Assembly (NCBI GenBank): GCA_017519045.1
Contig: JAFWTC010000041.1
Location: 1-64,000, forward strand
Origin: Candidatus Methanomethylophilaceae archaeon
GTDB lineage: Archaea; Thermoplasmatota; Thermoplasmata; Methanomassiliicoccales; Methanomethylophilaceae
DNA: 64,000 nucleotides
Direction of reading: 5' to 3'
Shown piece by piece: positions 1 to 64,000 of this stretch. The position numbers and the translations under genes were made by a program. Within the stretch, counting starts at the first letter, position 1; each line of letters opens with the position of its first letter. The notes under the pieces are model-generated. The model was given only the letters and a program-made list of their open reading frames with translations. It did no database searches and was not told the origin of the DNA.

Positions 1-254
1 AAGTTTTTTCCTTTTGCGGTGAGAAAGTACAGTCCGTTCTCGTCTGCATACATCATGTCGATCACACAGGTCACGGGCAGACCGTCGCTGTCCACTGTTG
101 CTACAACGGTTGAGTGGGCCGTCTCCTCGGCTCTTTCCCCGCCTCCGACGCCGCACAGCCTGGCGCAGGTGTTGCACGTCCAGATGAGGACCCTCTTTCC
201 GCGGACGCCGTCCGGGACGCTCCCGTATCCCTCGCCCGGGACCATGACCATCAT
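1..254 (-). CDS. flavin-type (pyridoxamine 5'-phosphate oxidase-like) protein with Cys-motif N-terminus, partial
   Basis: The reading frame leaves the window at base 1, so the C-terminus is missing. From ATG at 254 it has a short lead with the motif IWTCNTCARLC (residues about 24-34). It then runs straight into a stretch (STVVATV, then VIDMMYADENGLYFLT) typical of the start of the FMN-binding split-barrel pyridoxamine-phosphate-oxidase family. The frame stays open up to the stop at 309-311, so an earlier non-ATG start is possible. The Cys-rich lead is not part of the usual family fold. It may be an ancient fusion, or the residue of a deletion joining two genes. Family assignment rests on about 40 visible residues. 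Confidence 0.5.
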   Translation of the reverse strand, partial: MMVMVPGEGYGSVPDGVRGKRVLIWTCNTCARLCGVGGGERAEETAHSTVVATVDSDGLPVTCVIDMMYADENGLYFLTAKGKN

Positions 255-349
255 GGTTCTCTGTACGTCCGCCGCGTATTTCGTTGTTCTGGGCGGCCCG
301 GTAGCAATTTATTTCAATGGAATGGCGCTAGCGGGCGCCAGGCAATCAC

Positions 350-1297
350 ATGACTGAGGAATTGGAGCTCATACCTGTAGAGGATATCAAAGTCACCAAG
401 GGAATGACCGTCGACCAGATGCTGAGGGCGATGGGACGCGCCGGAGGGTTCACCGCCCAGAAGCTGGCGGACGCCACCGACATAGCGGAGAAGATGATCA
501 GGAAGGAGGGATGCCTCAAGATCCTGTCATTCCCCGCATGCATAAACGCCACCGGCACCCACGGGGTCATCGTGGACATGGTGAGGAACCACATGGTGGA
601 TGTAATCATAACCACCTGCGGCACCCTGGACCACGACATCTCCAGGACCTACGAGGACTACTTCAAGGGAGACTTCATGATGGACGACGCCAAGCTCAGG
701 GAGCAGTACTCCATCTCCAGGCTCGGAAACGTCCTCGTCCCCGACGAGTGCTACGGGGAGGTCCTTGAAGGCGAGATCCTCCCGATGTTCGACGAGATCT
801 TCGAGGGGAAGGACTCCATGACCACCCACGAGATCATCTGGGAGGTCGGGAAGAGGATGGACGACGAGGACTCCCTCATGTACCAGTGCTGGAAGAACAA
901 GGTCCCCGTCATCGTCCCTGGAATCACCGACGGATCCTTCGGATGCCAGCTTTGGATGTACTACCAGACGCACAGGAAGTTCAGGATCGACCTCTTCGGC
1001 GACGAGCAGCTCCTCTCCGAGATGACCAACCACGCCGACACCACCGGCGCCCTCATGATCGGAGGAGGGATCTCCAAGCACCACGTGATCTGGTGGAACC
1101 AGTTCCGCGGAGGGCTGGACTACGCCGTGTACCTCACCACCGCCGAGGAGTACGACGGATCCCTCTCCGGCGCGAGGCTCAGGGAGGCAGTCTCCTGGGG
1201 CAAGGTCAAGGCAGATGCCAAGAAGATGACCGTGGAGGGGGACGCCACCATCACCCTTCCGCTGATCTACGCCGGCCTGGTCGAGAGGCTCCTTTGA
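350..1297 (+). CDS. dys: deoxyhypusine synthase
   Basis: Transfers the butylamine group of spermidine to a lysine of initiation factor aIF5A, the first step of hypusine formation in the cytosol. The 315-residue protein has the family's ending. GGGISKHH carries the lysine (K243) that forms the enzyme-substrate intermediate, followed by NQFRGGLDYAVYLTTA and the DGSLSGARLREAVSWGK region. ACINATGTHG and TTCGTLDHD in the N-terminal half match the NAD-binding part. An AT-rich stretch (306-315) precedes the ATG at 350. A perfect palindrome follows the stop. Length is normal for archaeal Dys. Confidence 0.95.
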   Translation: MTEELELIPVEDIKVTKGMTVDQMLRAMGRAGGFTAQKLADATDIAEKMIRKEGCLKILSFPACINATGTHGVIVDMVRNHMVDVIITTCGTLDHDISRTYEDYFKGDFMMDDAKLREQYSISRLGNVLVPDECYGEVLEGEILPMFDEIFEGKDSMTTHEIIWEVGKRMDDEDSLMYQCWKNKVPVIVPGITDGSFGCQLWMYYQTHRKFRIDLFGDEQLLSEMTNHADTTGALMIGGGISKHHVIWWNQFRGGLDYAVYLTTAEEYDGSLSGARLREAVSWGKVKADAKKMTVEGDATITLPLIYAGLVERLL

Positions 1298-1301
1298 AAC
1301 C

Positions 1302-1318
1302 GCCGGGGATTCCCCGGC
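1302..1318 (+). terminator. inverted repeat after dys
   Basis: GCCGGGGA and TCCCCGGC form a perfect 8-bp inverted repeat around one T, just after the dys stop codon. It could act as an RNA hairpin terminator; no long T-run follows. Confidence 0.4.
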
Positions 1319-1405
1319 CCTTCTCATCAGGGTATTCGGCGCGCCCCCGGAAAACTCTATCAACGGGGCGGTCTGCTCACGACCCAGCCTTCAAGAGGTC
1401 TCGAA

Positions 1406-2383
1406 ATGGAAAAGATACTTCTGCTTCCCGGGGACGGCATTGGTCCGCGCATAACCAGGTCCACGCGCGAGGTCCTCTCGGCCGTGGTGGACGGCGTGGA
1501 GTTCGTGGAGGGGGACATCGGCGCCGTGGCGTACGAGAAGACCGGGTCCTTCCTTCCCCATGAGACCATGGAGCTCACCGGCGAGTGCGGCAGCGTTCTA
1601 TGCGGCCCCATGGACCTCAGGTCGCTTCCCTCCAAGGCCGTCCGCGACCCTCTGAGCACCCTCCGCATCCAGCTTGACCTCTACGCCCTGTGCAAGAGGT
1701 TCCGCACTCTGTCAGACGGCCTCGGCGCGCCCGGAGTGGACGTCGCCTTATGGTTCTGCAGTCCTGTCATGGGAAGGGACGTGTTCGAGACCGAGGACCT
1801 GGACGGGACGACCCTGACGAAGTACGTCCGCAAGGCCTCCTATGAGAGGATGATGGCCGCCTCCAGGCGTTACGCCGAGCAGAGCGGGAGAAGGAGGGTG
1901 GCGTGCGTGACCAGCGATATGTTCCCCGAGTCCAGCTCGATGTTCAGGGAGTGCGCCGCCGGCACGTTCGTCGAGCCGTTCCAGCTGGTGAACGAGGATA
2001 TGCACAGATGGGCGGCGTTCGCGGTCAGGGAGCCGTCCAGATACGACACCGTCGTCGCCGTCGACCTCTACGGGCGCGTGGCGGGAGGAGTTCTCGCCGG
2101 CCTTACCGGAGGGAACCACCTGTCGCCCAACGTGTTCGTCGGCGACGGAAGGGTGCTCGCGGAGGCCGGATGCATCAAGTGCGGTGCCGACGAGAGGTAC
2201 GCCAACCCCACCGCGATGATCATCGGCGGATACATGGCGCTTTTCGGCATGGGCAGGCTGAAGGAGGCGGAGGCCGTCATGGAGGCGCTTTGCGAATGCT
2301 ACCGCGCCGGCGACAGGACCCCCGACGTCGGCGGGACGCTCACGACGGAGGAATTCACCGACGCCGTCGTGCGCCGCATCTGA
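1406..2383 (+). CDS. isocitrate/isopropylmalate dehydrogenase-family protein, divergent active site
   Basis: The fold is that of NAD(P)-dependent beta-decarboxylating dehydrogenases: LLPGDGIGP at residues 5-13, TEDLDGTT in the middle, and a GLTGGNHLSPN segment matching the cofactor-binding loop. Two hallmark sites are altered. The catalytic-lysine motif (usually a VHKAN-type sequence) reads VTSDMF at 168-173. The metal-binding Asp cluster (usually D-x-x-x-D around GDI-SD) reads VDLYGRVAGG near 219-228, keeping only one Asp. Family membership is clear, but ordinary isocitrate or isopropylmalate oxidation looks doubtful. It stands alone, 108 bases after dys and 33 before the methyltransferase gene. 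Confidence 0.75.
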   Translation: MEKILLLPGDGIGPRITRSTREVLSAVVDGVEFVEGDIGAVAYEKTGSFLPHETMELTGECGSVLCGPMDLRSLPSKAVRDPLSTLRIQLDLYALCKRFRTLSDGLGAPGVDVALWFCSPVMGRDVFETEDLDGTTLTKYVRKASYERMMAASRRYAEQSGRRRVACVTSDMFPESSSMFRECAAGTFVEPFQLVNEDMHRWAAFAVREPSRYDTVVAVDLYGRVAGGVLAGLTGGNHLSPNVFVGDGRVLAEAGCIKCGADERYANPTAMIIGGYMALFGMGRLKEAEAVMEALCECYRAGDRTPDVGGTLTTEEFTDAVVRRI

Positions 2384-2416
2384 AACGTTAAAGAATCCCG
2401 TCAATGATTATCGTCC

Positions 2417-3526
2417 ATGAAGGACGCGGGGCACAGGGCGTGCGTCGAAGCAGCCCTCGAGAACGAGACGGGCGACAGGATTCCGGTAAACAACTTCGCG
2501 CTCGCCACTTCGGCGCATAGCGCGGGATACAAGGTGGACGCCGCCAGGTGGGATCCCAAGATCTCCGCCAAGGTGGCTGTCGACTACTCCATGAAGACCT
2601 TGTCCGACTTCGTGAAGCCCATTCTGGACTCCCAGGTCCCGTTCGTGGACATGGGAATGGAGGTGACCTTCCCGGAGGACGACTACGGGCGCGTCCCCAA
2701 GCACATCGTGGACACCGCCGAGGACGTCGACCGCCTGGAGCTCTTCGACCCCTATGATCCCAGCCAGTGCCCCAAGTTCACCCGCGTCTTCGTGGACAGC
2801 CTGGAGGAGACGGCCAGGATCCTGCCTGAGGACCTGCACGTGTGCGGGCTGTCCTGGGGCCCCATAACCACGGCCGGGTACGTCATGGGCGTGGAGAACA
2901 TGCTCATGAACACCTTCACCGACCCCGACCTGGTCAAATCCCTGGTCAGGAAGGTCACGACGCTCGTCTCCGACATGCAGAGGCGCATGATAGACGCGGG
3001 GGCGACGGTGATGTGGATGGCCGACCCCACCTCGTCTCAGGACATAATCCCCCCGGACATGTTCGCCGAGTACTCCAGGGAGCACATCCGCAAGGTGGTC
3101 TCCGACGTGAAGGCCATGGACGGTTCCATACCGACGTTCGTCCACATATGCGGAAACACGCTGGAGACCATGAAGCAGATCCCCGAGACCGGCGCGGACT
3201 GCCTCAGCTTCGATCATGCGGTGGATCCCGGCAAGGCCAAGGCCAACGCGGCAGGGAAGTTCACCATCATGGGCAACGTGGACCCTGTCCTGCAGATGAT
3301 GTCAGGGACGCCTGAATCCATAACCAGGGATTGTTACAGGATCATGGATGCCGCCGGACAAGACGGAGGCTTCATCTTGGCGCCCGGATGCGAGACTCCA
3401 ATCACCAGTCCGGACGAGAACGTGATCGCACTGGGCAGGGCCGGACGCGACTATCTGGGGGACCGTCGTCGATCCAGGCGTTTCCAACTGGCCGGATCCT
3501 GCAGGCCCCGAGGTCTGGCCGTTTAG
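2417..3526 (+). CDS. MtbA/MtaA-type methylcobamide:CoM methyltransferase (uroporphyrinogen decarboxylase family)
   Basis: This family moves a methyl group from a corrinoid protein to coenzyme M in methylotrophic methanogenesis. The zinc ligands are visible as H243 and C245 in HICGN and C325 in APGCE. GNVDP and DPTSSQDIIPP match the barrel. The substrate (methylamines, methanol or other) cannot be read from sequence, and no corrinoid protein or substrate methyltransferase lies beside it. The last 25 residues are Arg-rich and unlike the usual short ending after GRDY. This is the one confident gene in the window that ends in TAG (3524-3526). Suppression of that TAG would read into the adjoining tRNA gene. 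Confidence 0.85.
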   Translation: MKDAGHRACVEAALENETGDRIPVNNFALATSAHSAGYKVDAARWDPKISAKVAVDYSMKTLSDFVKPILDSQVPFVDMGMEVTFPEDDYGRVPKHIVDTAEDVDRLELFDPYDPSQCPKFTRVFVDSLEETARILPEDLHVCGLSWGPITTAGYVMGVENMLMNTFTDPDLVKSLVRKVTTLVSDMQRRMIDAGATVMWMADPTSSQDIIPPDMFAEYSREHIRKVVSDVKAMDGSIPTFVHICGNTLETMKQIPETGADCLSFDHAVDPGKAKANAAGKFTIMGNVDPVLQMMSGTPESITRDCYRIMDAAGQDGGFILAPGCETPITSPDENVIALGRAGRDYLGDRRRSRRFQLAGSCRPRGLAV

Positions 3527-3528
3527 AA

Positions 3529-3541
3529 AGTAATAAATATG
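3529..3541 (+). promoter_or_regulatory. TATA box of tRNA-Leu
   Basis: AGTAATAAATATG lies about 28 bases before the first tRNA base at 3567. This is the usual archaeal TATA-box position for a tRNA. It overlaps nothing but the bases just after the methyltransferase stop. Confidence 0.6.
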
Positions 3542-3566
3542 GCTCCAATATACGAGGTTTACCAGT

Positions 3567-3653
3567 GCAAGGGTAGTCAAGCATGGCCAACGACGCAAGG
3601 TTGAGGGCCTTGTCCTTAGTGGTCCGTGGGTTCAAATCCCATCCCTTGCACCA
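3567..3653 (+). tRNA. tRNA-Leu (anticodon GAG)
   Basis: Acceptor strands GCAAGGG (3567-3573) and CCCTTGC (3643-3649) pair perfectly, followed by A and an encoded CCA. The anticodon stem CAAGG/CCTTG closes the loop TTGAGGG, giving anticodon GAG. A long variable arm of class II type precedes the T arm GTGGG-TTCAAAT-CCCAT. No intron is seen. The long variable arm and the GAG anticodon both indicate leucine. Confidence 0.95.
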
Positions 3654-3801
3654 ATTTATTCTCCATCACCATTTCGATGGGACCGTTTCCGTTACAAGTG
3701 AATCCGAAGCAGGAAGCCGTCGTCTCGGACGGCATATGCTCTGGCGGTTCCATGAGTATGGCGCCATCGGCGATGGCCGCGATACGTCGCATCCTTGCCG
3801 A

Positions 3802-4761
3802 TCACAGGGTCAGCGAGGGCATCGCGATCATTATCGCCACGTATGCGACGTATATGCCTATCATGAGCGCCCCCACAGGCCTCGAGATGCCGCTCTTGAA
3901 GCGGACGGAGGCGATCATCAGCAGGGACAGCGCTATCATCACGGGCATGTGGAAGTACAGGACTGAATCGACGATCGGAACGGTCACGAGGGACGCGCCG
4001 ATTCCGAGGACGAAGAGTATGTTGAAGATGTTGCTTCCGACGATGTTCGCCACGGCCATGTCGTTCTCTCCGCGCCTAGCCGCTATCAGGCTGATGCATA
4101 TCTCCGGCAGGGAGGTACCCACCGCCACGACGATCAGGCCGATGAGCAGGTCGGACATTCCGAGCATGGAGGCCAGCTCCACTGCGCCGTCGACGAAGAA
4201 CCTCGCTCCGAAGTACAGGAGGACCAGTCCGGCGACAACGAAGAACAGGAGGACGGGATAGCCGCGAGGCGGCTCGTCCTCATCGACCTCGGACGAATAC
4301 GCCTCCTGCCCCTCCTTGTCGTCCTTCTTCAGGCGGTACACCACCGCGATGAATACCAGAAGGGAAGCCACGAAGGCTATTCCGACCCAGAAGCCGGCGT
4401 ATCCGATGAACGCCAGCACGGTGAGGGCCAGAGTCGTGATCATCATGACCGCGAGCTCGAGCTTCATGCTGGAGTATTTGGCGGCCATCGGGGCCACTAT
4501 GGCGGCTAGGCCTATGGCCAGGCCGATGTTGGCTATGTTGCTCCCGATGACGTTTCCGATGATGATCCCGGGATTGGACGTGCTCACTATGGAGGTTATG
4601 GCCTCCGGAGCCGAGGATCCGAATGCGAGAATCGTCAATCCTATGACGAACGGCGCTATGCCAAGGCGCAGGGCCATGCCTTTTCCGCCCTTGACGAGCC
4701 AATCAGATCCGAAGTATAGCAGGATTACCCCTACGGGGATTCCAAGCAGAATCCAATCCAT
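3802..4761 (-). CDS. sodium/calcium antiporter (CaCA family)
   Basis: An integral membrane cation exchanger of 319 residues with about ten hydrophobic segments. Two inverted alpha-repeats carry the ion-binding motifs GSSAPEAITS (near residue 49) and GTSLPEICIS (near 206). These are separated by a charged cytoplasmic loop (KKDDKEGQE to DEDEPPR). Length and layout match the prokaryotic YrbG/MaX1-like exchangers. A TATA-like CTAATATCA lies about 25 bases before the ATG, so the message is probably leaderless and monocistronic. Confidence 0.93.
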   Translation of the reverse strand: MDWILLGIPVGVILLYFGSDWLVKGGKGMALRLGIAPFVIGLTILAFGSSAPEAITSIVSTSNPGIIIGNVIGSNIANIGLAIGLAAIVAPMAAKYSSMKLELAVMMITTLALTVLAFIGYAGFWVGIAFVASLLVFIAVVYRLKKDDKEGQEAYSSEVDEDEPPRGYPVLLFFVVAGLVLLYFGARFFVDGAVELASMLGMSDLLIGLIVVAVGTSLPEICISLIAARRGENDMAVANIVGSNIFNILFVLGIGASLVTVPIVDSVLYFHMPVMIALSLLMIASVRFKSGISRPVGALMIGIYVAYVAIMIAMPSLTL

Positions 4762-4794
4762 GGCGGTGAATCCTGCACTATGATATTAGACTTT

Positions 4795-5796
4795 TCAACG
4801 AAGCCTGTACTTCAGCGTGCAGGAGCCTTTTTCGATCCTGAACTCGGAGAACGCCCCGTTGATGAACGTCATGCGGGGCGCCTTGTGCCCGACGTCGGCT
4901 CCGAACACCTTGGGGACGTCATATTCCGACAGGGCATCCTCCACGGTCTTCACATAGTCCTCTCCGCGGAAGAACAGGGGCCTTCCGAACACGAACCCCT
5001 TCGAGTCCTCGAACCATCCGTCCTTGGACATGCCCTTGAGCATCCTCGAGACCCTGGCCTCGTCCATGTCGTAGGTCTCCATGTACCAGACTATGCCCTC
5101 TTCGGCGTATTTGGACACGAACCCGCACGGGTCGGCGGTCCCAGTCCAGTGGAACCATTCCAGGACGTCCATGCAGCCTCCTATGAGCCTTCCTTCGAAC
5201 GATACGTCCCCGCAGGACGTGGCCCACAGCGTCGGAGCCTCCTCATTGAGCCCCTCCAGGCCGGTCACCTTGTCGGAGAAGCCCTCCTCGTGGAACGGGA
5301 ATGAGTCCTGGGCGTCCCTCCTGCCTTCGATGAACTCCAGGTTCTCGGAGACGCTCCTGTGCCACGGCTCCATTCCGTAGTCCCCGAAGTTGCCTCCGTA
5401 CACGGTGGCGACGTCATGCTCCGCGGTCGCCTTGAACAGAAGCACGGTGTTGTCCGAGTATCCCTGGATCCATTTGGGGCTCCTTTCCAGGACGTCCCAT
5501 CTCATGCAGTCCAGCATCTCGATCTGGTAGTCGCCGCCCTTGGCCGACACGATGTAGCCTATCTCCGGATCCTCCAGGAGGGAGCACAGCTCCTTCACCC
5601 TCTGCTCGGCGGGGGCGCTCCTGCCGTCCTCGTCCGTCGTGTAGACGTCGGGGGTCTCGAGCACGCGGTGCCCCTGCTCCTCCAGCTTTTTCCTGGCGTT
5701 GGCGAAGCGGCGCACGTCCGTCGGGTCCGTGACTCCGAATGACGGCGCGGTGACTCCAATGCTTCCGTCGGGAGGAAGGAACGGCGGTATGATCAT
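4795..5796 (-). CDS. S66-family serine carboxypeptidase (LD-carboxypeptidase/MccF type)
   Basis: The S66 catalytic triad can be placed: Ser114 in the nucleophile elbow GYSDNT, Glu240 in YMETYDMD, and His304 in ADVGHKAPR. The 333-residue length and the N-terminal PPDGSIGVTAPS also fit. In bacteria these enzymes trim cell-wall tetrapeptides or hydrolyse microcin-C-like nucleotide-peptides. An archaeon lacking murein would more likely use it for self-immunity, detoxification or peptide salvage (inference). No secretion signal is visible. A TATA-like TTCATATCG precedes the start by about 25 bases. Confidence 0.88.
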   Translation of the reverse strand: MIIPPFLPPDGSIGVTAPSFGVTDPTDVRRFANARKKLEEQGHRVLETPDVYTTDEDGRSAPAEQRVKELCSLLEDPEIGYIVSAKGGDYQIEMLDCMRWDVLERSPKWIQGYSDNTVLLFKATAEHDVATVYGGNFGDYGMEPWHRSVSENLEFIEGRRDAQDSFPFHEEGFSDKVTGLEGLNEEAPTLWATSCGDVSFEGRLIGGCMDVLEWFHWTGTADPCGFVSKYAEEGIVWYMETYDMDEARVSRMLKGMSKDGWFEDSKGFVFGRPLFFRGEDYVKTVEDALSEYDVPKVFGADVGHKAPRMTFINGAFSEFRIEKGSCTLKYRLR

Positions 5797-5868
5797 GCCG
5801 CCCTGATGCGTCGTCTGCGATATGAATCTGTTCGGAAACGGTTTTTAACGACCGGTCTATGACAGGGC

Positions 5869-6357
5869 ATGGGAATCCTTTCTGACAGGGACATCGCGGA
5901 GAGCCTCCTGACCGGCTTCATAGGAATCAGCAATTATGAGGAGAGGGGGCTGACCCCCAACGGATACGACCTTCGCATAGCCGAGATTGCGGTCAGAGGG
6001 GACCCGGACGTCAAGAAGGAAGGCGTCGTCTCCATCCCTCCCAGGACGATGTTTTACGTTTCCACGGTGGAGCGCGTGAGGCTGCCGGACGACATCTGCG
6101 CCCAGCTCTGGCTCAGGACCACCTGGATAAGGAGGGGAGTCATCGGCGCGTTCGGAAAGATAGACGCCGGGTTCGAGGGAACGCTCACGCTCGGCGCATA
6201 CAACGCCACCGACGACCCCGTGGAGATCCCGGTCGGGGAGAGGTTCTGCCAGATGGTGTTCGAGTCGCTCAACTCCGAGAGCGACAGGAACTATTCGCTC
6301 AGGTCCGGGAACTATCAGGGGCAGACAGGGGTCACGTTGGACCCGGTCAAGAAGTGA
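5869..6357 (+). CDS. dcd: dCTP deaminase
   Basis: Converts dCTP to dUTP for thymidylate synthesis, or to dUMP if bifunctional. The 162-residue protein has the family start (GILSDRDI), the substrate-binding LTPNGYDLR, and GFEGTLTLGAYN containing the catalytic glutamate (E103). The QGQTGVTL ending shapes the nucleotide lid. The usual RSSLAR segment reads RTTWIR, as in several archaeal members. The sequence does not settle whether it also hydrolyses the triphosphate. A TATA-like GTTTTTAAC lies about 27 bases upstream. Confidence 0.9.
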   Translation: MGILSDRDIAESLLTGFIGISNYEERGLTPNGYDLRIAEIAVRGDPDVKKEGVVSIPPRTMFYVSTVERVRLPDDICAQLWLRTTWIRRGVIGAFGKIDAGFEGTLTLGAYNATDDPVEIPVGERFCQMVFESLNSESDRNYSLRSGNYQGQTGVTLDPVKK

Positions 6358-6398
6358 CGGGCGGGGCGGCCTCCGCCGTCAAGACATCGTCTCCGTGG

Positions 6399-7766
6399 TC
6401 ATTCCCGTCTTTCGCCGGCGGAGTCCCTGACGGATTCGGCTTCACGGAGGAACCTCTCCGACAGCTCGGAGGCCCTGGATGCGTCGCGGGACTCCGCGTA
6501 GACCCTGAACTTCGGTTCCGTCCCGGACGGGCGCATCAGCACCCATCCGTCGTCGTAGTCGATCCTGAGCCCGTCGGTCACGTCGACCTTCTCCCCCATA
6601 TGCATCTCCGCTATGCCGTCCAGCACGGCCTTCTTCAGCGAGTCCTCGCAGCGCATGGCCGCTTTCACCGTATGGAACTCGGGAAGCGAGTCCACAAGCT
6701 CGTCCAGGGTCTTACCGGCCGCCACGGTCTCAAGCATCTTCGCCAAGGTCATGGCGCCGTCGCGGCAGAACTGGTGGTCCGCGAAGATGATGCCCCCGTT
6801 CTCCTCTCCTCCGGCGACGGCGTTCTCAGACATCATCCTCCGTGCCACTATCGGCGATCCGACGGCGGTGTACAGCGTCTTCCCTCCGACGGACGCGACC
6901 GCCTCCTCCACGACCTTGGAAGTTGCCACGGTCGTCACGACTTTGGATCCCGGGGCCCTGGAGGCGGCCTGGCGCGTGATTATGGCCAGGGACTTGTCGC
7001 CCGGCACGAATCTCCCGCTTCCGGTGACGAATATGCACCTGTCGGCATCGCCGTCGTGGGCGGCGCCCAGGTCGCTTCCGGTGTCCACGACCATCTTCTT
7101 GAGGTCCTTGAGATTGTCTTCGGTGGGCTCCGACTCGTGACCGGGGAATATCCCGTCCGGAGACGCGTTGATGGTTATCGCCCTGACCCCGAGCCTGGAG
7201 AGAAGCATGGGGGACGTGCGGGACGACGCGCCGTTGGAGCAGTCCAGGCAGACCTTGAGCTTCGCCGCGCGTATGGCGTCTGCGTCCACTTTGGAGATTA
7301 TGGCGTCCACGTAGGCCTCTCCCGCCCCGGGGATCCTCCTCAGGACGCCTATCGAGTCCCACGACGTCCCGGGCTTCGGCTTCTCGTAGGCGTCCTCTAT
7401 GGCGGTCTCCTGCTGGCGGGAGCATTCGGTCCCGTCCTCGGCGACGCACTTGATCCCGTTGAACTCCGGGGGGTTGTGAGACGCAGTTATCATTATCCCG
7501 CCGGTGACGTCGTCATGGGTCTTGACGTAGTACTGCAGCGCGGGCGTCGGCACCATGCCGAGGTCGTCGACGTCGACTCCGGCGGACATCAGCCCGGCCT
7601 CCACGGAGCTGGCTATCATGTCCGAGGAGGTCCTGGGGTCCCTCGCGACGGCGATGGCGCCGGGTCCCAGCACGAATGCGGCCGCCCTCCCCACGCGCAA
7701 TGCCAGATCGGGGGACAGGAAGTCGTTGGCGATCCCGCGTATGCCGTTGGTTCCGAACATCTTCAT
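6399..7766 (-). CDS. glmM: phosphoglucosamine mutase / phosphohexomutase
   Basis: An alpha-D-phosphohexomutase of 455 residues. The phosphoserine loop TASHNPPEFNG (Ser96), the metal-binding DGDADR, the sugar-specificity GGEENGG and the phosphate-binding RPSGTEPKFRVY near the C-terminus are all present in order. Archaeal relatives interconvert glucosamine-6-P and -1-P, or mannose or glucose phosphates, and sequence alone does not decide the substrate. A TATA-like TCTATTAATC about 27 bases before the ATG suggests a leaderless mRNA. A hairpin separates it from purA downstream on the window. Confidence 0.92.
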   Translation of the reverse strand: MKMFGTNGIRGIANDFLSPDLALRVGRAAAFVLGPGAIAVARDPRTSSDMIASSVEAGLMSAGVDVDDLGMVPTPALQYYVKTHDDVTGGIMITASHNPPEFNGIKCVAEDGTECSRQQETAIEDAYEKPKPGTSWDSIGVLRRIPGAGEAYVDAIISKVDADAIRAAKLKVCLDCSNGASSRTSPMLLSRLGVRAITINASPDGIFPGHESEPTEDNLKDLKKMVVDTGSDLGAAHDGDADRCIFVTGSGRFVPGDKSLAIITRQAASRAPGSKVVTTVATSKVVEEAVASVGGKTLYTAVGSPIVARRMMSENAVAGGEENGGIIFADHQFCRDGAMTLAKMLETVAAGKTLDELVDSLPEFHTVKAAMRCEDSLKKAVLDGIAEMHMGEKVDVTDGLRIDYDDGWVLMRPSGTEPKFRVYAESRDASRASELSERFLREAESVRDSAGERRE

Positions 7767-7801
7767 GGTCCACGGGAAGACGTCCTTCGATTAATAGAAT
7801 G

Positions 7802-7819
7802 GGAGGGCGCGGGCCCTCC
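7802..7819 (-). terminator. hairpin downstream of purA
   Basis: GGAGGGC (7802-7808) and GCCCTCC (7813-7819) form a perfect 7-bp stem with a 4-base loop. It sits between the purA stop at 7828 and the glmM promoter region, on the transcript side of purA. Confidence 0.45.
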
Positions 7820-7827
7820 TTCGGGTT

Positions 7828-9132
7828 TCAGTACCACCAGTCGTTGCGGCGGTCGATGGTCTCGTCCCTGTCGGGGCCGAGGCTGATGATGTCCGCCTTG
7901 ACCTTCAGGTACCTCTCCATGAACTCGATGTACTCCCTCATCTCGCCGGGGAGCTCGTCGTATCCGCCCTTGATGAGCGCGGAGGTGTCCTTCCAGCCTT
8001 TCCATCCCTTCATGTTCTCGTACACGGGCTTGGCCATGGAGAGCTTGGAGATGGACGCGGGGAAGTGCTTGACCTCCTGGCCGTCGATCTCGTAGGCCAC
8101 GCACACCGGGAGCTCGGGGACGTCGTTCAGCACGTCGAGCTTCGTGATCCCGATGGAGGTGAATCCGCACAGCCTGGATGCGTGCTCGCAGACCACGAGG
8201 TCCAGCCATCCGCATCTCCTTCCCCTGCCGGTGGTGACCCCGAACTCTCCGCCCTTGCTCTGGAGCTCCTTTCCGAGATCGCCGGTGAGCTCCGAGACGA
8301 ACGGCCCCTCGCCGACGCGGGTGGTGTAGGCCTTGACGACCCCCAGGACCTTGTCCAGCCTGTTGGGGGCTATTCCGGATCCGGTGCAGATCCCTCCGCC
8401 GCAGGTCGCGGACGAGGTGACGTAGGGATAGGTCCCGTGGTCGATGTCCAGCATCGCTCCCTGGGCTCCCTCGAAAAGGACCTTCTTGCCGTCGTCCAAG
8501 GCCTCGTTGATGAGCACGGAGGTGTCGCAAATGCGGTCCCCTATGAGGTCCTTCCAGCGGAGCATCTTGCTCAGGAGGGTCTCGTTCGTGCAGGAGCACG
8601 ACTCGGCGCCGAGCATGGCCATCAGGTCCTTCTTGTACGGGAGTATGAAGGATATCTTGTCCTTAAGGAGGTCCTCCTCCAGGAGGTCCCCCGCCCTGAA
8701 CCCGATCCTCGCTATCTTGTCCTGGTATGTGGGGCCTATGCCCTTTCCGGTGGTGCCCACGACGTTCTTGCCGCGGTACTTCTCCTCGGCGCCGTCCAGC
8801 TTCTTGTGGTAGTTCATGATGAGGTGCGCCCTGTCGGAGATCCTCAGGCCGTCCATGGATCCGCCGGCCTGCTTGACCTGCTCTATCTCCTCGGCGAGGT
8901 CGTCCAGGTTTACTACGACGCCGTTCCCGATGACCGCCAGCTTCCCGGGCCTGACGACGCCTGATGGGAGCCCGTGGAGCTTGAACACCTTGTCGTCCAC
9001 GACGATGGTGTGCCCGGCGTTGTTCCCGCCCTGGAAACGGACGATCATATCCGCGTTCTCGTCCAGATAATCGGTGATCTTTCCTTTTCCCTCGTCGCCC
9101 CACTGGGCGCCGATGATAGCTAGAGTGGGCAT
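7828..9132 (-). CDS. purA: adenylosuccinate synthetase
   Basis: Makes adenylosuccinate from IMP, aspartate and GTP, the first committed step to AMP. The GTP-binding GAQWGDEGKGK starts at residue 8. NNAGHTIV, GTTGKGIGPTYQDK, FEGAQGAMLDIDHGTYPYVT and TTGRGRRCGWLD follow in the family order. The 434-residue length is standard. ATG at 9132 lies about 33 bases after a clear TATA box (9163-9172). Confidence 0.97.
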   Translation of the reverse strand: MPTLAIIGAQWGDEGKGKITDYLDENADMIVRFQGGNNAGHTIVVDDKVFKLHGLPSGVVRPGKLAVIGNGVVVNLDDLAEEIEQVKQAGGSMDGLRISDRAHLIMNYHKKLDGAEEKYRGKNVVGTTGKGIGPTYQDKIARIGFRAGDLLEEDLLKDKISFILPYKKDLMAMLGAESCSCTNETLLSKMLRWKDLIGDRICDTSVLINEALDDGKKVLFEGAQGAMLDIDHGTYPYVTSSATCGGGICTGSGIAPNRLDKVLGVVKAYTTRVGEGPFVSELTGDLGKELQSKGGEFGVTTGRGRRCGWLDLVVCEHASRLCGFTSIGITKLDVLNDVPELPVCVAYEIDGQEVKHFPASISKLSMAKPVYENMKGWKGWKDTSALIKGGYDELPGEMREYIEFMERYLKVKADIISLGPDRDETIDRRNDWWY

Positions 9133-9162
9133 CTGAATTACACCTGGTTTCCCTAATCAGCG

Positions 9163-9172
9163 CTATTATAAG
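9163..9172 (-). promoter_or_regulatory. TATA box of purA
   Basis: On the minus strand this reads CTTATAATAG. It would place transcription start close to the purA start codon. Confidence 0.55.
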
Positions 9173-9177
9173 AAAGT

Positions 9178-10284
9178 TCAGCGCACGGCGTCAGGGGAGA
9201 ACTCCCTGTATAGGGAAAGCAGGTCGCGGAGGGGGATGTCGGTCTTGAATGATGACGGGCTCACGTGGGACTTGGCGGCATGGCCGTGCCCGTTGAGGAA
9301 CTCCATGAACTCGTCTATCTTGGGAGGGGACATCTTAACATGGGACGACAGCTCGCTCATGTCGTACACGAAGACCTCGGTGTCTATCTCTCCTCTCCAG
9401 AGGTTCAGGTATTTGAAGGACCTGCGCTCGTCGGAGAGGCCTAGATGGCTCATCCTGGAGAGGATCTCCGGATCGTGGAGGGGGCCGGTCCAGAACGGCC
9501 CGTAGCGATGCACGGCGTCCTTCTCCGGGGATACGGAGCGCTCCAGGGTCTCCGTGTCGTATTGCAGATACCCAAGCCTGGACAGGGCGGAGTCGGCGGC
9601 CTCTGCGCCTTCCACGATCTGGACGTACGTCCTGAAGTAGTGGTCGGCGTAGAACGAGAGCAGCGGCCTCATGCCCCTGTCGAACTTGGCCAGCTCCCTC
9701 GCCACGGTGCACATGAGGATCCTCAGTCCTCCTTCGTGGCACATGTAGCCCCTCACGGGCTCGGACTGGTACCTGCGCCTGCATTTGACGGCATGGGCGC
9801 CTGCCAGCGGCGCGGTGTCCGTGGCGGTGACTGCCAGGATTCCCTTGCGCCTGCAGCCACGTATCGCCGACTGGATGAACGGCACGGGGGATCCGAACGG
9901 GTCCAGGTCCACGTAGTCGAAGGATTCCTCTGCGAACAGGGAGTGCATGTTCCGGTTGGAGCTGCGGCAGTTCGAGAGGGCGTTCAATTCGATGTTGGCG
10001 TCGATGAAGGAGACGGCCTCAGGGCTTATGTCGTTGGCGACGACTTCCGTGCCGGGCACCTCGTTGGCTATCCTGACCGACCTGGAGCCGGTGGCCGCCA
10101 TGGCGTCGGCGACGGTCAGGTTGCGGTCCAGCGCGCGCAGGAGCATGACGCTGACGTCCCGGTTGAACGCCATCTGCTCGTTGAAGAACACGGACCCCTT
10201 TATGGTTCCAGGCCCGTGGATGGAGTGGTCCGACGGTACAAGGATGTCCGTGGCGCCCTCTCTGATCACAACGCCCGACGGCAT
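9178..10284 (-). CDS. trm1: tRNA (guanine(26)-N(2))-dimethyltransferase
   Basis: Trm1 dimethylates G26 of tRNAs using S-adenosylmethionine. The protein has the N-terminal FNRDVS segment, the SAM-binding ADAMAATGSRSVR and NDISPEAV, and the catalytic DLDPFGSP motif. The longer C-terminal substrate domain follows. ATG at 10284 shares one base with the TGA of the upstream THEP1 gene, so the two are translationally coupled. A TTG one codon earlier is less likely. Length (368 residues) is normal for archaeal Trm1. Confidence 0.95.
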   Translation of the reverse strand: MPSGVVIREGATDILVPSDHSIHGPGTIKGSVFFNEQMAFNRDVSVMLLRALDRNLTVADAMAATGSRSVRIANEVPGTEVVANDISPEAVSFIDANIELNALSNCRSSNRNMHSLFAEESFDYVDLDPFGSPVPFIQSAIRGCRRKGILAVTATDTAPLAGAHAVKCRRRYQSEPVRGYMCHEGGLRILMCTVARELAKFDRGMRPLLSFYADHYFRTYVQIVEGAEAADSALSRLGYLQYDTETLERSVSPEKDAVHRYGPFWTGPLHDPEILSRMSHLGLSDERRSFKYLNLWRGEIDTEVFVYDMSELSSHVKMSPPKIDEFMEFLNGHGHAAKSHVSPSSFKTDIPLRDLLSLYREFSPDAVR

Positions 10285-10919
10285 CAAACGTTCTCACCGT
10301 TGAGCAGGCGGACGACTTTGAAAGGCAATATGTTGCGGTTGGCGGGGGTGACCTCGAGGATGCGGACGTCGTCCCTGCGCCTTATGTCTTGAAGAAGCGG
10401 GTTCCTCGATTTCTTATGGAGGGTTATGATCATGGGCTTGTCCGCGTCAAGCGCCTCCTTCACGGCCTCGACGAAGGCCTCGCTCTCGACCTCCATCTTC
10501 CCGACCTCGTCTATCACGATGATGTCGCACTCGTCGAAGTCCGGCTCCTGGCCCTCCTCCGCCTTCCTGCAGGCGTTCCTGATGGCCTTCACCCCGACCT
10601 CTTCGAATTTAGACAGGTCCACGCCTATCCTGCCGACCATGACTTTGCTCTCTATCTCCGTGCTGGCGAACTGGACCTTCTCGCCGGTCATGAGGTCCCT
10701 GACGGTGAATCCGACGCGGCGCTTCCCTCTGACGGGGGACCTGTGCACGGGCTCCCTCCTGTCTTCGGAGGAGTGCGCGCGCTCCTCGTCGACGGGCTCG
10801 TTGATCATGCCTCCGAGGACGATCCCCTCTTCGCGGAGCATTTCTATGATGCGCAGCAAGGCGTACGTCTTCCCGGAACCAGGCAGACCGGTTATTCCAA
10901 TCTTTATATCGGATACCAT
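10284..10919 (-). CDS. nucleoside-triphosphatase, THEP1 type
   Basis: A P-loop NTPase of about 211 residues: Walker A GLPGSGKT at 9-16, Walker B as DIIVIDEVGKME, and VGRIGVDL plus ITLHKKSRNP typical of the THEP1/NTPase family (cancer-related NTPase homologues). The biological substrate is unknown. ATG at 10919 was chosen because the longer frame would start on top of a TATA box (TTATATAAT, about 10970-10979). It is co-transcribed with trm1, suggesting a link to nucleotide or RNA metabolism. A variable Arg-rich insertion lies near residues 45-65. Confidence 0.88.
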   Translation of the reverse strand: MVSDIKIGITGLPGSGKTYALLRIIEMLREEGIVLGGMINEPVDEERAHSSEDRREPVHRSPVRGKRRVGFTVRDLMTGEKVQFASTEIESKVMVGRIGVDLSKFEEVGVKAIRNACRKAEEGQEPDFDECDIIVIDEVGKMEVESEAFVEAVKEALDADKPMIITLHKKSRNPLLQDIRRRDDVRILEVTPANRNILPFKVVRLLNGENV

Positions 10920-11030
10920 CGCGACGCACCTCGAGAACAGTAAAGCGAGTTCCCTATATGATGTACTCATTATATAAGCTGTATCACGACTGGACGGTGT
11001 CCAGACGTGCTCGGGACGTAGCCTCCCCGC

Positions 11031-11414
11031 TCACAGCTCTCTTATCGATGCGACGTACATGAGGGGGTATTTCAGGACGTCGTCATAGCGCATCTCGGCC
11101 ATGACCTCGTACGATCCGACCCTCACCCTGACCCTCGCGTCTATCATGTCCCCTGTGAGGGAGATGTAGGAGTATCTGTCCTTGTCGGCGGGGAACACGG
11201 ACCTGTCGATGCGAACCGTGGCCGAATAGGCGTAAGGCTGCACGCAGATCGCCTCTGAAATCGCCCTCTCGAGCCCCTAGACGGTGGCCGCATTCACGGG
11301 GGTGCCCACGAACTGGTGGTAGACCGTGGCCATCTTGATCCCGGCCTCGAAGATCGCCCTCTCCTTCTCGCTGCAGTTGAATCTGGACGCTGCCACTTCT
11401 TCCCTGTTGTCCAT
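11031..11414 (-). CDS. mptD: archaeal dihydroneopterin aldolase MptD with in-frame TAG codon
   Basis: Two adjacent fragments in the same frame form one DUF381/MptD protein when the TAG at codon 46 (11279-11277) is read as an amino acid. The first part has FEAGIKMATVYHQFVGTPV, the family's signature helix and loop. After the TAG comes GLERAISEAICVQPYAY and the beta-sheet part, ending in VASIREL with a TGA. The combined length of 127 residues is that of known MptD proteins, which cleave dihydroneopterin in archaeal pterin synthesis. A GGAGACC element sits before ATG 11414. In a pyrrolysine user the TAG would encode Pyl. The alternative is a recent nonsense mutation in a dispensable gene. Confidence 0.8.
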
Positions 11415-11453
11415 GGTCTCCGATGGACCGGGGGGCATTTAACGTTATCCCGG

Positions 11454-11912
11454 TCAGTTGTACATGACGTCCTTCTTGAGGATGCCGGCGGGAATCAGGT
11501 TCTTGAGCTTCCCGTCGTTCACGTCGACGGTCCTGAACGCTATCATGATCAGGTTCTGTATCAGCTTGGGGGAGGGGATGTGGTCGTAGTAGCTCTGGAC
11601 GATCTTGAAACATATCCTGGACTCCTCGTCCGTCATGAAGAAGCTCCCGTTGTTGATCGTGTTGTTGACGGTGTTGAGCTCATTGATCATCTGGTCCCTG
11701 AAGGAGTCCGGTATCTCGAACATCAGGAAGCAGTATATGTTCAGCGTGAGGTTGGTGTCGTCGGCGGTGATCCCCATGTTTATGGGGAGGTCGTCTCCCA
11801 TGGCGCCGAGGAATATGCTCCCGTCTTCCTTGACTTCGTATTTCAGCTGGGAGGCCTTCAGCGCCTTCTCCACGTTCCTCAACACAGCCGCGCGGCTGGG
11901 ATGGCCGAACAT
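11454..11912 (-). CDS. YbjN-like protein
   Basis: A 152-residue protein with alternating strands and helices. GMGDDLPINMGITAD-like and NTVNNTINNGSFF segments resemble the YbjN/type III chaperone-like fold often called a sensory transduction regulator. The assignment is by general pattern only. ATG 11912 was chosen because ATAATTAAAG (11938-11947) forms a TATA box about 27 bases before it; the longer open frame upstream overlaps citrate synthase. It follows citrate synthase on the same strand but seems to have its own promoter. Confidence 0.6.
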   Translation of the reverse strand: MFGHPSRAAVLRNVEKALKASQLKYEVKEDGSIFLGAMGDDLPINMGITADDTNLTLNIYCFLMFEIPDSFRDQMINELNTVNNTINNGSFFMTDEESRICFKIVQSYYDHIPSPKLIQNLIMIAFRTVDVNDGKLKNLIPAGILKKDVMYN

Positions 11913-11941
11913 GACCGAGCGTATGGCCTGATTGACTTTAA

Positions 11942-13309
11942 TTATGATGTTCGGGGCCTTCCTTCGAGGTCCACGTACTCCCGCTCCTCCATCATGTTGA
12001 TGTACGCGGGGCGGAGGATCTTGTTGGACGTTATGAGCTCCTCCATGCGGTGCGCGCTCCATCCCACGATCCTGGCGATGGCGAACAGCGGGGTGTACAG
12101 CTCGCGGGGTATGTCCAGCATGTCGTAGACGAGGCCGCTGTAGAAGTCGACGTTGGCGCAGACGCCGGTGGACCCCTTCTTGGCCATTATCATGTCGGGC
12201 GCTATCCTCTCGATGATGCTGTACATCTCGAAGTCGGCCTGCCTGTGCTTCTCCACGGCGAGCTTCCCGACGAAGGACCTGAACACCTCCGCCCTGGGGT
12301 CGGACAAGGTGTATATGGCGTGACCCATGCCGTAGATCAGACCCTGGCGGTCGAACGCCTTCTTGTCCAGTATGCGGGCCAGGTACTTCCGTATCTCCTT
12401 CTCGTCGCCGATGTCCGAGACGTGCTTCCTGATGTCGTCCATCATGTCCATTACCTTCAGGTTGGCGCCTCCGTGCTTGGGGCCCTTCAGGGACGACATG
12501 GCGGCCGCCACCACCGCATAGGTGTCGGATCCGGAGGACGTGGTCACCCTGGTCGTGAAGGTGGAGTTGTTCCCGCCGCCGTGCTCCATGTGGAGGACCA
12601 GGGCGAGGTCCAGGACGGTCGCCTCCAGATAGGTGTAGGACTTGTCCGGGCGGAGCATTCTTAATATGTTCTCGGCCGTGGACAGCTTCGGGTCCGGCCT
12701 GTGGATGTACATGCTCTCGTCGTTGATGTAGTGGTTGTAGGCGTGGTAGCTGTAGACGGTGAGCATCGGGAAGACGCTGATGAGGTAGATGCACTGCCTC
12801 ATGACGTTGGGCAGGGTGTTGTCCATCGCCTTCTTATCGTAGGACGCCAGGAATAGGACACTCCTCGTGATGGAGTTCATGATGTCCTTGCTGGCCGCCT
12901 TCATTATGATGTCCCTGGTGAACGTGAACGGAAGCTTGCGCTCGCTCGAGAGGTATCCCTTGAACTCCTCCAGCTCGGAGACGTTGGGCAGGGAGCCGAA
13001 CAGAAGGAGGTATGCGGCCTCCTCGAACCCGAACCTCTTGTTGACGAATCCGTCGCAGAGGGCCTTTATGTCGTAACCGCGGTAGCACAGCTTTCCCTGG
13101 CATTGGACCTTGACCCCGTCCTCCATCCTGGTCCCGTCGACCTGGGACACGTGGGTGAGCCCGACGACGACCCCGTTGCCCTTGGAGTCGCGAAGCCCCT
13201 TCTTGACGTCGTATTTGGCGTAGAGGTCGGGGGAGAACACGTCGCTCTCCCTGCAGAGCTCGCACTTCTTCTCGATGTAATTCTTGTACTCGCTGTTCAT
13301 CGTCGACAC
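11942..13309 (-). CDS. gltA: citrate synthase family protein
   Basis: Condenses oxaloacetate with acetyl-CoA (or propionyl-CoA in methylcitrate synthases). Recognisable features are CYRGYDIKAL, the substrate-binding LHMEHGGGNNSTFT, the second catalytic-histidine loop KGPKHGGANLKVM, and GMGHAIYTLSDPRAE. An N-terminal extension of about 45 residues carries a CELC motif absent from ordinary citrate synthases. In methanogens the enzyme usually feeds 2-oxoglutarate and glutamate synthesis. The dehydrogenase-like gene at 1406 could be a partner, but they are 10 kb apart. Stop is TAA. Confidence 0.9.
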   Translation of the reverse strand: MSTMNSEYKNYIEKKCELCRESDVFSPDLYAKYDVKKGLRDSKGNGVVVGLTHVSQVDGTRMEDGVKVQCQGKLCYRGYDIKALCDGFVNKRFGFEEAAYLLLFGSLPNVSELEEFKGYLSSERKLPFTFTRDIIMKAASKDIMNSITRSVLFLASYDKKAMDNTLPNVMRQCIYLISVFPMLTVYSYHAYNHYINDESMYIHRPDPKLSTAENILRMLRPDKSYTYLEATVLDLALVLHMEHGGGNNSTFTTRVTTSSGSDTYAVVAAAMSSLKGPKHGGANLKVMDMMDDIRKHVSDIGDEKEIRKYLARILDKKAFDRQGLIYGMGHAIYTLSDPRAEVFRSFVGKLAVEKHRQADFEMYSIIERIAPDMIMAKKGSTGVCANVDFYSGLVYDMLDIPRELYTPLFAIARIVGWSAHRMEELITSNKILRPAYINMMEEREYVDLEGRPRTS

Positions 13310-13372
13310 CCGCGGACTGGAGGGCCCTGTCGTACGGTTAAAGGAAATGCGTATAAGAACAGTCCGAAAGGA

Positions 13373-13405
13373 GAAAGGGGGCCTCCCCTCGCGGAGGGGC
13401 CCTTT
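13373..13405 (-). terminator. hairpin downstream of the InlB-repeat gene
   Basis: GGCCTCCCC and GGAGGGGCC arms with flanking AAAGG/CCTTT complementarity form a long GC-rich hairpin directly after the InlB-repeat gene stop (13413) and ahead of the citrate synthase promoter region. Confidence 0.45.
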
Positions 13406-13412
13406 CAGGGTT

Positions 13413-16058
13413 TCAAGGCGCCGGCTGGGTCTTCACGACCAGGCTCACGTCGCCCTCCATCTGGAGCTGGTACTCGGTGCCGATGGTGACGATGTCGCCG
13501 CCCTCGTACCATCCGGCCAGGGCGTATCCGTCGTCGGGGACGGCCCTAAGGGTGACGGCCTGCTTGTCCTGTATCTCGGCGTCGATCCTGGGCCCCATGT
13601 CCTTGCCGTCCAGGTACAGGTTCCCGTCGAGGATGGAGACGGTCAGCCTGTGGGTGTCGTTCTTCTTCATGACGGCGTTGACGCTGACGTACTCGGTGCC
13701 CATGGTGATCTTGATCTTCTGGTAGTCGCTGACCTCGCCGTCGATGACCCAGTGGTCGAAGCTGTACCCGTTGTCCGGGATGGCGACGATCGTGTAGACG
13801 TCGCCGACCGAGGCCTTCGCGGAGAAGCTCGTCCCCTCGTTCTTGTCGTTCACCTCGACGGTCCCGTTCATGGCGAAGACCTCGAGGGTCGATTTGCTCA
13901 TGGGGGTCATGTAGGCGACCGCGAGTATGTCGGAGGAGCCCATGACGATCTTTATGGACTGGTACTCCGTGCCGTACTTCTTGCCGTTGACGTCCCAGCT
14001 CGAGAACGTGTACCCCTTGGCGGGGGCGGCGTTCACCAGGAACTCCTCGCCCAGGCAGAGCTTGGTCTCGTACTCCGAGCCGACGTTCACGCTGTTGATT
14101 ATCAGCCCGCCGTTCACGGCCACGATCCTCACGTCCCTGATGGTGCTCTCGGTCTTGGCGGTGAGGACGGTGTCTCCATGGACGGCGAACTCGTACTCCG
14201 CGCTGGTGGAGACGACCATGCCGCCGGACGTCCACCCCCTGAACGCGTACCCGTAGGCGGGGACGGCCTTCACGACGACCCTCTGGCCCTCGCGGACCTC
14301 CGCGCTTCCGGACGCCCCCAGGCTCTTTCCGTCGAGCTCGACGGTCCCCTTGTCTATGGACAGGAGGAGGCTGCGGGCGGGCGCCGGGACGACGCTCGCC
14401 ACGGCGGCCACGTCGTCCGAGACCCCGCCGACCGTGATCTTGGCGCCCGTGTACCTCACGCCGTTCATGGTCCAGCTGTCGAACACGAACCCTTCGGCGG
14501 GGACGGCCTGGAAGGTGAGCTCCGAGCCGTCGTAGACGGTGCCCTGGTAGCTGCTTCCGTACTCGACGCCGTCCACGATTATCCTGGCGTTCATGGCGGT
14601 CAGCGTGACGTTGTGGGTGGTCTGGCTGTATCTGGCCTCGTACACGGCGTCGGACTTCCCCATTATGGCGTTGTAGTAGTCGGAGGTGGACACGCAGTCG
14701 TCTCCCTGGAACCATCCTATGAACCTGTATCCGTCCGAGGGGGTCTGGGAGAGGAGCGCGGACACGCCTTCCTTTATGTTCTTCGAAGTCACCTGCTCCC
14801 CGTCGATGAACGCGGTCCCGCCGTTGGCGATGACGTACATCCTGTGAGAAGGAGCGGGGACGACGGTTCCGACGACCTCGAGGTCGTCCGACCCGGCCCT
14901 GATGCTCAGATTCCTGGTCTGATACTTCTGGCCCTCCACGGTCCAGCTGTCGAAGACGTATCCGGTGGAGGTCGTGGCGGACAACGACACGGGGTCTCCC
15001 TCGGATTCAAGGTTGATCATGTACTCGGTTCCGACATTCTTCGATTCCTGCTTGCTGATGACTACTATGGAGCCGTAGTCGTCGGCAATCTCCCCGGACA
15101 GAACCAGCTTTACCGTGATTACGTGGGTCTCTTTGGGAGTGTTGGAGGCGACGACCTTGACGTCGGTGTTCCCGTTGACGTAGAAGTCGCATATCGCGTC
15201 GTTCGAGGGTATGGTGCCGTTCCAGCCGGTGATGACATATCCTTTCGCAGCGACGGCATAGGCCTGGATGTGGGTTCCGACCTCCACTCTGTCGGAGAAG
15301 CTTCCGCCTACGGCCTTGCCGTTGACGTATATTACGCAGTTCTCGCCGGACAGCTTGACGTCGTACTTCGCGGTCTCGGAAACAGCCTTTATCGCGACGT
15401 CCGACTTGACCGTGTATTCCAGCCTGGAATCGCTGGAGAGCAGGGTCCCTCCGACGTAGTATCCGGTGAACATGTACCCTTCGTTCGGGCTGGCGTTCAG
15501 GATGATCTTTGTGCCTTCCTTCACGGTTCCGGAGTAGGAGTCGACCGCAGCTCCCCCGTCCACCGAGACCTTCATGTTCTCGGTGGAGACGGAGACCGTG
15601 TACTGGGGCAAGGGCTTGGTTCCGATGACGAACGTCGCGAGGGAGCCGGTCTTGAAGACCGCCTTGCCGTTCGAGAGCGTGGAGTCTATCTTCGTGGGCG
15701 CGCCGCCTATCACGGAGTACACGGAGACGTTCTCGGTGAAATCAACCGGAACGGTTATCTTTGCTCCTCCGTTCGGTTGCACCAGCTTCCCGTCCTTCAC
15801 CGCGTCTATGTTGTAGATTATGGCGGTGGCAGGGTCCACGGAGACCTTGGACAGGATGTCGCTCCTGGCCTGGTCCGAGACGGTGCTGACGGATGCGCTG
15901 GTCCCGGACGGGAACTCTCCGTCGATGGTGATGTGGGTGGAGCTGTCCTCGAGGTGGTTGACCGTCTTGTCGGCTCCGCCGAGCAGAACGAACGCGCTCA
16001 CGGCCACGGCGACTATCACCAGGGCCGCGATCACGATCGTCAGCGTTGACTTGTTCAT
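13413..16058 (-). CDS. secreted/membrane-anchored protein with InlB B-repeats
   Basis: An 881-residue surface protein. An N-terminal hydrophobic segment (TIVIAALVIVAVAVSAFVLL) acts as signal or membrane anchor. A roughly 120-residue unique part follows, then at least nine copies of a 70-80 residue beta-rich unit marked by GYxFxGW-type motifs (GYMFTGY, GYVITGW, GYVFDSW, GYRFIGW, GFVFDSW, GYAFRGW, GYTFSSW, GYSFDHW, GYALAGW). This is the divergent InlB B-repeat seen in adhesin-like proteins of gut microbes. No catalytic domain or C-terminal anchor is visible. A GGAGAC ribosome site precedes ATG, with a roughly 60-base leader after an AT-rich promoter. Confidence 0.85.
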   Translation of the reverse strand: MNKSTLTIVIAALVIVAVAVSAFVLLGGADKTVNHLEDSSTHITIDGEFPSGTSASVSTVSDQARSDILSKVSVDPATAIIYNIDAVKDGKLVQPNGGAKITVPVDFTENVSVYSVIGGAPTKIDSTLSNGKAVFKTGSLATFVIGTKPLPQYTVSVSTENMKVSVDGGAAVDSYSGTVKEGTKIILNASPNEGYMFTGYYVGGTLLSSDSRLEYTVKSDVAIKAVSETAKYDVKLSGENCVIYVNGKAVGGSFSDRVEVGTHIQAYAVAAKGYVITGWNGTIPSNDAICDFYVNGNTDVKVVASNTPKETHVITVKLVLSGEIADDYGSIVVISKQESKNVGTEYMINLESEGDPVSLSATTSTGYVFDSWTVEGQKYQTRNLSIRAGSDDLEVVGTVVPAPSHRMYVIANGGTAFIDGEQVTSKNIKEGVSALLSQTPSDGYRFIGWFQGDDCVSTSDYYNAIMGKSDAVYEARYSQTTHNVTLTAMNARIIVDGVEYGSSYQGTVYDGSELTFQAVPAEGFVFDSWTMNGVRYTGAKITVGGVSDDVAAVASVVPAPARSLLLSIDKGTVELDGKSLGASGSAEVREGQRVVVKAVPAYGYAFRGWTSGGMVVSTSAEYEFAVHGDTVLTAKTESTIRDVRIVAVNGGLIINSVNVGSEYETKLCLGEEFLVNAAPAKGYTFSSWDVNGKKYGTEYQSIKIVMGSSDILAVAYMTPMSKSTLEVFAMNGTVEVNDKNEGTSFSAKASVGDVYTIVAIPDNGYSFDHWVIDGEVSDYQKIKITMGTEYVSVNAVMKKNDTHRLTVSILDGNLYLDGKDMGPRIDAEIQDKQAVTLRAVPDDGYALAGWYEGGDIVTIGTEYQLQMEGDVSLVVKTQPAP

Positions 16059-16167
16059 TTCATTGTCTCCTATGCGCCCTTCGTCAGGGTCTTGAAACCG
16101 TCAGAAAGATATGATTAGATAAACGTTGAGTAGGGTCCATTTCCGTCCAGCGATGGAACCATTAACC

Positions 16168-16494
16168 ATGTCGTCGATGCCGGAGAGCATGTCGACGATG
16201 ATCATCGGCGGACGTCCGTTCGAGGTGGAGGCTGGAATCGCCATATCGGAGGCGGCGGCCTCATGCGGCATCCTTCCCGACGCCTACATCTTCATAGTCG
16301 GCGGAAAGCCGGTGCCCATGGATTCGGCAGTCCCGGAGGACGCCGAGGTCCGCGCCGTGAGGGTGGCGTCGGGAGGACGATCGCCCCCTGGCGATCCTCG
16401 TCAGGGCGTCGAAGTCGAATCCGCTCCTCTCCGCCGCATCCGTGAACTCGTCTATGTTCCTGAGGAACGCCTCGCGGACGGTGGTCCCCTCTAG
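16168..16494 (+). CDS. ThiS/MoaD-like small sulfur-carrier protein with extended tail
   Basis: From ATG 16189 (preceded by CCGGAG) or 16168, a beta-grasp ubiquitin-like core runs to the diagnostic double glycine ASGG ending at base 16377. In ThiS, MoaD and SAMP proteins this Gly-Gly is the very C-terminus and is adenylated. Here no stop follows. The frame continues 39 more residues of unstructured sequence antisense to the CobQ-like gene and ends in TAG. As encoded it could not act as a carrier without trimming, so a lost stop or assembly error is likely. Confidence 0.55.
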   Translation: MSSMPESMSTMIIGGRPFEVEAGIAISEAAASCGILPDAYIFIVGGKPVPMDSAVPEDAEVRAVRVASGGRSPPGDPRQGVEVESAPLRRIRELVYVPEERLADGGPL

Positions 16495-17214
16495 CCTCCC
16501 CTCCGATGACGAGTAGGAGTCCTCCTCCGGGAACCTGAGGCTGAGATAAGGCAGCACCCCGAGGCACTTCATCCCGGTGAGCTCCTCGATGCGGTCGATC
16601 CCGGGCTTCAGGATGGACCCGTCCCCTCTGAACCTGTTTATCACGAACCCTTTGAGCCTCGGCTTCAGACGGTCCGGCATGATCCTCCACGTTCCGTATA
16701 TCGCCGCGAAAACCCCGCCCCTTTCTATGTCCCCCACCAGGATGGCAGGGACGTCGGTGCGGTCCATGAGCCCGGTGTTGGCCATGTCGCGGTCCATGAG
16801 GTTCAGCTCCGCCGGCGATCCGGAGCCTTCGCATATCACGAATCCATGCTTCGCAGAGAGCCTTCCGTACGCCTTCACGGCCTCGGCCATCGCGGCCTCG
16901 CGGTCGAGCTCGCGGCCTCTTCCGTAATCCTGGAAAGGCCTGCCGTTGACCACCGCCTGTATGATCCCGTTCCCGCTCGGCTTCAGAAGAACAGGGTTCA
17001 TGTCGGTCTCCGGTTCGAGGCCGGCCGACCATGCCTGGAACGCCTGGCCCATCCCGATCTCCCCGCCGTCCTTGGTGGCGTACGAGTTCAGCGACAGGTT
17101 GGAGGCCTTGAACGGAACGGGGTCCATCCCCTCCCTGGCGTAGTGCCTGCAGAGCATGGCGCACAGCGTGGTCTTCCCGGCGGCGGACGAAGTCCCCAGG
17201 ACGAGAACCCTCAT
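16261..17214 (-). CDS. CobQ/CbiP-like amidotransferase, N-terminal domain only
   Basis: A P-loop dethiobiotin-synthetase-like domain as in cobyric acid synthase: GTSSAAGKTT near the start, KASNLSLNSYAT, MNPVLLKPSGNG, EGSGSPAELNL and GDIERGGVFAAIYGT. The glutaminase half found in CbiP (the neighbour) is absent. ATG 17214 overlaps the CbiP TGA as ATGA, so the genes are coupled. It may be a regulatory or subunit-like paralogue, or act on another cobamide carboxylate. The recognisable domain ends around base 16400. The remaining frame to 16261 is antisense to the ThiS-like gene and is probably not native. Confidence 0.75.
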   Translation of the reverse strand: MRVLVLGTSSAAGKTTLCAMLCRHYAREGMDPVPFKASNLSLNSYATKDGGEIGMGQAFQAWSAGLEPETDMNPVLLKPSGNGIIQAVVNGRPFQDYGRGRELDREAAMAEAVKAYGRLSAKHGFVICEGSGSPAELNLMDRDMANTGLMDRTDVPAILVGDIERGGVFAAIYGTWRIMPDRLKPRLKGFVINRFRGDGSILKPGIDRIEELTGMKCLGVLPYLSLRFPEEDSYSSSEGRLEGTTVREAFLRNIDEFTDAAERSGFDFDALTRIARGRSSSRRHPHGADLGVLRDCRIHGHRLSADYEDVGVGKDAA

Positions 17215-19034
17215 TCCCCCGCCTCCAGGATCCCCATGAGCCTGTCCATGTCCAGCCCCTTCTCGAACGCGTCGGCGAGGGCGTCCAGGCTGTCCTCCAG
17301 CAGCTCCTTGTAGCTTTTCTCGCCCTCCTTCCCGGAGACGGACGCGCCTTCTCCGACGAACGACAGGAAGTACCTCCTGAACGCGGGCAGGTCGAAGCAT
17401 CCGTGGAGATACGTGCCGAACAGCTTCTCGTCCTCTTTGACGGACCCCTCGTTCCAGGGGTCTCCGAACATGCGCTCTATCCTGAACAGCGGCTCCTCCC
17501 CGACCTCGGTCTGCCCCATGTGGAGCTCGTACCCGGTCACCTCGCCGCCGTCTCCGCGCAGAAGCGTGGCTTCGCGGTTGGCCACGGTCTTCTTGTACTC
17601 GGAGAACACGGTCCTGTTGTCGAAGAACCCTAGGCCTTCGTATATCCCGGCCGCGCCGCTCTCCATCCCGACGGAGTCGTCCATGACGCTTCCCATCATT
17701 CGGTACCCTCCGCATATCCCGAGGATGGGCACTTTTCCCCTAAGGGCCTTCAGGCCGTCCGAGATCCCGGCGGCGCACATCCACTTGTAGTCGGCGACGG
17801 TGTTCTTCGTTCCTGGAAGTATCACCGCGTCCACGCCGTCGAGGTCCTCCGGCGATTGGACGTATACCACGGAGGCGTCCTCCATGAACAGCGGGTCCAG
17901 GTCCGTGAAGTTGGCGATCCTCGGGAACCTGACCACCCCGACCTTGTATCTTCCGGAGCCCTTCCCTCCGACTCCCCTCAGCGCTTCGGAGTCCTCGGAC
18001 GGGAGGCTCACCTCGACGTGCGGGATGACGCCTATCACCGGGACTCCCGCCAGCTCCTCCAGCCTCTTCGCCCCCTGGCGGATGCTGTCGGTGCTTCCGC
18101 GGACGTTGTTGAGGATTATCCCCTTTATGCGCCGCCTGTCCTTCTCCGGGATGAGCTCCACGGTCCCGAGGGCGTATGCGAACGACCCTCCCCATTCCAC
18201 GTTAACCACCAGTACCACCGCCGCATCGGCCATCTCGGCGGCCTTCATGTTGGCGATGTCCTTGTCGTAGATGTTGATCTCCGCAGGGGATCCAGCGCCC
18301 TCCATGACGACGAAGTCGTATCTGCGGCGCATGAAGTCCACATGCTCCTTCACGATCCGTATTCCCGGACCGGGGACGAACTCGTCGTAATACTCCTTGA
18401 CGCGGTAGTCGGCGAACGGCTTTCCGCAGACGACGACCTGGGACATGTCGTCCCCCTTCGGCTTGAGGAGTATGGGGTTCATGTGGTGGTCCGGGTTCTT
18501 CAGGCCGGCGGCCTGGGACTGGAGCGTCTGTATCATCGCTATCTCGGACCCGTTGCGGGTGACCTTGGAGTTCAGGCTCATGTTCTGCGACTTGAACGGG
18601 GCGACCAGGTACCCCCGCCTGTGCAGGATGCGGCAGATCGCGGCGACGGTGACGGACTTCCCCGCATCGGAAGTGGCCCCGACGACCATCAAGGCCTTCC
18701 CCATGCGCCAGAACCTCTTCTTCGCATCCTGGAACAGGTCCTTCATGCGAGGGTCGCGGGCATCGGCTATCCCGCGGCTTCTTATCTCGGACATGACGTA
18801 GGAGCCCACCTCCTTGCGGTGTATGAGCAGGCAGTCCGAGCAGTTCCACACGGGCTTCCCGTTCTTTCCCCGGGTGCTGCACCCGAGGTCCTCGTCCTCG
18901 CAGGGATAGAAGGGGCAGTAGCAGAAGGTGCAGTCCTGTCCCCAGAAATGGCACGGGTGGTAGGGGCATTCCAGATTGGAGCCTATCCATCCCCTCTCTA
19001 TCTCGTCGTTCACCCTCTTCCTGATGCAGTCCAT
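17211..19034 (-). CDS. cbiP: cobyric acid synthase with N-terminal Cys-rich domain
   Basis: Amidates four carboxylates of adenosyl-cobyrinic acid diamide using glutamine and ATP. Residues 1-85 are a compact Cys-rich zinc-binding-like domain (CPYHPCHFWGQDC, CYCPFYPC, CSDCLL), a small module often found fused to cobalamin genes. The synthetase domain follows (GATSDAGKS, KSQNMSLNSKV, MNPILLKPKGDD). The class I glutaminase domain has GICGGYRMMG (Cys nucleophile) and YLHGCFD (His). The full length is 607 residues. A TATA element (about 19060-19072) precedes the gene; it heads an operon with the truncated paralogue. Confidence 0.95.
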   Translation of the reverse strand: MDCIRKRVNDEIERGWIGSNLECPYHPCHFWGQDCTFCYCPFYPCEDEDLGCSTRGKNGKPVWNCSDCLLIHRKEVGSYVMSEIRSRGIADARDPRMKDLFQDAKKRFWRMGKALMVVGATSDAGKSVTVAAICRILHRRGYLVAPFKSQNMSLNSKVTRNGSEIAMIQTLQSQAAGLKNPDHHMNPILLKPKGDDMSQVVVCGKPFADYRVKEYYDEFVPGPGIRIVKEHVDFMRRRYDFVVMEGAGSPAEINIYDKDIANMKAAEMADAAVVLVVNVEWGGSFAYALGTVELIPEKDRRRIKGIILNNVRGSTDSIRQGAKRLEELAGVPVIGVIPHVEVSLPSEDSEALRGVGGKGSGRYKVGVVRFPRIANFTDLDPLFMEDASVVYVQSPEDLDGVDAVILPGTKNTVADYKWMCAAGISDGLKALRGKVPILGICGGYRMMGSVMDDSVGMESGAAGIYEGLGFFDNRTVFSEYKKTVANREATLLRGDGGEVTGYELHMGQTEVGEEPLFRIERMFGDPWNEGSVKEDEKLFGTYLHGCFDLPAFRRYFLSFVGEGASVSGKEGEKSYKELLEDSLDALADAFEKGLDMDRLMGILEAGE

Positions 19035-19147
19035 GTCCCTCGGCTGGAGGAATGTGTTAGCATATATTATAAGAGAGCCCGGGGGAGGCCGTGCATCCGA
19101 TCGCTCCGCGATGCCTCAGTTAAATACGTGGGCGGTAATGCGCCTCC

Positions 19148-19504
19148 ATGGAAGACGTCCCTAAGAGACCCGGGAAGCACGTATGCCTGACAAACAGGAA
19201 GCCCTTGGGCATAACGTCCGACCCGGAGCACGAGGCGTTCGCCGCCCTCGCCGACGAGGACGTCCTAGCCATGGTCCGCGGCCTGGCAGAGACCGAGCTC
19301 AGGTCCTCGTTCACGGGAGGGGCGTTCGGGCTCGACGAGCAGGCGGTCAACGCCGCCATACGCAGGATGAAGGCCGCCGGCCTCATATCCTCCCGCAGGG
19401 ACGGGGACGACCATGTCTACTTCCTCAACGGGCCCAGGTTCAGGGACCTGGTCAGGTTCCTGGAGAGGTGCGCAGGGGAGGGCAGGGCCGCTTCCCGCCC
19501 TTGA
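19148..19504 (+). CDS. small winged-helix-like regulator
   Basis: A 118-residue protein whose second half (DEQAVNAAIRRMKAAGLISSRRDGDDHVYFLNG) looks like an ArsR/MarR-type winged helix: recognition helix, then a beta hairpin wing. Its ligand is unknown. TATA-like GTTAAATACG lies about 28 bases before ATG. It ends 34 bases before the Mre11 gene, which has its own TATA box, so it may regulate the mre11-rad50 pair or itself (inference). Confidence 0.6.
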   Translation: MEDVPKRPGKHVCLTNRKPLGITSDPEHEAFAALADEDVLAMVRGLAETELRSSFTGGAFGLDEQAVNAAIRRMKAAGLISSRRDGDDHVYFLNGPRFRDLVRFLERCAGEGRAASRP

Positions 19505-19510
19505 AGGATT

Positions 19511-19517
19511 TTATAAA
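19511..19517 (+). promoter_or_regulatory. TATA box of mre11-rad50 operon
   Basis: TTATAAA lies 25-28 bases before ATG 19539, predicting a leaderless mre11 message. Confidence 0.6.
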
Positions 19518-19538
19518 GGAACGGTCAATCAGAGCACG

Positions 19539-20681
19539 ATGAGAGGGTTCAGATTCGTCCATTGCGCCGATCTACACCTGGGGTCCCGCTTCAAGGACTT
19601 CCTGCCGGACGATCCCGGGGAGGCCGGAAGGTCGTCGCTGGAGTCGTTCAGCGCGATAGTGGACATGGCCCTCGCGGAAGGAGCCTCCTTCATGGTCATA
19701 TCGGGGGACGTCTTCGACAGGAGGAACGCCCTTCCGTCCACCCGCCTGTTCTTCTCCAAGGAGGCCGAGAGGGCCGGAATCCCGATCTTCGTGTCCAAAG
19801 GCAACCATGATTCGGAGCGGCCGTGGGACCGCTACATCCCGTTCCCCAGGAACGTCAGGGTGTTCGGCGCCGAGCCGGAGACCGTCAAGATACGCGTGAA
19901 CGGGATCGACGTCGACGTCACCGGCGTCAGCTTCGCGTCCAGATACGAGGGCCGCAACCTGGCGGCGATGCTCAGGGGGGATCCCGGAACGTTCACGGTC
20001 GCATGCGTCCATTGCGACGTGGAGGAGGCCGACGAGGGCCATCCCAACGCGGTGTGCAGCCTTTCCGACCTGATGGACAAGGACGTGGATTATTGGGCGC
20101 TGGGCCACATACACAGGCGGCGGGTGATGTCGGAGAGGCCGTACGTGGTGTATCCGGGCAACATACAGGGCCGCGGCTTCAAGGAGTCGGGGCCCAAGGG
20201 GGCCTATCTCGTGTCGGTGTCGGACGACAGGGTTTCCAGGCTCACCTTCGTTCCCACCCAGAGCGTGCAATGGAAGGAGGTGAGCGTGGACTCCGGCTCC
20301 GTCGACGAGAACGAGCTGGCCGAGATATTGGCGGAGGACTCCTCCCCTACGGACGTCGTGTCGCTGACGGTCAAGGGGAAGGGGGCGCTGGCGGACTCCG
20401 CCTTCCATGACGCGGAGGGGCTCAAGGAAAGGCTTGGGAGGAAGGCGCACGTCAGGATCGCCCGCATCGAATCCAGGACGGACGTCCCGGAGGACGGGAT
20501 ACGCTCGGCAGGGGAATCGCTCATGGAAGGCGGGAGGGACGCCGTCGAGGCGGCGGTGCTGAGCCATCGCGTCATCCGCGACCATGCGCACGCGGTCGGC
20601 TCGATGACCGGGAAGGAGCTCAAGGCCGCCGTCAGGGACGCCGTCGAAGGCCTGGAGAGGGCGATGGAGGATCGCTTGTGA
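19539..20681 (+). CDS. mre11: DNA repair exonuclease Mre11/SbcD family
   Basis: A calcineurin-like metallo-phosphoesterase of 380 residues with the metal-ligand motifs in order: HCADLHLGS (residues 7-15), ISGDVFDRR, SKGNHDSERPW, a mid-domain VHCDV, and LGHIHRR. Together with the Rad50-like ATPase it would process DNA ends. ATG 19539 fits the promoter spacing; the longer open frame upstream overlaps the regulator gene. Its TGA overlaps the GTG start of the next gene, a coupling expected for subunits of one complex. Confidence 0.92.
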   Translation: MRGFRFVHCADLHLGSRFKDFLPDDPGEAGRSSLESFSAIVDMALAEGASFMVISGDVFDRRNALPSTRLFFSKEAERAGIPIFVSKGNHDSERPWDRYIPFPRNVRVFGAEPETVKIRVNGIDVDVTGVSFASRYEGRNLAAMLRGDPGTFTVACVHCDVEEADEGHPNAVCSLSDLMDKDVDYWALGHIHRRRVMSERPYVVYPGNIQGRGFKESGPKGAYLVSVSDDRVSRLTFVPTQSVQWKEVSVDSGSVDENELAEILAEDSSPTDVVSLTVKGKGALADSAFHDAEGLKERLGRKAHVRIARIESRTDVPEDGIRSAGESLMEGGRDAVEAAVLSHRVIRDHAHAVGSMTGKELKAAVRDAVEGLERAMEDRL

Positions 20682-22630
20682 AGATACGCAGGGTCACGGT
20701 CCGCTCTTCCGGGCCGCTGGAGGACGCGTCTTTCGACCTGTCTCCGGGAATCAACGTCTTCTTCGGACCCAACGGCTGCGGCAAGACGTCCTTGGCCAAG
20801 GTCATCGCCGCCTGCGTGTCCGGCCGTCCCGACGGGCGCGCGTCCGGCTAGGTCCTCGTGGACGACGACGGGAAGGAGCGCGTGCTCGCGTCCGGCGAGG
20901 ATCCCGCGTCCCGCCTCTGGATGTCGGCCGTGGACCCCCGGCTTCTGATAACAGGGCAAGATCTGAGGGACCTTTCGGTCTTCGACGCGCCATCCGTCCG
21001 CGACGGCCGCGGGAAGACGGCGATGGAGGCCGCCGGGAGGATGGGCCGCGACGCCTTCGGAGACGGATCCTGGAAGAAGCTCGTGGAGGCGGAGGCCGAG
21101 ATCTCCGCCAACGACCGCAGGATAGAGGCCTTGATGGAGGAGGCGGCCAGATACGGGGAGTACGTGTCCCAGAGGGAGGCCGTGAAGGAGCGCCTTCTCG
21201 CCGAGAGGGACGAGTCCGAGAGGGAGGGCTTCGACAAGGTCCGCGCATCCCACAGGAAGGATTACGACCGTCTTTCGGAGCTGTCCGTCGCACGCAGGGC
21301 GCTCGGCCACTTCAGATATCTGGACGAGTCGGCCGTGTCGCGCCTGTCCGTGCTCAGGGACGGCCTACGCGACGCGGAGGAGAGCCTGGAGGAGCTGGAT
21401 TCGATGCTGGCCGGACCGAGGGCGGCCCTGGGCGGCAGGGACCCGTCGACGGTCCTGTTCTATGCGGAGGACATAGGGCTCCTCGAGCAAGGCTGCGGCG
21501 AGTACGAGCGCATGTCCGGCCTGCTGAAGTCCAGGAGGCAGGAGCTAGCGGGGAACGAGGCTGGGTCCGGGCGCGCGGAGAGGGTCCGCGATACTTCGGA
21601 GCTGATAGAGGAGATGGCGGCCCTTGCCGAAAGGACTGCCGGATACGAGGAAAACGTCTCCAGGGTCGCCTCCGGGCTGGGGATGGGGGTCGGCGAGACC
21701 GTGCATGCCGTGGCGGACCTCGTCAGGCTGCGCGATTCGGCCCAGACGCTGATCGGCAGCGACAAGGAGGTCCGCAGGCGCGTCTCGGAGAGGGACAGGG
21801 CGCGGAGGGCCATGGAATCCTTCGAAGCGGAGTTCGGGGGGCCCGGCGGCCTGGAGACGTGCGTTGCCTTGAGCGAGAAGGCCAGAGCGATCGACGACGA
21901 GGCCTCCGAGATAAGGAGGTGCATCAGCGAGGACGGCCTGGATCCGGACGCTCCGGTCTGTCCGGCCGAATATTTCGGCGCATCGAACGGGAAGGAGGCG
22001 CTGAAGAGAAGGCTCGAGGAGCTGGATGCGGCGATAACGAGGATCGAGCGCTCCGAGGAGCTCGAGAGGCTGTTCGACCGCAGGGCGGAGCTGGCGTTCA
22101 AGCGGTCGGCGATACTTCGCGAAGGGGTCGCCGCAGCCGTTGCCATGCATTTGGCCGAGGCCATGGTCCGGAAGTCGTCGCCCTTGACGGGCCGTGCATG
22201 GAACGGGGCCGACGCGTACCTTTCATTCATCATGGACTCGGATTGCTCCCTGGACCGCAGGGACGGGGAGTTCTACATACGTTCCGGAGACGCGGAGGTC
22301 CCGGTCGGAGAGGCGGGATCAGGCATCTCCGCGGCCGCATGCCTCTCCCTGAGGATGGCGGCCGTCGAGAACCTGTCGGGCGGCGCCATGCCCTTGATGC
22401 TGGACGAGGCCCTGTCCGGCATGGATTCCGATCTCAGGCGCCGTGCATGCAGCCTCCTCTCCCAGCTCTCCGGGAGGTTGCAGGTCGTGGTGCTGACCTG
22501 CGACCCCGAAGTCAAGGGGACGCTGTCACGCATACCGGGAGCCAACGTGGTGAACATGCCGAGGGCGGGGCTGAGGCGGTTGCGAGATGAAGCAACTTCC
22601 GACTATCTTTATAAACAAGTTAATCATTGA
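20678..22630 (+). CDS. rad50: Rad50/SMC-like ATPase with in-frame TAG codon
   Basis: Starts at GTG 20678 (GTGA overlap with mre11). Walker A GPNGCGKTS occupies residues 30-38. Codon 58 is TAG (20849-20851). The same frame then continues without a break through VLVDDDGKERV, Glu/Arg-rich coiled-coil stretches, a signature-like GSGISAAACLS, Walker B PLMLDEALSGMD and a D-loop to TGA at 22630. A stop at codon 58 would separate Walker A from the rest of the ATPase, so read-through (pyrrolysine) or a pseudogene are the only readings. At 650 residues it has short coils. A single Cys in PVCPAEYFG near the coil apex suggests a degenerate zinc hook. Confidence 0.82.
22608..22616 (+). promoter_or_regulatory. 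TATA box ahead of putative structured RNA / dnaG leader
   Basis: TTTATAAAC inside the last codons of rad50 would start transcription near 22635-22640, at the first hairpin of the downstream structured region. Confidence 0.5.
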
Positions 22631-22635
22631 CCGCT

Positions 22636-22825
22636 CAAGGAAAGACTGCTTTCCTGTTCACATATCACGATCATCATCGGACCGAAAGGTCCAGGCCGAG
22701 GGGCGTAGAGGACGGCGAGGCCGTCATGAGCATGGTGCCCCGGAGCGGAAATCAATTCGACGTCCGGCCAGAGATGCCGTAGCGACGGCGAACGTTAGCG
22801 TAGAGCAGGAACCGTTTTTTTCCTT
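22636..22825 (+). ncRNA. candidate structured RNA or 5' leader of dnaG
   Basis: The stretch has no coding gene but dense stem-loops. Hairpin AGGAAAG/CTTTCCT lies at 22638-22655 and GGACC-GAAA-GGTCC with a GNRA tetraloop at 22679-22692. A long-range GGCCG/CGGCC pairing (22694-22698 with 22765-22769) encloses GGGGC/GCCCC (22700-22704 with 22737-22741) and GACGGC/GCCGTC (22711-22725). A further hairpin GCCGT/ACGGC lies at 22776-22789, and a run of seven T at 22815-22821. A TATA box precedes it and a strong ribosome site (AAGGAGGG) for dnaG follows. It does not match tRNA, RNase P or SRP RNA signatures I know. It may be a free small RNA or a regulated leader. Confidence 0.45.
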
Positions 22826-22845
22826 TAGCCCCAAGGAGGGCCGAC

Positions 22846-24462
22846 ATGAATATCGATCCAAACACGACGAAATACATGGTAAGAGCCAGAATCAACGCAG
22901 ACGGAATCATCGAGAAGCCCGATGTCGTCGGAGCAATCTTCGGCCAGACCGAGGGCCTCCTCGGAGACGAGCTGGACCTCAGGGACCTGCAGAAGTCCGG
23001 AAGGATAGGCAGGATCGAGGTCGAGATCGTTTCTAAAGGCGGGAAATCCGACGGAATCATCTACATGTCCTCGAGCCTGGACCAGGTCGAGACCGTCATC
23101 CTCGCCTCCGCCCTCGAGACCGTCGACCGCGTCGGTCCCTGCAGGGCCTCGATCCACGTGCTGGGAATCGAGGACGTCAGGGTGACCAAGAGGGAGAAGG
23201 TCGTGGAGCGCGCCAAGGAGCTCCTCAACGACCTGATCAAGCAGTCCAAAGGCTCCAGCTACGACCTCATGGACAGCGTCAGGCAGAGCGTCCAGGTGGA
23301 GGAGATAACCACCTACGGCAAGGACAGGTGCCCCGCCGGCCCGAACGTCAAGGACTCCGAGGCGATCATAATCGTGGAGGGCAGGTCCGACGTCCTCAAC
23401 CTCCTCAAGGCGGGCATCAAGAACGCCATCGCCGTGGAGGGAACGAACGTCCCCAAGACCATCCAGGACCTCTCCAGGGAGAGGGTCGCCACCGCCTTCG
23501 TCGACGGCGACAGGGGAGGAGAGCTCATCCTCAGGGAGCTCTTCCAGGTGGCCGAGGTCGATTTCGTCGCACGCGCTCCCCGCGCCCACGAGGTCGAGGA
23601 GCTCACCGCCAAGCAGATCGTCAAGTGCCTCCGCAACAAGGTGCCCGGCGACCAGTACATGGAGATGAACGGCCTGGTCACCGAGGAGAGGACCCTCGAC
23701 GAGGACGTGGAGGACCGCGAGGACCGCCGCGAGAGGAGGGAGCGCCGCGACCGTGAAGACGAGCGCCGCGACCGTGAAGATGAGCGCCGCGAGAGAAGGG
23801 ACAGGCGCGACCGCGACGAGGACCGCGAGGAACGCCGCGAGAGGAGAGAGCGCCGCGACCGCGACGAGGACCGCGAGGACCGTCGCGAGAGAAGGGACAG
23901 GCGCGACCGCGACGAGGACGATCGCAGGGAGCACAGGCCCCGCTTCGACAACGACGCCATCGAGAAGTACAGGAAGAAGAAGGACGAGACCGAGGAGGTC
24001 CCCGCCATTTCCGCCGGAGAGGCCCCTGCGATGATAGAGGCCGGAGAGGCCCCCGTCATGATCGAGGCCCCCGCCGCCGACGAGTCCGAGCCCGCCCCCG
24101 TCGAGGAGCCCAAGCCCAAGGCCAAGAGGACCCTCCGCGGCAAGAAGAGCTCCGACAAGGTTCTGAGCCCGGAGCAGACCCAGTACCGCGACATGCTTCT
24201 GGACCTCGCCACCACCCACAACGCCAAGATCCTGGGAGAGGGGAACTCCGTCATCAGGGAGGTCGCCGTGAAGAACCTCGTCAACTCCCTCAAGGAGGAT
24301 TCCGAAGGGGTCGTCGCCATCGTGTTCGACGGCGTGATCTCCCAGAGGATCCTCGACATCTCCGCCGAGAAGGGCATCAACACCGTCATCGGAACCCGCA
24401 AGGGCAACATATCCAAGATGCCCGCAGAGATTACCATTTGGACGAAAGAGGACCTGTATTGA
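22846..24462 (+). CDS. dnaG: archaeal DnaG-type primase
   Basis: Archaeal DnaG (exosome-associated toprim protein and possible primase). The N-terminal part begins TTKYMVRARINADG. The toprim domain shows IVEGRSDVLNLL (catalytic Glu) and TAFVDGDRGGE (DxD-type). A middle region (about residues 285-365) consists almost entirely of Arg, Asp and Glu in short repeats, longer than usual. A Pro/Ala/Glu linker and a conserved C-terminal domain (VSQRILDISAEKGINTV-like) follow. AAGGAGGG six bases before ATG is a strong ribosome site, so this message has a leader, unlike many neighbours. Confidence 0.93.
   Translation: MNIDPNTTKYMVRARINADGIIEKPDVVGAIFGQTEGLLGDELDLRDLQKSGRIGRIEVEIVSKGGKSDGIIYMSSSLDQVETVILASALETVDRVGPCRASIHVLGIEDVRVTKREKVVERAKELLNDLIKQSKGSSYDLMDSVRQSVQVEEITTYGKDRCPAGPNVKDSEAIIIVEGRSDVLNLLKAGIKNAIAVEGTNVPKTIQDLSRERVATAFVDGDRGGELILRELFQVAEVDFVARAPRAHEVEELTAKQIVKCLRNKVPGDQYMEMNGLVTEERTLDEDVEDREDRRERRERRDREDERRDREDERRERRDRRDRDEDREERRERRERRDRDEDREDRRERRDRRDRDEDDRREHRPRFDNDAIEKYRKKKDETEEVPAISAGEAPAMIEAGEAPVMIEAPAADESEPAPVEEPKPKAKRTLRGKKSSDKVLSPEQTQYRDMLLDLATTHNAKILGEGNSVIREVAVKNLVNSLKEDSEGVVAIVFDGVISQRILDISAEKGINTVIGTRKGNISKMPAEITIWTKEDLY
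23706..23931 (+). repeat. tandem repeats coding the Arg/Asp/Glu-rich segment of DnaG
   Basis: Degenerate direct repeats of units such as GACCGCGAGGACCG and CGCCGCGAGAG, with longer units about 80 bases apart (GACAGGCGCGACCGCGACGA recurs). Such repeats are prone to expansion and contraction between strains. Confidence 0.75.
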
Positions 24463-24473
24463 ACGAGATTGAA

Positions 24474-25997
24474 ATGACAGAGAAGAGAGCGGTGGAGACC
24501 TGGGACGACGTCGCAGGCATGACCTCCACAGAGGAGATCCTGATCCCGTCGGACCCTCTCGACAGGGTCCTCGGCCAGGAAGGAGCCATAGAGCTCGCCA
24601 AGATCGCCGCCCGCCAGCGCAGGCACCTGCTTCTGGTGGGCCCTCCCGGCACCGGGAAGTCGATGATAGCCCGCGCGCTGTCCTTGAACCTCCCCGCCCC
24701 CTCCCACGAGGTCAGGGTGGTCAAGAATCCCGAGAACGCCGAAAGGCCGTTCCTGGAGGTCCTCGACAGGGACGAGGTCGAGAAGGAGGAGGACCTGAAG
24801 AGGGAGTCCGTGGGCGTGCTCATGAAGCCTGAAGAGGCTCCCGCCAACGTGGCGGAGCATCTGGGATACAGATGCAAGGTCTGCGGAAAGTATTCCCTGC
24901 CTTCCGACCTGAATTGTCCGCACTGCAACTCCAGCAAGATGGACGGCGGCAGCAGGGGCAACCCGTTCCAGGACATAATGGGCAGCCTCGGCGGGATGCT
25001 CGGGGACGCCATGCCCCAGGTCACCGCCGGGAAGGAGAAGGTCCATACCACCCGCACCCGCAACGGGGAGGAGGAGACCGTCATATTCGAGCGCGCGGGG
25101 GACAAGATCCGCATGCTCGACCAGAAGGCCCTCGACAAGAGGGGCGAGCTCAAGCGCACCTCCAACGAGAAGGTCCTGGTGAAGCTGAACAGGAACCCGT
25201 TCGTTCTCGCCACCGGCGCATCCGAGACGGAGCTCCTGGGGGACGTCAGGCACGACCCCTACGGGGGACATGACAAGCTGGGGACGCCTGCCTACGAGAG
25301 GGTCGTCGCCGGTTCGATCCATGAGGCCCACGAAGGCGTCCTGTTCGTCGACGAGATCTCTCACCTCGGGTCGCTTCAGAGGTTCATCCTCACCGCGATG
25401 CAGGAGAAGACATTCCCCATCATGGGCAGGAACCCGCAGTCCGCGGGAGCCAGCGTGAAGGTGGAGGATGTCCCCTGCGATTTCATTCTCGTGGCCGCAT
25501 GCAACATCCAGGACCTGGAGAACATCCTGTCCCCGCTGAGGTCCAGGATCATAGGAAACGGGTACGAGGTCCTCGTGGACATAGCGATGCCGGACAATTC
25601 GCACAACCGCGCCAAGTACGCCCAGTTCGTCGCCCAGGAGGTCAACCTGGACGGGCACATCCCCCATGCCGACATCGATGCGGTGAAGCTCATCATCGAC
25701 GAGGGGAGGAGGCGCGCCAAGGAGGACAACCAGAGGAACTCCCTAACGCTCAGGCTGAGGGAGCTGGGAGGGCTCATAAGGTCCGCTGGGGACATCGCGG
25801 TCATGGAGGAGGCCGAGCTGATAACGGCCGATCACATCCGCAAGGCGCTCATGAGGTCCCGTCCCGTGGAGGAGCAGATCAGGGAGAGGTACGGTTCCTA
25901 CAACAAGGGCCTCTTCAAGGACGTGTCCTCCGCACAGAAGGAGCGCTCCCAATACTATTTCCAGACCGAGCATCTGGACGACAACATGTTTTCCTGA
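24474..25997 (+). CDS. LonB-like AAA+ ATPase with zinc ribbon, no protease domain
   Basis: The AAA+ part resembles archaeal LonB: VLGQEGAIELAKIAA, Walker A GPPGTGKSM (about residues 58-66), Walker B GVLFVDEISHLG, sensor CNIQDLENILSPLRSR and the helical lid VEEQIRERYGSYN. Between Walker A and B lies a four-Cys zinc ribbon (CKVCGKYSLPSDLNCPHC). The membrane segments of LonB are not seen and the protein ends at residue 507, where the S16 Ser-Lys protease domain should follow. It is therefore an ATPase-only relative, perhaps a remodelling factor. ATG 24474 overlaps nothing; a TTG at 24459 would overlap the dnaG stop. Co-transcribed with dnaG. Confidence 0.8.
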   Translation: MTEKRAVETWDDVAGMTSTEEILIPSDPLDRVLGQEGAIELAKIAARQRRHLLLVGPPGTGKSMIARALSLNLPAPSHEVRVVKNPENAERPFLEVLDRDEVEKEEDLKRESVGVLMKPEEAPANVAEHLGYRCKVCGKYSLPSDLNCPHCNSSKMDGGSRGNPFQDIMGSLGGMLGDAMPQVTAGKEKVHTTRTRNGEEETVIFERAGDKIRMLDQKALDKRGELKRTSNEKVLVKLNRNPFVLATGASETELLGDVRHDPYGGHDKLGTPAYERVVAGSIHEAHEGVLFVDEISHLGSLQRFILTAMQEKTFPIMGRNPQSAGASVKVEDVPCDFILVAACNIQDLENILSPLRSRIIGNGYEVLVDIAMPDNSHNRAKYAQFVAQEVNLDGHIPHADIDAVKLIIDEGRRRAKEDNQRNSLTLRLRELGGLIRSAGDIAVMEEAELITADHIRKALMRSRPVEEQIRERYGSYNKGLFKDVSSAQKERSQYYFQTEHLDDNMFS

Positions 25998-26007
25998 AAC
26001 GGCTTAC

Positions 26008-26034
26008 GCCCTCCCTCCAGAGGGAGCGGAGGGC
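26008..26034. terminator. strong hairpin between convergent genes
   Basis: GCCCTCC/GGAGGGC (26008-26014 and 26028-26034) continued by CTCC/GGAG with loop AGAG makes an 11-bp stem with one bulge. It is placed between the Lon-like and acetyltransferase stops and can serve both strands. Confidence 0.6.
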
Positions 26035-26493
26035 TCATCCCGTCCTGCAGGACGATACGAACGCCGACATGCGGTAGGCGTCTCCGCCGTCGGCGTAGAA
26101 ATTCTCCAAGTGTTCGATGACCGTGAAGCCGTGGGCCTCGTAGAAGCTCCTGGCCCTGAGGTTCATCGGCCGCACCTCCAGCTGCATGACTCCGACTCCC
26201 TCCATCATGCACCTCCTGCGGAAGGAGTCCAGGAGGGAGGTCCCGATGCCTTTCCCTCTGAACGCCTCGTCCACGGCGAACAACGAGATCGATGCGCGGC
26301 CGGAGTCCAGCTTGGAGCCGCAGATGGCTCCGAGCAGGTTTCCGAACACGTCCTCGGCGACGATCTGCCCCGTCGGCCATTGGGCGAAGAAGAAGCCGAC
26401 GACGAGAGGGGAGAAGTATTGGTCAAGGCTGGAGTTGATCAGCGCGCAGACCGCTTCGACGTCCCTCTCGGTCGCCTGCCTGATTATGGCCAT
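26035..26493 (-). CDS. GNAT-family N-acetyltransferase
   Basis: A single GNAT domain of 152 residues. The N-terminal IIRQATERDVEAVCALI, the acetyl-CoA pyrophosphate loop FRGKGIGTSLLD (Arg/Gln-x-x-Gly-x-Gly/Ala), and the RARSFYEAHGFTVIE ending are typical of RimI-like enzymes. The acceptor substrate is unknown. It starts 4 bases after the stop of the upstream phospholipase-D-fold gene, so it is probably its operon partner. Confidence 0.85.
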   Translation of the reverse strand: MAIIRQATERDVEAVCALINSSLDQYFSPLVVGFFFAQWPTGQIVAEDVFGNLLGAICGSKLDSGRASISLFAVDEAFRGKGIGTSLLDSFRRRCMMEGVGVMQLEVRPMNLRARSFYEAHGFTVIEHLENFYADGGDAYRMSAFVSSCRTG

Positions 26494-26497
26494 CGGA

Positions 26498-28033
26498 TCA
26501 CTTGAGCTTCTTCATTATGGCTCCGCCCGCCGTCGCCACTATCGCGATGGCCACCACGATGAGGTACATGAGGCTGGATCCCCCCTTCCCGTCGTCGGTG
26601 CCCTGTCCCTCCTCGACAACCACGTAGTCCATGGAGGCCGTGGCCTTCTGGCCCGAGGAGTCGGAAACGGCGACCTTCAGCACGTGCGCCCCGATGGTCG
26701 GAGTCACGTTGACGCTGGGGACGCTGGTGCTCTTCTTCTGGCCGTCCCCGAAGTCCCAGTCGTACGTGTATGATCCGGACGGGTTCACGGATACCTTGAA
26801 GGTCACGCTCTTCCCGAGCTCGTACGTCTTCTGCGTCGTGGTGATGTTGACGGAGAGTCCGGAGAACTCGTAGTACTTGTTGAAATCCTTCTCGAAAACG
26901 CCGGCGAAATAGTCCGCGACGTTCTTGGATTGGATCACGACCCCTGCCTCCCTGTTGTTGTTGAAGGAGTTGGAGGTCCAGTTCACGGACGAGACGATGG
27001 CCACGTCGTCGCACACCAGACCTTTGTTGTGGACGTAAGGCGAGGACATGTCTGCCGCCTTTATGGCGCTCCCGGAGTTCATCCTGGATATGAACGAGGA
27101 CGTGTTGTTGTCGTTGATTATGAGCCTTGCGTCAACGCCGGCGGACGCGAGGGAGTTCATGGTGAACAGCGGGGAGGACTTCTCAGTCCAGTCCTGGTAG
27201 CTGTTTCCGACGTTCTGCTGCTGGACGTAAAGGCGGGAGGAGGACTTGGACATCCAGTAGTCCTCCGTGGCGCGGGAGTTGTCCGGCGACAGCATCGGGG
27301 ACACCTTGGCCGAATAGGTCTTGAAGGATCCGCTGGAAGGGGCGGAGTAGCTCAGCTTGGCGGCGGTCACCTTGGGATAGACCTTGGTGAAGTCATTGAC
27401 ATCCGACCCGTTGAGGTCGTCCATGAACACGTTCGTCATGTAGGAAGCGAATCCTGTGCTCTCGATCACGGCCCCCCATCCGCGGTTCCCGTATTCTGTG
27501 CTGTACGTGCCGTCGCGTATCCTGCCGTTGAGGTTGTCCGTGGTCCAGTTTTCGGAGGTCACTATGGACGTCTTCCCGTCCACCACGGCGTACTTGGCGT
27601 GGACCAGGCTGAATTTGTCCCCGGAGACGTCTCCGATGAGCTTAACTTCGCCTCCGGCATCTACCAGGGCCTTCATGCGGGACAAGGTGGCGTCGTCTAT
27701 GCCGCGCCCCCCTTCCGGCGCCGCCTCCATCAAAAGGATGACGTCCACCCCTTTCTTCTCCAAGTTGCACAGGAGGGCGTACAGGTTCTTGTTGGCGAAC
27801 TGGTATATCTCGATGTAGACGGTCTCCTTCGCCTTGCTGATGGCGTCGAATATCGGAACGCCGCCGCTGTCAGGGAAAACGAAAGGCGTCACCTGGGCGT
27901 CGTAGGACAGGAAGGGGTCGAAGCTCCTGCCCTGGTCCTTCCCGTCCACGCCGGAGTCGGACAGCGCCGGGATCAGAAGTGCGATCGCCGCTATTGCAAG
28001 CGCGATGACGGCGATTTTGCTCATCGTGTTCAT
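26498..28033 (-). CDS. secreted phospholipase-D-fold protein with PKD domain (second tandem copy)
   Basis: Starts at ATG 28033, whose first 25 residues are a signal peptide (KIAVIALAIAAIALLIPAL). Two HxK-type phospholipase D modules follow (VHAKYAVVDGKTSIVTSENWT and YVHNKGLVCDDVAIVSSVNWT). A PKD-type beta domain (YDWDFGDGQKK) and a C-terminal membrane anchor (LMYLIVVAIAIVATAGGAIM) with KKLK tail complete the protein. The enzyme class includes nucleases and phospholipases; the target outside the cell is unknown. No stop separates it from the upstream copy: the frame is continuous back to 30049, so it could be annotated as one 1183-residue protein. Confidence 0.75.
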   Translation of the reverse strand: MNTMSKIAVIALAIAAIALLIPALSDSGVDGKDQGRSFDPFLSYDAQVTPFVFPDSGGVPIFDAISKAKETVYIEIYQFANKNLYALLCNLEKKGVDVILLMEAAPEGGRGIDDATLSRMKALVDAGGEVKLIGDVSGDKFSLVHAKYAVVDGKTSIVTSENWTTDNLNGRIRDGTYSTEYGNRGWGAVIESTGFASYMTNVFMDDLNGSDVNDFTKVYPKVTAAKLSYSAPSSGSFKTYSAKVSPMLSPDNSRATEDYWMSKSSSRLYVQQQNVGNSYQDWTEKSSPLFTMNSLASAGVDARLIINDNNTSSFISRMNSGSAIKAADMSSPYVHNKGLVCDDVAIVSSVNWTSNSFNNNREAGVVIQSKNVADYFAGVFEKDFNKYYEFSGLSVNITTTQKTYELGKSVTFKVSVNPSGSYTYDWDFGDGQKKSTSVPSVNVTPTIGAHVLKVAVSDSSGQKATASMDYVVVEEGQGTDDGKGGSSLMYLIVVAIAIVATAGGAIMKKLK

Positions 28034-30049
28034 GCGGCGGCATGGTCGCAGGTCTAAAAACCAGTTTCGCCGACAGCGGCGCCTTATGAGGAACGCGACG
28101 GCCAGAACGGTCGCGGAGGATGCGACGGCGAGGACCCAGAACTCCCAGGGGAGGCCGGGGACCATGTCCGTTCCCCTCCCCGCCGCATGGTATCCGAAAT
28201 CCGCCGTCTTGGGCTCCCCGATGTGGTCTGTGACCGTGACTGTCAGAACGTGGTCCCCTTGGACCGGGCGGAAGGCCATCTTCGGAATCGACGTCTCCCT
28301 GGTCCTGCCGTCGCCCAGGTCCCAGAGGTAACTGTAGCTCCCCTTGGCGGATACCGACACCGAGACGACCGCGTCCTCCCCGGCAATATAGAATCCCTCT
28401 GTCTCCGGGAACGATATCTCGAAGCCTTCGTACAGGTAGTACCTCGCATGGTCCCTCAGGAACGCCTCGGCGAAGTACCTGGACACCTCTTCCGACTCTA
28501 TCGCCACTCCGAACTCCCTGTTCATCCCGAACGAGTTCTCGGTCCAGTTGACCGACGACACGAGGGCGGTCCCGTCGCACACCAGCCCTTTGTTGTGCAC
28601 GTACGGGGAGGACATCGAGGCGGCCTTGATCCCGGTGCTGGCGCATAGAGAGTCGCAGAACGACTCGGTGTCCCCTCCGAGGATCAGCCTGACGTCGGCC
28701 CCTCTGACCGCGGCATCCGCCATGGAGCGAAGAGGCGACCCCTCCTCCAGGTCCCGGAGCGACGATCCGACGCTCTGCTGCTGGGAGTACACCCTTTCGA
28801 CGGACGATTCCATGTAATAGGTCTCGGCGTCCATGGAGCTGTCCGGGGACAGGAAGGGCACCACGCGGGCCTCGTATCCCTCCAAGATACATTCCGACGG
28901 CGGAACGAACGCCGGGATCACGTACGGCCTGGGGTTCGGATACTCCTTCTGAAGCGGCCTCACGTCCCCGTATCCGGGATCGGAGTCGTTGAGGAACACC
29001 TGCTCCGCGAACAGGGCGAACTCCCTGCTCTCCACTACGGCCCCCCATCCGCGGTTGCCGACGTCGTCCTCGTAGGAGCATTGGCGGGGCGTCCCGTTCA
29101 TGTTGTCCCGGGTCCAGTTCTCGGAGGTGACTATCGTCGTCTTGCCGTCTATGATGGCGTATTTCGCATGCATGTAGGAGTAGCGGTCGTCCCCTCCCCC
29201 GATCAGCAGCACCTCCCCTCCGTGCGCCGTCAAGGCGGCCAGCATCGGCACGTAGTCGATCACGTCTATCCCCAGGGGATCCGCCTCCAGGAGAAGTGTG
29301 ACGTCTACCCCGCGGTCCTCCAGACCGCACAGCAAGGCGATGACGTTCCTGCTTCCCAGATGGTAGAGGCATATCTCCACCTTCTCCTGGGCGGAGACCA
29401 GGGCGCTGTATATCGGGGCCCCTCCGCTGTCCGGGAACAGGAACGGCGTGACGACGGCGTCGTACTGCCTGTGCGGGTCGAAGCGGAACTCGGTCACCCC
29501 GGGACGGCATAGGTACCAGTCCTCCGCCGTGTCGGTGTCCCCGCCGGTCCTGAGGGCGTAGTAACCCTTCTTGACATGCGCCGGAGGCCCGGACCATTGG
29601 GAGGCGTCGTCGATGGACTTGTTGCCGTAGCATACGGAGTCGACCGCCTTCCCTGACTTGATCAGGTATATCTGGTCCCCCGTGTTGCTCAGGATCAGCG
29701 ACCCCTTTCCCTTGCGAAGCCCGTCCTCCCCCAGGACAATGATCGGAAACCTTCCTCCGAAGGCCTTGCAGTCGGGGTTTGACGAGAATGCCACCGTCTC
29801 CCCGGCGGGGATCCCGAGGCTTCCGGTGAACTCCCACGATCCCTCCCCGTCCGATATCGTGAACCCCTTCAGGTCCGCGGCGGCCCCGCCCGGGTTCAGG
29901 ATGGCGATGGCCTCCTGGAACGGATCGAAGGCGGCGATCCTCAAGGGCTGTCCTTCCGCGCATACCGGAGGCAGGACTGCGACGACAAGCAGGACGGCCG
30001 CCATCATGATGCAGACTGGACGCATGCGGCCCTCGACGTCTTGTATCAA
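28034..30049 (-). CDS. secreted phospholipase-D-fold protein with lamin-tail and PKD domains (first tandem copy)
   Basis: After a signal peptide (ICMM to CAEG) comes a lamin-tail-like domain (IAILNPGGAAADLKGFTISD). Two phospholipase D modules follow (MHAKYAIIDGKTTIVTSENWT, VHNKGLVCDGTALVSSVNWT), then a PKD domain (YLWDLGDGRTR), a membrane segment and the basic tail RRRCRRNWF. At that point the frame passes over a run of five T (28056-28060). One T fewer would give TAG right after the basic tail. As sequenced, it reads on into the second copy. The two copies share domain order and clearly arose by duplication. Confidence 0.7.
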
Positions 30050-30121
30050 GCCTTCCGTATCGGAGAAGGAATAAGGTTGCTAGACTCCGGATTATTATAT
30101 GACGCGGTCGTTCGATGTCCG

Positions 30122-31312
30122 ATGACAGGCATGAGACTGGGACGGCGTCCGCTGATGCTCCTGATACTGCTCCTCAGCATGTTCGGGCCGCTGTCCACCG
30201 ACATGTACCTCTCCGGGCTCCCGGTGATGACGGTCGATTTCAGGACCACGGAGTCCGTGATGAACATGTCGCTGTACCTGTTCATGCTGGTCCTTTCCGT
30301 CAGCATCCTCGTTCTGGGGCCGATCAGCGACAAGTACGGGCGGAGGAACGTCTTGATGGCGTCGATGGCCCTGTACGCGGCGTCGAACGTCGCATGCTGC
30401 TTCACCGGCGACGTGCGCGTGTTCATCGCCTTGAGGATGGTGCAGGCGTTCGGCGGGGGAGGCGCCATGACCACGGCGTTCGCCCTGATCAAGGACTGCT
30501 TCGACGGGAACGACAGGAGCAGGGTGCTTTCGGTGACGGCGGCCATAGGCATCCTTGGGCCCATATTGGCGCCGGTCATCGGCACCGCCCTCATCAACGT
30601 GGCAGGGTGGCGCTCCACGTTCTGGTTCCCGGCTGGAGTCTCCGCCCTCTGCCTCCTGATGGGGTCGTTCCTTCCTGGATACCTCCCTGCCGACCGCTTC
30701 CAAGGCACCGTCCTCGGATCGATGGCCCGTCTCGCCGCCGTGACCCGCGACAGGAACTTCGTGGTGTTCGCGCTGATGATGTGCACGTTCACCGGGTCCC
30801 AGCTCGCATACATCTCGGTCTCGTCCTACGTGTACCAGGACGGGTTCGGACTCGATCCGACCGGTTACAGCCTCGTCCTGGCCTCCGCATGCGTCATGGG
30901 CCTCGTCATAGCGAGGGCGCTGTCCCGCGCCGTCTCCGCCTCTAGGAGGATGATACCCTGCGTGTTCGCCCTCGGGTTTCTCAGCTTTCTAATGATGCTT
31001 TTCCTAGCAGGACTCCATTGGGCCCTGTTCATGCTGTCCATAGTGCCATGCTGCGCGGTGACCATAACCGCCCGCTCGTTCGGATACGGGATCCTGATGA
31101 GCCAGCACGACGGGGACAACGGCTCCGTGTCCTCGGTGCTGAACTTCACGACCTTCATGTTCGCGTTCGTGGGCATGGTGCTGGCGTCGTCGTTCCCGCC
31201 GGACCTGTTCATATACGGGGTCGCGGCGATGTTGGCGATAAGCTGCGGAGTATACCTGGCCGGATGGGCGGCGATACGCGCGAGGGGGTACCCCCTCAAA
31301 GGATTGGAATGA
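30122..31312 (+). CDS. MFS drug-efflux transporter, Bcr/CflA type
   Basis: A 396-residue transporter with 12 predicted membrane segments. GPLSTDMYLSGLP in TM1, the loop GPISDKYGRRNV between TM2 and TM3, and TM5 GILGPILAPVIG with the PxxGxxL-like drug-antiport pattern place it in the Bcr/CflA multidrug group. The exported compound is unknown. ATG 30122 lies about 25 bases after TATA-like TTATTATATG (30090-30102). Transcribed away from the phospholipase-D pair. Confidence 0.9.
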   Translation: MTGMRLGRRPLMLLILLLSMFGPLSTDMYLSGLPVMTVDFRTTESVMNMSLYLFMLVLSVSILVLGPISDKYGRRNVLMASMALYAASNVACCFTGDVRVFIALRMVQAFGGGGAMTTAFALIKDCFDGNDRSRVLSVTAAIGILGPILAPVIGTALINVAGWRSTFWFPAGVSALCLLMGSFLPGYLPADRFQGTVLGSMARLAAVTRDRNFVVFALMMCTFTGSQLAYISVSSYVYQDGFGLDPTGYSLVLASACVMGLVIARALSRAVSASRRMIPCVFALGFLSFLMMLFLAGLHWALFMLSIVPCCAVTITARSFGYGILMSQHDGDNGSVSSVLNFTTFMFAFVGMVLASSFPPDLFIYGVAAMLAISCGVYLAGWAAIRARGYPLKGLE

Positions 31313-31335
31313 AGAAGAGGGGCCTCGCGGCGCCC

Positions 31336-32013
31336 TCAGATGTATTTGATGAGGTCCCTTAGGATGGTCTCGGGATCCTTGGCCTTGACTACCCCGGACG
31401 CCAGAAGGACTCCCTTCGCGCCGAGGTCGACGGCGGTCTTGACGTCCTCTCCGGTCTTCACACCGGCTCCGCAGAGCACCTCGATCCTGGGGTCGACCGA
31501 CCTGACGGCGTCCACGGTGTCGGTGACTATCCTGGGGTTGGCCGTCGTGACGGAGACGTCCCCCCCTATGAGCTCGGGAGGCTCCACCGCGATCATCCTC
31601 GGCGAGAACGCGGCCAGCTCCTTGGCCTTGTCGACGCTCTCGGCGCAGACGCAGGCGCAGAGGTCCAGGCTCTTGCACATGGAGACGCATTCACCGACGC
31701 TCTCGGCAGGCTGCCTGTTCTCGGAGTGGTTGATGAGGGTGCCGTACGCCCCGGAGGCCTTGACCGCGGAGGGTGTGGTGTACCCGGTCCCCGATCCGGG
31801 CTTCCTGGGATGGACGTTTTGGGAGAGGACCGGGATGTCCAGCTCCCTGGCGACCAGGGACAGCTCCACCATCGGCGGGCAGACCGCTATGCTCACTCCG
31901 GACTCCTCGGCGACCTCGCTGCAGATCCTGGCGAGGCGGAGGGCCCCTTCGCCCTCCACCTCGCCATAGACCTTGAAGTTGACTATCACCGAGGGGGCTC
32001 TGAGTTCAATCAA
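31336..32013 (-). CDS. tpiA: triosephosphate isomerase
   Basis: The short archaeal TPI of 225 residues: NFKVYGE (catalytic Lys), GTLINHSENR (catalytic His) and MIAVEPPELIGG (catalytic Glu), then CGAGVKTGEDV and GVLLASGVVKA for phosphate binding. Interconverts glyceraldehyde-3-P and dihydroxyacetone-P. Its ATG overlaps the end of the FBP aldolase/phosphatase gene by 8 bases, joining two successive gluconeogenic steps in one transcript. Confidence 0.96.
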   Translation of the reverse strand: MIELRAPSVIVNFKVYGEVEGEGALRLARICSEVAEESGVSIAVCPPMVELSLVARELDIPVLSQNVHPRKPGSGTGYTTPSAVKASGAYGTLINHSENRQPAESVGECVSMCKSLDLCACVCAESVDKAKELAAFSPRMIAVEPPELIGGDVSVTTANPRIVTDTVDAVRSVDPRIEVLCGAGVKTGEDVKTAVDLGAKGVLLASGVVKAKDPETILRDLIKYI

Positions 32014-33151
32014 GGTTCTCGAACCTCGACGTGAGCTCTTTGAGGACTTCGGGCCTGGAGGTGTACTCCATCTCCTCAGGACCGAGGATGGAGGGCATGA
32101 ACGGGCCCTGGCTCCTGATGAACCTGCTGGCCTTCACGGCGTTCATGCGCGCGAGGTCCCAGGTGTTGCCCTTGAAGAAGTCGACGGGTATGTGCTCTCC
32201 GCCTTTCGCGCCTATGGGCTCGAGGCCCTGGAGCTTGCCCTCGTTGAGCTGGAATCCGAGACAGCAGATTCTGGGGGGACCGTCGAAGTAGACGGGGTCG
32301 GAGTCCTCGGGGGAGCAGGGGTAGAACGCCCCGTAGTGGGAGCCCCTCATCCATCCGGCGACCAGCATGGTGGTGTTCATGAACGGCTGGAGGTACTCTC
32401 CGACGGAGGGAAGGCCGCTCTGGGCGCGGCATATGCAGACCGGGTCGTCCTTTCCGATGTATTTTCCTGCGGTGAGGTTGAGCTTGTCCGTGGAGACCAC
32501 GCACGCAGGCCCGATGCCTGCTCTCGAGCAGATCCTCTTGATGGCGTATCTGGAGGTGTCTCCGAGCAGCGAGAGGATGCTGAGGGTTTCCTCGGGCGAT
32601 TTCATGACGACCTTCTTGTGGCCGATGACGTCCTGGATCTCGACGTCGAATCCCTTCTTGGCCCTGGCGTCGACGACGAGGCCGGTGGTGGTGAACGGGT
32701 CGAGGAAAATCCTGCTCAGGGGGAGGGAGTACGCGGAGGGCTCGGTCTTGTCCGCCATGAAGAACAGGAGAGGCTCGGAGCCCCTCTCGACGAAGCTCAT
32801 CTCCGCGGAGCCGGGTCCTGCGCCCTTGACGTTTCCGGAGAACGCGTCCGTGAGGATGTCCTGGCCTGCGGCGTAGAGCTTCATGGATTTGGCGATCTTG
32901 GCGGCTTTCTGGAAGCATTCCCACGCTGCGCCATGAACGTCCTTGCTGCCAACGCCCTTGTAGTGGGTCATGTAGAGGTTTATATCGTCTCCCACGCGGG
33001 TGACGTAGAAGTCCTCGATGGTTCCCTGCTTCTGCGCATCGGCGAGTATCTCTTTGCTTGCCTCGAGCATGGAGGGGTGAGGGCGTGAATGGCCCACGAC
33101 GGATCCGACGTCCGCCTTGATGACTGAGACTGTGACTTTCTCTGCTGGCAT
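32006..33151 (-). CDS. fbp: fructose-1,6-bisphosphate aldolase/phosphatase
   Basis: The bifunctional archaeal gluconeogenic enzyme that makes FBP from triose phosphates and dephosphorylates it to fructose-6-P. SVIKADVGSVVGHSRPHP begins the metal-binding N-terminus. DDINLYMTHYKG, GPGSAEMSF, FLDPFTTTGLV, GWMRGSHYGAFYPCS and FDGPPRICCLGFQL are conserved blocks of the family. ATG 33151 is chosen because TTTAAA (33175-33180) lies about 27 bases before it; a GTG at 33160 would add three residues. About 381 residues, standard. Confidence 0.96.
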   Translation of the reverse strand: MPAEKVTVSVIKADVGSVVGHSRPHPSMLEASKEILADAQKQGTIEDFYVTRVGDDINLYMTHYKGVGSKDVHGAAWECFQKAAKIAKSMKLYAAGQDILTDAFSGNVKGAGPGSAEMSFVERGSEPLLFFMADKTEPSAYSLPLSRIFLDPFTTTGLVVDARAKKGFDVEIQDVIGHKKVVMKSPEETLSILSLLGDTSRYAIKRICSRAGIGPACVVSTDKLNLTAGKYIGKDDPVCICRAQSGLPSVGEYLQPFMNTTMLVAGWMRGSHYGAFYPCSPEDSDPVYFDGPPRICCLGFQLNEGKLQGLEPIGAKGGEHIPVDFFKGNTWDLARMNAVKASRFIRSQGPFMPSILGPEEMEYTSRPEVLKELTSRFENLD

Positions 33152-33286
33152 GCTTTTCACGTTTCCTTGGTCAGTTTAAAGCATACTCGGTATTAAGCAT
33201 TAGTGGGGACCGTCGACGTTTCTTAGGCGGCCCCCACGTCCGACAGTTATTTCAATAAACAAAGCAACACGGGTGCGGGCATCAAC

Positions 33287-34891
33287 ATGAAAGGCACAGG
33301 GTTGACCTTGACAGCCGCTGTTCTGGCGTTCGTCGCCGTTCTTTCGGCGGTCTGCGTCGCGGACGCGTCGGATGGCGCTTCCTCCGACGGCTATTCAGTG
33401 TATTCCGAGTGCGGAAGAACGGTCGGGGGCGGAGTCTCGTCCATGGTCGTCGGCGCGGAGGGATGGTCGGGAGCAGCCTACCTGACCGTCGACGTGGAGT
33501 ACGATGCCGACGTGATGACGCTGACGGAGCCAAACGTCCTGTGCGGCCTCGAGACTCGCGTGAACGAGGATTCCGAAGGTCTTTTCTCCATCACCTTGGC
33601 CTCGGGCGCGAGGCCCATCGAGGGAGACCTCTTCGAGCTCGTCTTCGACATCTCCGCAGACGCGGCCGAGGGCCAGTACCCCATGTTCGTGAGCGCGAGT
33701 GCGGTCGGAGGGGAACCCCGCGTGTCGTCCTCCGGGACCATGATGACCGTCGGACTCGCCCCCGGTGACGTCAACGGGGACGGCAGGGTCAGCGTCCTGG
33801 ACTCTTTGATACTCAGGAAGCATTTCGGAGGGGTTCCCGTCGAAGTCCCTATGAAGAACCTCGACGTCAACGGGGACGGCTCCTTGACCGATATGGATTC
33901 CCGGCTTCTGAAGAGGTATCTTGCAGGTGCCGACGTGGGGCTGTCCGATCCCGATTCCGGGACGGTCATGTTCCAGGATTCCGACACCGCGTTCGCGGTT
34001 TCAGGCGCATTCGTCGGGTACAAGGTGTTCCTCTATGGGAAGATGGCCGGCAAGGAGGTCGCCGACCTTGCAGGGACGACGATCAAGGTCTCCGAGGACG
34101 GAGGCTTCGTCATGCCGGCGGGAGGTCTTTGCACAGTCACCGATCCGATACCCGGGCCTGTCGGCAGTGGCAGCTATATCTGTCTCAGTCTGCTTCAACC
34201 CGAAGGCGTCGCTATCAAAGTCGATGGGACGGTGACGAACAATTTCATCGTGAACGTCACGGGAGGCTCCTCCACAGTGCTCATATCCGGGGCTTCTTTC
34301 GACACTACGGAAAATGAAGGGTCGTTCATAGTGTCGAAGGAAGGCAAAGACTACATCCTGTCTTGCATCACCAATGCAAGTCCCAGGTATTCCATCGATG
34401 GAAGCGGTCTTTCGATCGAGCTCGAGGTGACCGAGAGTCTGTCCAGCTATCTGTTCATGCTGTTCGTTGACAAGGACGCGGACCTGGGAAGCGGATACGT
34501 TCCTGCGATCGGGGACCATGCGAAATACAAGTTTTACCTGACTTCGACCCTGCTTCCGCTTGCTAGCATAGATCTCGAAGTCGTCGAAGTCCACGACGAC
34601 AGCTATGTCGTGGCGGTGAGCAGCAGCATCCTGGACGGCACTTCGTTAGTCTTGATTCCCAACGGGGTGCCGATCGTGGCGAAGCTGAACACCACGGGAA
34701 TGACGCCGTCTTCGACCGATAAGATCAATCGCAAGGCATGCAGCGGCTATGATGTCGATGTTCCAGGCCTGTCCAGTCTCAGGGTATGGGTGGAGGACGA
34801 TTCGAGCGTCGTGGTCAAGATCGAGACCTCGTTCAACGGCAGCAAGGTGATTCTCACCTTGAGCGATTATAGGACACAGGGTTTGTCGTGA
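33287..34891 (+). CDS. secreted cohesin-like + dockerin protein
   Basis: Signal peptide (TLTAAVLAFVAVLSAVCVADA) followed by a cohesin-like beta domain (residues about 40-150: VDVEYDADVMTL through DISADAAEGQYPMFVSA). A complete type I dockerin sits at about 160-215, with two calcium loops DVNGDGRVSVLD and DVNGDGSLTDMD, each followed by a helix. A further 310 residues are of unknown beta-rich type. Cohesin-dockerin pairs hold multi-protein cell-surface complexes together. The protein could link to itself or to others. AT-rich TTATTTCAATAAAC precedes ATG. It ends at a hairpin terminator and opens the accessory island. Confidence 0.82.
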   Translation: MKGTGLTLTAAVLAFVAVLSAVCVADASDGASSDGYSVYSECGRTVGGGVSSMVVGAEGWSGAAYLTVDVEYDADVMTLTEPNVLCGLETRVNEDSEGLFSITLASGARPIEGDLFELVFDISADAAEGQYPMFVSASAVGGEPRVSSSGTMMTVGLAPGDVNGDGRVSVLDSLILRKHFGGVPVEVPMKNLDVNGDGSLTDMDSRLLKRYLAGADVGLSDPDSGTVMFQDSDTAFAVSGAFVGYKVFLYGKMAGKEVADLAGTTIKVSEDGGFVMPAGGLCTVTDPIPGPVGSGSYICLSLLQPEGVAIKVDGTVTNNFIVNVTGGSSTVLISGASFDTTENEGSFIVSKEGKDYILSCITNASPRYSIDGSGLSIELEVTESLSSYLFMLFVDKDADLGSGYVPAIGDHAKYKFYLTSTLLPLASIDLEVVEVHDDSYVVAVSSSILDGTSLVLIPNGVPIVAKLNTTGMTPSSTDKINRKACSGYDVDVPGLSSLRVWVEDDSSVVVKIETSFNGSKVILTLSDYRTQGLS

Positions 34892-34899
34892 TTCCAAAC

Positions 34900-34924
34900 G
34901 CAGGGGCCGATCCCCTGCCTTTTT
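34900..34924 (+). terminator. hairpin plus T-run terminator
   Basis: GCAGGGG (34900-34906) and CCCCTGC (34912-34918) form a perfect 7-bp stem with loop CCGAT, followed directly by CTTTTT. It is the clearest terminator in the window, right after the dockerin gene. Confidence 0.75.
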
Positions 34925-35491
34925 CATGGTTCCTGCCCGTCCATGCGGGCGAACACCTTTCTTCTCACAGCCAGCGTCACCGAGAGTATCATAGATGCAC
35001 CGATCAGGTGTCCCAGGAGCAGCGACCAGAATATGGCTTGGAGGGAATGCTGGCCGGCGAGAAGAACAGGATGACGAGGACGGCGTTCCTCAGAACCGCG
35101 CATGCTACGGCGACTCCCGGGCGGGCGCATGAAGGTATCCGGAGCACAGGGGATTGACAGAGAAGAACGGCGCGTAGAGGCAGAGGACGGTCAGCGTGTA
35201 TGCCATGTCCGGCCTGTAGGCCTTCTCCCTTCTTCCGGTGCCGATCATCCTGGAAACGACCGCCGACGCCCCAACGCCCAGTCCGCTGCCGAGTCCGGCC
35301 ATTACGTTGTAGAGCGGGGTCACGAGCGCCACCGCCGCCAGCGGATCCACGCCCAGCCCGGAGCATCACGCCCTGTCCGCCAAGACGTTGGCCTGGGCGG
35401 CCAGCAAGGAGACGAGCATGGACATCGCCATGAACAGCAAGGCCCTCCTGGAATCGCCTAGGAGGACGTCGACCCTCCTCTCCCCGTCCAT
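34924..35491 (-). pseudogene. remnant of a MATE-family efflux transporter
   Basis: Pieces of one MATE protein lie in different minus-strand frames. The start (MDGERRVDVLL, LLFMAMSMLVSLLAAQANVLADRA) hits TGA near 35368, where the family usually has Trp before CSGLG. The frame then continues with DPLAAVALVTPLYNVMAGLGSG and VVSRMIGTGRREKA. It breaks in SGYLHAPARESP, jumps to VLRNAVLVILFFSPAS in another frame, and ends with AIFWSLLLGHLIGASMILSV in a third. Total length is under half of a normal MATE (about 450 residues). Large deletions plus frameshifts show a dead gene rather than recoding. Confidence 0.85.
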
Positions 35492-35569
35492 GCACCTCCG
35501 AGAGGACGGTCGTTAATAACTGTGACGTGCACGCGCCATGCTTAAATCGTACGGAAATGTGGATGCGCC

Positions 35570-36404
35570 ATGGATGGCATGGAGACGGTCAGGAGCTTGA
35601 TATTCGGAGCCGACGGCGGGGATTCCGAAGCCGCTGGGAGGCTCATCGCATTGAAGGATCACGAGGTCGCTGGACTGGATTGCGAGGAGGTGGAGAGGAT
35701 GGCCGCAGACGGAAGCCAATGGGCGGCGGTGCTCCTCGGCCGCATGAAGGAATGGGCGCTCGGGACGGACCATGACGACTCCGCCGCGGCCCGTCTGTAC
35801 GAGTCGGCGGCCAAGGACGGCAACGCCTATGCCATGGCGGCCCTGGGAAGGCTTTACGAGAGGGGAGAAGGGGTGCAGAAGTCCCTGCATCACGCCTATC
35901 TCCTGTATTCAGCGTCCTCGTCCCGCGGATGGGCGGCGGCCGACGAATGGCTCGCGAAGAACCGCGAGCGGGCCGAGGAGCTCGGACGCATAATCGACGG
36001 CGCGGATGCGGGGGATGCGGAATGCCAGTTCCTGCTGGCGAAGGCCTACGATGACGGCGAGGTCCTGGAGCATTCCGAGGATCGCGCGGTGAACCTTTAC
36101 GCCAAGTCCGCGGACCAGGGCTACGCTCCTGCGGCTTACGAGATCGCCCGCCGCTGCGAGTACGGAGACGGGATCCGTGAGTCGATGCGCACCGCCATCC
36201 ACATGCATGTGGCATTGGCGGACTCGGGTTTCCAGGCCTCGGCCGACAGGTTGGCAGGCATGGACTTGGAGGAGCTGGAGATGGCCGACATCGGCATCCT
36301 TTCCAGAATGTCGGAGGCCGGGTCCGAATGGGCCGGGAGGGTTCTCAGCAGGCTGTCCCGCGCGAACCGAACGGTTTTTCGTTCAGAGCGACCATCGGAC
36401 GGGC
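35570..36404 (+). CDS. Sel1-repeat protein
   Basis: A soluble helical-repeat protein. Sel1/TPR-like units are visible as SAAKDGNAYAMAALGRLYERGEGVQKSLHHAYLLY-type sequence and KSADQGYAPAAYEIARRCEYGDGI. Sel1 repeats bind other proteins; the partner is unknown. TATA-like GCTTAAATC lies about 27 bases before ATG 35570. As sequenced the frame runs on to 36820, but the run of five T at 36375-36379 is suspicious. With one more T the protein would stop at TGA 36406-36408, exactly overlapping the GTG start of the next gene. The end given here reflects that reading. Confidence 0.65.
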
Positions 36405-37751
36405 GTGAGCAGGACGGACAGGTTCTTGGAGCTCTTCGCGCTGGGCGACGTGGATCCTTCCCGCATCGCCCCGTTGATGCGGTTCGGAGGGTTCGACGAT
36501 TTCGACGTCTACCTAGTCGAGACGGCCTCCGGCGCATCTCCGGACGATTTCGCGGCAGCGATCTCCGACCCCGATGCGGACAGGGCCTCCCAGGCCACGG
36601 TCAGGCTGCTCTCCAGGATGCCGTCGGGAGCAGGCCTGGCAGGCCTGATCCAAGACATGAGGCGGGCCTCCGGCCTTTCTGCCCTGAAGGTGGCGGACGA
36701 GGCCTCCGACACGAGGCAGGTCATCTGTCCCTTGGTCGCGGGAGGGAGGGTCCCGGACAAGGGCTCCATGGTCCGCATGGGGATCCCCGCCGGATACGCC
36801 TCGATGGTGGAATATGTTAACACCTTCTGCCCGAGGGAGCTTCGCGCCCTGGCATCGGAGACGGACGGGGCCGTCGTATCCGCGATGATCGACAGGATCT
36901 GCGAGGAAACGGGCCTGGATAGGCGCGCGGTCGCCGGGATGGCCGAGGACGTGTCTCCGGAAAAGAGGCCGGAGCCCCCGGAGAGCGTGGACAAAGGCCT
37001 TTCGTTCAAGAAATACCGGGTGTCGGAGGCCTTTGTGAAGAGATATTCCGGAGCATCTTCCGACGTGCGGATCCCCCGGACGGTCGACATCGGGGGAAGG
37101 ACGTGCGAGGTGGTCGGAATAGGTAGCGGCGCCTTCAACGGGAACGGAAGCATCCGTCGCGTGTCGATCCCAGACTCCGTGAGGGAGATCGGGCGGTATG
37201 CGTTCTTCAGATGCGGATTGCTGGAGCGCGTGGATCTTCCGGCCGGGCTGAAGGCCATCGGCGAGGGGGCGTTCTGCAAATGCGGCAGGCTGTCGCCCCC
37301 GTCGTTCCCCCGCGGCCTGGAGACTATCGGCCAGCAGGCCTTCCTCGGATGCGAGTCCTTCGACCGCGTGCTGGTGCCCAAGGAAGCCGTCCTGGGGCCT
37401 CATGCCTTCCCAGACGGTACTGCCGTCGTAAGGCGCCGATCAGACGTAGCGTCTCCTGATCTCCAGGGCCTGCTTGGCGCGGCTGGGAGATATCTTGGCG
37501 GCGGACGGGTCCTTGAGGTATTCCAGCACATCCTCGATCACCCCTATGTCCTTGGGATCCGCGGATTCGCGGAGCATCAGGAGCCTGACCTTGCGCCAGT
37601 CGTCGAAGGACCTCAGGGCGTACATGGCCTCGTCGGCCTCCTTTCCCGTCTTGCGGCTTCCGGCAGCTCCGGCGGCGCCTGCGGCGGGACAGCACTGGAG
37701 CACGTCCTTCTCGACGTTGGCGGGCATCTGGGAGAAGGACTCCCAGCATGA
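36405..37751 (+). CDS. BspA-type leucine-rich repeat protein
   Basis: From GTG 36405 (GTGA overlap with the Sel1 gene after the frameshift is corrected). Residues 1-205 are an unrecognised mostly helical region. Then come three to four LRR_5 repeats with the pattern IGSGAFNGNGSIRRVSIPDSV, IGRYAFFRCGLLERVDLP and IGEGAFCKCGRLSPPSFP. These occur in surface or host-interacting proteins and in intracellular proteins of gut microbes. No signal peptide is visible. The recognisable protein ends near base 37440. The rest of the frame, to 37751, is antisense to the AIPR gene and probably not native. Confidence 0.6.
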   Translation: MSRTDRFLELFALGDVDPSRIAPLMRFGGFDDFDVYLVETASGASPDDFAAAISDPDADRASQATVRLLSRMPSGAGLAGLIQDMRRASGLSALKVADEASDTRQVICPLVAGGRVPDKGSMVRMGIPAGYASMVEYVNTFCPRELRALASETDGAVVSAMIDRICEETGLDRRAVAGMAEDVSPEKRPEPPESVDKGLSFKKYRVSEAFVKRYSGASSDVRIPRTVDIGGRTCEVVGIGSGAFNGNGSIRRVSIPDSVREIGRYAFFRCGLLERVDLPAGLKAIGEGAFCKCGRLSPPSFPRGLETIGQQAFLGCESFDRVLVPKEAVLGPHAFPDGTAVVRRRSDVASPDLQGLLGAAGRYLGGGRVLEVFQHILDHPYVLGIRGFAEHQEPDLAPVVEGPQGVHGLVGLLSRLAASGSSGGACGGTALEHVLLDVGGHLGEGLPA

Positions 37752-39458
37752 CCTTCTGCGGCACTCCGTCACCACGTTCCCTCCGGCGTCGGAGATCCCC
37801 TTCAAGTATTCGGAAAACGTCTTGGCGGCGTCGACCGCATGGAACACCACCGGCGCAGGGGCGGACTGATTGTTCCAGATGTCCTCGAATCCCAGGACGC
37901 GTCCATTCTTGGCCAGGTCCGAGACGGTCTTGGACACGGCGTAGCAGCTTATCTGCGGCCTCAGATACCCGTCGAACCAGCTCTCGCGTCCGATGACGTC
38001 GTACACGGCCTCGTACAGGATGGCGGTCGCGACCGCCTCCTTGAAGTAATCGTCGCCGTACGCGGACGGGTTCTCCGAGAATCCCGTGGACACGTCGCGC
38101 GAGAAGAGGCTGTAGCAGGTCTGTCCTCCCCTGGAGACGGAGTCCGGGCGGAGCTCCAGCATGTATCTGTACCTGGCGAGGTCGATCTTGTCCATCTTGC
38201 GCTTCCTGTCGTAGGTCCTCTTGAACGCGGAGCGCTCCTGGTCCCCTCCCTTGGAGGAGTCCTGCTCGAACTGGCCCCTGGTGCGCTCATAGTACCACCT
38301 GAGGTCGCCGCCAGGTATCGTGCATCTGCGGGAGGCCTCCTCCATGGCCATCTGGAACCCGCTGCTGGACGTCAGGTCCGATTCCTTCACGGCGTTCGGC
38401 GTGTTGACGAACACGGATATGTTCCTGACGATGTCGAACGCGTCCTCGGACGGGACCACGACCAGCTTCATCGGGACGTAGATCTCGGACAGCTTGTCCT
38501 TGTACTTGCTCTTCAGCTCCTTGAAGAGGGAGACCGTGGTCTGGCCGCCGTTGACTATCTGCAGGTTCGTGAACGAGGTGATCCCCTGGTCGCCGATCTC
38601 CACCTCGGAGGCGGTCAGGGCCACCCCGTTGTTGTAGGCGAAGAACATCCCGGGGCATTCCCTGATCGTTTCGCGTATGCCCCTGTTGACCTTCGTCTTG
38701 ACGGTCAGGAACGAGCGGACGTTGGACTCTAGAAGCCTGCTGCCGTAGTCCCTGTAGATGAGCGCCAGGAACATTCCGGGGACGGTGCCGATGTACGAGG
38801 TGCATCCGTCGGACGACCCCGCCTTGACGCAGGGTATCGCCGAGTATCCGAAATCCGACACGCGGATGACGCGGTCGTCGTCGGGGCGGGAGGACCTCAG
38901 GGTGTCGGCTATGTACTCCATGTCTATCAGGCGGAACAGGATGAGCTTCCCTCCGAGGTCCCTCTCCCTGACCTCCTTGCATCTCGCGCTGCGGAGCCTG
39001 TCGGTGACCACGTAGACGAAGACGCGGTCGTAGCCGTCGTATCCTTCGCAGATGTTCCTGGCCAGCCTCGCTCCAGGCTCGTCGGACCCGGCCTTTATCT
39101 GGCCGTCCGCGGCCTCCTCGATGAAGGCGGCGCAGCGCTTGGAATGCTCTCCGAACTCCTTCTCCGTTATCCGGGGAGGGTCGTCCTCCCCCGAGAAGTC
39201 GCAGACGAACAGGCTCAGGGTGCGGTCGTTGAGGCCCCCGTCTCCGTCCGTATATGCGAATCCGTGGATCGCGATCGACTTGTTGTGCCTCCCGGTCCCG
39301 GAATATGCGCACGGCTCCGCCTCCGGACAGACGTCGAACGCCGCCATGTCCTTTGTGGCGGCGACCAGGAACCACTCCGACGGTGAGGCTCCGGCCGCTG
39401 ACGCATCCGCCTTGATGTTCTCGATGTATTGCCTGCGGAACGATTCGATGTCGTACAT
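37440..39458 (-). CDS. AIPR-family abortive-infection protein
   Basis: A 672-residue AIPR (abortive infection phage resistance) protein. The family core is visible: SFLTVKTKVNRGIRETI, PGMFFAYNNGVALTA, FTNLQIVNGGQTTVSLF, VRNISVFVNTPNAVKESDL and RWYYERTRGQF. AIPR proteins occur in phage-defence loci, where they are needed for protection; their biochemical activity is poorly known. The N-terminal 150 residues (VVTDRLRS, GGKLILF) look like an alpha/beta nuclease-type domain. It is the last gene of a three-gene operon, 13 bases after its neighbour. The converging LRR frame overlaps its 3' end. Confidence 0.88.
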   Translation of the reverse strand: MYDIESFRRQYIENIKADASAAGASPSEWFLVAATKDMAAFDVCPEAEPCAYSGTGRHNKSIAIHGFAYTDGDGGLNDRTLSLFVCDFSGEDDPPRITEKEFGEHSKRCAAFIEEAADGQIKAGSDEPGARLARNICEGYDGYDRVFVYVVTDRLRSARCKEVRERDLGGKLILFRLIDMEYIADTLRSSRPDDDRVIRVSDFGYSAIPCVKAGSSDGCTSYIGTVPGMFLALIYRDYGSRLLESNVRSFLTVKTKVNRGIRETIRECPGMFFAYNNGVALTASEVEIGDQGITSFTNLQIVNGGQTTVSLFKELKSKYKDKLSEIYVPMKLVVVPSEDAFDIVRNISVFVNTPNAVKESDLTSSSGFQMAMEEASRRCTIPGGDLRWYYERTRGQFEQDSSKGGDQERSAFKRTYDRKRKMDKIDLARYRYMLELRPDSVSRGGQTCYSLFSRDVSTGFSENPSAYGDDYFKEAVATAILYEAVYDVIGRESWFDGYLRPQISCYAVSKTVSDLAKNGRVLGFEDIWNNQSAPAPVVFHAVDAAKTFSEYLKGISDAGGNVVTECRRRSCWESFSQMPANVEKDVLQCCPAAGAAGAAGSRKTGKEADEAMYALRSFDDWRKVRLLMLRESADPKDIGVIEDVLEYLKDPSAAKISPSRAKQALEIRRRYV

Positions 39459-39471
39459 TGTAAGAACCCCG

Positions 39472-40605
39472 TTAACTCGAATATGCGCCCCAGACCGCCC
39501 CTAGACAGCGCTCCGTCTCCGCCGCGACGCGTTCGGTGACGTCGGGGCCGGGATCGGACAGCGCCGACACGCATTTCCAGTCGATTCCTCTGGCGCTGAG
39601 GAACGGCTTCACCCTTTCCATGGGGGCCGAGCGGATCTTGCGGCCAAGCGCAACCACCCTGGCCGACTCCGGTATGTCGTGGTCCCTCATCTGGAACGCG
39701 GCCTCGTCGCAGAGCCTGGGGATGAGAACCAGCGTCAGGGCGCTTCCGTCTTTGGATGCGCGGCACATGCTGCACATGCTGTCCGACCAGACGCGGGACA
39801 CGGCGTACCCTCCGGATTCAAGCGCGGACATGTAAATCGCCTCGGCGGCCGCGAAGGCGAAGCTCTCAGGGACCCCTTGGGCGTCGGCGCGGCCCTCGGG
39901 CCTGCCTATCCTGTCAAAGGGGAAAGTCTTGGAGCACATCGGGGAGACCGTCGGGTTGCCATAGGGGTCCCTGGCCACGATCACCTTGCCGCCGTAGGCC
40001 TCCACGGCCCAATCGGGGCATCTGAGCACGCGTCCGGCCGAGGTCCTGGGTGCGAGGAACCCCGACATGAATCCGTCTTCCGGAATCCTGGACGGCACGG
40101 GTATGGCGGCGCATTTGGAGCAGAGGTCCTCGTCATCTATGTGGATCTCGAACGGGGACGTCATGGAGAACGGGATCTTGAGACCCGACAGGACGGAGGT
40201 GCAGCGGCTCATCACGTCCCAGTCCTCGGACACGAACCTGATCCTGCCGTCCTCCGCGGAGGCGAGAAGGCCGTCCGCGAAGCTGTCGCCGGTGACCGGG
40301 ACGTATCCCGGGGCGGGTTTCGCGGACGATAGCAGCCTCGAGGCCATCGCGTCCGATATCCTCATCGGGACGCGGACGGGACTGTGGGGGACGCTGCGGA
40401 CGGGCTCCGATATTCCGCACGAGACCGATCCGCCGTCGTTGGAGACCAGGTCGAACGGTCCGACGACGCGGCCGTCCGAGTACAGCAAGATCTTGGAGAC
40501 GCCGTCGTAGACCGTGGAAGGCTGTTGGGACCTGTCCTGGATGCGTCCTTTGTAGAGGAACGACGTGAGGATCCCGTCTTCTGCCGGTATCACGAGGTAG
40601 ACCAT
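39472..40605 (-). CDS. unknown protein in AIPR operon
   Basis: A 377-residue protein I do not recognise. ATG 40605 is preceded by GGAGGGGGA, a strong ribosome site, and lies within the last codons of the upstream gene (16-base overlap), so the two are coupled. The N-terminus (MVYLVIPAEDGILTSFLYKGR) suggests a beta-rich domain. A central pair CSKCAA, plus DSMCSMCRASKDGSALTL further on, could bind zinc. The C-terminal third (FAAAEAIYMSALESGGYAV to SALTLVLIPRLC) has an alternating pattern like a restriction-endonuclease-type fold, but no catalytic motif is certain. The larger open frame to 41337 is an overlap artefact. Stop is TAA. Confidence 0.8.
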   Translation of the reverse strand: MVYLVIPAEDGILTSFLYKGRIQDRSQQPSTVYDGVSKILLYSDGRVVGPFDLVSNDGGSVSCGISEPVRSVPHSPVRVPMRISDAMASRLLSSAKPAPGYVPVTGDSFADGLLASAEDGRIRFVSEDWDVMSRCTSVLSGLKIPFSMTSPFEIHIDDEDLCSKCAAIPVPSRIPEDGFMSGFLAPRTSAGRVLRCPDWAVEAYGGKVIVARDPYGNPTVSPMCSKTFPFDRIGRPEGRADAQGVPESFAFAAAEAIYMSALESGGYAVSRVWSDSMCSMCRASKDGSALTLVLIPRLCDEAAFQMRDHDIPESARVVALGRKIRSAPMERVKPFLSARGIDWKCVSALSDPGPDVTERVAAETERCLGAVWGAYSS

Positions 40606-41459
40606 CGGATCCCCCTCCTGCGGAGGTCGCACATGTACTCCAGCATCGACTCCACGCGTCCGTTGCCTTCCTGTTCGAAGTAATGCGAGAACGGGACGAC
40701 GTCCTCCTTCAGGAAGCAGTCCACGGAGTCCTTCCCTATCAGTATGTCGCAGTCCAGGCCGCTCTTCTCGGCTATCGACGATTCGTCCGCTATCGGGCCG
40801 TACGTGAATTCCAGGCCTTTGAAGTCCGCCTTGCCCTTTCCCATGGGCGTCACCCCGTCGCATTCGGCCATGACGAGGTCCAACAGCCTCAGCAGGACCT
40901 TCTCGCGCATCGCCATGTGTATCTTCGACACATCCGACGCCGTCGCAGGCGAGGCGGACGCGCTGTACGCGATCATCGTCGACGGGTCCTCCGTCCTGGG
41001 CTTCCCCTAGCACTCGCAGTACGAGGCGCACAGCCATCTCCAGTGCCCGGAGTATTCGTCGCGGATCCATTCCGCGTCCTCGGCGGTGCTGCACATGGAT
41101 AGCGACTTGGAGAACGAGCGCAGCTCGGGCGACCCCGAGAGGCGGTACATCCCGTCCGACTCGTACACGATGTATCCTTCCTTGGACAAAGCCCGGAGGG
41201 TCTCCTTGAACTTGGGCACCACGGTGAGGAAGGCGCTGGATGCGGGCCCGTCGCAGAGGGTGTCGATGACGAAGGTCTTGCGCGCCTCCGCGTCGTCTTT
41301 CATCTCGGCCCACGCGGCGCTGACCTTCGCATGGCATTCGGGACAGAGTATCAGCGGGTCCGTTCCCATGCTGTTATAGCATTCCTCCGGGTCCACGGAG
41401 GTGCCGCAGCGGTCACACACCAGTCTATGCGCGGACTTACGGGCGGAAACGTCTACCAT
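40590..41459 (-). CDS. zinc-ribbon protein with in-frame TAG, first gene of AIPR operon
   Basis: From ATG 41459, preceded by a TATA box at about 27 bases, a four-Cys zinc ribbon appears first (CDRCGTSVDPEECYN and LCPECHAK). A winged-helix-like segment (ALSKEGYIVYESDGMYRLSG) and an Arg/Trp-rich stretch follow, ending SYCEC. Codon 151 is TAG (41009-41007). The same frame continues with ten codons and then a folded-looking region (KVLLRLLDLVMAECDGV, FEQEGNGRVESMLEYMCDLRRRG), ending in TGA at 40590. Read through, it is a 289-residue protein coupled by overlap to the next gene. Alternatively a downstream ATG at 40976 starts a separate protein. Confidence 0.7.
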
Positions 41460-41478
41460 GCTTTTACTTCTCCGACCT

Positions 41479-41490
41479 TGTATAAAATCC
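41479..41490. promoter_or_regulatory. shared TATA box between AIPR operon and Sel1 gene
   Basis: TGTATAAAATCC on the plus strand, reading GGATTTTATACA on the minus strand. It is spaced about 25 bases before ATG 41459 of the AIPR operon. It could also serve the plus-strand Sel1 gene at 41592 with an untranslated leader. Confidence 0.5.
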
Positions 41491-41591
41491 TTAGCCGTAA
41501 TGGAGGACCTGGTCAATTCGAATTCTGCCTCTGTGGCGTGTCATGGCGGTGCAGGCGGGATGCGGCTGGTTCGAGGTGGCGTCCGGTGATT

Positions 41592-43616
41592 ATGTTTATC
41601 AATGACGCCGGCGATTCGCAATCGTCCATTCTGAGGGGCGGCGCAGGCGGCACGGCGTTCCGTCATGCGTCTGACGGGTTTTCGAGCAGATACGAGGATG
41701 TGCAGGCGAGAGGGCATATGCAGAACGATCGCGGCCGCAAGAGGACTCCCGAATCGGCGAAGGGGGAGGCGGATTCCTTCTACAGGCTTGGGAGGAACTA
41801 CGAAAGCGGGAAGGGCGTGAAGCAGTCCTACGAATCCGCGGTGGAATGCTATGCCAAGGCTGCCGCCATGGGGCACAGCCGCGCCATCCACAGCCTGGGA
41901 AAATGCTATTTCAACGGCAACGGGGTCCCGAAATCCAGGGAGAACGCCGTCGCCTTGTATCTGAAGGCGGCGGAGCTGGGCAACTCCTACGCCATGCATA
42001 GCCTCGCCAAATGCTACGAGGGCGGGAAGGGCGTCGAGAGGTCGTACGAGAAGGCCGTAGAATGGTACAGGAAGGCGGCGGAGCTGGGCAACTCCTACGC
42101 GATGCACAGCCTCGGCGAGTGCTACGAGAAGGGGAAGGGCGTGAAGCAGTCCTACGACGAGGCTGTCAAATGGTACAGGAAGGCGGCCGACCTGGGGGAC
42201 GCGAGGTCCGTCAGCAACATGGGCGACTGCTACTGCTTCGGGCACGGCGTCGAGAGGTCGTACGAGAAGGCGGTCGAATGGTACAGGAAGGGGATAAAGC
42301 TCGGCGACTCCTACTCCATAAACGGCCTGGCCTGGTGCTTCTACCACGGCAAGGGCGTGGAGCAGTCCTACGACCAGGCGCTGGCCTTGTACAGGGCCGC
42401 GGCCGACCTGGGAAACACCTATGCGATGCACAGCATAGGGAGCTGCTACTTCTACGGCCACGGGGTCCCCGTGTCCTTCGAGAAGGCAGCCGAGTGGTAC
42501 GGCAAGGCGGCGGACCTCGGGAACGCGTACGCGATCCACAGCCTCGGCTGGTGCTACATCAACGGCAAGGGCGTCGAGAAATCCTATGAGAAGGCCGTGA
42601 AGCTCTATGAGAAGGCCGCGGAGATCGGGAACAGCTACGCCATGCATGGGTTGGGCTGGTGCTACGAGAACGGCAAGGGCGTCAAGAAGTCCTACGCGGA
42701 GGCCTTCAGATGGTACTATGATGCGGCCGAGATGGGGAACGTGTACGCCATGCACAGCCTCGGCGAGTGCTACGAGAAGGGGAAGGGCGTGGAGCAGTCG
42801 TACAAGAACGCCGTCGAATGGTACAGGAAGGCGGCCGACCTGGGCGACGTGAAGTCGATGAGCAACCTCGGCGAGAGCTACTACTACGGCCGCGGGGTCC
42901 CGCAGTCGTACGAGGACGCCATAGGGTGGTACACCCGCGGCATGGAGCAGGGCAACACGTTCTGCATGTACAGCCTCGGCTGGTGTTACTATTACGGCAA
43001 GGGCCTGGAGCAATCGTACGAGAAGGCGGCCGAGTGGTACAGGAAGGCGGCCGACCGTGGAAACGGGTACGCCATGTACGGCCTGGGCTGGTGCTACTAT
43101 TACGGAAGGGGAATAGCCCAGTCCTACGAGAAGGCGGCCGAGTGGTACTCCAGGTCGGCGGAGCTCGGCAACTCGTACGCGATGTACAGCCTGGGATGGT
43201 GCTACGAGAACAGCAGGGGCGTGGAGCAATCGTACGAGAAGGCGGCCGAGTGGTACTCCAGGTCGGCGGAGCTCGGCAACTCGTACGCGATGTACAGCCT
43301 GGGCGAGTGCTACTATTACGGGCGCGGCGTGGGGCAGTCCGACGACATGGCGATCAAGTGGTACATCAAGGCTTCCGAGATGAGCGCGAGCCGCAACATG
43401 CTGAGGGACGAGGCTTACGACGCGGAGATGAAGGACGACCTCATCCGATCCGGTCGTGCCGGTTCCGGGAGGGAGTCGACGTACGACGCCCACGAGATCA
43501 TGTCCTTGAACTCTATGGAGTCGCCTTCGTGCATGTTGAACAGGATCTTCTCGCATTCGACGAGTATCCTCTCCAGCTCGTTCTTTATGTCCTCGGGTAT
43601 CTTCCCGGCCGTGTAA
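41592..43616 (+). CDS. large Sel1-repeat protein (15 repeats)
   Basis: After about 60 non-repetitive residues there are 15 consecutive Sel1 units, each exactly 36 residues. The consensus has NSYAMHSLGxCY, GKGVxxSYEKA and WYRKAA. Such solenoids are protein-binding scaffolds; no signal peptide or enzyme domain is present, so it is probably cytosolic. Repeats 14 and 15 are nearly identical at DNA level, and units 4-6 resemble units 10-12, showing stepwise growth by duplication. The true protein probably ends near base 43460. The remaining frame to TAA at 43616 is antisense to a small gene. It diverges from the AIPR operon. Confidence 0.85.
   Translation: MFINDAGDSQSSILRGGAGGTAFRHASDGFSSRYEDVQARGHMQNDRGRKRTPESAKGEADSFYRLGRNYESGKGVKQSYESAVECYAKAAAMGHSRAIHSLGKCYFNGNGVPKSRENAVALYLKAAELGNSYAMHSLAKCYEGGKGVERSYEKAVEWYRKAAELGNSYAMHSLGECYEKGKGVKQSYDEAVKWYRKAADLGDARSVSNMGDCYCFGHGVERSYEKAVEWYRKGIKLGDSYSINGLAWCFYHGKGVEQSYDQALALYRAAADLGNTYAMHSIGSCYFYGHGVPVSFEKAAEWYGKAADLGNAYAIHSLGWCYINGKGVEKSYEKAVKLYEKAAEIGNSYAMHGLGWCYENGKGVKKSYAEAFRWYYDAAEMGNVYAMHSLGECYEKGKGVEQSYKNAVEWYRKAADLGDVKSMSNLGESYYYGRGVPQSYEDAIGWYTRGMEQGNTFCMYSLGWCYYYGKGLEQSYEKAAEWYRKAADRGNGYAMYGLGWCYYYGRGIAQSYEKAAEWYSRSAELGNSYAMYSLGWCYENSRGVEQSYEKAAEWYSRSAELGNSYAMYSLGECYYYGRGVGQSDDMAIKWYIKASEMSASRNMLRDEAYDAEMKDDLIRSGRAGSGRESTYDAHEIMSLNSMESPSCMLNRIFSHSTSILSSSFFMSSGIFPAV
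43125..43303 (+). repeat. recent 108-base duplication inside Sel1 gene
   Basis: A 71-base block (43125-43195) recurs without change at 43233-43303, offset by exactly 108 bases (one 36-residue repeat). Confidence 0.85.
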
Positions 43617-43744
43617 GCGGCTTCTATGCGGGGGCCCAGCGGGCCAATCTCCTCCCCTCCGAACTTCTTGAGGTACAGCTCCATCTTCGAGCGTATCTGC
43701 GTGGCGGTGGCGATGGCCTTGAAACTAGTGCACGGGACCAGCAT
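43415..43744 (-). CDS. small protein of unknown function
   Basis: A 109-residue protein with a helical centre (KNELERILVECEKILFNMHEG) and an N-terminal hydrophobic/aromatic segment. I do not recognise the family. ATG 43744 was preferred over 43765 because ACTTAAAG (about 43770-43777) is a TATA box at the right distance. This promoter and the sensible amphipathic composition argue it is real. It overlaps the tail of the converging Sel1 frame by 202 bases. Confidence 0.5.
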   Translation of the reverse strand: MLVPCTSFKAIATATQIRSKMELYLKKFGGEEIGPLGPRIEAAYTAGKIPEDIKNELERILVECEKILFNMHEGDSIEFKDMISWASYVDSLPEPARPDRMRSSFISAS

Positions 43745-43840
43745 GATGGCGTGAGCGAGCGTCATTCTACTTTAAGTTTGGGTCTTGCGCCATGACGGCG
43801 CCCGATGCCCGCTTTCCGTTCTGACATTCGCATTGCGAGG

Positions 43841-43850
43841 CTATTATCTA
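43841..43850 (+). promoter_or_regulatory. TATA box of cobN-like gene
   Basis: CTATTATCTA lies about 26-35 bases before ATG 43876, predicting a leaderless or near-leaderless mRNA. Confidence 0.5.
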
Positions 43851-43875
43851 TGATGGACGTTACTTCCAACGTCCT

Positions 43876-46800
43876 ATGAAATCCGTATCATTGCTTTACT
43901 TGGCAACTTCCAATCAGATCGACATGATGGGCCGCTCCGCCTCAAGGCATCCCGAGGTGGAGGTCAGCTCGTACAACCTCGCCCGCATGGCCGTGTCGGA
44001 GATACCGGCGGAGGGGGATCCGCCCGACATCGTCCTGGTCATGCTCCCGGTGGTGGCCTCTCTCGACGACATGAAGGACTTCCTCCGCAGGCGGAATCCA
44101 GGCATGGTGGTGTCCGTCGGAAAGGATCCGCGGCTCTGGACGCTCAACACTGTTCCCAAGGAGAAGGCCCTGCGCGTGTACGAGTACCTGTCGAACAGCG
44201 GACAGGACAACTACGACGGCGCCTTGGACTACATTCTGTCCGAGTTCGCGGGATTCGACCTCGTCCCTTCGCCGCCCAGGGGGCTTCCCATGCACGGGCT
44301 GGTCGACCTCACCCGTCCAGGCGAGGTCTACGGCTCCCTGGAGGAGTACAAGTCCGGCCGCGGATGGGACGAGTCCAGCCCTTCGGTGTGCTTCTCGGTT
44401 TCAAGGGAGGCCTGGATGTCCGGCAACTTCGGCATGCGCAGGTTCCTTTTCGAATGCATGGAGGAGGCCGGCCTGAACGCGGTGGCGGTCATGTCGAAGC
44501 CGAGGGACGACCCCGCCTTGGGGGCGTGGGGCCTGACGACCACGATGTACAACCTCCTTACGGACCGCGGGGATCCCAAAGTGGACGCATTCATCGCTAA
44601 CTCCTACATGCAGTATGACGTCATGGGGGCTGATGGGAAGGTCATGAGCGAGGCGGAGCTCGTGGCCAGGATGAACGTACCGGTGTTCTGTCCTATGGAC
44701 CTCCGCTCCATGACCATGGAGGAATGGGAGGCCTCTCCCGGAATAGGGCAGATGTCCGCCTCCAGGATAGTCGTGCCGGAGCTCAAGGGGTTCATCGAGC
44801 CGATTCCGATGAGCGTGATGGAGGACCGCTCCCCCTTGGCCGACTACATACCGATCGAGGACAGGTGCCGCCGCATCGCATCCAGGATCCGGAGGCGCGC
44901 CATGCTTCGCCGGATCCCCAACGGGGACAGGACGGTCGTGTTCGTGCTGAACATCGGCGCCTGCTCCACCGTGGAGGCCACACTGGGGCTCGCCCACGGG
45001 CTGGATTCGATGGAGAGCGTCGTCCGCATAATGGCCGCGATGAAGGAGGACGGTTATCGCTTCGACGTCCCGGAATCCGGAGAGGCGCTGAGGGAGATGA
45101 TAGTGTCCCGCCGCGCCTATCCGGAGTTCAGATGGACCTCGGTGTCTGAGACAGTCTCCAAGGGAGGCGTCCTTTATCGCATGGGGAGGGACGAGTACGC
45201 TTCGATGTTCGGCACCTTGGGGAGCAAGACCAGGGAGGGCGTCGTCAGGGTGTGGGGCGAGCCACCGGGCGAGGGCATGACGGACGGCAACGACCTGATC
45301 ATCCCGGGCGTCCGTCTGGGGAACGCCTACGTGATCGTCCAGCCCAAGCGGGGATGCGTCGGCAGGGAGTGCAGCGGGAAGAAGTGCAAGGTCCTGACGG
45401 ATCCGTGCTGCCCTCCGAACCACCACTACATAGCCACGTACCTCTACCTCGACCGCGTCATGAAGGCCGACATGATGATCGGCATGGGGTCGCACGGGAC
45501 CTTGGAGCATCTTCCTGGCAAGTCCAACGGCCTGAGCGGCGACTGCTATCCGGACGTCTGCGTCGGGTCGCTTCCCAATTTCTATGTATTCAATGCCTGC
45601 GACTCGGCGCATGCCACGATAGCAAAGCGCAGGGCGTATGCGACCATGTTCGGCCACGCTCCCGCGAGGACCGCGCCCATGGAGCTGTCGCAGGACATGA
45701 GGGCCCTCATAGATCACGTGGGAAGCTTCGATCCGGACAACGAGGGCGAGGCATACCGCGCCTCCTTTTCCGAGAGGCTGGACGAGCTGGCATCGGCCGC
45801 CGGCATGGTCATCCCTGGGTCTCTGGGCGAGGCCTTGGACCGCAAGGTCGGAAGGGCCAGGGACCTTCTGGACTCCGCCGCGTCCTCCTTCGTGGAGCTC
45901 GGCGCCCACGTGTTCGGGGAGGCGCCCTCCGAGGAGGAGATGGCCGACGTCCTATACGCCTCGGAGGCCGACGGCGCCACCGACGGCCTGGAGGATGCGG
46001 TGAAGGCGGCGGTATCGGGAAGTGCGTCGTCCGATCTGGAGCGCAGGCTGCTTGCCCTGGCCGATTCCATGCGTGCAAGCGACGAGATGGGCTCCTTGAT
46101 GAACGCCGCCTCGGGAGGCTTCACCGCGCCGGGGCCGGCCGGGAACCTCGTCAGGGGGAAGACGGCGATATACCCCACCGGTCGCAACCTGTACGGCTCC
46201 AACCCGGACATGTATCCGACCAGGACGTCGTATCTTGTCGGCTGCGATCTCGCCGACCGTCTGCTGGAAGCTTACCGCGAAGAGCACGGCCGCTTCCCGG
46301 AGGAGGTGGCGCTGTCATGGATGAGCAACGATCTGGCCATCGCCGGAGGCGAGATGATCGGACAGGTGATGTCGCTCATCGGAGTCGAGCCGACGTGGTC
46401 CTCCGACGGGAAGGCGGAGGGCTTCAGCATAATCCCCGCCGAGAGGCTGGCCCATCCGCGCATAGACGTCCTCATCCGTCCCGCCGGCACCGTCCTGTCC
46501 GTCTACAGGAGCCGTATCGACCTCTTGGACAGGGCCATCGCGGCGGTGGCGGATCTGGACGAGCCTCCCGACGTGAATTACGTCCATGCCCATGCGATGG
46601 ATTCCGTCAGGGCGGGGGCATCCGCGGACGAGGCCTCCTCTAGGATATTCGGCGCGGGCGCCGGGATGTCCTCCGGGCTCTTCTATGCCATTATGGCTTC
46701 GGCATGGGAGAAGGACTCCGACCTGGCCGGGATCTTCATGAGCAACAATGGATACGCGTACGGCTCCGGGAAGGACGGGGTGCCCATGCACGGGCAGTTC

Positions 46801-47508
46801 GGATACCAGCTGTCGAAGGTCTCCGCGACGTTCAACAAGATATCCTCCGACGACAAGGACCTCCTTCTCAGCGGCGGCTTCTTCACGTCCCAGGGCGGGA
46901 TGGCCATGGCCGCGGAGGACCTCACGGGAAGGAAGGTGTCCTCGTACTACGGCGATTCCAGGAGGTCCTCCAAGGTAGGCGTCCGCACGCTTTCCGAGGA
47001 GATCAGCCGCCTGTCGGCCGTGAAGATCCTCAACCCCCAGTGGATAGAGTCCAACATGGCCTCGGGATACGGGGGCGCCACCGCGATGATGGGGGCCGTC
47101 CAGAAGCTCTACGGGTGGCAGATAACGACCAAGGACGTCGACGGCCGCGTGTTCGACGGCGTGGTGGAGAGGTACGTCAAGGACGAGAGGGTGAGGGAAT
47201 TCCTGATGAGGTCCAACCCCTACGCGCTGGAGGACCTGGAGCGCAGGATGCTGGAGCTGGACTCCAGGGGGCTGTGGGAGGCCGACCCTGACGCCCTGGC
47301 CGCCCTCAAGGACGACTATCTCCAGCTCGAGGGCGACATGGAGGACATCTCCGAGGGGGAGGGCTGTCAGAGGTTCGAGATCATAGTGGACAGGATGGAC
47401 GGGAGCTACGACGTCGGCAGGAAGGTCGAGGACGCCCGCAAGGTGATAGGGGAGAGGCTCGGAAGGCGACCCTCGGAGGAATCTCCCGGTGGCGCTCTCC
47501 GGACATGA
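43876..47508 (+). CDS. cobN: CobN/BchH-family chelatase large subunit
   Basis: A 1210-residue porphyrin/corrin-binding subunit of the ATP-driven chelatases. GCVGRECSGKKCKVLTDPCC, GMGSHGTLEHLPGKS and YVFNACDSAHATIAKRRAY are family blocks. The later part has SYYGDSRRSSKVGVRTLSEEISR, LNPQWIESNMASGYGGATAMM and WQITTKDVDGRVFDGVVE. With the ChlI and ChlD genes about 2.5-5 kb downstream it should insert cobalt into corrinoids (or a metal into a related tetrapyrrole). Cobalt is likely in a methylotrophic methanogen that lives on corrinoid methyltransferases (inference). It ends within the 3' end of uvrA. Confidence 0.9.
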   Translation: MKSVSLLYLATSNQIDMMGRSASRHPEVEVSSYNLARMAVSEIPAEGDPPDIVLVMLPVVASLDDMKDFLRRRNPGMVVSVGKDPRLWTLNTVPKEKALRVYEYLSNSGQDNYDGALDYILSEFAGFDLVPSPPRGLPMHGLVDLTRPGEVYGSLEEYKSGRGWDESSPSVCFSVSREAWMSGNFGMRRFLFECMEEAGLNAVAVMSKPRDDPALGAWGLTTTMYNLLTDRGDPKVDAFIANSYMQYDVMGADGKVMSEAELVARMNVPVFCPMDLRSMTMEEWEASPGIGQMSASRIVVPELKGFIEPIPMSVMEDRSPLADYIPIEDRCRRIASRIRRRAMLRRIPNGDRTVVFVLNIGACSTVEATLGLAHGLDSMESVVRIMAAMKEDGYRFDVPESGEALREMIVSRRAYPEFRWTSVSETVSKGGVLYRMGRDEYASMFGTLGSKTREGVVRVWGEPPGEGMTDGNDLIIPGVRLGNAYVIVQPKRGCVGRECSGKKCKVLTDPCCPPNHHYIATYLYLDRVMKADMMIGMGSHGTLEHLPGKSNGLSGDCYPDVCVGSLPNFYVFNACDSAHATIAKRRAYATMFGHAPARTAPMELSQDMRALIDHVGSFDPDNEGEAYRASFSERLDELASAAGMVIPGSLGEALDRKVGRARDLLDSAASSFVELGAHVFGEAPSEEEMADVLYASEADGATDGLEDAVKAAVSGSASSDLERRLLALADSMRASDEMGSLMNAASGGFTAPGPAGNLVRGKTAIYPTGRNLYGSNPDMYPTRTSYLVGCDLADRLLEAYREEHGRFPEEVALSWMSNDLAIAGGEMIGQVMSLIGVEPTWSSDGKAEGFSIIPAERLAHPRIDVLIRPAGTVLSVYRSRIDLLDRAIAAVADLDEPPDVNYVHAHAMDSVRAGASADEASSRIFGAGAGMSSGLFYAIMASAWEKDSDLAGIFMSNNGYAYGSGKDGVPMHGQFGYQLSKVSATFNKISSDDKDLLLSGGFFTSQGGMAMAAEDLTGRKVSSYYGDSRRSSKVGVRTLSEEISRLSAVKILNPQWIESNMASGYGGATAMMGAVQKLYGWQITTKDVDGRVFDGVVERYVKDERVREFLMRSNPYALEDLERRMLELDSRGLWEADPDALAALKDDYLQLEGDMEDISEGEGCQRFEIIVDRMDGSYDVGRKVEDARKVIGERLGRRPSEESPGGALRT

Positions 47509-49953
47509 CCTCACGTCCTCCGGAGTTCCGTTGACGACGATCCTTCCGCCCTCGTCCCCGCCCTTCGGACCCATGTCTATGACGTAGTCGGCGTTCCTGA
47601 TCACGTCCAGGTCGTGCTCTATGACGATTACGGTGGCGCCCGATTCCACCAGGCGCTGGAATACGGACATCAGGACCTCGACATCCAAGGGGTGGAGACC
47701 TATGGTCGGCTCGTCGAACACGAAGACGGTCCCGGCCTGGCCGCGCCCCATCTCGCTCGCCAGCTTCAGGCGCTGGGCCTCCCCTCCGGAGAGCCCAGGA
47801 GTGGCCTCCCCGAGCGTGAGGTATCCCAGCCCGACGCCGCTGAGCGCCTCCAGCCTGCTCCTGACCGCCGGGATGTCCTTGCACGCCTCCATGGCCTCGT
47901 CGACGCTCATCTCCATGATCTCTGGAAGGGAGAAGCTCCTTCCGTCCTTGGACGCGCGGACGATCCTGGAAGCCTCCTTGCGGTAGCGGGAGCCTCCGCA
48001 TTCCGGACAGGGGATCTCGACGTCCGGAAGGAACTGGATGTCGAGGCTCACGGTCCCGGTCCCGTCGCATGTGGGGCATCTCATCGAGCCCGTGTTGTAA
48101 GACAGGTCCCCGGCCTTCACTCCGGCCTCCTTTGCTCCAGGGGTCTTGGCGAACGCCTTGCGCAGCTCGTCGTGCACGTTGGCGTAGGTGGCGACGGTCG
48201 AGCGGACGTTGATCCCGATCGGCGTCGCGTCTATGAGCTTCACCTGGCTTATCCCGGCCGCGCCTATCGACAGGACGTGGTCGGGCAGGTCGGACTCCGA
48301 TACCAGGGCCTCGAGCGCAGGGACCAGGCTGTCCAGGACCATGGTGGTCTTCCCGCTTCCCGACATCCCCGTCACGACCGTGAGGCGCCCTTTCGGAATC
48401 CTGACGTCAAGCGGCTTCACCGTATGGATGCCGGACGTGCGCATCTCTATCATCCCCAGCGAGAACAGCCCCTCCTTCGGAGCCCTGGAACGGAGTCCAC
48501 GGCCCTCTCCTCCGAGGAAAGGACCTATCCTGGACGAGGGATCCCTCGAGAGGGCTTCCACCGTGCCTTGCGCGATGACCCTTCCGCCGTCATCCCCCGC
48601 GCCGGGACCCAGCTCGACCACCCAGTCCGAACGCCTCAGGACCTGGGTGTCGTGATCCACCAGCACCACCGTGTTCCCGTCCTCGACCAGGTCGTCCATG
48701 ACTCCTATAAGCCCTTCTATGTTCGACGGATGCAGCCCTATCGAAGGCTCGTCCAGCACGTACATGACCCCGGTGGTGCGGTTGCGTACCGACCTGGCCA
48801 GCTGGACGCGCTGCCTCTCCCCCGTGGAGAGAGTTGACGACGGGCGGTCCAGGGCCAGATATCCCAGCCCCAGGTCCAGAAGGCGCCTGGCCGTGTCGGA
48901 GAACGACTCGCAGATGCTCTCGGCCATCTGGGCCATCTCCCTCGGAAGCGTCTCCGGGACGCCCTTCACCCACTCCGACAGCTCCGACAGCGTCATCTGG
49001 CAGGCCTTGTCCAAGGAGATCCCCCTAACCAGAGGCTCCCGGGCCTTCTCCGACAGCCTGGTGCCGCGGCAGCAGGGGCAGACCCCCGTCTTGAGGAACC
49101 TCTCCACCCGCTTCATCCCCTTCTCGTCCTTCACCTTGGCCAGGGCGTTCTTGACCGTGTTGACGGCGCTGTAGTACATGAAGTCCATCTCGCCGGCGTT
49201 CCCCGACTTCTCGTTGTAATAAAGCAGATGCCTCTTCTCGGCCGGCCCGTGGAATACTATCTCCCTCTCCTTCTCGGTCAGCTCCCTGAACGGGACGTCG
49301 GTGCGGACGCCCATGTCCCTCGCTATGTCCTTCATCAGGGACCACATCAGCGTCTGCCACGGCGCGACCGCCCCCTCATCGATCGTCTTCGACTCGTCCG
49401 GGACCAGGGAGTCCTCGTCCACCTCGTATGCGATCCCGGTGCCGTCGCAGTTCCTGCATGCGCCGGTGCTGTTGAACGCCAGGTCCTCCGCGCTGGGAGG
49501 GGAGACCTCCGCGCCGCAGACGGGGCATCTCATCTCCATCATGGCGGCGAAGTCTATGCTTGGTTCCAGGTAGTGCCCGTTCGGGCATCTGTGGCTCGCC
49601 AGCCTGGAGAACATGAGTCTGACGCTGTTCAGAAGCTCGGTGGACGTTCCGAACGTGCTCCTTATCCCCGGGACCCCGGGACGCTGGTGCAGCGCCAGCG
49701 CGGCCGGGACGTGGCGGACGTCGTCAACGTCGGCGCGGGCCGCCTGGGTCATGCGTCTGCGCGTGTACGTCGACAGCGCCTCCAGGTAGCGTCTGGAGCC
49801 TTCGGCGTAGAGTATTCCCAAAGCCAGGGAGGATTTCCCGGATCCGGAGACTCCGGCTATCCCAACCACTCCGTGCAGCGGGACGTCCACGTCTATGCCC
49901 TTGAGGTTGTGGACCTTTGCTCCGCGGACTTCTATGCATTCAGGCGGCTTCAT
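46315..49953 (-). CDS. uvrA: class II UvrA-like ABC ATPase
   Basis: Two ABC ATPase halves with GVSGSGKSS and GMSGSGKTT Walker A motifs, LSTGERQRVQLA and LSGGEAQRLKLA signatures, and zinc Cys pairs CPVCGAEV/CRNCDGTG, CPCCRGTR and CPTCDGTG/CPECGGSR. The UvrB-binding region of ordinary UvrA is missing, so this is the short class II type (UvrA2-like), linked elsewhere to drug or DNA-damage tolerance without UvrB. The recognisable protein (about 827 residues) ends near base 47474 with ESATGRFLR. No stop is present there, and the frame stays open to 46315 antisense to cobN. A TATA-like GGCTTATCATC precedes ATG 49953. Confidence 0.85.
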   Translation of the reverse strand: MKPPECIEVRGAKVHNLKGIDVDVPLHGVVGIAGVSGSGKSSLALGILYAEGSRRYLEALSTYTRRRMTQAARADVDDVRHVPAALALHQRPGVPGIRSTFGTSTELLNSVRLMFSRLASHRCPNGHYLEPSIDFAAMMEMRCPVCGAEVSPPSAEDLAFNSTGACRNCDGTGIAYEVDEDSLVPDESKTIDEGAVAPWQTLMWSLMKDIARDMGVRTDVPFRELTEKEREIVFHGPAEKRHLLYYNEKSGNAGEMDFMYYSAVNTVKNALAKVKDEKGMKRVERFLKTGVCPCCRGTRLSEKAREPLVRGISLDKACQMTLSELSEWVKGVPETLPREMAQMAESICESFSDTARRLLDLGLGYLALDRPSSTLSTGERQRVQLARSVRNRTTGVMYVLDEPSIGLHPSNIEGLIGVMDDLVEDGNTVVLVDHDTQVLRRSDWVVELGPGAGDDGGRVIAQGTVEALSRDPSSRIGPFLGGEGRGLRSRAPKEGLFSLGMIEMRTSGIHTVKPLDVRIPKGRLTVVTGMSGSGKTTMVLDSLVPALEALVSESDLPDHVLSIGAAGISQVKLIDATPIGINVRSTVATYANVHDELRKAFAKTPGAKEAGVKAGDLSYNTGSMRCPTCDGTGTVSLDIQFLPDVEIPCPECGGSRYRKEASRIVRASKDGRSFSLPEIMEMSVDEAMEACKDIPAVRSRLEALSGVGLGYLTLGEATPGLSGGEAQRLKLASEMGRGQAGTVFVFDEPTIGLHPLDVEVLMSVFQRLVESGATVIVIEHDLDVIRNADYVIDMGPKGGDEGGRIVVNGTPEDVRSCPESATGRFLRGSPSEPLPYHLAGVLDLPADVVAPVHPVHYDLEPLTALPLGDVLHVALELEIVVLEGGQGVRVGLPQPPGVQLQHPALQVLQRVGVGPHQEFPHPLVLDVPLHHAVEHAAVDVLGRYLPPVELLDGPHHRGGAPVSRGHVGLYPLGVEDLHGRQAADLLGKRADAYLGGPPGIAVVRGHLPSREVLRGHGHPALGREEAAAEKEVLVVGGYLVERRGDLRQLVSELPVHGHPVLPGAVRVSIVAHEDPGQVGVLLPCRSHNGIEEPGGHPGARAEYPRGGLVRGCPRPDGIHRMGMDVIHVGRLVQIRHRRDGPVQEVDTAPVDGQDGAGGTDEDVYARMGQPLGGDYAEALRLPVGGPRRLDSDERHHLSDHLASGDGQIVAHP

Positions 49954-50002
49954 ATCGCCACATGTCCAGCAGATGCCGGATGATAAGCCTTTTCAGCGTT
50001 TT

Positions 50003-51829
50003 TTATGGGCTCAGTACCATGTCCAGGGAGCGGCGTATCCCCCTTCCGCTCAGCTCCTCCAACGCGACGTAGTCGGCCTCCAGCAGCATCGCCAGTTCCA
50101 TCGCCTTCCCGAAACGGAGGAGCCCCGTCTCCGTGTCGACGACGATCGTGCGGATGCGTCTGGAGCTTATGGCCCCGGCCGCCTTCCTGAGGGATTCCGG
50201 GCCGTCGTCCTTCGAGTTTCCGCGGCCGTCGGTGAGGACGACCATGACGGGTTCGGCCGTCTGGCCATGTGACCTGTCCAGCATCTCGATCCCTTTCAGG
50301 AGCCCCTTGAAGAGCGGGGTCCTTCCTCCTGTCGGCATCTCCTCCAGCCTGCGGTACGCCGCTAGGACGCTTCTCGTCAGTGGCAGGCACTCCTCGGCCG
50401 AATCCCCTCTGAATACCGCCATGCCTATGCGGTCCCTGCGGCGGTACGCGTCGTTCAGAAGCGAGAGCACCGCGCCTTTCACGGCGGTCATGCGCTGCTT
50501 GGCGCCCATCGATCCGGATCCGTCCACGACGAAGACGATGTCGGTGGATCTCCGTCTGATCTTGACGTTTTCCCGGAGGTCCTCGCCCTTCAGTACCACG
50601 GCCAGGCGGTCATGCTCCCTGAACGGCTGCTTGGGCGCCGCGGCGATGATTGATGCGGACAGCGCGAGGTTCTTGATCCTTTCCCTCGGTATGACGTACC
50701 CTACCGCATGCCCCGTGCCGTCGTCGGATATGGAGTAGTCCCTGCGCCCTCCTCTTCCCTTGGGATTCCTGGATACGGGTTCGGGGACGTAGTCCTTCAC
50801 GTCGAACTCCTCCCCCACGGCGAAGACCCTGTCCCCCTGGGGCTTCCGGTCCTCCTGCCGTCCGGAGTCCTCGCCGTCGTCATCCGCTTCACGATTCCGG
50901 GTCTCCTCTCCCTGCCGCTCCTCCTCCGGAGGGTCCTCCGCCTCGTTCCGATTCTCTTCTTCCTGCGGCTCGCTGCGTTCCTGCGGCTCCCAAGGCGTTT
51001 CAGGCGGGTCTCTGCGACGATGGCGGAGGCACAGCCTGGCCGCCTTCGAGAGGTCCTTCATGCTCAGCGCATTCCTGCCGTCCAGCGATGACAGGGCGCA
51101 TGCGGCGTTGAGCGTCGCGACGTCTCCGCGGTGCCCTTCGATGTTCATCTCGCGGCATATCTCGGCTATGTATCCGGGATACTCGCGAGGCACCGTGACC
51201 GCGGACGGGTCCGCGCACGAGACCTTGGAGCGAAGGGCGGAGACGCTCCCCTCCATGTTATCCAGATTGTGCGGATCCCTGTCGAACGCCAGGCGTCTCC
51301 TGACGATCTCCTTCCTTCCGTCCTCATCCTCGACCGGCTCCACGAAGACGCACATGTCGAACCTGTCCAGCACGTGGGAGTCGATCTCGCCCTCGTCCGG
51401 GTTTGCGGTGCATACGACTTTGACGTCCACCGCATACGGCGGTGAGGACTCCGGAGTGGCGATCCCCTCCTCCGCGGCATCCAGGATGCTCAGCAGAAGC
51501 TCCGGGCGCATGAGGTTCGCATCGTCTATGACCAGGATGTTCCCGTCGGCGCGGGAGAGGACGGAGTCGGAGCGCTCGGCCTTTCCCGAGCGTATGGCCG
51601 ATTCCAGGTCCAGGGTTCCGAACGCCTGTCCAGAGTCCGAGGAGGCCGGCATGTTCACCACCTTGCGGAAGCCGGAAAGTTGTGACGTGGCGCGGGCGGC
51701 CACGCTCTTCCCGGTGCCGGGGCCCCCGACTATCAGGAGGCTGCGGAGATCGGGGGAGCATAGGAGCGCGGACGCGGCGTCGATGAAGTCGTCGTATCCC
51801 ACCATCGCGGTCAGCGGGTACTCCCTCAT
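50003..51829 (-). CDS. ChlD/BchD-type chelatase subunit (AAA+ and VWA domains)
   Basis: A 608-residue partner of CobN/BchH: a degenerate AAA+ domain (GGPGTGKSVAA, DGNILVIDDANLM), then a long acidic/Arg/Pro-rich linker (about 300-400). A von Willebrand A domain with the MIDAS motif DGSGSMG, TPLF and TDGRGN follows. The metal-ion site links it to the ATPase ring and the large subunit. ATG 51829 overlaps the ChlI TGA (ATGA). The larger open frame to 52675 is an antisense-like artefact over chlI. Stop is TAA. Confidence 0.92.
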   Translation of the reverse strand: MREYPLTAMVGYDDFIDAASALLCSPDLRSLLIVGGPGTGKSVAARATSQLSGFRKVVNMPASSDSGQAFGTLDLESAIRSGKAERSDSVLSRADGNILVIDDANLMRPELLLSILDAAEEGIATPESSPPYAVDVKVVCTANPDEGEIDSHVLDRFDMCVFVEPVEDEDGRKEIVRRRLAFDRDPHNLDNMEGSVSALRSKVSCADPSAVTVPREYPGYIAEICREMNIEGHRGDVATLNAACALSSLDGRNALSMKDLSKAARLCLRHRRRDPPETPWEPQERSEPQEEENRNEAEDPPEEERQGEETRNREADDDGEDSGRQEDRKPQGDRVFAVGEEFDVKDYVPEPVSRNPKGRGGRRDYSISDDGTGHAVGYVIPRERIKNLALSASIIAAAPKQPFREHDRLAVVLKGEDLRENVKIRRRSTDIVFVVDGSGSMGAKQRMTAVKGAVLSLLNDAYRRRDRIGMAVFRGDSAEECLPLTRSVLAAYRRLEEMPTGGRTPLFKGLLKGIEMLDRSHGQTAEPVMVVLTDGRGNSKDDGPESLRKAAGAISSRRIRTIVVDTETGLLRFGKAMELAMLLEADYVALEELSGRGIRRSLDMVLSP

Positions 51830-52863
51830 TTTCCGGACACCAGCTCGGAGAGGCATTCCTGCAGCCCCTTTCCCTCCAGAGACGCCTCGTCGAACGGATT
51901 CCGCCTCATGCGGTGTGCGAGGACCATAGGGGCGACCCTGGCGACGTCGGAGGCCGTGGACTTCCCGCGTCCCTCCCATGCGGCCAGGGCGCATGCGGCG
52001 CGAATCATCGTCAGGTCCGCGCGGTGCCCGTCTATCCCCAGGCGCATCGATATCCTGACGGAGAGGTCGAGGGCGTCCTCGCCTATCTCCACTGTTCCCG
52101 CCCTTTTCCTGGCTTCCTTGATGCGTCTGCGGATCTCGTCGTCGGACTCGCGATAGGCCTCTGCGAACCCTTCGCGGTCCCTTTCGAAGGCGAGCCTCCT
52201 GAGGACTATCTCCTTGCGCGTCTCCTGGTCGGCCTCCCCGACGACGTCCACCATGAGCCCGAAGCGGTCCAGGAGCTGGGGGCGCAGGTCCCCCTCCTCG
52301 GGGTTCATGGTCCCTACCAGGATGAAGCTGGACGGATGCTGGAACGAGACCCCCTCCCTTTCCACGTAGTTGATCCCCATCGCGGCTGAATCCAGCAGAA
52401 GGTCGACGATGTGGTCGTCCAGGAGGTTCACCTCGTCGACGTAGAGGATGTTCCCGTTCGCCCTGGCCAGTATCCCGGGCTCGAACGTCTTCTTCCCTTC
52501 CGAGATGGCCTTCTCCAGGTCCAGCGTCCCGGACACCCGGTCCTCCGTGGAGTTCAGCGGAAGCTCCACCACCTCCATCGGGAGCGTGATCCCTTCCGGC
52601 TCGGCGTCGCGGTATCTCTCGGCGCATTCGGTGCAATAGTCGCGCTTCTCGGACAGCAGGCAGCCGCATCTGCATCCCTTCACGACGACACGATCCGGAA
52701 GCAGGCGCGCCAGGGCCCTCACCGCGGTGGACTTGGCGGTCCCCTTCTCTCCGCGTATGAGGACGCCCCCTATGTCGGGGCTGACGGTGTTCAGTATCAG
52801 AGCCAGCTTCATCTGCTCCTGTCCGACTATGGCTGAAAACGGGTAGACTGTCCTTCTAGTCAT
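51826..52863 (-). CDS. ChlI/BchI-type chelatase AAA+ subunit
   Basis: A 345-residue AAA+ motor: FSAIVGQEQMKLAL, Walker A GEKGTAKSTAV, Walker B GNILYVDEVNLLDD, sensor GTMNPEEGDLRPQLLDRFG and the lid with HRADLTMIRAACALAA. A Cys-rich insertion (CRCGCLLSEKRDYCTEC) between Walker A and B is typical of the archaeal/cobalt-associated members. ATG 52863 follows GGCGGTAAG and a TATA-like AATATTAATAC near 52900; an earlier ATG at 52944 lies upstream of that promoter. Forms an operon with the ChlD gene. Confidence 0.92.
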   Translation of the reverse strand: MTRRTVYPFSAIVGQEQMKLALILNTVSPDIGGVLIRGEKGTAKSTAVRALARLLPDRVVVKGCRCGCLLSEKRDYCTECAERYRDAEPEGITLPMEVVELPLNSTEDRVSGTLDLEKAISEGKKTFEPGILARANGNILYVDEVNLLDDHIVDLLLDSAAMGINYVEREGVSFQHPSSFILVGTMNPEEGDLRPQLLDRFGLMVDVVGEADQETRKEIVLRRLAFERDREGFAEAYRESDDEIRRRIKEARKRAGTVEIGEDALDLSVRISMRLGIDGHRADLTMIRAACALAAWEGRGKSTASDVARVAPMVLAHRMRRNPFDEASLEGKGLQECLSELVSGK

Positions 52864-53036
52864 CTTACCGCCTGGTCCGTCGGTGAGTAGCATGGATGCC
52901 GTATTAATATTGGACGTATGGACCGACTGCATTCCTGTATCCAATTATCGCTTCCGCAAGAACGCGTCTCCGCCCGTCCTCCTTCCATACGGTTTGATGC
53001 GAACGGTTATATGCGCGTCCAATCTGGGCGTCAGCG

Positions 53037-54047
53037 ATGCGACGGCCGGAAGCTGTCGACGAGGGGGCGGAGGCATTGGCAGGATATTCGGAGCTTGGTC
53101 GGGCCGTGGAGGAGGCCGTGAGGAAGGCTTCGGAGGGCAGACGCGTGGCGGTGGCCTTCTCCGGCGGCCTGGATTCCGGTCTGACGGCAGCCATGGCCTC
53201 GAAGTACGCAGAATCCGTCGTCTGCTACACCTGCGGGACGGACGGCTCCTTCGACGTCCGCGCCGGCAGGGAGCTCGCCGAGGCCCTGGGGCTCCCGTGG
53301 GTCCACTGCAGGATCTCCAAAGGCAATCTGGAGGGGATCATCCGCGAGCTGATATCGGCCACGGACGAGTCCGATCCGTTCACGATCTCCTACGAGCTCC
53401 AGCTCTTCTGCGTCTGCAAGCACGCTGAGGAGGACGTCATCCTCACTGGACAGGGCGCCGACGAGTACCTCGGCGGAAGCGCGAAGTTCGTCGGATGCTC
53501 CATGGACGACTACATCCTTCTCAGGGACGCCGGGATAGAGAGGCTCCTGGACGTCTCCGTGCCGTGCGAGATGAGGATCGCGTCATACTTTGGCAAGGAG
53601 CTCCGCCACCCGTATCTCGATCCCGGGGTCCAGGACGTCATATCCCGCATCCCCGCGGCGGACCATCTGCCTAGGGATATGGATTCCCGCAAATCCGTCC
53701 TTAAGGAGGCCGCCGCCGGCCTGGGATACCCCGGTCTGGCATTCAGGAAGAAGAAGTCCTCCCAGTACGGCTCCGGGACGACCGACCTCATACGCGCCCT
53801 CGCCAAGGAGAAGGGAAAGATGTACAACCAGTACCTGGCCGCCCTTTATGACGAGGTCGCCCTCGGGATTCCTGTCCGCGGCAGAGGCTCTGTCATAAAC
53901 GCCAGGGTGGACCCGGTGGTAAGGGCCAAGGCCGAGCTGATCCTCCGCAGGGAGGGCCTGACCCCGTCCGAGGCCGTGGAGATGTTCTATCGCAAGGTCA
54001 TAGAGGACGGCGGCGCGGAATCGGTCAGGCCTTCCCGGAGAAGTTGA
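53037..54047 (+). CDS. asparagine-synthetase-like PP-loop enzyme fused to a RelB-like domain
   Basis: Residues 1-285 match the synthetase half of AsnB: the PP-loop FSGGLDSGLTA (about 42-52) binds ATP, TGQGADEYLGG and SSQYGSGTTDLIRAL are conserved, and there is no glutaminase half. A paralogue at the window's right edge ends at the point equal to residue about 282. This protein instead continues with SVINARVDPVVRAKAELIL and GLTPSEAVEMFYRKV, which closely resembles the ribbon-helix-helix region of RelB/DinJ antitoxins. TATA-like GTTATATG lies about 27 bases before ATG. The fusion suggests DNA binding or dimerisation; the amidated or thiolated substrate is unknown. Confidence 0.82.
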   Translation: MRRPEAVDEGAEALAGYSELGRAVEEAVRKASEGRRVAVAFSGGLDSGLTAAMASKYAESVVCYTCGTDGSFDVRAGRELAEALGLPWVHCRISKGNLEGIIRELISATDESDPFTISYELQLFCVCKHAEEDVILTGQGADEYLGGSAKFVGCSMDDYILLRDAGIERLLDVSVPCEMRIASYFGKELRHPYLDPGVQDVISRIPAADHLPRDMDSRKSVLKEAAAGLGYPGLAFRKKKSSQYGSGTTDLIRALAKEKGKMYNQYLAALYDEVALGIPVRGRGSVINARVDPVVRAKAELILRREGLTPSEAVEMFYRKVIEDGGAESVRPSRRS

Positions 54048-54615
54048 CGTTTCCGAGGATGTCCTCCATCCCCACGCATTTGCATATCCTCTCGACGCTG
54101 TCGGCCTTCTCCTCGATGTTGGACGCTATCCCGCCCTTCAGCATGTAAGGCACCAGCCCATGGTCGAAGGCGGCGTAGTAGGTGGATATGACGCAGTACT
54201 GGGCCACCAACCCAGCCAGGACCACGCCGGTGCATCCGTGCTTCTTGACGACCTCCTCCAGATCAGTTTCCCTGAAGGAGTTCATGTAGGACTTGTGCAC
54301 GAACTCGTCCGTCTCGGACGTCCTGAGGCCGTCGACCAGCCCGTCGGGGTTCTCCCGTCCGGGGCTGTGGCTGTCTCCGTCGAAGAGGACCACCACTACG
54401 GGGTTCCCCGTTCTTCTGAACGCGTCCGCGGCCTCGTTTATGCGGTCCATCCGCTTCATGAGGGACTCCATGACCGGTCCTTCCGGATCCACGAACTTGT
54501 TCTGGACGTCGATGATAACCAGGGCGACCTTCCTGTCCGAGAATCCGTTCAGGGGGTCCTGCATGTGGCCGTCGCTTCCCATGCCGGGGCCACTGCGATA
54601 GGACGATAAATCCAT
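54025..54615 (-). CDS. isochorismatase-family cysteine hydrolase
   Basis: An alpha/beta hydrolase of the nicotinamidase/isochorismatase group, about 196 residues. The catalytic triad is visible as Asp in LVIIDVQNKF, Lys in FVHKSYMNSF and Cys in AQYCVISTYYAAFDHG. The cis-peptide segment VVLAGLVAQ also fits. Substrate is unknown; nicotinamide is one possibility. ATG 54615 fits a TATA box at 54646-54654; a GTG two codons earlier is possible. Its end overlaps the converging gene by 23 bases. Confidence 0.88.
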   Translation of the reverse strand: MDLSSYRSGPGMGSDGHMQDPLNGFSDRKVALVIIDVQNKFVDPEGPVMESLMKRMDRINEAADAFRRTGNPVVVVLFDGDSHSPGRENPDGLVDGLRTSETDEFVHKSYMNSFRETDLEEVVKKHGCTGVVLAGLVAQYCVISTYYAAFDHGLVPYMLKGGIASNIEEKADSVERICKCVGMEDILGNVNFSGKA

Positions 54616-54645
54616 TGTCACTTTCGGACACCTCTCTCGTGAACG

Positions 54646-54654
54646 TTCTTAAGC
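54646..54654. promoter_or_regulatory. palindromic TATA box serving divergent genes
   Basis: TTCTTAAGC contains the palindrome CTTAAG. It lies about 25-30 bases from ATG 54675 on the plus strand and from ATG 54615 on the minus strand, so one element may drive both genes. Confidence 0.5.
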
Positions 54655-54674
54655 GCTCCCGAGGTGGAATCATC

Positions 54675-55169
54675 ATGGAGCTCCTCTCCGAAGGGCTGAT
54701 AGACGATGCGGTGGCCCGCATGGACACGTCGCTGGGGATACGCGGCGCGGCGGAGGCGATATCCGGACGTCCGGTACGCAAGGGATACAGGTCGGAGGAT
54801 CTGGCATGCACGACCTACAGGATACTGATAAGGCCTTACATGGAGGCCTTCGGAAGGAGGTACGTCGGGGACAGCGCCTGCCTGGGGGAGTCAGGGACGA
54901 TCCTTTGCTATGTGGCCATGAACCGTCCTTTGGATGACGCGTCTAGGAAGATGGTCGCCATAATGACGGACATGTCCGTCCCGTCGGGAGTGTCCACGGA
55001 CGGGTTCAGGTGGGCATGCGCCTGCGGAGCCAGGCCGCGGATAGACAGGGTGTTCGACCTGCGCCCGTACTACATCGAGGCGTTGGACCGGCGCAGGTTC
55101 CGCGTAGCCGTGGCCGTGGACAGGGAGGAGCTTAGGGATTTTGAAAAGAGGATGAGGGATGTTGGATGA
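54675..55169 (+). CDS. conserved-looking protein of unknown function
   Basis: A 164-residue protein with mixed helix and sheet and the segments SGRPVRKGYRSEDLACTTY and FDLRPYYIEALDRRRFRVAVAV. I do not recognise the family. ATG 54675 was chosen for its fit to the TATA box and the GGTGG element before it. Its TGA overlaps an upstream ATG of the next frame (ATGA), but that gene probably starts later. Confidence 0.6.
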   Translation: MELLSEGLIDDAVARMDTSLGIRGAAEAISGRPVRKGYRSEDLACTTYRILIRPYMEAFGRRYVGDSACLGESGTILCYVAMNRPLDDASRKMVAIMTDMSVPSGVSTDGFRWACACGARPRIDRVFDLRPYYIEALDRRRFRVAVAVDREELRDFEKRMRDVG

Positions 55170-55237
55170 GTTTACTAACTCTTGTAAATGAAAAAATTAC
55201 CAACAAATATAATATTGAAGCAGTGGATTCGGAGAGC

Positions 55238-56344
55238 ATGGATTTCATAATGGAGTCCTGTCCCTACTGTGGCGGAGAGGTCTCGGAGGACGACTCCGGA
55301 AGGCTCTCGTGCCTCGGGTGCGGAAAGCCCTTGTATCCGGACCGGGCCGACACGTCGTCGTTCCTAGGCTTCGAGCCGGCGCCGGTTCCCGCCGAGGATG
55401 TCGACGGCGTCCTGCAGGACGCAGAGGCCCCGGCAGAGGAAGGGCCGGACAAGGGGCTGGAGTCCTATGAGAAGATAATGGAGTATGTCTCCACGAACAA
55501 CGTCCCGCTTGCGACCGCGGCGGTTGCCGAAAGGGTCGAGGTGGGGGATGACAGCCTCATGCTTTATATGGTCCGCGCCGCGACGAACTCCCGCATGGGC
55601 GAGGATGGAAAGGCCCTCGCGGATTGGAAGGCCGGGCTGTCCCGCATGGAGGACGTCTCGGGGATAGACGCGTTCGTCTGTCTCATGGCCAAGACGACCG
55701 CCGACCTGATCCTGAACGACGAGCTGGAGTTCAAGGAGTTCGACTACATCGGCCACGTGGACCGCATGGCGGACATGCTGGACGAGAAGCTGGACTGCTC
55801 CTGCAAGGGGCATCTGTACGCCTCGGTCCTGGTCGATTACATGGATCTGTACGAGGCCTTGTCCGACGAGGGCAAGGAGACCTGCGCCGAGGCCGCGATC
55901 CGTCTCCTTCGGAGGGTGGCGGTGTACAGCAGGGACCTGGAAATGCTCAAGGTGCTGATAACCCGCGTCCTCGAAGCCATGGATTACAGGGACGAGAGTT
56001 ATGTCCAGGACGACAACTTCGAGCTCCGCGTGTTCTACGTGATCAACGGGCGCATAGTGACGCACACCCCGGAACTCGGAATGTGCGACTTCCCGTCCGG
56101 ATGGACCGATGCGGACATGAAGGCCAAGCTCGAGCCGTATCTCGACACGATCATGTCCTGCGAGGACGACTACATGGAGCTCATGTACAGGAAGCAGAAG
56201 GCCGATTCGGAGACGCAGATCCCCTATGAGGAGACCTTCGCGCCCCTGGACAAGTATCTGAAGCGCATGGGCATCGAAGGCTCGATGGAGTTCGGCGTGG
56301 CCTTGGACGACTACGTCCAGAGGTACATGCGCGTAATCGTATGA
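55238..56344 (+). CDS. zinc-ribbon protein of unknown function
   Basis: Starts with a zinc ribbon (CPYCGGEVSEDDSG and CLGCGK, residues 7-30). A Pro/Ala/Glu linker and about 300 helical residues follow, with no recognised domain (ADWKAGLSRM, VLVDYMDLYEALSDEGKE). It may be a TPR-like or regulator-type adaptor. ATG 55238 is preferred: AAATATAATATT (about 55205-55216) is a strong TATA box 25-30 bases before it and GGAG sits just ahead. An in-frame ATG at 55166 would place this promoter inside the coding region. Ends in TGA at the mntP junction. Confidence 0.7.
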   Translation: MDFIMESCPYCGGEVSEDDSGRLSCLGCGKPLYPDRADTSSFLGFEPAPVPAEDVDGVLQDAEAPAEEGPDKGLESYEKIMEYVSTNNVPLATAAVAERVEVGDDSLMLYMVRAATNSRMGEDGKALADWKAGLSRMEDVSGIDAFVCLMAKTTADLILNDELEFKEFDYIGHVDRMADMLDEKLDCSCKGHLYASVLVDYMDLYEALSDEGKETCAEAAIRLLRRVAVYSRDLEMLKVLITRVLEAMDYRDESYVQDDNFELRVFYVINGRIVTHTPELGMCDFPSGWTDADMKAKLEPYLDTIMSCEDDYMELMYRKQKADSETQIPYEETFAPLDKYLKRMGIEGSMEFGVALDDYVQRYMRVIV

Positions 56345-56897
56345 TTCCGAGGCCTTCGAGGAGGATCTTCAGCCCTATGGCTATGAGGACGATTCCTCCC
56401 GCGGCCTCGGCCTTTCTTCCGAACCTGTCCCCGAATAGGCTCCCGATCTTGATCCCCGCCATGGATATGGCCATGGTCACGATTCCGATCACGGTCGCGG
56501 GAATGGCGATGCCGTCCCCTTCCATGGCCATGGATATCCCCACGGCCAGGGCGTCGATGCTCGTGGCAAGCGCGAGGAGGGCCATCGTCCCGACTCCCAT
56601 GTCCCCGTCGACTTCTTCCTCCTCGTCCGACAGCGCCTCGCGGACCATGTTGGCGCCGATGAGGAACAGCAGCGCGGAAGCGATCCAATGATCGAACGAC
56701 GAGACCAGCCCGTGGAACGAGGACCCCAAGGCGTAGCCTATCACGGGCATCAGGGCCTGGAACCCGCCGAACCAAACGCCGGCCAGGAGCATGGCTTTCA
56801 AGGAAGCCTTTTTGACGGCCATGCCTTTGCACAGGGATACGGCGAAGGCGTCCGTGGCCAGCCCCACCGCTATCAGAATCAATGCGACGGGGTCCAT
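56181..56897 (-). CDS. mntP: manganese efflux pump MntP
   Basis: A six-segment membrane protein exporting Mn2+. The two Asp-containing repeats are seen as VGLATDAFAVSLCKG near the start and ATSIDALAVGISM in the second half, separated by an acidic loop (DEEEEVDGD). Conserved GIKIGSLFGDRFGRKAEAAGG and GLKILLEGLG near the end complete the family pattern. The native end is about base 56337. The following 50 residues, to TGA at 56181, are Arg/Pro-rich and antisense to the converging gene, so the stop seems lost. A TATA box (56919-56927) gives it its own promoter. Confidence 0.88.
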   Translation of the reverse strand: MDPVALILIAVGLATDAFAVSLCKGMAVKKASLKAMLLAGVWFGGFQALMPVIGYALGSSFHGLVSSFDHWIASALLFLIGANMVREALSDEEEEVDGDMGVGTMALLALATSIDALAVGISMAMEGDGIAIPATVIGIVTMAISMAGIKIGSLFGDRFGRKAEAAGGIVLIAIGLKILLEGLGIIRLRACTSGRSRPRPRRTPSSLRCPCASDTCPGARRSPHRGSASPNRPSASCT

Positions 56898-57867
56898 GAG
56901 TGGCGGAGAAATAGGCCGTTAATAAGCGTTGACATCGCAGGAAGTCGTCGATCCTGCGTGCTCCGCGGCCTTTCAGGTCGATGATCCTGTCACGGGGGGT
57001 GACGGAGCCCCAGAGCATCTCGGACTCGTCGGAGCACAGCCTGGTGCCTCTCCGGTCGGGCGCGGTGCGCGCGGCATAGCAGTAGACGCATCCGTGGGAG
57101 CACGTGTCGTATTCGCCGATGTCCACGCTCTTGACGCATCTACATCTCTCCCTGGAGCCTTTCCCGCCCGTCTCGAACGGTATTCCGAGCGACATCATCC
57201 AGGTCCTGTCCATGCATCCGCGGGGCTCTATGCCGAATTCCGAGAGGTCCCTGTCCGGGCAGCACATGCTCAGCGACAGCCCGTACTCGCCGGCGGTGCG
57301 GACGGCCATGTGTATGAACGCGTCCTGCTCCGACCTGGATACCGCGCGAAACGCCCCGGACCCGGAGACGCTCAGCAGCTTCCCGTACACGTCGACGAAG
57401 CTGAAGACGCATCTGTCGGTCCATTCCGCCGCGGATCTGCAAAGGAGGTCGAATTTGCGGGAATGGTATCCGATGTCCTTGGTCCCGGCGAAGATCACGG
57501 GATCGTATCTCCACACCATCCTGTCGCGCCCTATGCGTCCTGCGATCTCGATGCAGGCGTCGTTCACGTCGGCCTTCGGAGGGACCCCGGGCTCCAGGTC
57601 CTTACCATAAGGCGTCATGGTCACCTGGAATAGGGAGACGAGCCCCATGGAGCCGATCTCCTTAATGTGGGGCGCCATCGGCGCCGGGTTCTTGGTGGCG
57701 AACACTATGCAGTCGACGTCCTCCCTGGTGAGGCCCACGCGGTACACCACGTTGCGGGAGACGGGGTTCCTGACCAGGGCCTCCCCGGCGCGAAGGCGGT
57801 TCATCAGCCATCTGGAATGGAAGGCCGGTATGTCGGTGCGGCGGCTGGCGCAGATGATCACGGCCAC
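56311..57867 (-). CDS. DUF1848 family protein
   Basis: The N-terminal part (ICASRRTDIPAFHSRWLMNRL, FATKNPAPM, LFQVTMTPYGKDLEP) and the C-terminal Cys cluster CSHGCVYCYA mark a DUF1848 protein. This is a radical-SAM-like group of unknown activity; the CxxxCxxC cysteines probably hold an iron-sulfur cluster. GTG 57867 lies about 25 bases after a GATATATCC promoter element. The recognisable protein ends near base 56930 (RRIDDFL). As sequenced, no stop follows and the frame continues another 200 residues through mntP in a different frame. A one-base shift would give TAA at about 56924, so a frameshift there is likely. Confidence 0.75.
   Translation of the reverse strand: MAVIICASRRTDIPAFHSRWLMNRLRAGEALVRNPVSRNVVYRVGLTREDVDCIVFATKNPAPMAPHIKEIGSMGLVSLFQVTMTPYGKDLEPGVPPKADVNDACIEIAGRIGRDRMVWRYDPVIFAGTKDIGYHSRKFDLLCRSAAEWTDRCVFSFVDVYGKLLSVSGSGAFRAVSRSEQDAFIHMAVRTAGEYGLSLSMCCPDRDLSEFGIEPRGCMDRTWMMSLGIPFETGGKGSRERCRCVKSVDIGEYDTCSHGCVYCYAARTAPDRRGTRLCSDESEMLWGSVTPRDRIIDLKGRGARRIDDFLRCQRLLTAYFSATHGPRRIDSDSGGAGHGRLRRIPVQRHGRQKGFLESHAPGRRLVRRVPGPDARDRLRLGVLVPRAGLVVRSLDRFRAAVPHRRQHGPRGAVGRGGRSRRGHGSRDDGPPRACHEHRRPGRGDIHGHGRGRHRHSRDRDRNRDHGHIHGGDQDREPIRGQVRKKGRGRGRNRPHSHRAEDPPRRPRNHTITRMYLWT
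56919..56927 (-). promoter_or_regulatory. TATA box of mntP
   Basis: Reads GCTTATTAA on the minus strand, about 25 bases before ATG 56897. It sits at the very end of the DUF1848 gene. Confidence 0.5.
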
Positions 57868-59015
57868 GGGAAGCCGTCGGCGGATATATCGTATGCGTGT
57901 CTGGATTCATGGTTTTCATGCGAATTCGGACGGAACAAATATACGTCGAGGACTCTATCGGGGAACGTATGGGATACGGTTGCATCTTTTCCAGGGTGAC
58001 GCTGATAGGCATGATCAGCATAAGCGAGGACGGAGACGGGAACCTCACCGGGGTATACCTTCCAAACTCCAACCTGCCGGAGATGGATGTTTCCGAGTCC
58101 GAGGTGATCGCGGAGGCGTTCGGCCAGATGGACGAATACCTGAGCGGCAAGAGGAAGGAGTTCGACCTTCCGTTGGATTACGGAGTCACCGGATTCCGCA
58201 GGTCGGTCCTCGAGGAGATCGAGAGGATCCCCTACGGGGAGACGCGCACCTACAAGGACATCGCCGTCGCCGTCGGCTCCCCGAGGGCGTACATGGCCGT
58301 GGGGGCAGCCTGCGGGGCCAACCCCCTGCCTATAATAATTCCGTGCCACAGGGTCCTCCCGGCGGGAGGAGGCATAGGCAACTACGCCGGGGGGGAGGCT
58401 CTCAAGAGGAGGCTTCTCGAGCATGAGAAGTCGATGCTGTGATCGCTTTTTCTTGCAAAGCTCCCTTATCAGCCTTTCGATTTCGTCGGCGTTTTCCGAT
58501 CCGACCCTGGCGCCTTTGCGCTCGAGGAAGGTCCAGCCCCTCTTCTCGCACTCCTCCTTGAATTCGGGACACGTGACGGCTATGAGCTTTCCGTCGTCGA
58601 TCTGGTCCGCCTCGAGGAACATGGCGAACATGTCCTTGGGGATGCAGAATATGACCTTGTCGAAGGGGCGGCAGAGGTAGGACGTCTGTTCCACGAAGTG
58701 ATTGGCGGCGTTGACGAACTCGTACTCCTTCTTGTTGGACATGACCCGGGGATAGCTGTCTATGACGTAGTTCCCGGGAACGAACCCGTATCTGGTGGTG
58801 ATGACGCCATAGGATACGTCGCAGAGCTTCCTCCCCTTCTCGTCCACCGCCGTGTCCAGACGGGCCACGAGGCTCTTGACCTCCGTGACCCTGCCTCCGA
58901 ACATGTTGAACGCGCTGTCCACTCCCTTGCTCCTGAACACTGTGCCGTCGTTGGTCACCACCAGGATGCGGGTGGACGTCTTCATCTCCGTCATGAGTTT
59001 CGTTTCCATGGTCAT
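57858..59015 (-). CDS. unknown protein coupled to hypD
   Basis: ATG 59015 overlaps the hypD TGA (ATGA). The first 190 residues form a plausible alpha/beta protein (ILVVTNDGTVFRSKGVD, YGVITTRYGFVPGNYVIDSY, FDKVIFCIPKDMFAMFLEAD), ending RELCKKKR near base 58444. I do not recognise the family. The rest of the frame, to 57858, lies antisense to the MGMT gene and seems not native; the expected stop is missing. Its coupling to hypD hints at a role near hydrogenase maturation, but this is only context. Confidence 0.6.
   Translation of the reverse strand: MTMETKLMTEMKTSTRILVVTNDGTVFRSKGVDSAFNMFGGRVTEVKSLVARLDTAVDEKGRKLCDVSYGVITTRYGFVPGNYVIDSYPRVMSNKKEYEFVNAANHFVEQTSYLCRPFDKVIFCIPKDMFAMFLEADQIDDGKLIAVTCPEFKEECEKRGWTFLERKGARVGSENADEIERLIRELCKKKRSQHRLLMLEKPPLESLPPGVVAYASSRREDPVARNYYRQGVGPAGCPHGHVRPRGADGDGDVLVGARLPVGDPLDLLEDRPAESGDSVIQRKVELLPLAAQVFVHLAERLRDHLGLGNIHLRQVGVWKVYPGEVPVSVLAYADHAYQRHPGKDATVSHTFPDRVLDVYLFRPNSHENHESRHAYDISADGFPWP
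57969..58442 (+). CDS. ogt: methylated-DNA--protein-cysteine methyltransferase
   Basis: Repairs O6-alkylguanine by moving the alkyl group to its own cysteine in IIPCHRVLP. The helix-turn-helix segment YGETRTYKDIAVAVGSPRA and the VGAACGANPLP block precede it, and GGIGNYAGGEALKRRLL follows, all in family order. ATG 57969 follows GGGGAAC and lies about 25 bases after AAATATAC. The longer frame from 57897 would include that promoter. About 157 residues, typical of short Ogt proteins. Confidence 0.92.
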   Translation: MGYGCIFSRVTLIGMISISEDGDGNLTGVYLPNSNLPEMDVSESEVIAEAFGQMDEYLSGKRKEFDLPLDYGVTGFRRSVLEEIERIPYGETRTYKDIAVAVGSPRAYMAVGAACGANPLPIIIPCHRVLPAGGGIGNYAGGEALKRRLLEHEKSML

Positions 59016-60094
59016 AGCCTCTTGGATCCGAGCCTGTATGATATGCTGCAGTTGCCCTCGGCGGAGACCATGCACGGCCCCATGGGGTTGGACGGCTTGC
59101 AGACCTTCCCGAACATGGGGCACTGCTCGGACTTTATGAGCCCCCTCAGGACGTCGCCGCACCTGCATCCGTTGGCCTCCTCCTTCACCTCCGGGGCGAG
59201 GGCCAGGACGTCCTCGTGGACCTTGGTGGCGTCGTGCTCGGCGAACCGCGGCTTCAAGGACAGGGCGCTCTTCGGAATGACCGGGAACCCTCTCCAGGAG
59301 CGGTCCACGGGATCGAAGGTGTCCTTCATCAGGCGCAGGGCTATCGGATTCCCCTCGGGCTTCACCAGCCTGGTGTACTCGTTCTCCACCTCGGCGCGCC
59401 CCTCGCGAATCTGCTTGCAGAGCATGTAGCAGGACATGAGGATGTCCAGCGGCTCGAAGCCGGCCACCACCTGGGGAAGCCCGTGGACCTCTGAGATGGG
59501 ACGGAACATGGACAGCCCGGTGATCACCGCCACGTGGCCCGGCTCTATGAACCCGTCGATGGTGGACTCTCCGAGGGAGAGGAGCATGTCTAGGACCGGG
59601 GGGCATATGCGGTGGCAGCTGTAGACGCTGAAGTTGTCCGGACAGTCGGGGCTGTGGAGGGGCACGCACGTGGAGGGGGCGGTGGTCTCGAATCCCACCC
59701 CGACGAAGACCAAGGGCTTCTCCTGGGCCCTGGCCATGGCCACCGCGTCGTCTATGGAGTAGACGATCCTCACGTCCGCCCCGTCGGCCTTGGCGTCGAA
59801 GAGCGAGCCTATGGTGGTCGGAACCCTCATCATGTCGCCGAAGGCGGTGACCGTGACGCCGTTGCGGGCGAGGGTTATGGCGTCCGCGACCTCGCGGCTG
59901 GTGGTGACGCAAACCGGGCATCCGGGGCCCTGCGCTATCTCCACGCCGGCGTCCCTGAGCATCTCCTCCAGGCCGAAGCGGACTATGGTGTCCTGGTGCG
60001 TCCCGCAGATGTGCATGAACTTGGCTTTGACCCCCATGTCGGCGATGCCTTTCAGAATCTTCTTAGCGGTCTCCTCGTCCCTGTATTTGAACAT
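59012..60094 (-). CDS. hypD: hydrogenase maturation protein HypD
   Basis: HypD holds the [4Fe-4S] cluster and the Fe(CN)2CO precursor with HypC during NiFe hydrogenase assembly. FMHICGTHQDTI (Cys), GPGCPVCVT, GFETTAPSTC, PGHVAVITG, and the C-terminal cluster ligands GCRCGDVLRG, KSEQCPMFGKVC and GPCMVSAEGNC are all in place. ATG 60094 has GGAGGAGGAA before it, a strong ribosome site lying inside hypA (43-base overlap). Length of 360 residues is standard. Confidence 0.96.
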   Translation of the reverse strand: MFKYRDEETAKKILKGIADMGVKAKFMHICGTHQDTIVRFGLEEMLRDAGVEIAQGPGCPVCVTTSREVADAITLARNGVTVTAFGDMMRVPTTIGSLFDAKADGADVRIVYSIDDAVAMARAQEKPLVFVGVGFETTAPSTCVPLHSPDCPDNFSVYSCHRICPPVLDMLLSLGESTIDGFIEPGHVAVITGLSMFRPISEVHGLPQVVAGFEPLDILMSCYMLCKQIREGRAEVENEYTRLVKPEGNPIALRLMKDTFDPVDRSWRGFPVIPKSALSLKPRFAEHDATKVHEDVLALAPEVKEEANGCRCGDVLRGLIKSEQCPMFGKVCKPSNPMGPCMVSAEGNCSISYRLGSKRL

Positions 60095-60474
60095 CGTTCC
60101 TCCTCCTCTATGTCCATGCTTCTGACGGCGCACGTTTGGCCCTTGACCACGGTGACCGGCCCTCCGCACTCGGGACAGGCGAGCACCGGAATGGCGTGAC
60201 CGCCGAAGTCCGGGTCCGACAGGACCTTCGCCGGCCCCGTGTGTCCGCATGACTTGCATGACAGGACTATCGGCTCGTGCTCTATGATGAACTCGGAGCC
60301 TTCCAATATGGTCCCGCGGGTGACGATCTCGTATGCGAAGGTCATCTGCTCCTCGCCGAGGTTGGTGAGGTCCCCGATGACGGCGGTGACGCTGTTGACC
60401 TTGGTCACCTTGTACTTGGAAAGCTCGCCCAGCACCGCCGAGACGAGGCTGGACACGACCGACACCTCATGCAT
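60052..60474 (-). CDS. hypA: hydrogenase nickel-insertion protein HypA
   Basis: The N-terminus MHEVSVVSSLV with His2 and Glu3 binds nickel. The zinc domain has two CxxC pairs (CKSCGH and CPECGG). VGDLTNLGEEQMTFAYEIV-like sequence is the family helix. A TATA-like TTCTTAATC about 25 bases before ATG 60474 indicates a leaderless start of a hypA-hypD-unknown operon. The last 14 residues, after DIEEEE, extend into hypD in another frame and are not typical. Confidence 0.92.
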   Translation of the reverse strand: MHEVSVVSSLVSAVLGELSKYKVTKVNSVTAVIGDLTNLGEEQMTFAYEIVTRGTILEGSEFIIEHEPIVLSCKSCGHTGPAKVLSDPDFGGHAIPVLACPECGGPVTVVKGQTCAVRSMDIEEEERCSNTGTRRPLRRF

Positions 60475-60496
60475 CGGACGGTAATGGGACGGTTGA

Positions 60497-61186
60497 TTAA
60501 GAATAGTTCGGATGGCCCCGTCGGTCCCGGCCGGACTCCGTCCCGCGGCGGCAGAGGTCCCTGACGACGCACGACCCGCACCTGGGGCGGTTCGGAAGGC
60601 AGACGACCTGCCCATGGCGGACGAGGTATCTGTTGATGTCCGACCAGCGCTCCTCCGGCGTGATGCGCATGAGCTCGAACTCCGTCTCCTCCGGGGTCCT
60701 GGTGGAGACCAGCCCCATGAGGTTGGATATCCTGTGCACATGGGTGTCCACGCATACCGACGGGATCCCCATGGCGTATGACCTGACGCAGGCGGCGGTC
60801 TTCCTCCCGACCATGGGGAGGGTGGTGAGGACGTCCGTTTCCGACGGGACCTCGCCTCCGAAGTCCCGGAGAAGAATTCCGCAGCAGTCCACGATCGCCT
60901 TCGACTTCTGCTTGGGGAACCCCGCCGGGCGTATCAGGTCCGCGACCTCGTCCGGGTCGGCGGCGGCGATGGCCTCCATGGTCCCGAACCTGTTGAAGAG
61001 GTTGTCCGACGCCCTGCGGGTGTTGTCGTCCTTCGTCCGCTGCGAGAGTATGGTCGCCACGAGCACATGGAACGGGTCGGCGGGCCACTCCGGGTTGAGC
61101 CCCTCGGAGCTCCTTCCGGGATACGCCCCCTCGGTGTAGACCTCGGACAGTCTGTTCAGGATCTCGCATATTCTTCCTGCATCCAT
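60497..61186 (-). CDS. nth: endonuclease III
   Basis: DNA glycosylase/AP lyase for oxidised pyrimidines. The helix-hairpin-helix LPMVGRKTA contains the catalytic Lys, VDTHVHRISN the catalytic Asp, and the C-terminal [4Fe-4S] cluster ligands are spaced C-x6-C-x2-C-x5-C (CLPNRPRCGSCVVRDLC). ATG 61186 lies in the last codons of the upstream ligase gene (31-base overlap), so expression is coupled. 229 residues, normal. Confidence 0.95.
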   Translation of the reverse strand: MDAGRICEILNRLSEVYTEGAYPGRSSEGLNPEWPADPFHVLVATILSQRTKDDNTRRASDNLFNRFGTMEAIAAADPDEVADLIRPAGFPKQKSKAIVDCCGILLRDFGGEVPSETDVLTTLPMVGRKTAACVRSYAMGIPSVCVDTHVHRISNLMGLVSTRTPEETEFELMRITPEERWSDINRYLVRHGQVVCLPNRPRCGSCVVRDLCRRGTESGRDRRGHPNYS

Positions 61187-62403
61187 CTCAAAGCATCCTC
61201 TGCGGTACGGAAGGAGCCGGTGACGAGTATGTTCTCGTCCTCCCTGGACTCCATGGCCCTCTCTATGGCCTCCGCCACAGTGGCGCATACCTCGACGTCG
61301 CCATGGAATTCGCGCATGGCCTTCTCCATGACCTCGGGGTCGGCCGCCCTGGGGGAGTCCGGAGGCGCTATGAACACCTTCGACGCGATCCCGGCCAGGA
61401 CCTCGGAAATCCCGCGGATGTTCTTGTCGGAGAGCAGGCCCATGACGACCACAACTTTTCCGTATATCTCCTCTACATCCTTGCAGAGGCATCTGGCTCC
61501 GTCGAGCGTGTGCGTGACGTCGATGATCAGCGGCAGCCCCATCAGCTTCTGCATCCTGCACGGCCACCACACCTCGGCCAGGCCCTGGGACAGGTGCCCC
61601 TCCAGGGCATCGGCGAACTCGGGGAGGAGGGACAGGGCCTCTATCGCCACGGCGGCGTTGCGGGCCTGCATCCTGCCGGGGAGCCCCACGGTGTACATCT
61701 CCCCCTTGTAGACCATGTCCACGCTGTCCACGCGGTTGGACAGTACCTCGATGTCGTCGGGATCCACCCGTATCAGGGGGCATCCGACCTCCTTGGCGTG
61801 GTATTCCAGGCAGGAGAACGCCTCGTCCCCGTTGATCGTCACGCAGGGGACGCCGGGCTTCATGACGCCGGCCTTGTGGGCGGCTATCTGCGGGATGCCG
61901 TCTCCGAGGACCCCCGTGTGCTCCTGGCTTATGTTGTTGATGACCACGACCTCCGGGACGATGACGTTGGTGCTGTCCAGCCTTCCGCCCATCCCGACCT
62001 CGATGACCGCGATGTCGGCCTCCACCATCGAGAAGTATTCGAACGCGACGGCGGTCAGCACCTCGAACTGGGTGCATTCCATGCCGTCCGCGGCCATGAG
62101 CTCGACGAACGGCCTTATCTTCGAGAGCACGCACTCCAGGTCCGCGTCCCCCACGGGCTCCCCGCATATGCGTATGCACTCGTTCATCTCCAGGACGTGG
62201 GGCGACGTGAATGCGCCCGTGCGGAGCCCTGACGCGTTCAATACCGATTCGATCATGGCGCAGACGGAGCCTTTGCCGTCGCTCCCGGCCACGTGGACGG
62301 TCCTGAGGCCCTTCTGCGGGTCCTCGAGGAGGCTCAGCAGCCTCCTTATGTTGTCTAATCCGGGCTTCACGCCGCGGTCGGCCAGGCCTTCTAGCCAGGC
62401 CAT
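61156..62403 (-). CDS. FolC-type Mur-ligase-family ligase
   Basis: A Mur-ligase-type ATP-dependent amide ligase resembling folylpolyglutamate/dihydrofolate synthase. The P-loop HVAGSDGKGSV, SPHVLEMNECIRICGEP, EVGMGGRLDSTNV, ISQEHTGVLGD, and the C-terminal IDVTHTLDGARC and VVVMGLLSDKNIRG fit. In an archaeon it could add glutamate to a pterin or act on another cofactor; this cannot be decided here. ATG 62403 follows AGAAGGGAAC. A TATA box (TTTATAATC, about 62453-62461) lies upstream, which argues against the longer frame from 62490. Confidence 0.88.
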   Translation of the reverse strand: MAWLEGLADRGVKPGLDNIRRLLSLLEDPQKGLRTVHVAGSDGKGSVCAMIESVLNASGLRTGAFTSPHVLEMNECIRICGEPVGDADLECVLSKIRPFVELMAADGMECTQFEVLTAVAFEYFSMVEADIAVIEVGMGGRLDSTNVIVPEVVVINNISQEHTGVLGDGIPQIAAHKAGVMKPGVPCVTINGDEAFSCLEYHAKEVGCPLIRVDPDDIEVLSNRVDSVDMVYKGEMYTVGLPGRMQARNAAVAIEALSLLPEFADALEGHLSQGLAEVWWPCRMQKLMGLPLIIDVTHTLDGARCLCKDVEEIYGKVVVVMGLLSDKNIRGISEVLAGIASKVFIAPPDSPRAADPEVMEKAMREFHGDVEVCATVAEAIERAMESREDENILVTGSFRTAEDALRWMQEEYARS

Positions 62404-62464
62404 GTTCCCTTCTGGGTACAATACGATCTCCGCCGACGAATCGATGAACCAGATTATAAAGCTG

Positions 62465-63376
62465 TCATAGCCGCGTTCTGGAGGCTTCATCGCGGTTCAT
62501 CTGCACGACCTCGTCCACCACGTGCTCGGCGTACATCCGGGCCACGTCGATCCCGGTGCATGACTCGAAAGCCTCGAAGAACGCGTTGGAGTTCACCTCG
62601 CAGACGAACATGTCCCCGTCGTCCGCGAACAGGAGGTCGATCCCGCAGTAGTCAAGGTCGAGGACGGCGGCGATCCTCTCGGCGTATGCGGCTGTTCTCG
62701 GGTCCAGCTCGAAGGCGGCGCCGGATCCGCCGAGGCCCACGTTGGACCTGAAGTCCGATTCCGATCTCCTCAGCATGGCCCCGACGGCCTTCCCTCCTAT
62801 CACGACGACCCTCAGGTCCCTGCCGGAGCTGCCGGATATGAACTCCTGGAACAGGTGGGGGACGCATTTCACCTCCTCCATGATCCCGATGAGCTCGTCG
62901 CGGTCCCTGGCCAGGCGCACGCCCTTGCCCATGGAGCCGTAGCACTCCTTGACGACGGTCGGCAGGCCCAGGATCCCGATGATCCTTTCCGCGCATTCCT
63001 CCTTCACAGGCTCGTCAGGGTCGTAGCAGAGCATCCCGGGAAGGGTCTTCGGAATCCTGAACCCGTGCCCCGCCAGGGCCAGGAGCGTGGCCATCTTGTC
63101 GTCGCAGGCCTCTATGGCCGAGAAGCGGTTGAACACCGGGATCCCGGAGGATTCCAGGGCCTTGAGGACGTACTTGTCCTTGTCCAGATACACGCAGAAG
63201 TGGTAGTCATCGGCGTCGATGCGGACTTCCCCGTCCTCGACGCGGGCGAGGAACCCGTCGTTCCTGCGCACGTCGGCCTCGACGCCGATGGATTCGAACG
63301 CCTCCCTCAGCCTGGACGACTGCACTTCGAAGGCGCGCATCCTGGAGTAGGCGTTGACCAGTATCAGGCCCTTCAT
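62465..63376 (-). CDS. RimK-type ATP-grasp ligase
   Basis: A 303-residue ATP-grasp enzyme: NRFSAIEACDDKMATLLALA (pre-grasp domain), VVKECYGSMGKGVRLARD (ATP lysine and glycine-rich loop), LFQEFIS, GRDLRVVVIGGKAVGAMLR and the metal-binding CEVNSNAFFEAFE. This group includes RimK, MptN and CofF, which attach glutamate to ribosomal protein S6, tetrahydrosarcinapterin or F420. The MptN/CofF side is plausible in a methanogen but unproven. It starts 4 bases after the stop of the asparagine-synthetase-like gene upstream, so they form one operon. Confidence 0.88.
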   Translation of the reverse strand: MKGLILVNAYSRMRAFEVQSSRLREAFESIGVEADVRRNDGFLARVEDGEVRIDADDYHFCVYLDKDKYVLKALESSGIPVFNRFSAIEACDDKMATLLALAGHGFRIPKTLPGMLCYDPDEPVKEECAERIIGILGLPTVVKECYGSMGKGVRLARDRDELIGIMEEVKCVPHLFQEFISGSSGRDLRVVVIGGKAVGAMLRRSESDFRSNVGLGGSGAAFELDPRTAAYAERIAAVLDLDYCGIDLLFADDGDMFVCEVNSNAFFEAFESCTGIDVARMYAEHVVDEVVQMNRDEASRTRL

Positions 63377-63380
63377 CGTC

Positions 63381-64000
63381 TCAGTCGAACAGTTCCCTGT
63401 AGATGGAGTCCACGAGCTCGTGGTAGGTCATGCCCTTGTCTGCGGCGATCTCCCTGACGAGGTCCATGGTTCCCGACCCGTACTGGGCGGCCTTCTTCCT
63501 CTTCTCCGCGATGAACGGGTATCCGAGGTTGCGCGCGACCTGCTTCAGGAGCATCTTCCTGGAGTCCGCGTCGGCAGGCTTCAGGTCTGCGATGTCCATC
63601 GCTCCGACCTGCATGGTGACTATGGGGTCTATGTAAGGGTACAGGATGGTCTTGCCGAAGTGGTTGGCCACCTTCGTCTCATGGGGGATGGTGGACGTGA
63701 TGAGCTTGCCCATGTCCGACTTCATCGCCCTCACGAGCTCGTCGTCGGGCATGTTGACGTACTTGGTGTATCCGGCGAAGAGCTCGTCGGACCCCTGGCC
63801 TCCGATGATGTACCTCTCGTGCACGGTCCTGCACACGAAGAACAGCGGAAGCTCGAAGGAGAGCGTGAGGGGGCTGGAGGTCCCGGTGATGGATATCATC
63901 TCGCGGAGCCTGGACTCTATGTTGTCCTTGGTGATGGGTATGTGGAGCCACGGGAGGCCGAGCCTCTCGGACATGTCGCGCGCCATGACTACGTCGTAGG
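63381..64000 (-). CDS. asparagine-synthetase-like PP-loop enzyme, partial
   Basis: The N-terminal part, with the ATP PP-loop, lies beyond base 64000. Visible are LSFELPLFFVC, IIGGQGSDELFAGYTKYV, YPYIDPIVTM, DADSRKMLLKQVARNLGYPF and QYGSGTMDLVREIAADKG. It is a clear paralogue of the enzyme at 53037-54047, sharing the whole block order. It ends with YRELFD, right where the other protein goes on into its RelB-like tail. Substrate unknown; co-transcribed with the ATP-grasp ligase. Confidence 0.85.
   Translation of the reverse strand, partial: YDVVMARDMSERLGLPWLHIPITKDNIESRLREMISITGTSSPLTLSFELPLFFVCRTVHERYIIGGQGSDELFAGYTKYVNMPDDELVRAMKSDMGKLITSTIPHETKVANHFGKTILYPYIDPIVTMQVGAMDIADLKPADADSRKMLLKQVARNLGYPFIAEKRKKAAQYGSGTMDLVREIAADKGMTYHELVDSIYRELFD

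What the first reader, a model, noticed from the sequence alone, without database searches (positions are those of the whole stretch)
37440..41459. Three-gene AIPR operon: possible undescribed defence system
Seen: one TATA box, then zinc-ribbon/winged-helix protein (with TAG), an unrecognised Cys-containing 377-residue protein, and a 672-residue AIPR protein, coupled by a 16-base overlap and a 13-base gap. It is flanked by Sel1 and LRR genes and a dead transporter. Known: AIPR proteins take part in abortive infection and in multi-gene restriction-like loci with Z1-domain, methylase and ATPase partners. None of those partners is here, so the composition seems different from the AIPR loci I know.
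Basis: partly seen in the sequence, partly recalled or inferred. Interest (0 to 1): 0.85.

Follow-up and report, generated by a model that had tools for sequence, protein, structure and literature searches.

The report
MzaE-type AIPR operon without Mza partners
A gut archaeon and six relatives carry a conserved three-gene operon in which a phage-defence-type protein (AIPR), elsewhere found with a fixed set of DNA-processing partners, is coupled instead to two proteins unknown outside this group; it may be a stripped-down, lineage-specific antiviral system, but no function has been tested.

Summary
Window 37440-41459 (-) holds three coupled genes: a zinc-ribbon/winged-helix protein with an in-frame TAG (g1), an orphan 377-aa protein (g2) and a 672-aa AIPR protein. 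The host is a rumen Methanomethylophilaceae archaeon with PylS. The operon recurs in six other genomes of the genus (7 of 31 in all), with a TATA box 27-28 nt before g1 wherever readable, conserved order, purifying selection, and linked Sel1 and DUF4145-like genes. g1 and g2 were found nowhere else (390 Thermoplasmatota genomes, GTDB-220 pattern scan, viral contigs, plasmids). The AIPR is an MzaE relative. The twelve related full-length AIPR loci I read sit beside Z1 and mostly a MutL/MORC-like ATPase and PD-(D/E)XK protein; these seven do not, and form one clade (100/100) on a long branch among Mza-linked AIPRs. Antiviral function is inferred only. g2's N-terminus looks YTH/PUA-like in a low-confidence model. 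Against mobility: the block is inherited within one subclade at one site, often beside the 16S rRNA gene. Verdict: a lineage-restricted variant of the Mza/AIPR kind, probably defence (about 0.5).

The parts
37440..39458 (-). AIPR protein, 672 aa, MzaE-type (AIPR_N + AIPR domains)
   Evidence: Pfam PF10592 1.4e-71, PF22879 4.7e-21; PADLOC MzaE 1.6e-65; NCBIfam MzaE 299 bits, under its 1050-bit equivalog cut-off; core motifs NVRSFL, YNNG, NGGQTT, WYYERTRGQ kept
39472..40605 (-). g2: orphan 377-aa protein; N-terminal third possibly PUA/YTH/EVE-like fold; C-terminal third of unknown fold
   Evidence: no Pfam, PADLOC, NCBIfam or PHROG match; AlphaFold mean pLDDT 62; Foldseek best hit YTH domain, prob 0.99, E 0.018, and MJECL36, prob 0.85; conserved in 7 genomes
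40590..41459 (-). g1: 289-residue protein: N-terminal CxxC...CxxC zinc ribbon, winged-helix-like middle, C-terminal beta-rich domain; in-frame TAG
   Evidence: invariant C15, C18, C39, C42 in six homologues; model pLDDT 77; wHTH-type Foldseek hits BlcR prob 0.89 and SqrR prob 0.80, none with E below 0.06
41007..41009 (-). in-frame TAG codon of g1, probably read as pyrrolysine
   Evidence: homologues have V/Q/V/Q/R; sequence after it stays conserved; PylS in the genome
41481..41486 (-). TATA element (TTTATA), 27 nt before the g1 start codon; suggests a leaderless transcript
   Evidence: same kind of element at -27/-28 in six of six loci
41733..43514 (+). divergent Sel1-repeat gene, conserved neighbour (exact start and end not determined)
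   Evidence: 15 Sel1 repeats; 61-72% identity at the same place in five other genomes
43418..43735 (-). DUF4145-like small protein, conserved neighbour, convergent with the Sel1 gene
   Evidence: Pfam DUF4145 E 0.0056, below cut-off; 57-66% orthologues only beside this operon
35570..37451 (+). Sel1 and BspA-type LRR genes to the left, conserved neighbours but faster changing
   Evidence: 31-42% identity at the same place in L027, L028, L029, L034; LRR_5 in the L027 copy

Best explanation
The operon encodes a lineage-specific, Mza-derived antiviral module. Shown: an MzaE-type AIPR protein, with its core motifs intact, stands without Z1, MutL/MORC ATPase or PD-(D/E)XK protein and is stably coupled to g1 and g2. 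Inferred: g2 is the sensor, using a YTH/PUA-like N-terminal domain to recognise altered (for example modified) nucleic acid; the AIPR protein is the effector, whose DndB/ParB-like NGGQTT core acts on nucleic acid or nucleotides and kills or halts the infected cell; g1, a zinc-ribbon winged-helix protein, is the DNA-binding regulator, probably of its own leaderless promoter. The Sel1 and DUF4145-like neighbours may scaffold or modulate it.
For: AIPR is an MzaE relative; mzaABCDE is called a validated defence system in PMC9523054. Full MzaBCDE occurs in the same genus, in G020 and, besides this operon, in G026. The seven AIPRs are one clade, 100/100, among Mza-linked AIPRs. Z1 partners occur at all twelve related full-length AIPR loci read (seven Thermoplasmatota; five plasmids) and at none of the seven. 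g1, g2 and AIPR are always together where contigs reach. All three are under purifying selection yet change far faster than a control (dN/dS 0.08-0.45 against 0.02-0.04 for FBPase), g2 fastest in protein identity, as expected of a conflict gene. A YTH domain is the top fold hit for g2; YTH/EVE domains read modified bases and in archaea are tied to restriction (PMC7641849). A published analysis places DndB's N-terminal domain in the AbiU1/AIPR family (PMC3506569).
Against: No experiment. No transfer to other lineages; no match for g2 in viral contigs, plasmids or phages, or for g1 in viral contigs or plasmids. Vertical inheritance at one site, often beside 16S rRNA, is unusual for defence. g2's model is poor (pLDDT 62), its fold hits have E above 0.01, and sequence searches give no PUA match. 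No tryptophan is invariant in its N-terminal domain, so no aromatic cage is evident.
Confidence: 0.48

Rival explanations
1. Domesticated stress or regulatory operon. The AIPR was captured from an Mza locus and put to a cellular use, for example control of growth, with g1 as the transcription regulator.
For: Consistent with one gain in one subclade, fixed site, vertical inheritance; the block ends next to the 3' end of the 16S gene in four genomes; Sel1 and DUF4145-like partners are not classic defence genes.
Against: Genes change far faster than a housekeeping control; not found in 24 of 31 genomes of the genus, so dispensable; in the window the 16S neighbour is absent.
Confidence: 0.27
2. 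Toxin-antitoxin-like addiction module: the AIPR or g2 is a toxin, g1 the antitoxin and autoregulator, with no specific antiviral role.
For: Tight coupling and overlap of genes, DNA-binding-type first gene, conserved promoter at fixed spacing.
Against: Three large proteins, no plasmid or viral copies of g1 or g2, no repeated transfer.
Confidence: 0.15
3. Decaying remnant: a former Mza locus that lost its partners, with g1 now broken by a true stop codon.
For: Mza ancestry, missing partners, TAG in g1, and another TAG late in the AIPR of G029.
Against: Purifying selection on all genes, conservation after the TAG as high as before it, intact g1 in the five other genomes that show it, PylS present.
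Confidence: 0.07

Closest known systems
Mza system (MzaABCDE)
   Same: AIPR is MzaE-type over most of its length (32-37% identity to the genus's own Mza AIPRs), same core motifs; AIPR is the last gene of the set in both
   Different: no MzaB ATPase, no MzaC Z1 protein, no MzaD PD-(D/E)XK protein, no methylase; two unrelated partners instead; g2 shows no profile similarity to MzaD
Z1/PD-(D/E)XK/methyltransferase candidate systems type II with AIPR (PMC9523054)
   Same: AIPR present; a putative transcriptional regulator is reported as an associate
   Different: the core Z1, PD-(D/E)XK and methyltransferase genes are absent here
AbiU / other AIPR abortive infection proteins
   Same: AIPR core (PADLOC AbiU 2.2e-23)
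   Different: the AbiU match covers only residues 215-400; g1 and g2 match nothing in that library
EVE/YTH modified-base readers of archaeal restriction systems
   Same: best-supported fold hits of g2 include a YTH domain and MJECL36
   Different: no sequence match, low-confidence model, no McrB-type GTPase and no conserved nuclease motif

Membership tests
AIPR protein family (PF10592) | profile match over the gathering score | tested here: met
   242 bits against a cut-off of 25
AIPR protein family (PF10592) | core motifs shared with Mza AIPRs (NVRxFL, YNNG, NGGQTT, W(Y/F)YER) | tested here: met
   kept in all seven three-gene AIPRs
Mza system | MzaE-type AIPR | tested here: inconclusive
   PADLOC MzaE 1.6e-65 but NCBIfam equivalog 299 bits against 1050 needed; the genus's true Mza AIPR also misses that cut-off (345 bits)
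Mza system | MzaB MutL/MORC-type ATPase next to it | tested here: not met
   no tblastn match in window, contig end L107 or carrier loci
Mza system | MzaC Z1 protein | tested here: not met
   none in window or carrier loci; not tested genome-wide
Mza system | MzaD PD-(D/E)XK protein | tested here: not met
   none by tblastn; g2 against a 12-sequence MzaD profile: probability under 1%
EVE/YTH/PUA-like modified-base reader (g2 N-terminus) | PUA-like fold | tested here: inconclusive
   YTH prob 0.99 but E 0.018, target TM 0.46; MJECL36 prob 0.85, target TM 0.51; no sequence match
EVE/YTH/PUA-like modified-base reader (g2 N-terminus) | binding of modified bases | not testable with these tools
   needs biochemistry
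Prokaryotic antiviral defence system | protection against virus infection | not testable with these tools
   needs an infection assay
Prokaryotic antiviral defence system | conserved multi-gene association | tested here: met
   seven genomes, one subclade of one genus
Prokaryotic antiviral defence system | mobility or defence-island context | tested here: not met
   same site and neighbours in carriers; carriers cluster in an FBPase tree (two changes of state)

The most novel reading that the evidence does not exclude
A previously undescribed archaeal antiviral system in which an Mza-derived AIPR effector is directed by a new modified-nucleic-acid sensor (g2) and controlled by a zinc-ribbon regulator whose synthesis in some species depends on pyrrolysine read-through, so that defence is tied to the cell's Pyl supply.
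Probability: 0.1. Interest if true: 0.8.

Novelty: new variant of a known kind. Interest (0 to 1): 0.5.

Why it matters
What AIPR proteins do is poorly understood, partly because in Mza loci they come with large ATPase, Z1 and nuclease partners. A natural minimal set of three genes with the same AIPR core would let the effector be studied without them. It also adds a candidate defence type to gut methanogens, whose immunity is little studied (a 2026 survey of archaeal immunity does not mention Mza or AIPR in its main text), and two protein families that current libraries do not hold.

Tried and rejected
g2 as a diverged MzaD: hhalign against 2 and 12 MzaD sequences gave probability under 1%. 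g2's C-terminal third as a PD-(D/E)XK nuclease: weak Foldseek hits to Holliday junction resolvases (prob 0.57, 0.35) and I-Ssp6803I (prob 0.33), but no ExK is conserved in the alignment; not claimed. g1 and g2 in viral contigs and plasmids, g2 in phages: none. TAG as the boundary of two genes: rejected, since homologues run straight through it; the TGA stops first listed inside homologues are their true C-terminal ends. HEPN nuclease motif Rx4-6H in the DUF4145-like protein: absent in all six. Sequence searches of the PDB for all three proteins found nothing credible. Foldseek of g2 against viral models gave no informative hit.

Full report
What is there. The three genes lie exactly where described, on the minus strand: g1 41459-40590, g2 40605-39472, AIPR 39458-37440. 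g1 and g2 overlap by 16 nt; g2 and AIPR are 13 nt apart. A TATA element stands 27 nt before the g1 ATG, and 27-28 nt before it in all five readable homologous promoters, which suggests a leaderless archaeal transcript (inference). The host is a 1.9-Mb genome whose relatives are rumen Methanomethylophilaceae/Methanomassiliicoccaceae MAGs.

The AIPR protein. It matches Pfam AIPR (1.4e-71) and AIPR_N, PADLOC MzaE (1.6e-65) and NCBIfam MzaE below the equivalog cut-off. It keeps the core motifs shared with Mza AIPRs of archaea and bacteria. In the AIPR_N domain the Mza AIPRs of the same archaeal family read IDGY or FDGY, while the six readable three-gene AIPRs read (I/V)HG(F/Y); the meaning is unknown.

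Conservation of the set. Searching 60 relatives gave close AIPRs in G001, G005, G017, G025, G026 and G029. g2 occurs in each of these and g1 in each whose contig reaches that far. All are in one genus: 7 of 31 genomes held, window included. Neither g1 nor g2 was found outside the genus in 390 genomes of the phylum by profile. A GTDB-220 pattern scan with g2, which finds mainly close relatives, gave only four known carriers. Viral contigs gave nothing, nor did plasmids or, for g2, phages. Identity to the window is 59-78% for AIPR, 34-49% for full-length g2 and 51-60% for g1. dN/dS is 0.08-0.34 (AIPR), 0.15-0.45 (g2), 0.15-0.34 (g1) against 0.02-0.04 for the neighbouring FBPase; several dS values are near saturation, so the numbers are rough.

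A larger block. The divergent Sel1 gene (61-72% identity) and a DUF4145-like gene (57-66%) sit at the same place in five other carriers, and to the left MATE and Sel1/LRR genes, and FBPase where the contig reaches, recur. The close form of the DUF4145-like gene occurs only beside this operon; other genomes of the genus have at best a 43% relative elsewhere. In four carriers the contig ends in the 3' end of the 16S rRNA gene just past the DUF4145-like gene (Rfam confirms rRNA in two). In the window a CobN gene follows instead, and Rfam finds no rRNA in window 30000-50000.

Origin. In a tree of 21 AIPR proteins the seven three-gene AIPRs form one clade (100/100) on a stem of 1.6 changes per site, inside a group with the Mza AIPRs of the same archaeal family (83/92 for that wider group; midpoint root). 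The twelve related full-length AIPR loci I read carry Z1, mostly with an ATPase and a PD-(D/E)XK protein: MzaBCDE in G020 and G026 by PADLOC, G127 and G119 by tblastn, G415 (Z1 by tblastn), G069 and G083 by reading, and ATPase, Z1, PD-(D/E)XK, AIPR in five annotated plasmids. More distant AIPRs, such as the one in G023, match only over the core and were not counted. No MzaB, MzaC or MzaD match exists in the window, its contig end or any carrier locus. The simplest history is one event, in this subclade, in which an Mza-type AIPR lost or left its partners. An FBPase tree groups the carriers with one non-carrier, G010, which is only 76% complete; one carrier clade is not rejected (p 0.148).

The TAG. 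All five homologues of g1 have a sense codon where the window has TAG, and identity after it (47-63%) is like that before it (49-56%). PylS is present above its cut-off. Borrel et al. 2014 describe Pyl decoding in this order and 16 extra predicted Pyl proteins in Ca. M. alvus (PMC4153887). A read-through Pyl codon is the likely reading; a recent nonsense change or an assembly error is not excluded. A second in-frame TAG, at another place, is in the AIPR of G029.

How it may work. g1 has four invariant cysteines (C15, C18, C39, C42) and a winged-helix-like middle, so a DNA-binding regulator is reasonable. g2 has no family; its model is poor (pLDDT 62), but the top PDB hit is a YTH domain (prob 0.99, E 0.018), and MJECL36 appears at prob 0.85. 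YTH/EVE domains read modified bases and in archaea are tied to restriction (PMC7641849). For AIPR, a published analysis links DndB to the AbiU1/AIPR family (PMC3506569), and related DGQHR/GmrS domains are placed in the ParB/Srx fold with NTPase or nuclease activity (PMC4619093). That the AIPR motif NGGQTT corresponds to DGQHR is my inference and was not tested. The proposed chain (g2 senses, AIPR acts, g1 regulates) is therefore inferred throughout; only the parts and their conservation are shown.

Verdict. Defence is the likeliest purpose because of the AIPR ancestry and the fast evolution, but vertical inheritance at a fixed site leaves a domesticated role open.

Noticed in passing
L028 14811, L029 15692, L030 6434, L031 4469: The block ends just before the 3' end of the 16S rRNA gene in four genomes, which explains why their contigs break there; in the window a CobN gene takes that place.
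   Followed up: partly
L028 8343-10358 (-): A second in-frame TAG (context AGG TAG ATC) late in the AIPR gene of G029, unrelated in position to the window's TAG in g1.
   Followed up: partly
L036 804-8014 and L035 1838-10531: MzaBCDE systems in two rumen archaea of the same genus, one also with Vsr and a cytosine methylase; G026 has both Mza and the three-gene operon.
   Followed up: yes
window 34930-35491 (-): MATE transporter decayed in the window, intact at the same place in L028 and L029.
   Followed up: yes
window 53037-54047 (+): An ATP-pyrophosphatase-like gene that sits next to FBPase in the non-carrier relatives G014 and G015 lies 20 kb from it in the window; carriers seem to have gained or rearranged this stretch.
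   Followed up: partly
L110 9701-15461 and L111 9428-15235: AIPR divergent from Z1 and a different GHKL-like ATPase (paraMORC-like by reading), a variant of the Mza arrangement in the same archaeal family.
   Followed up: no
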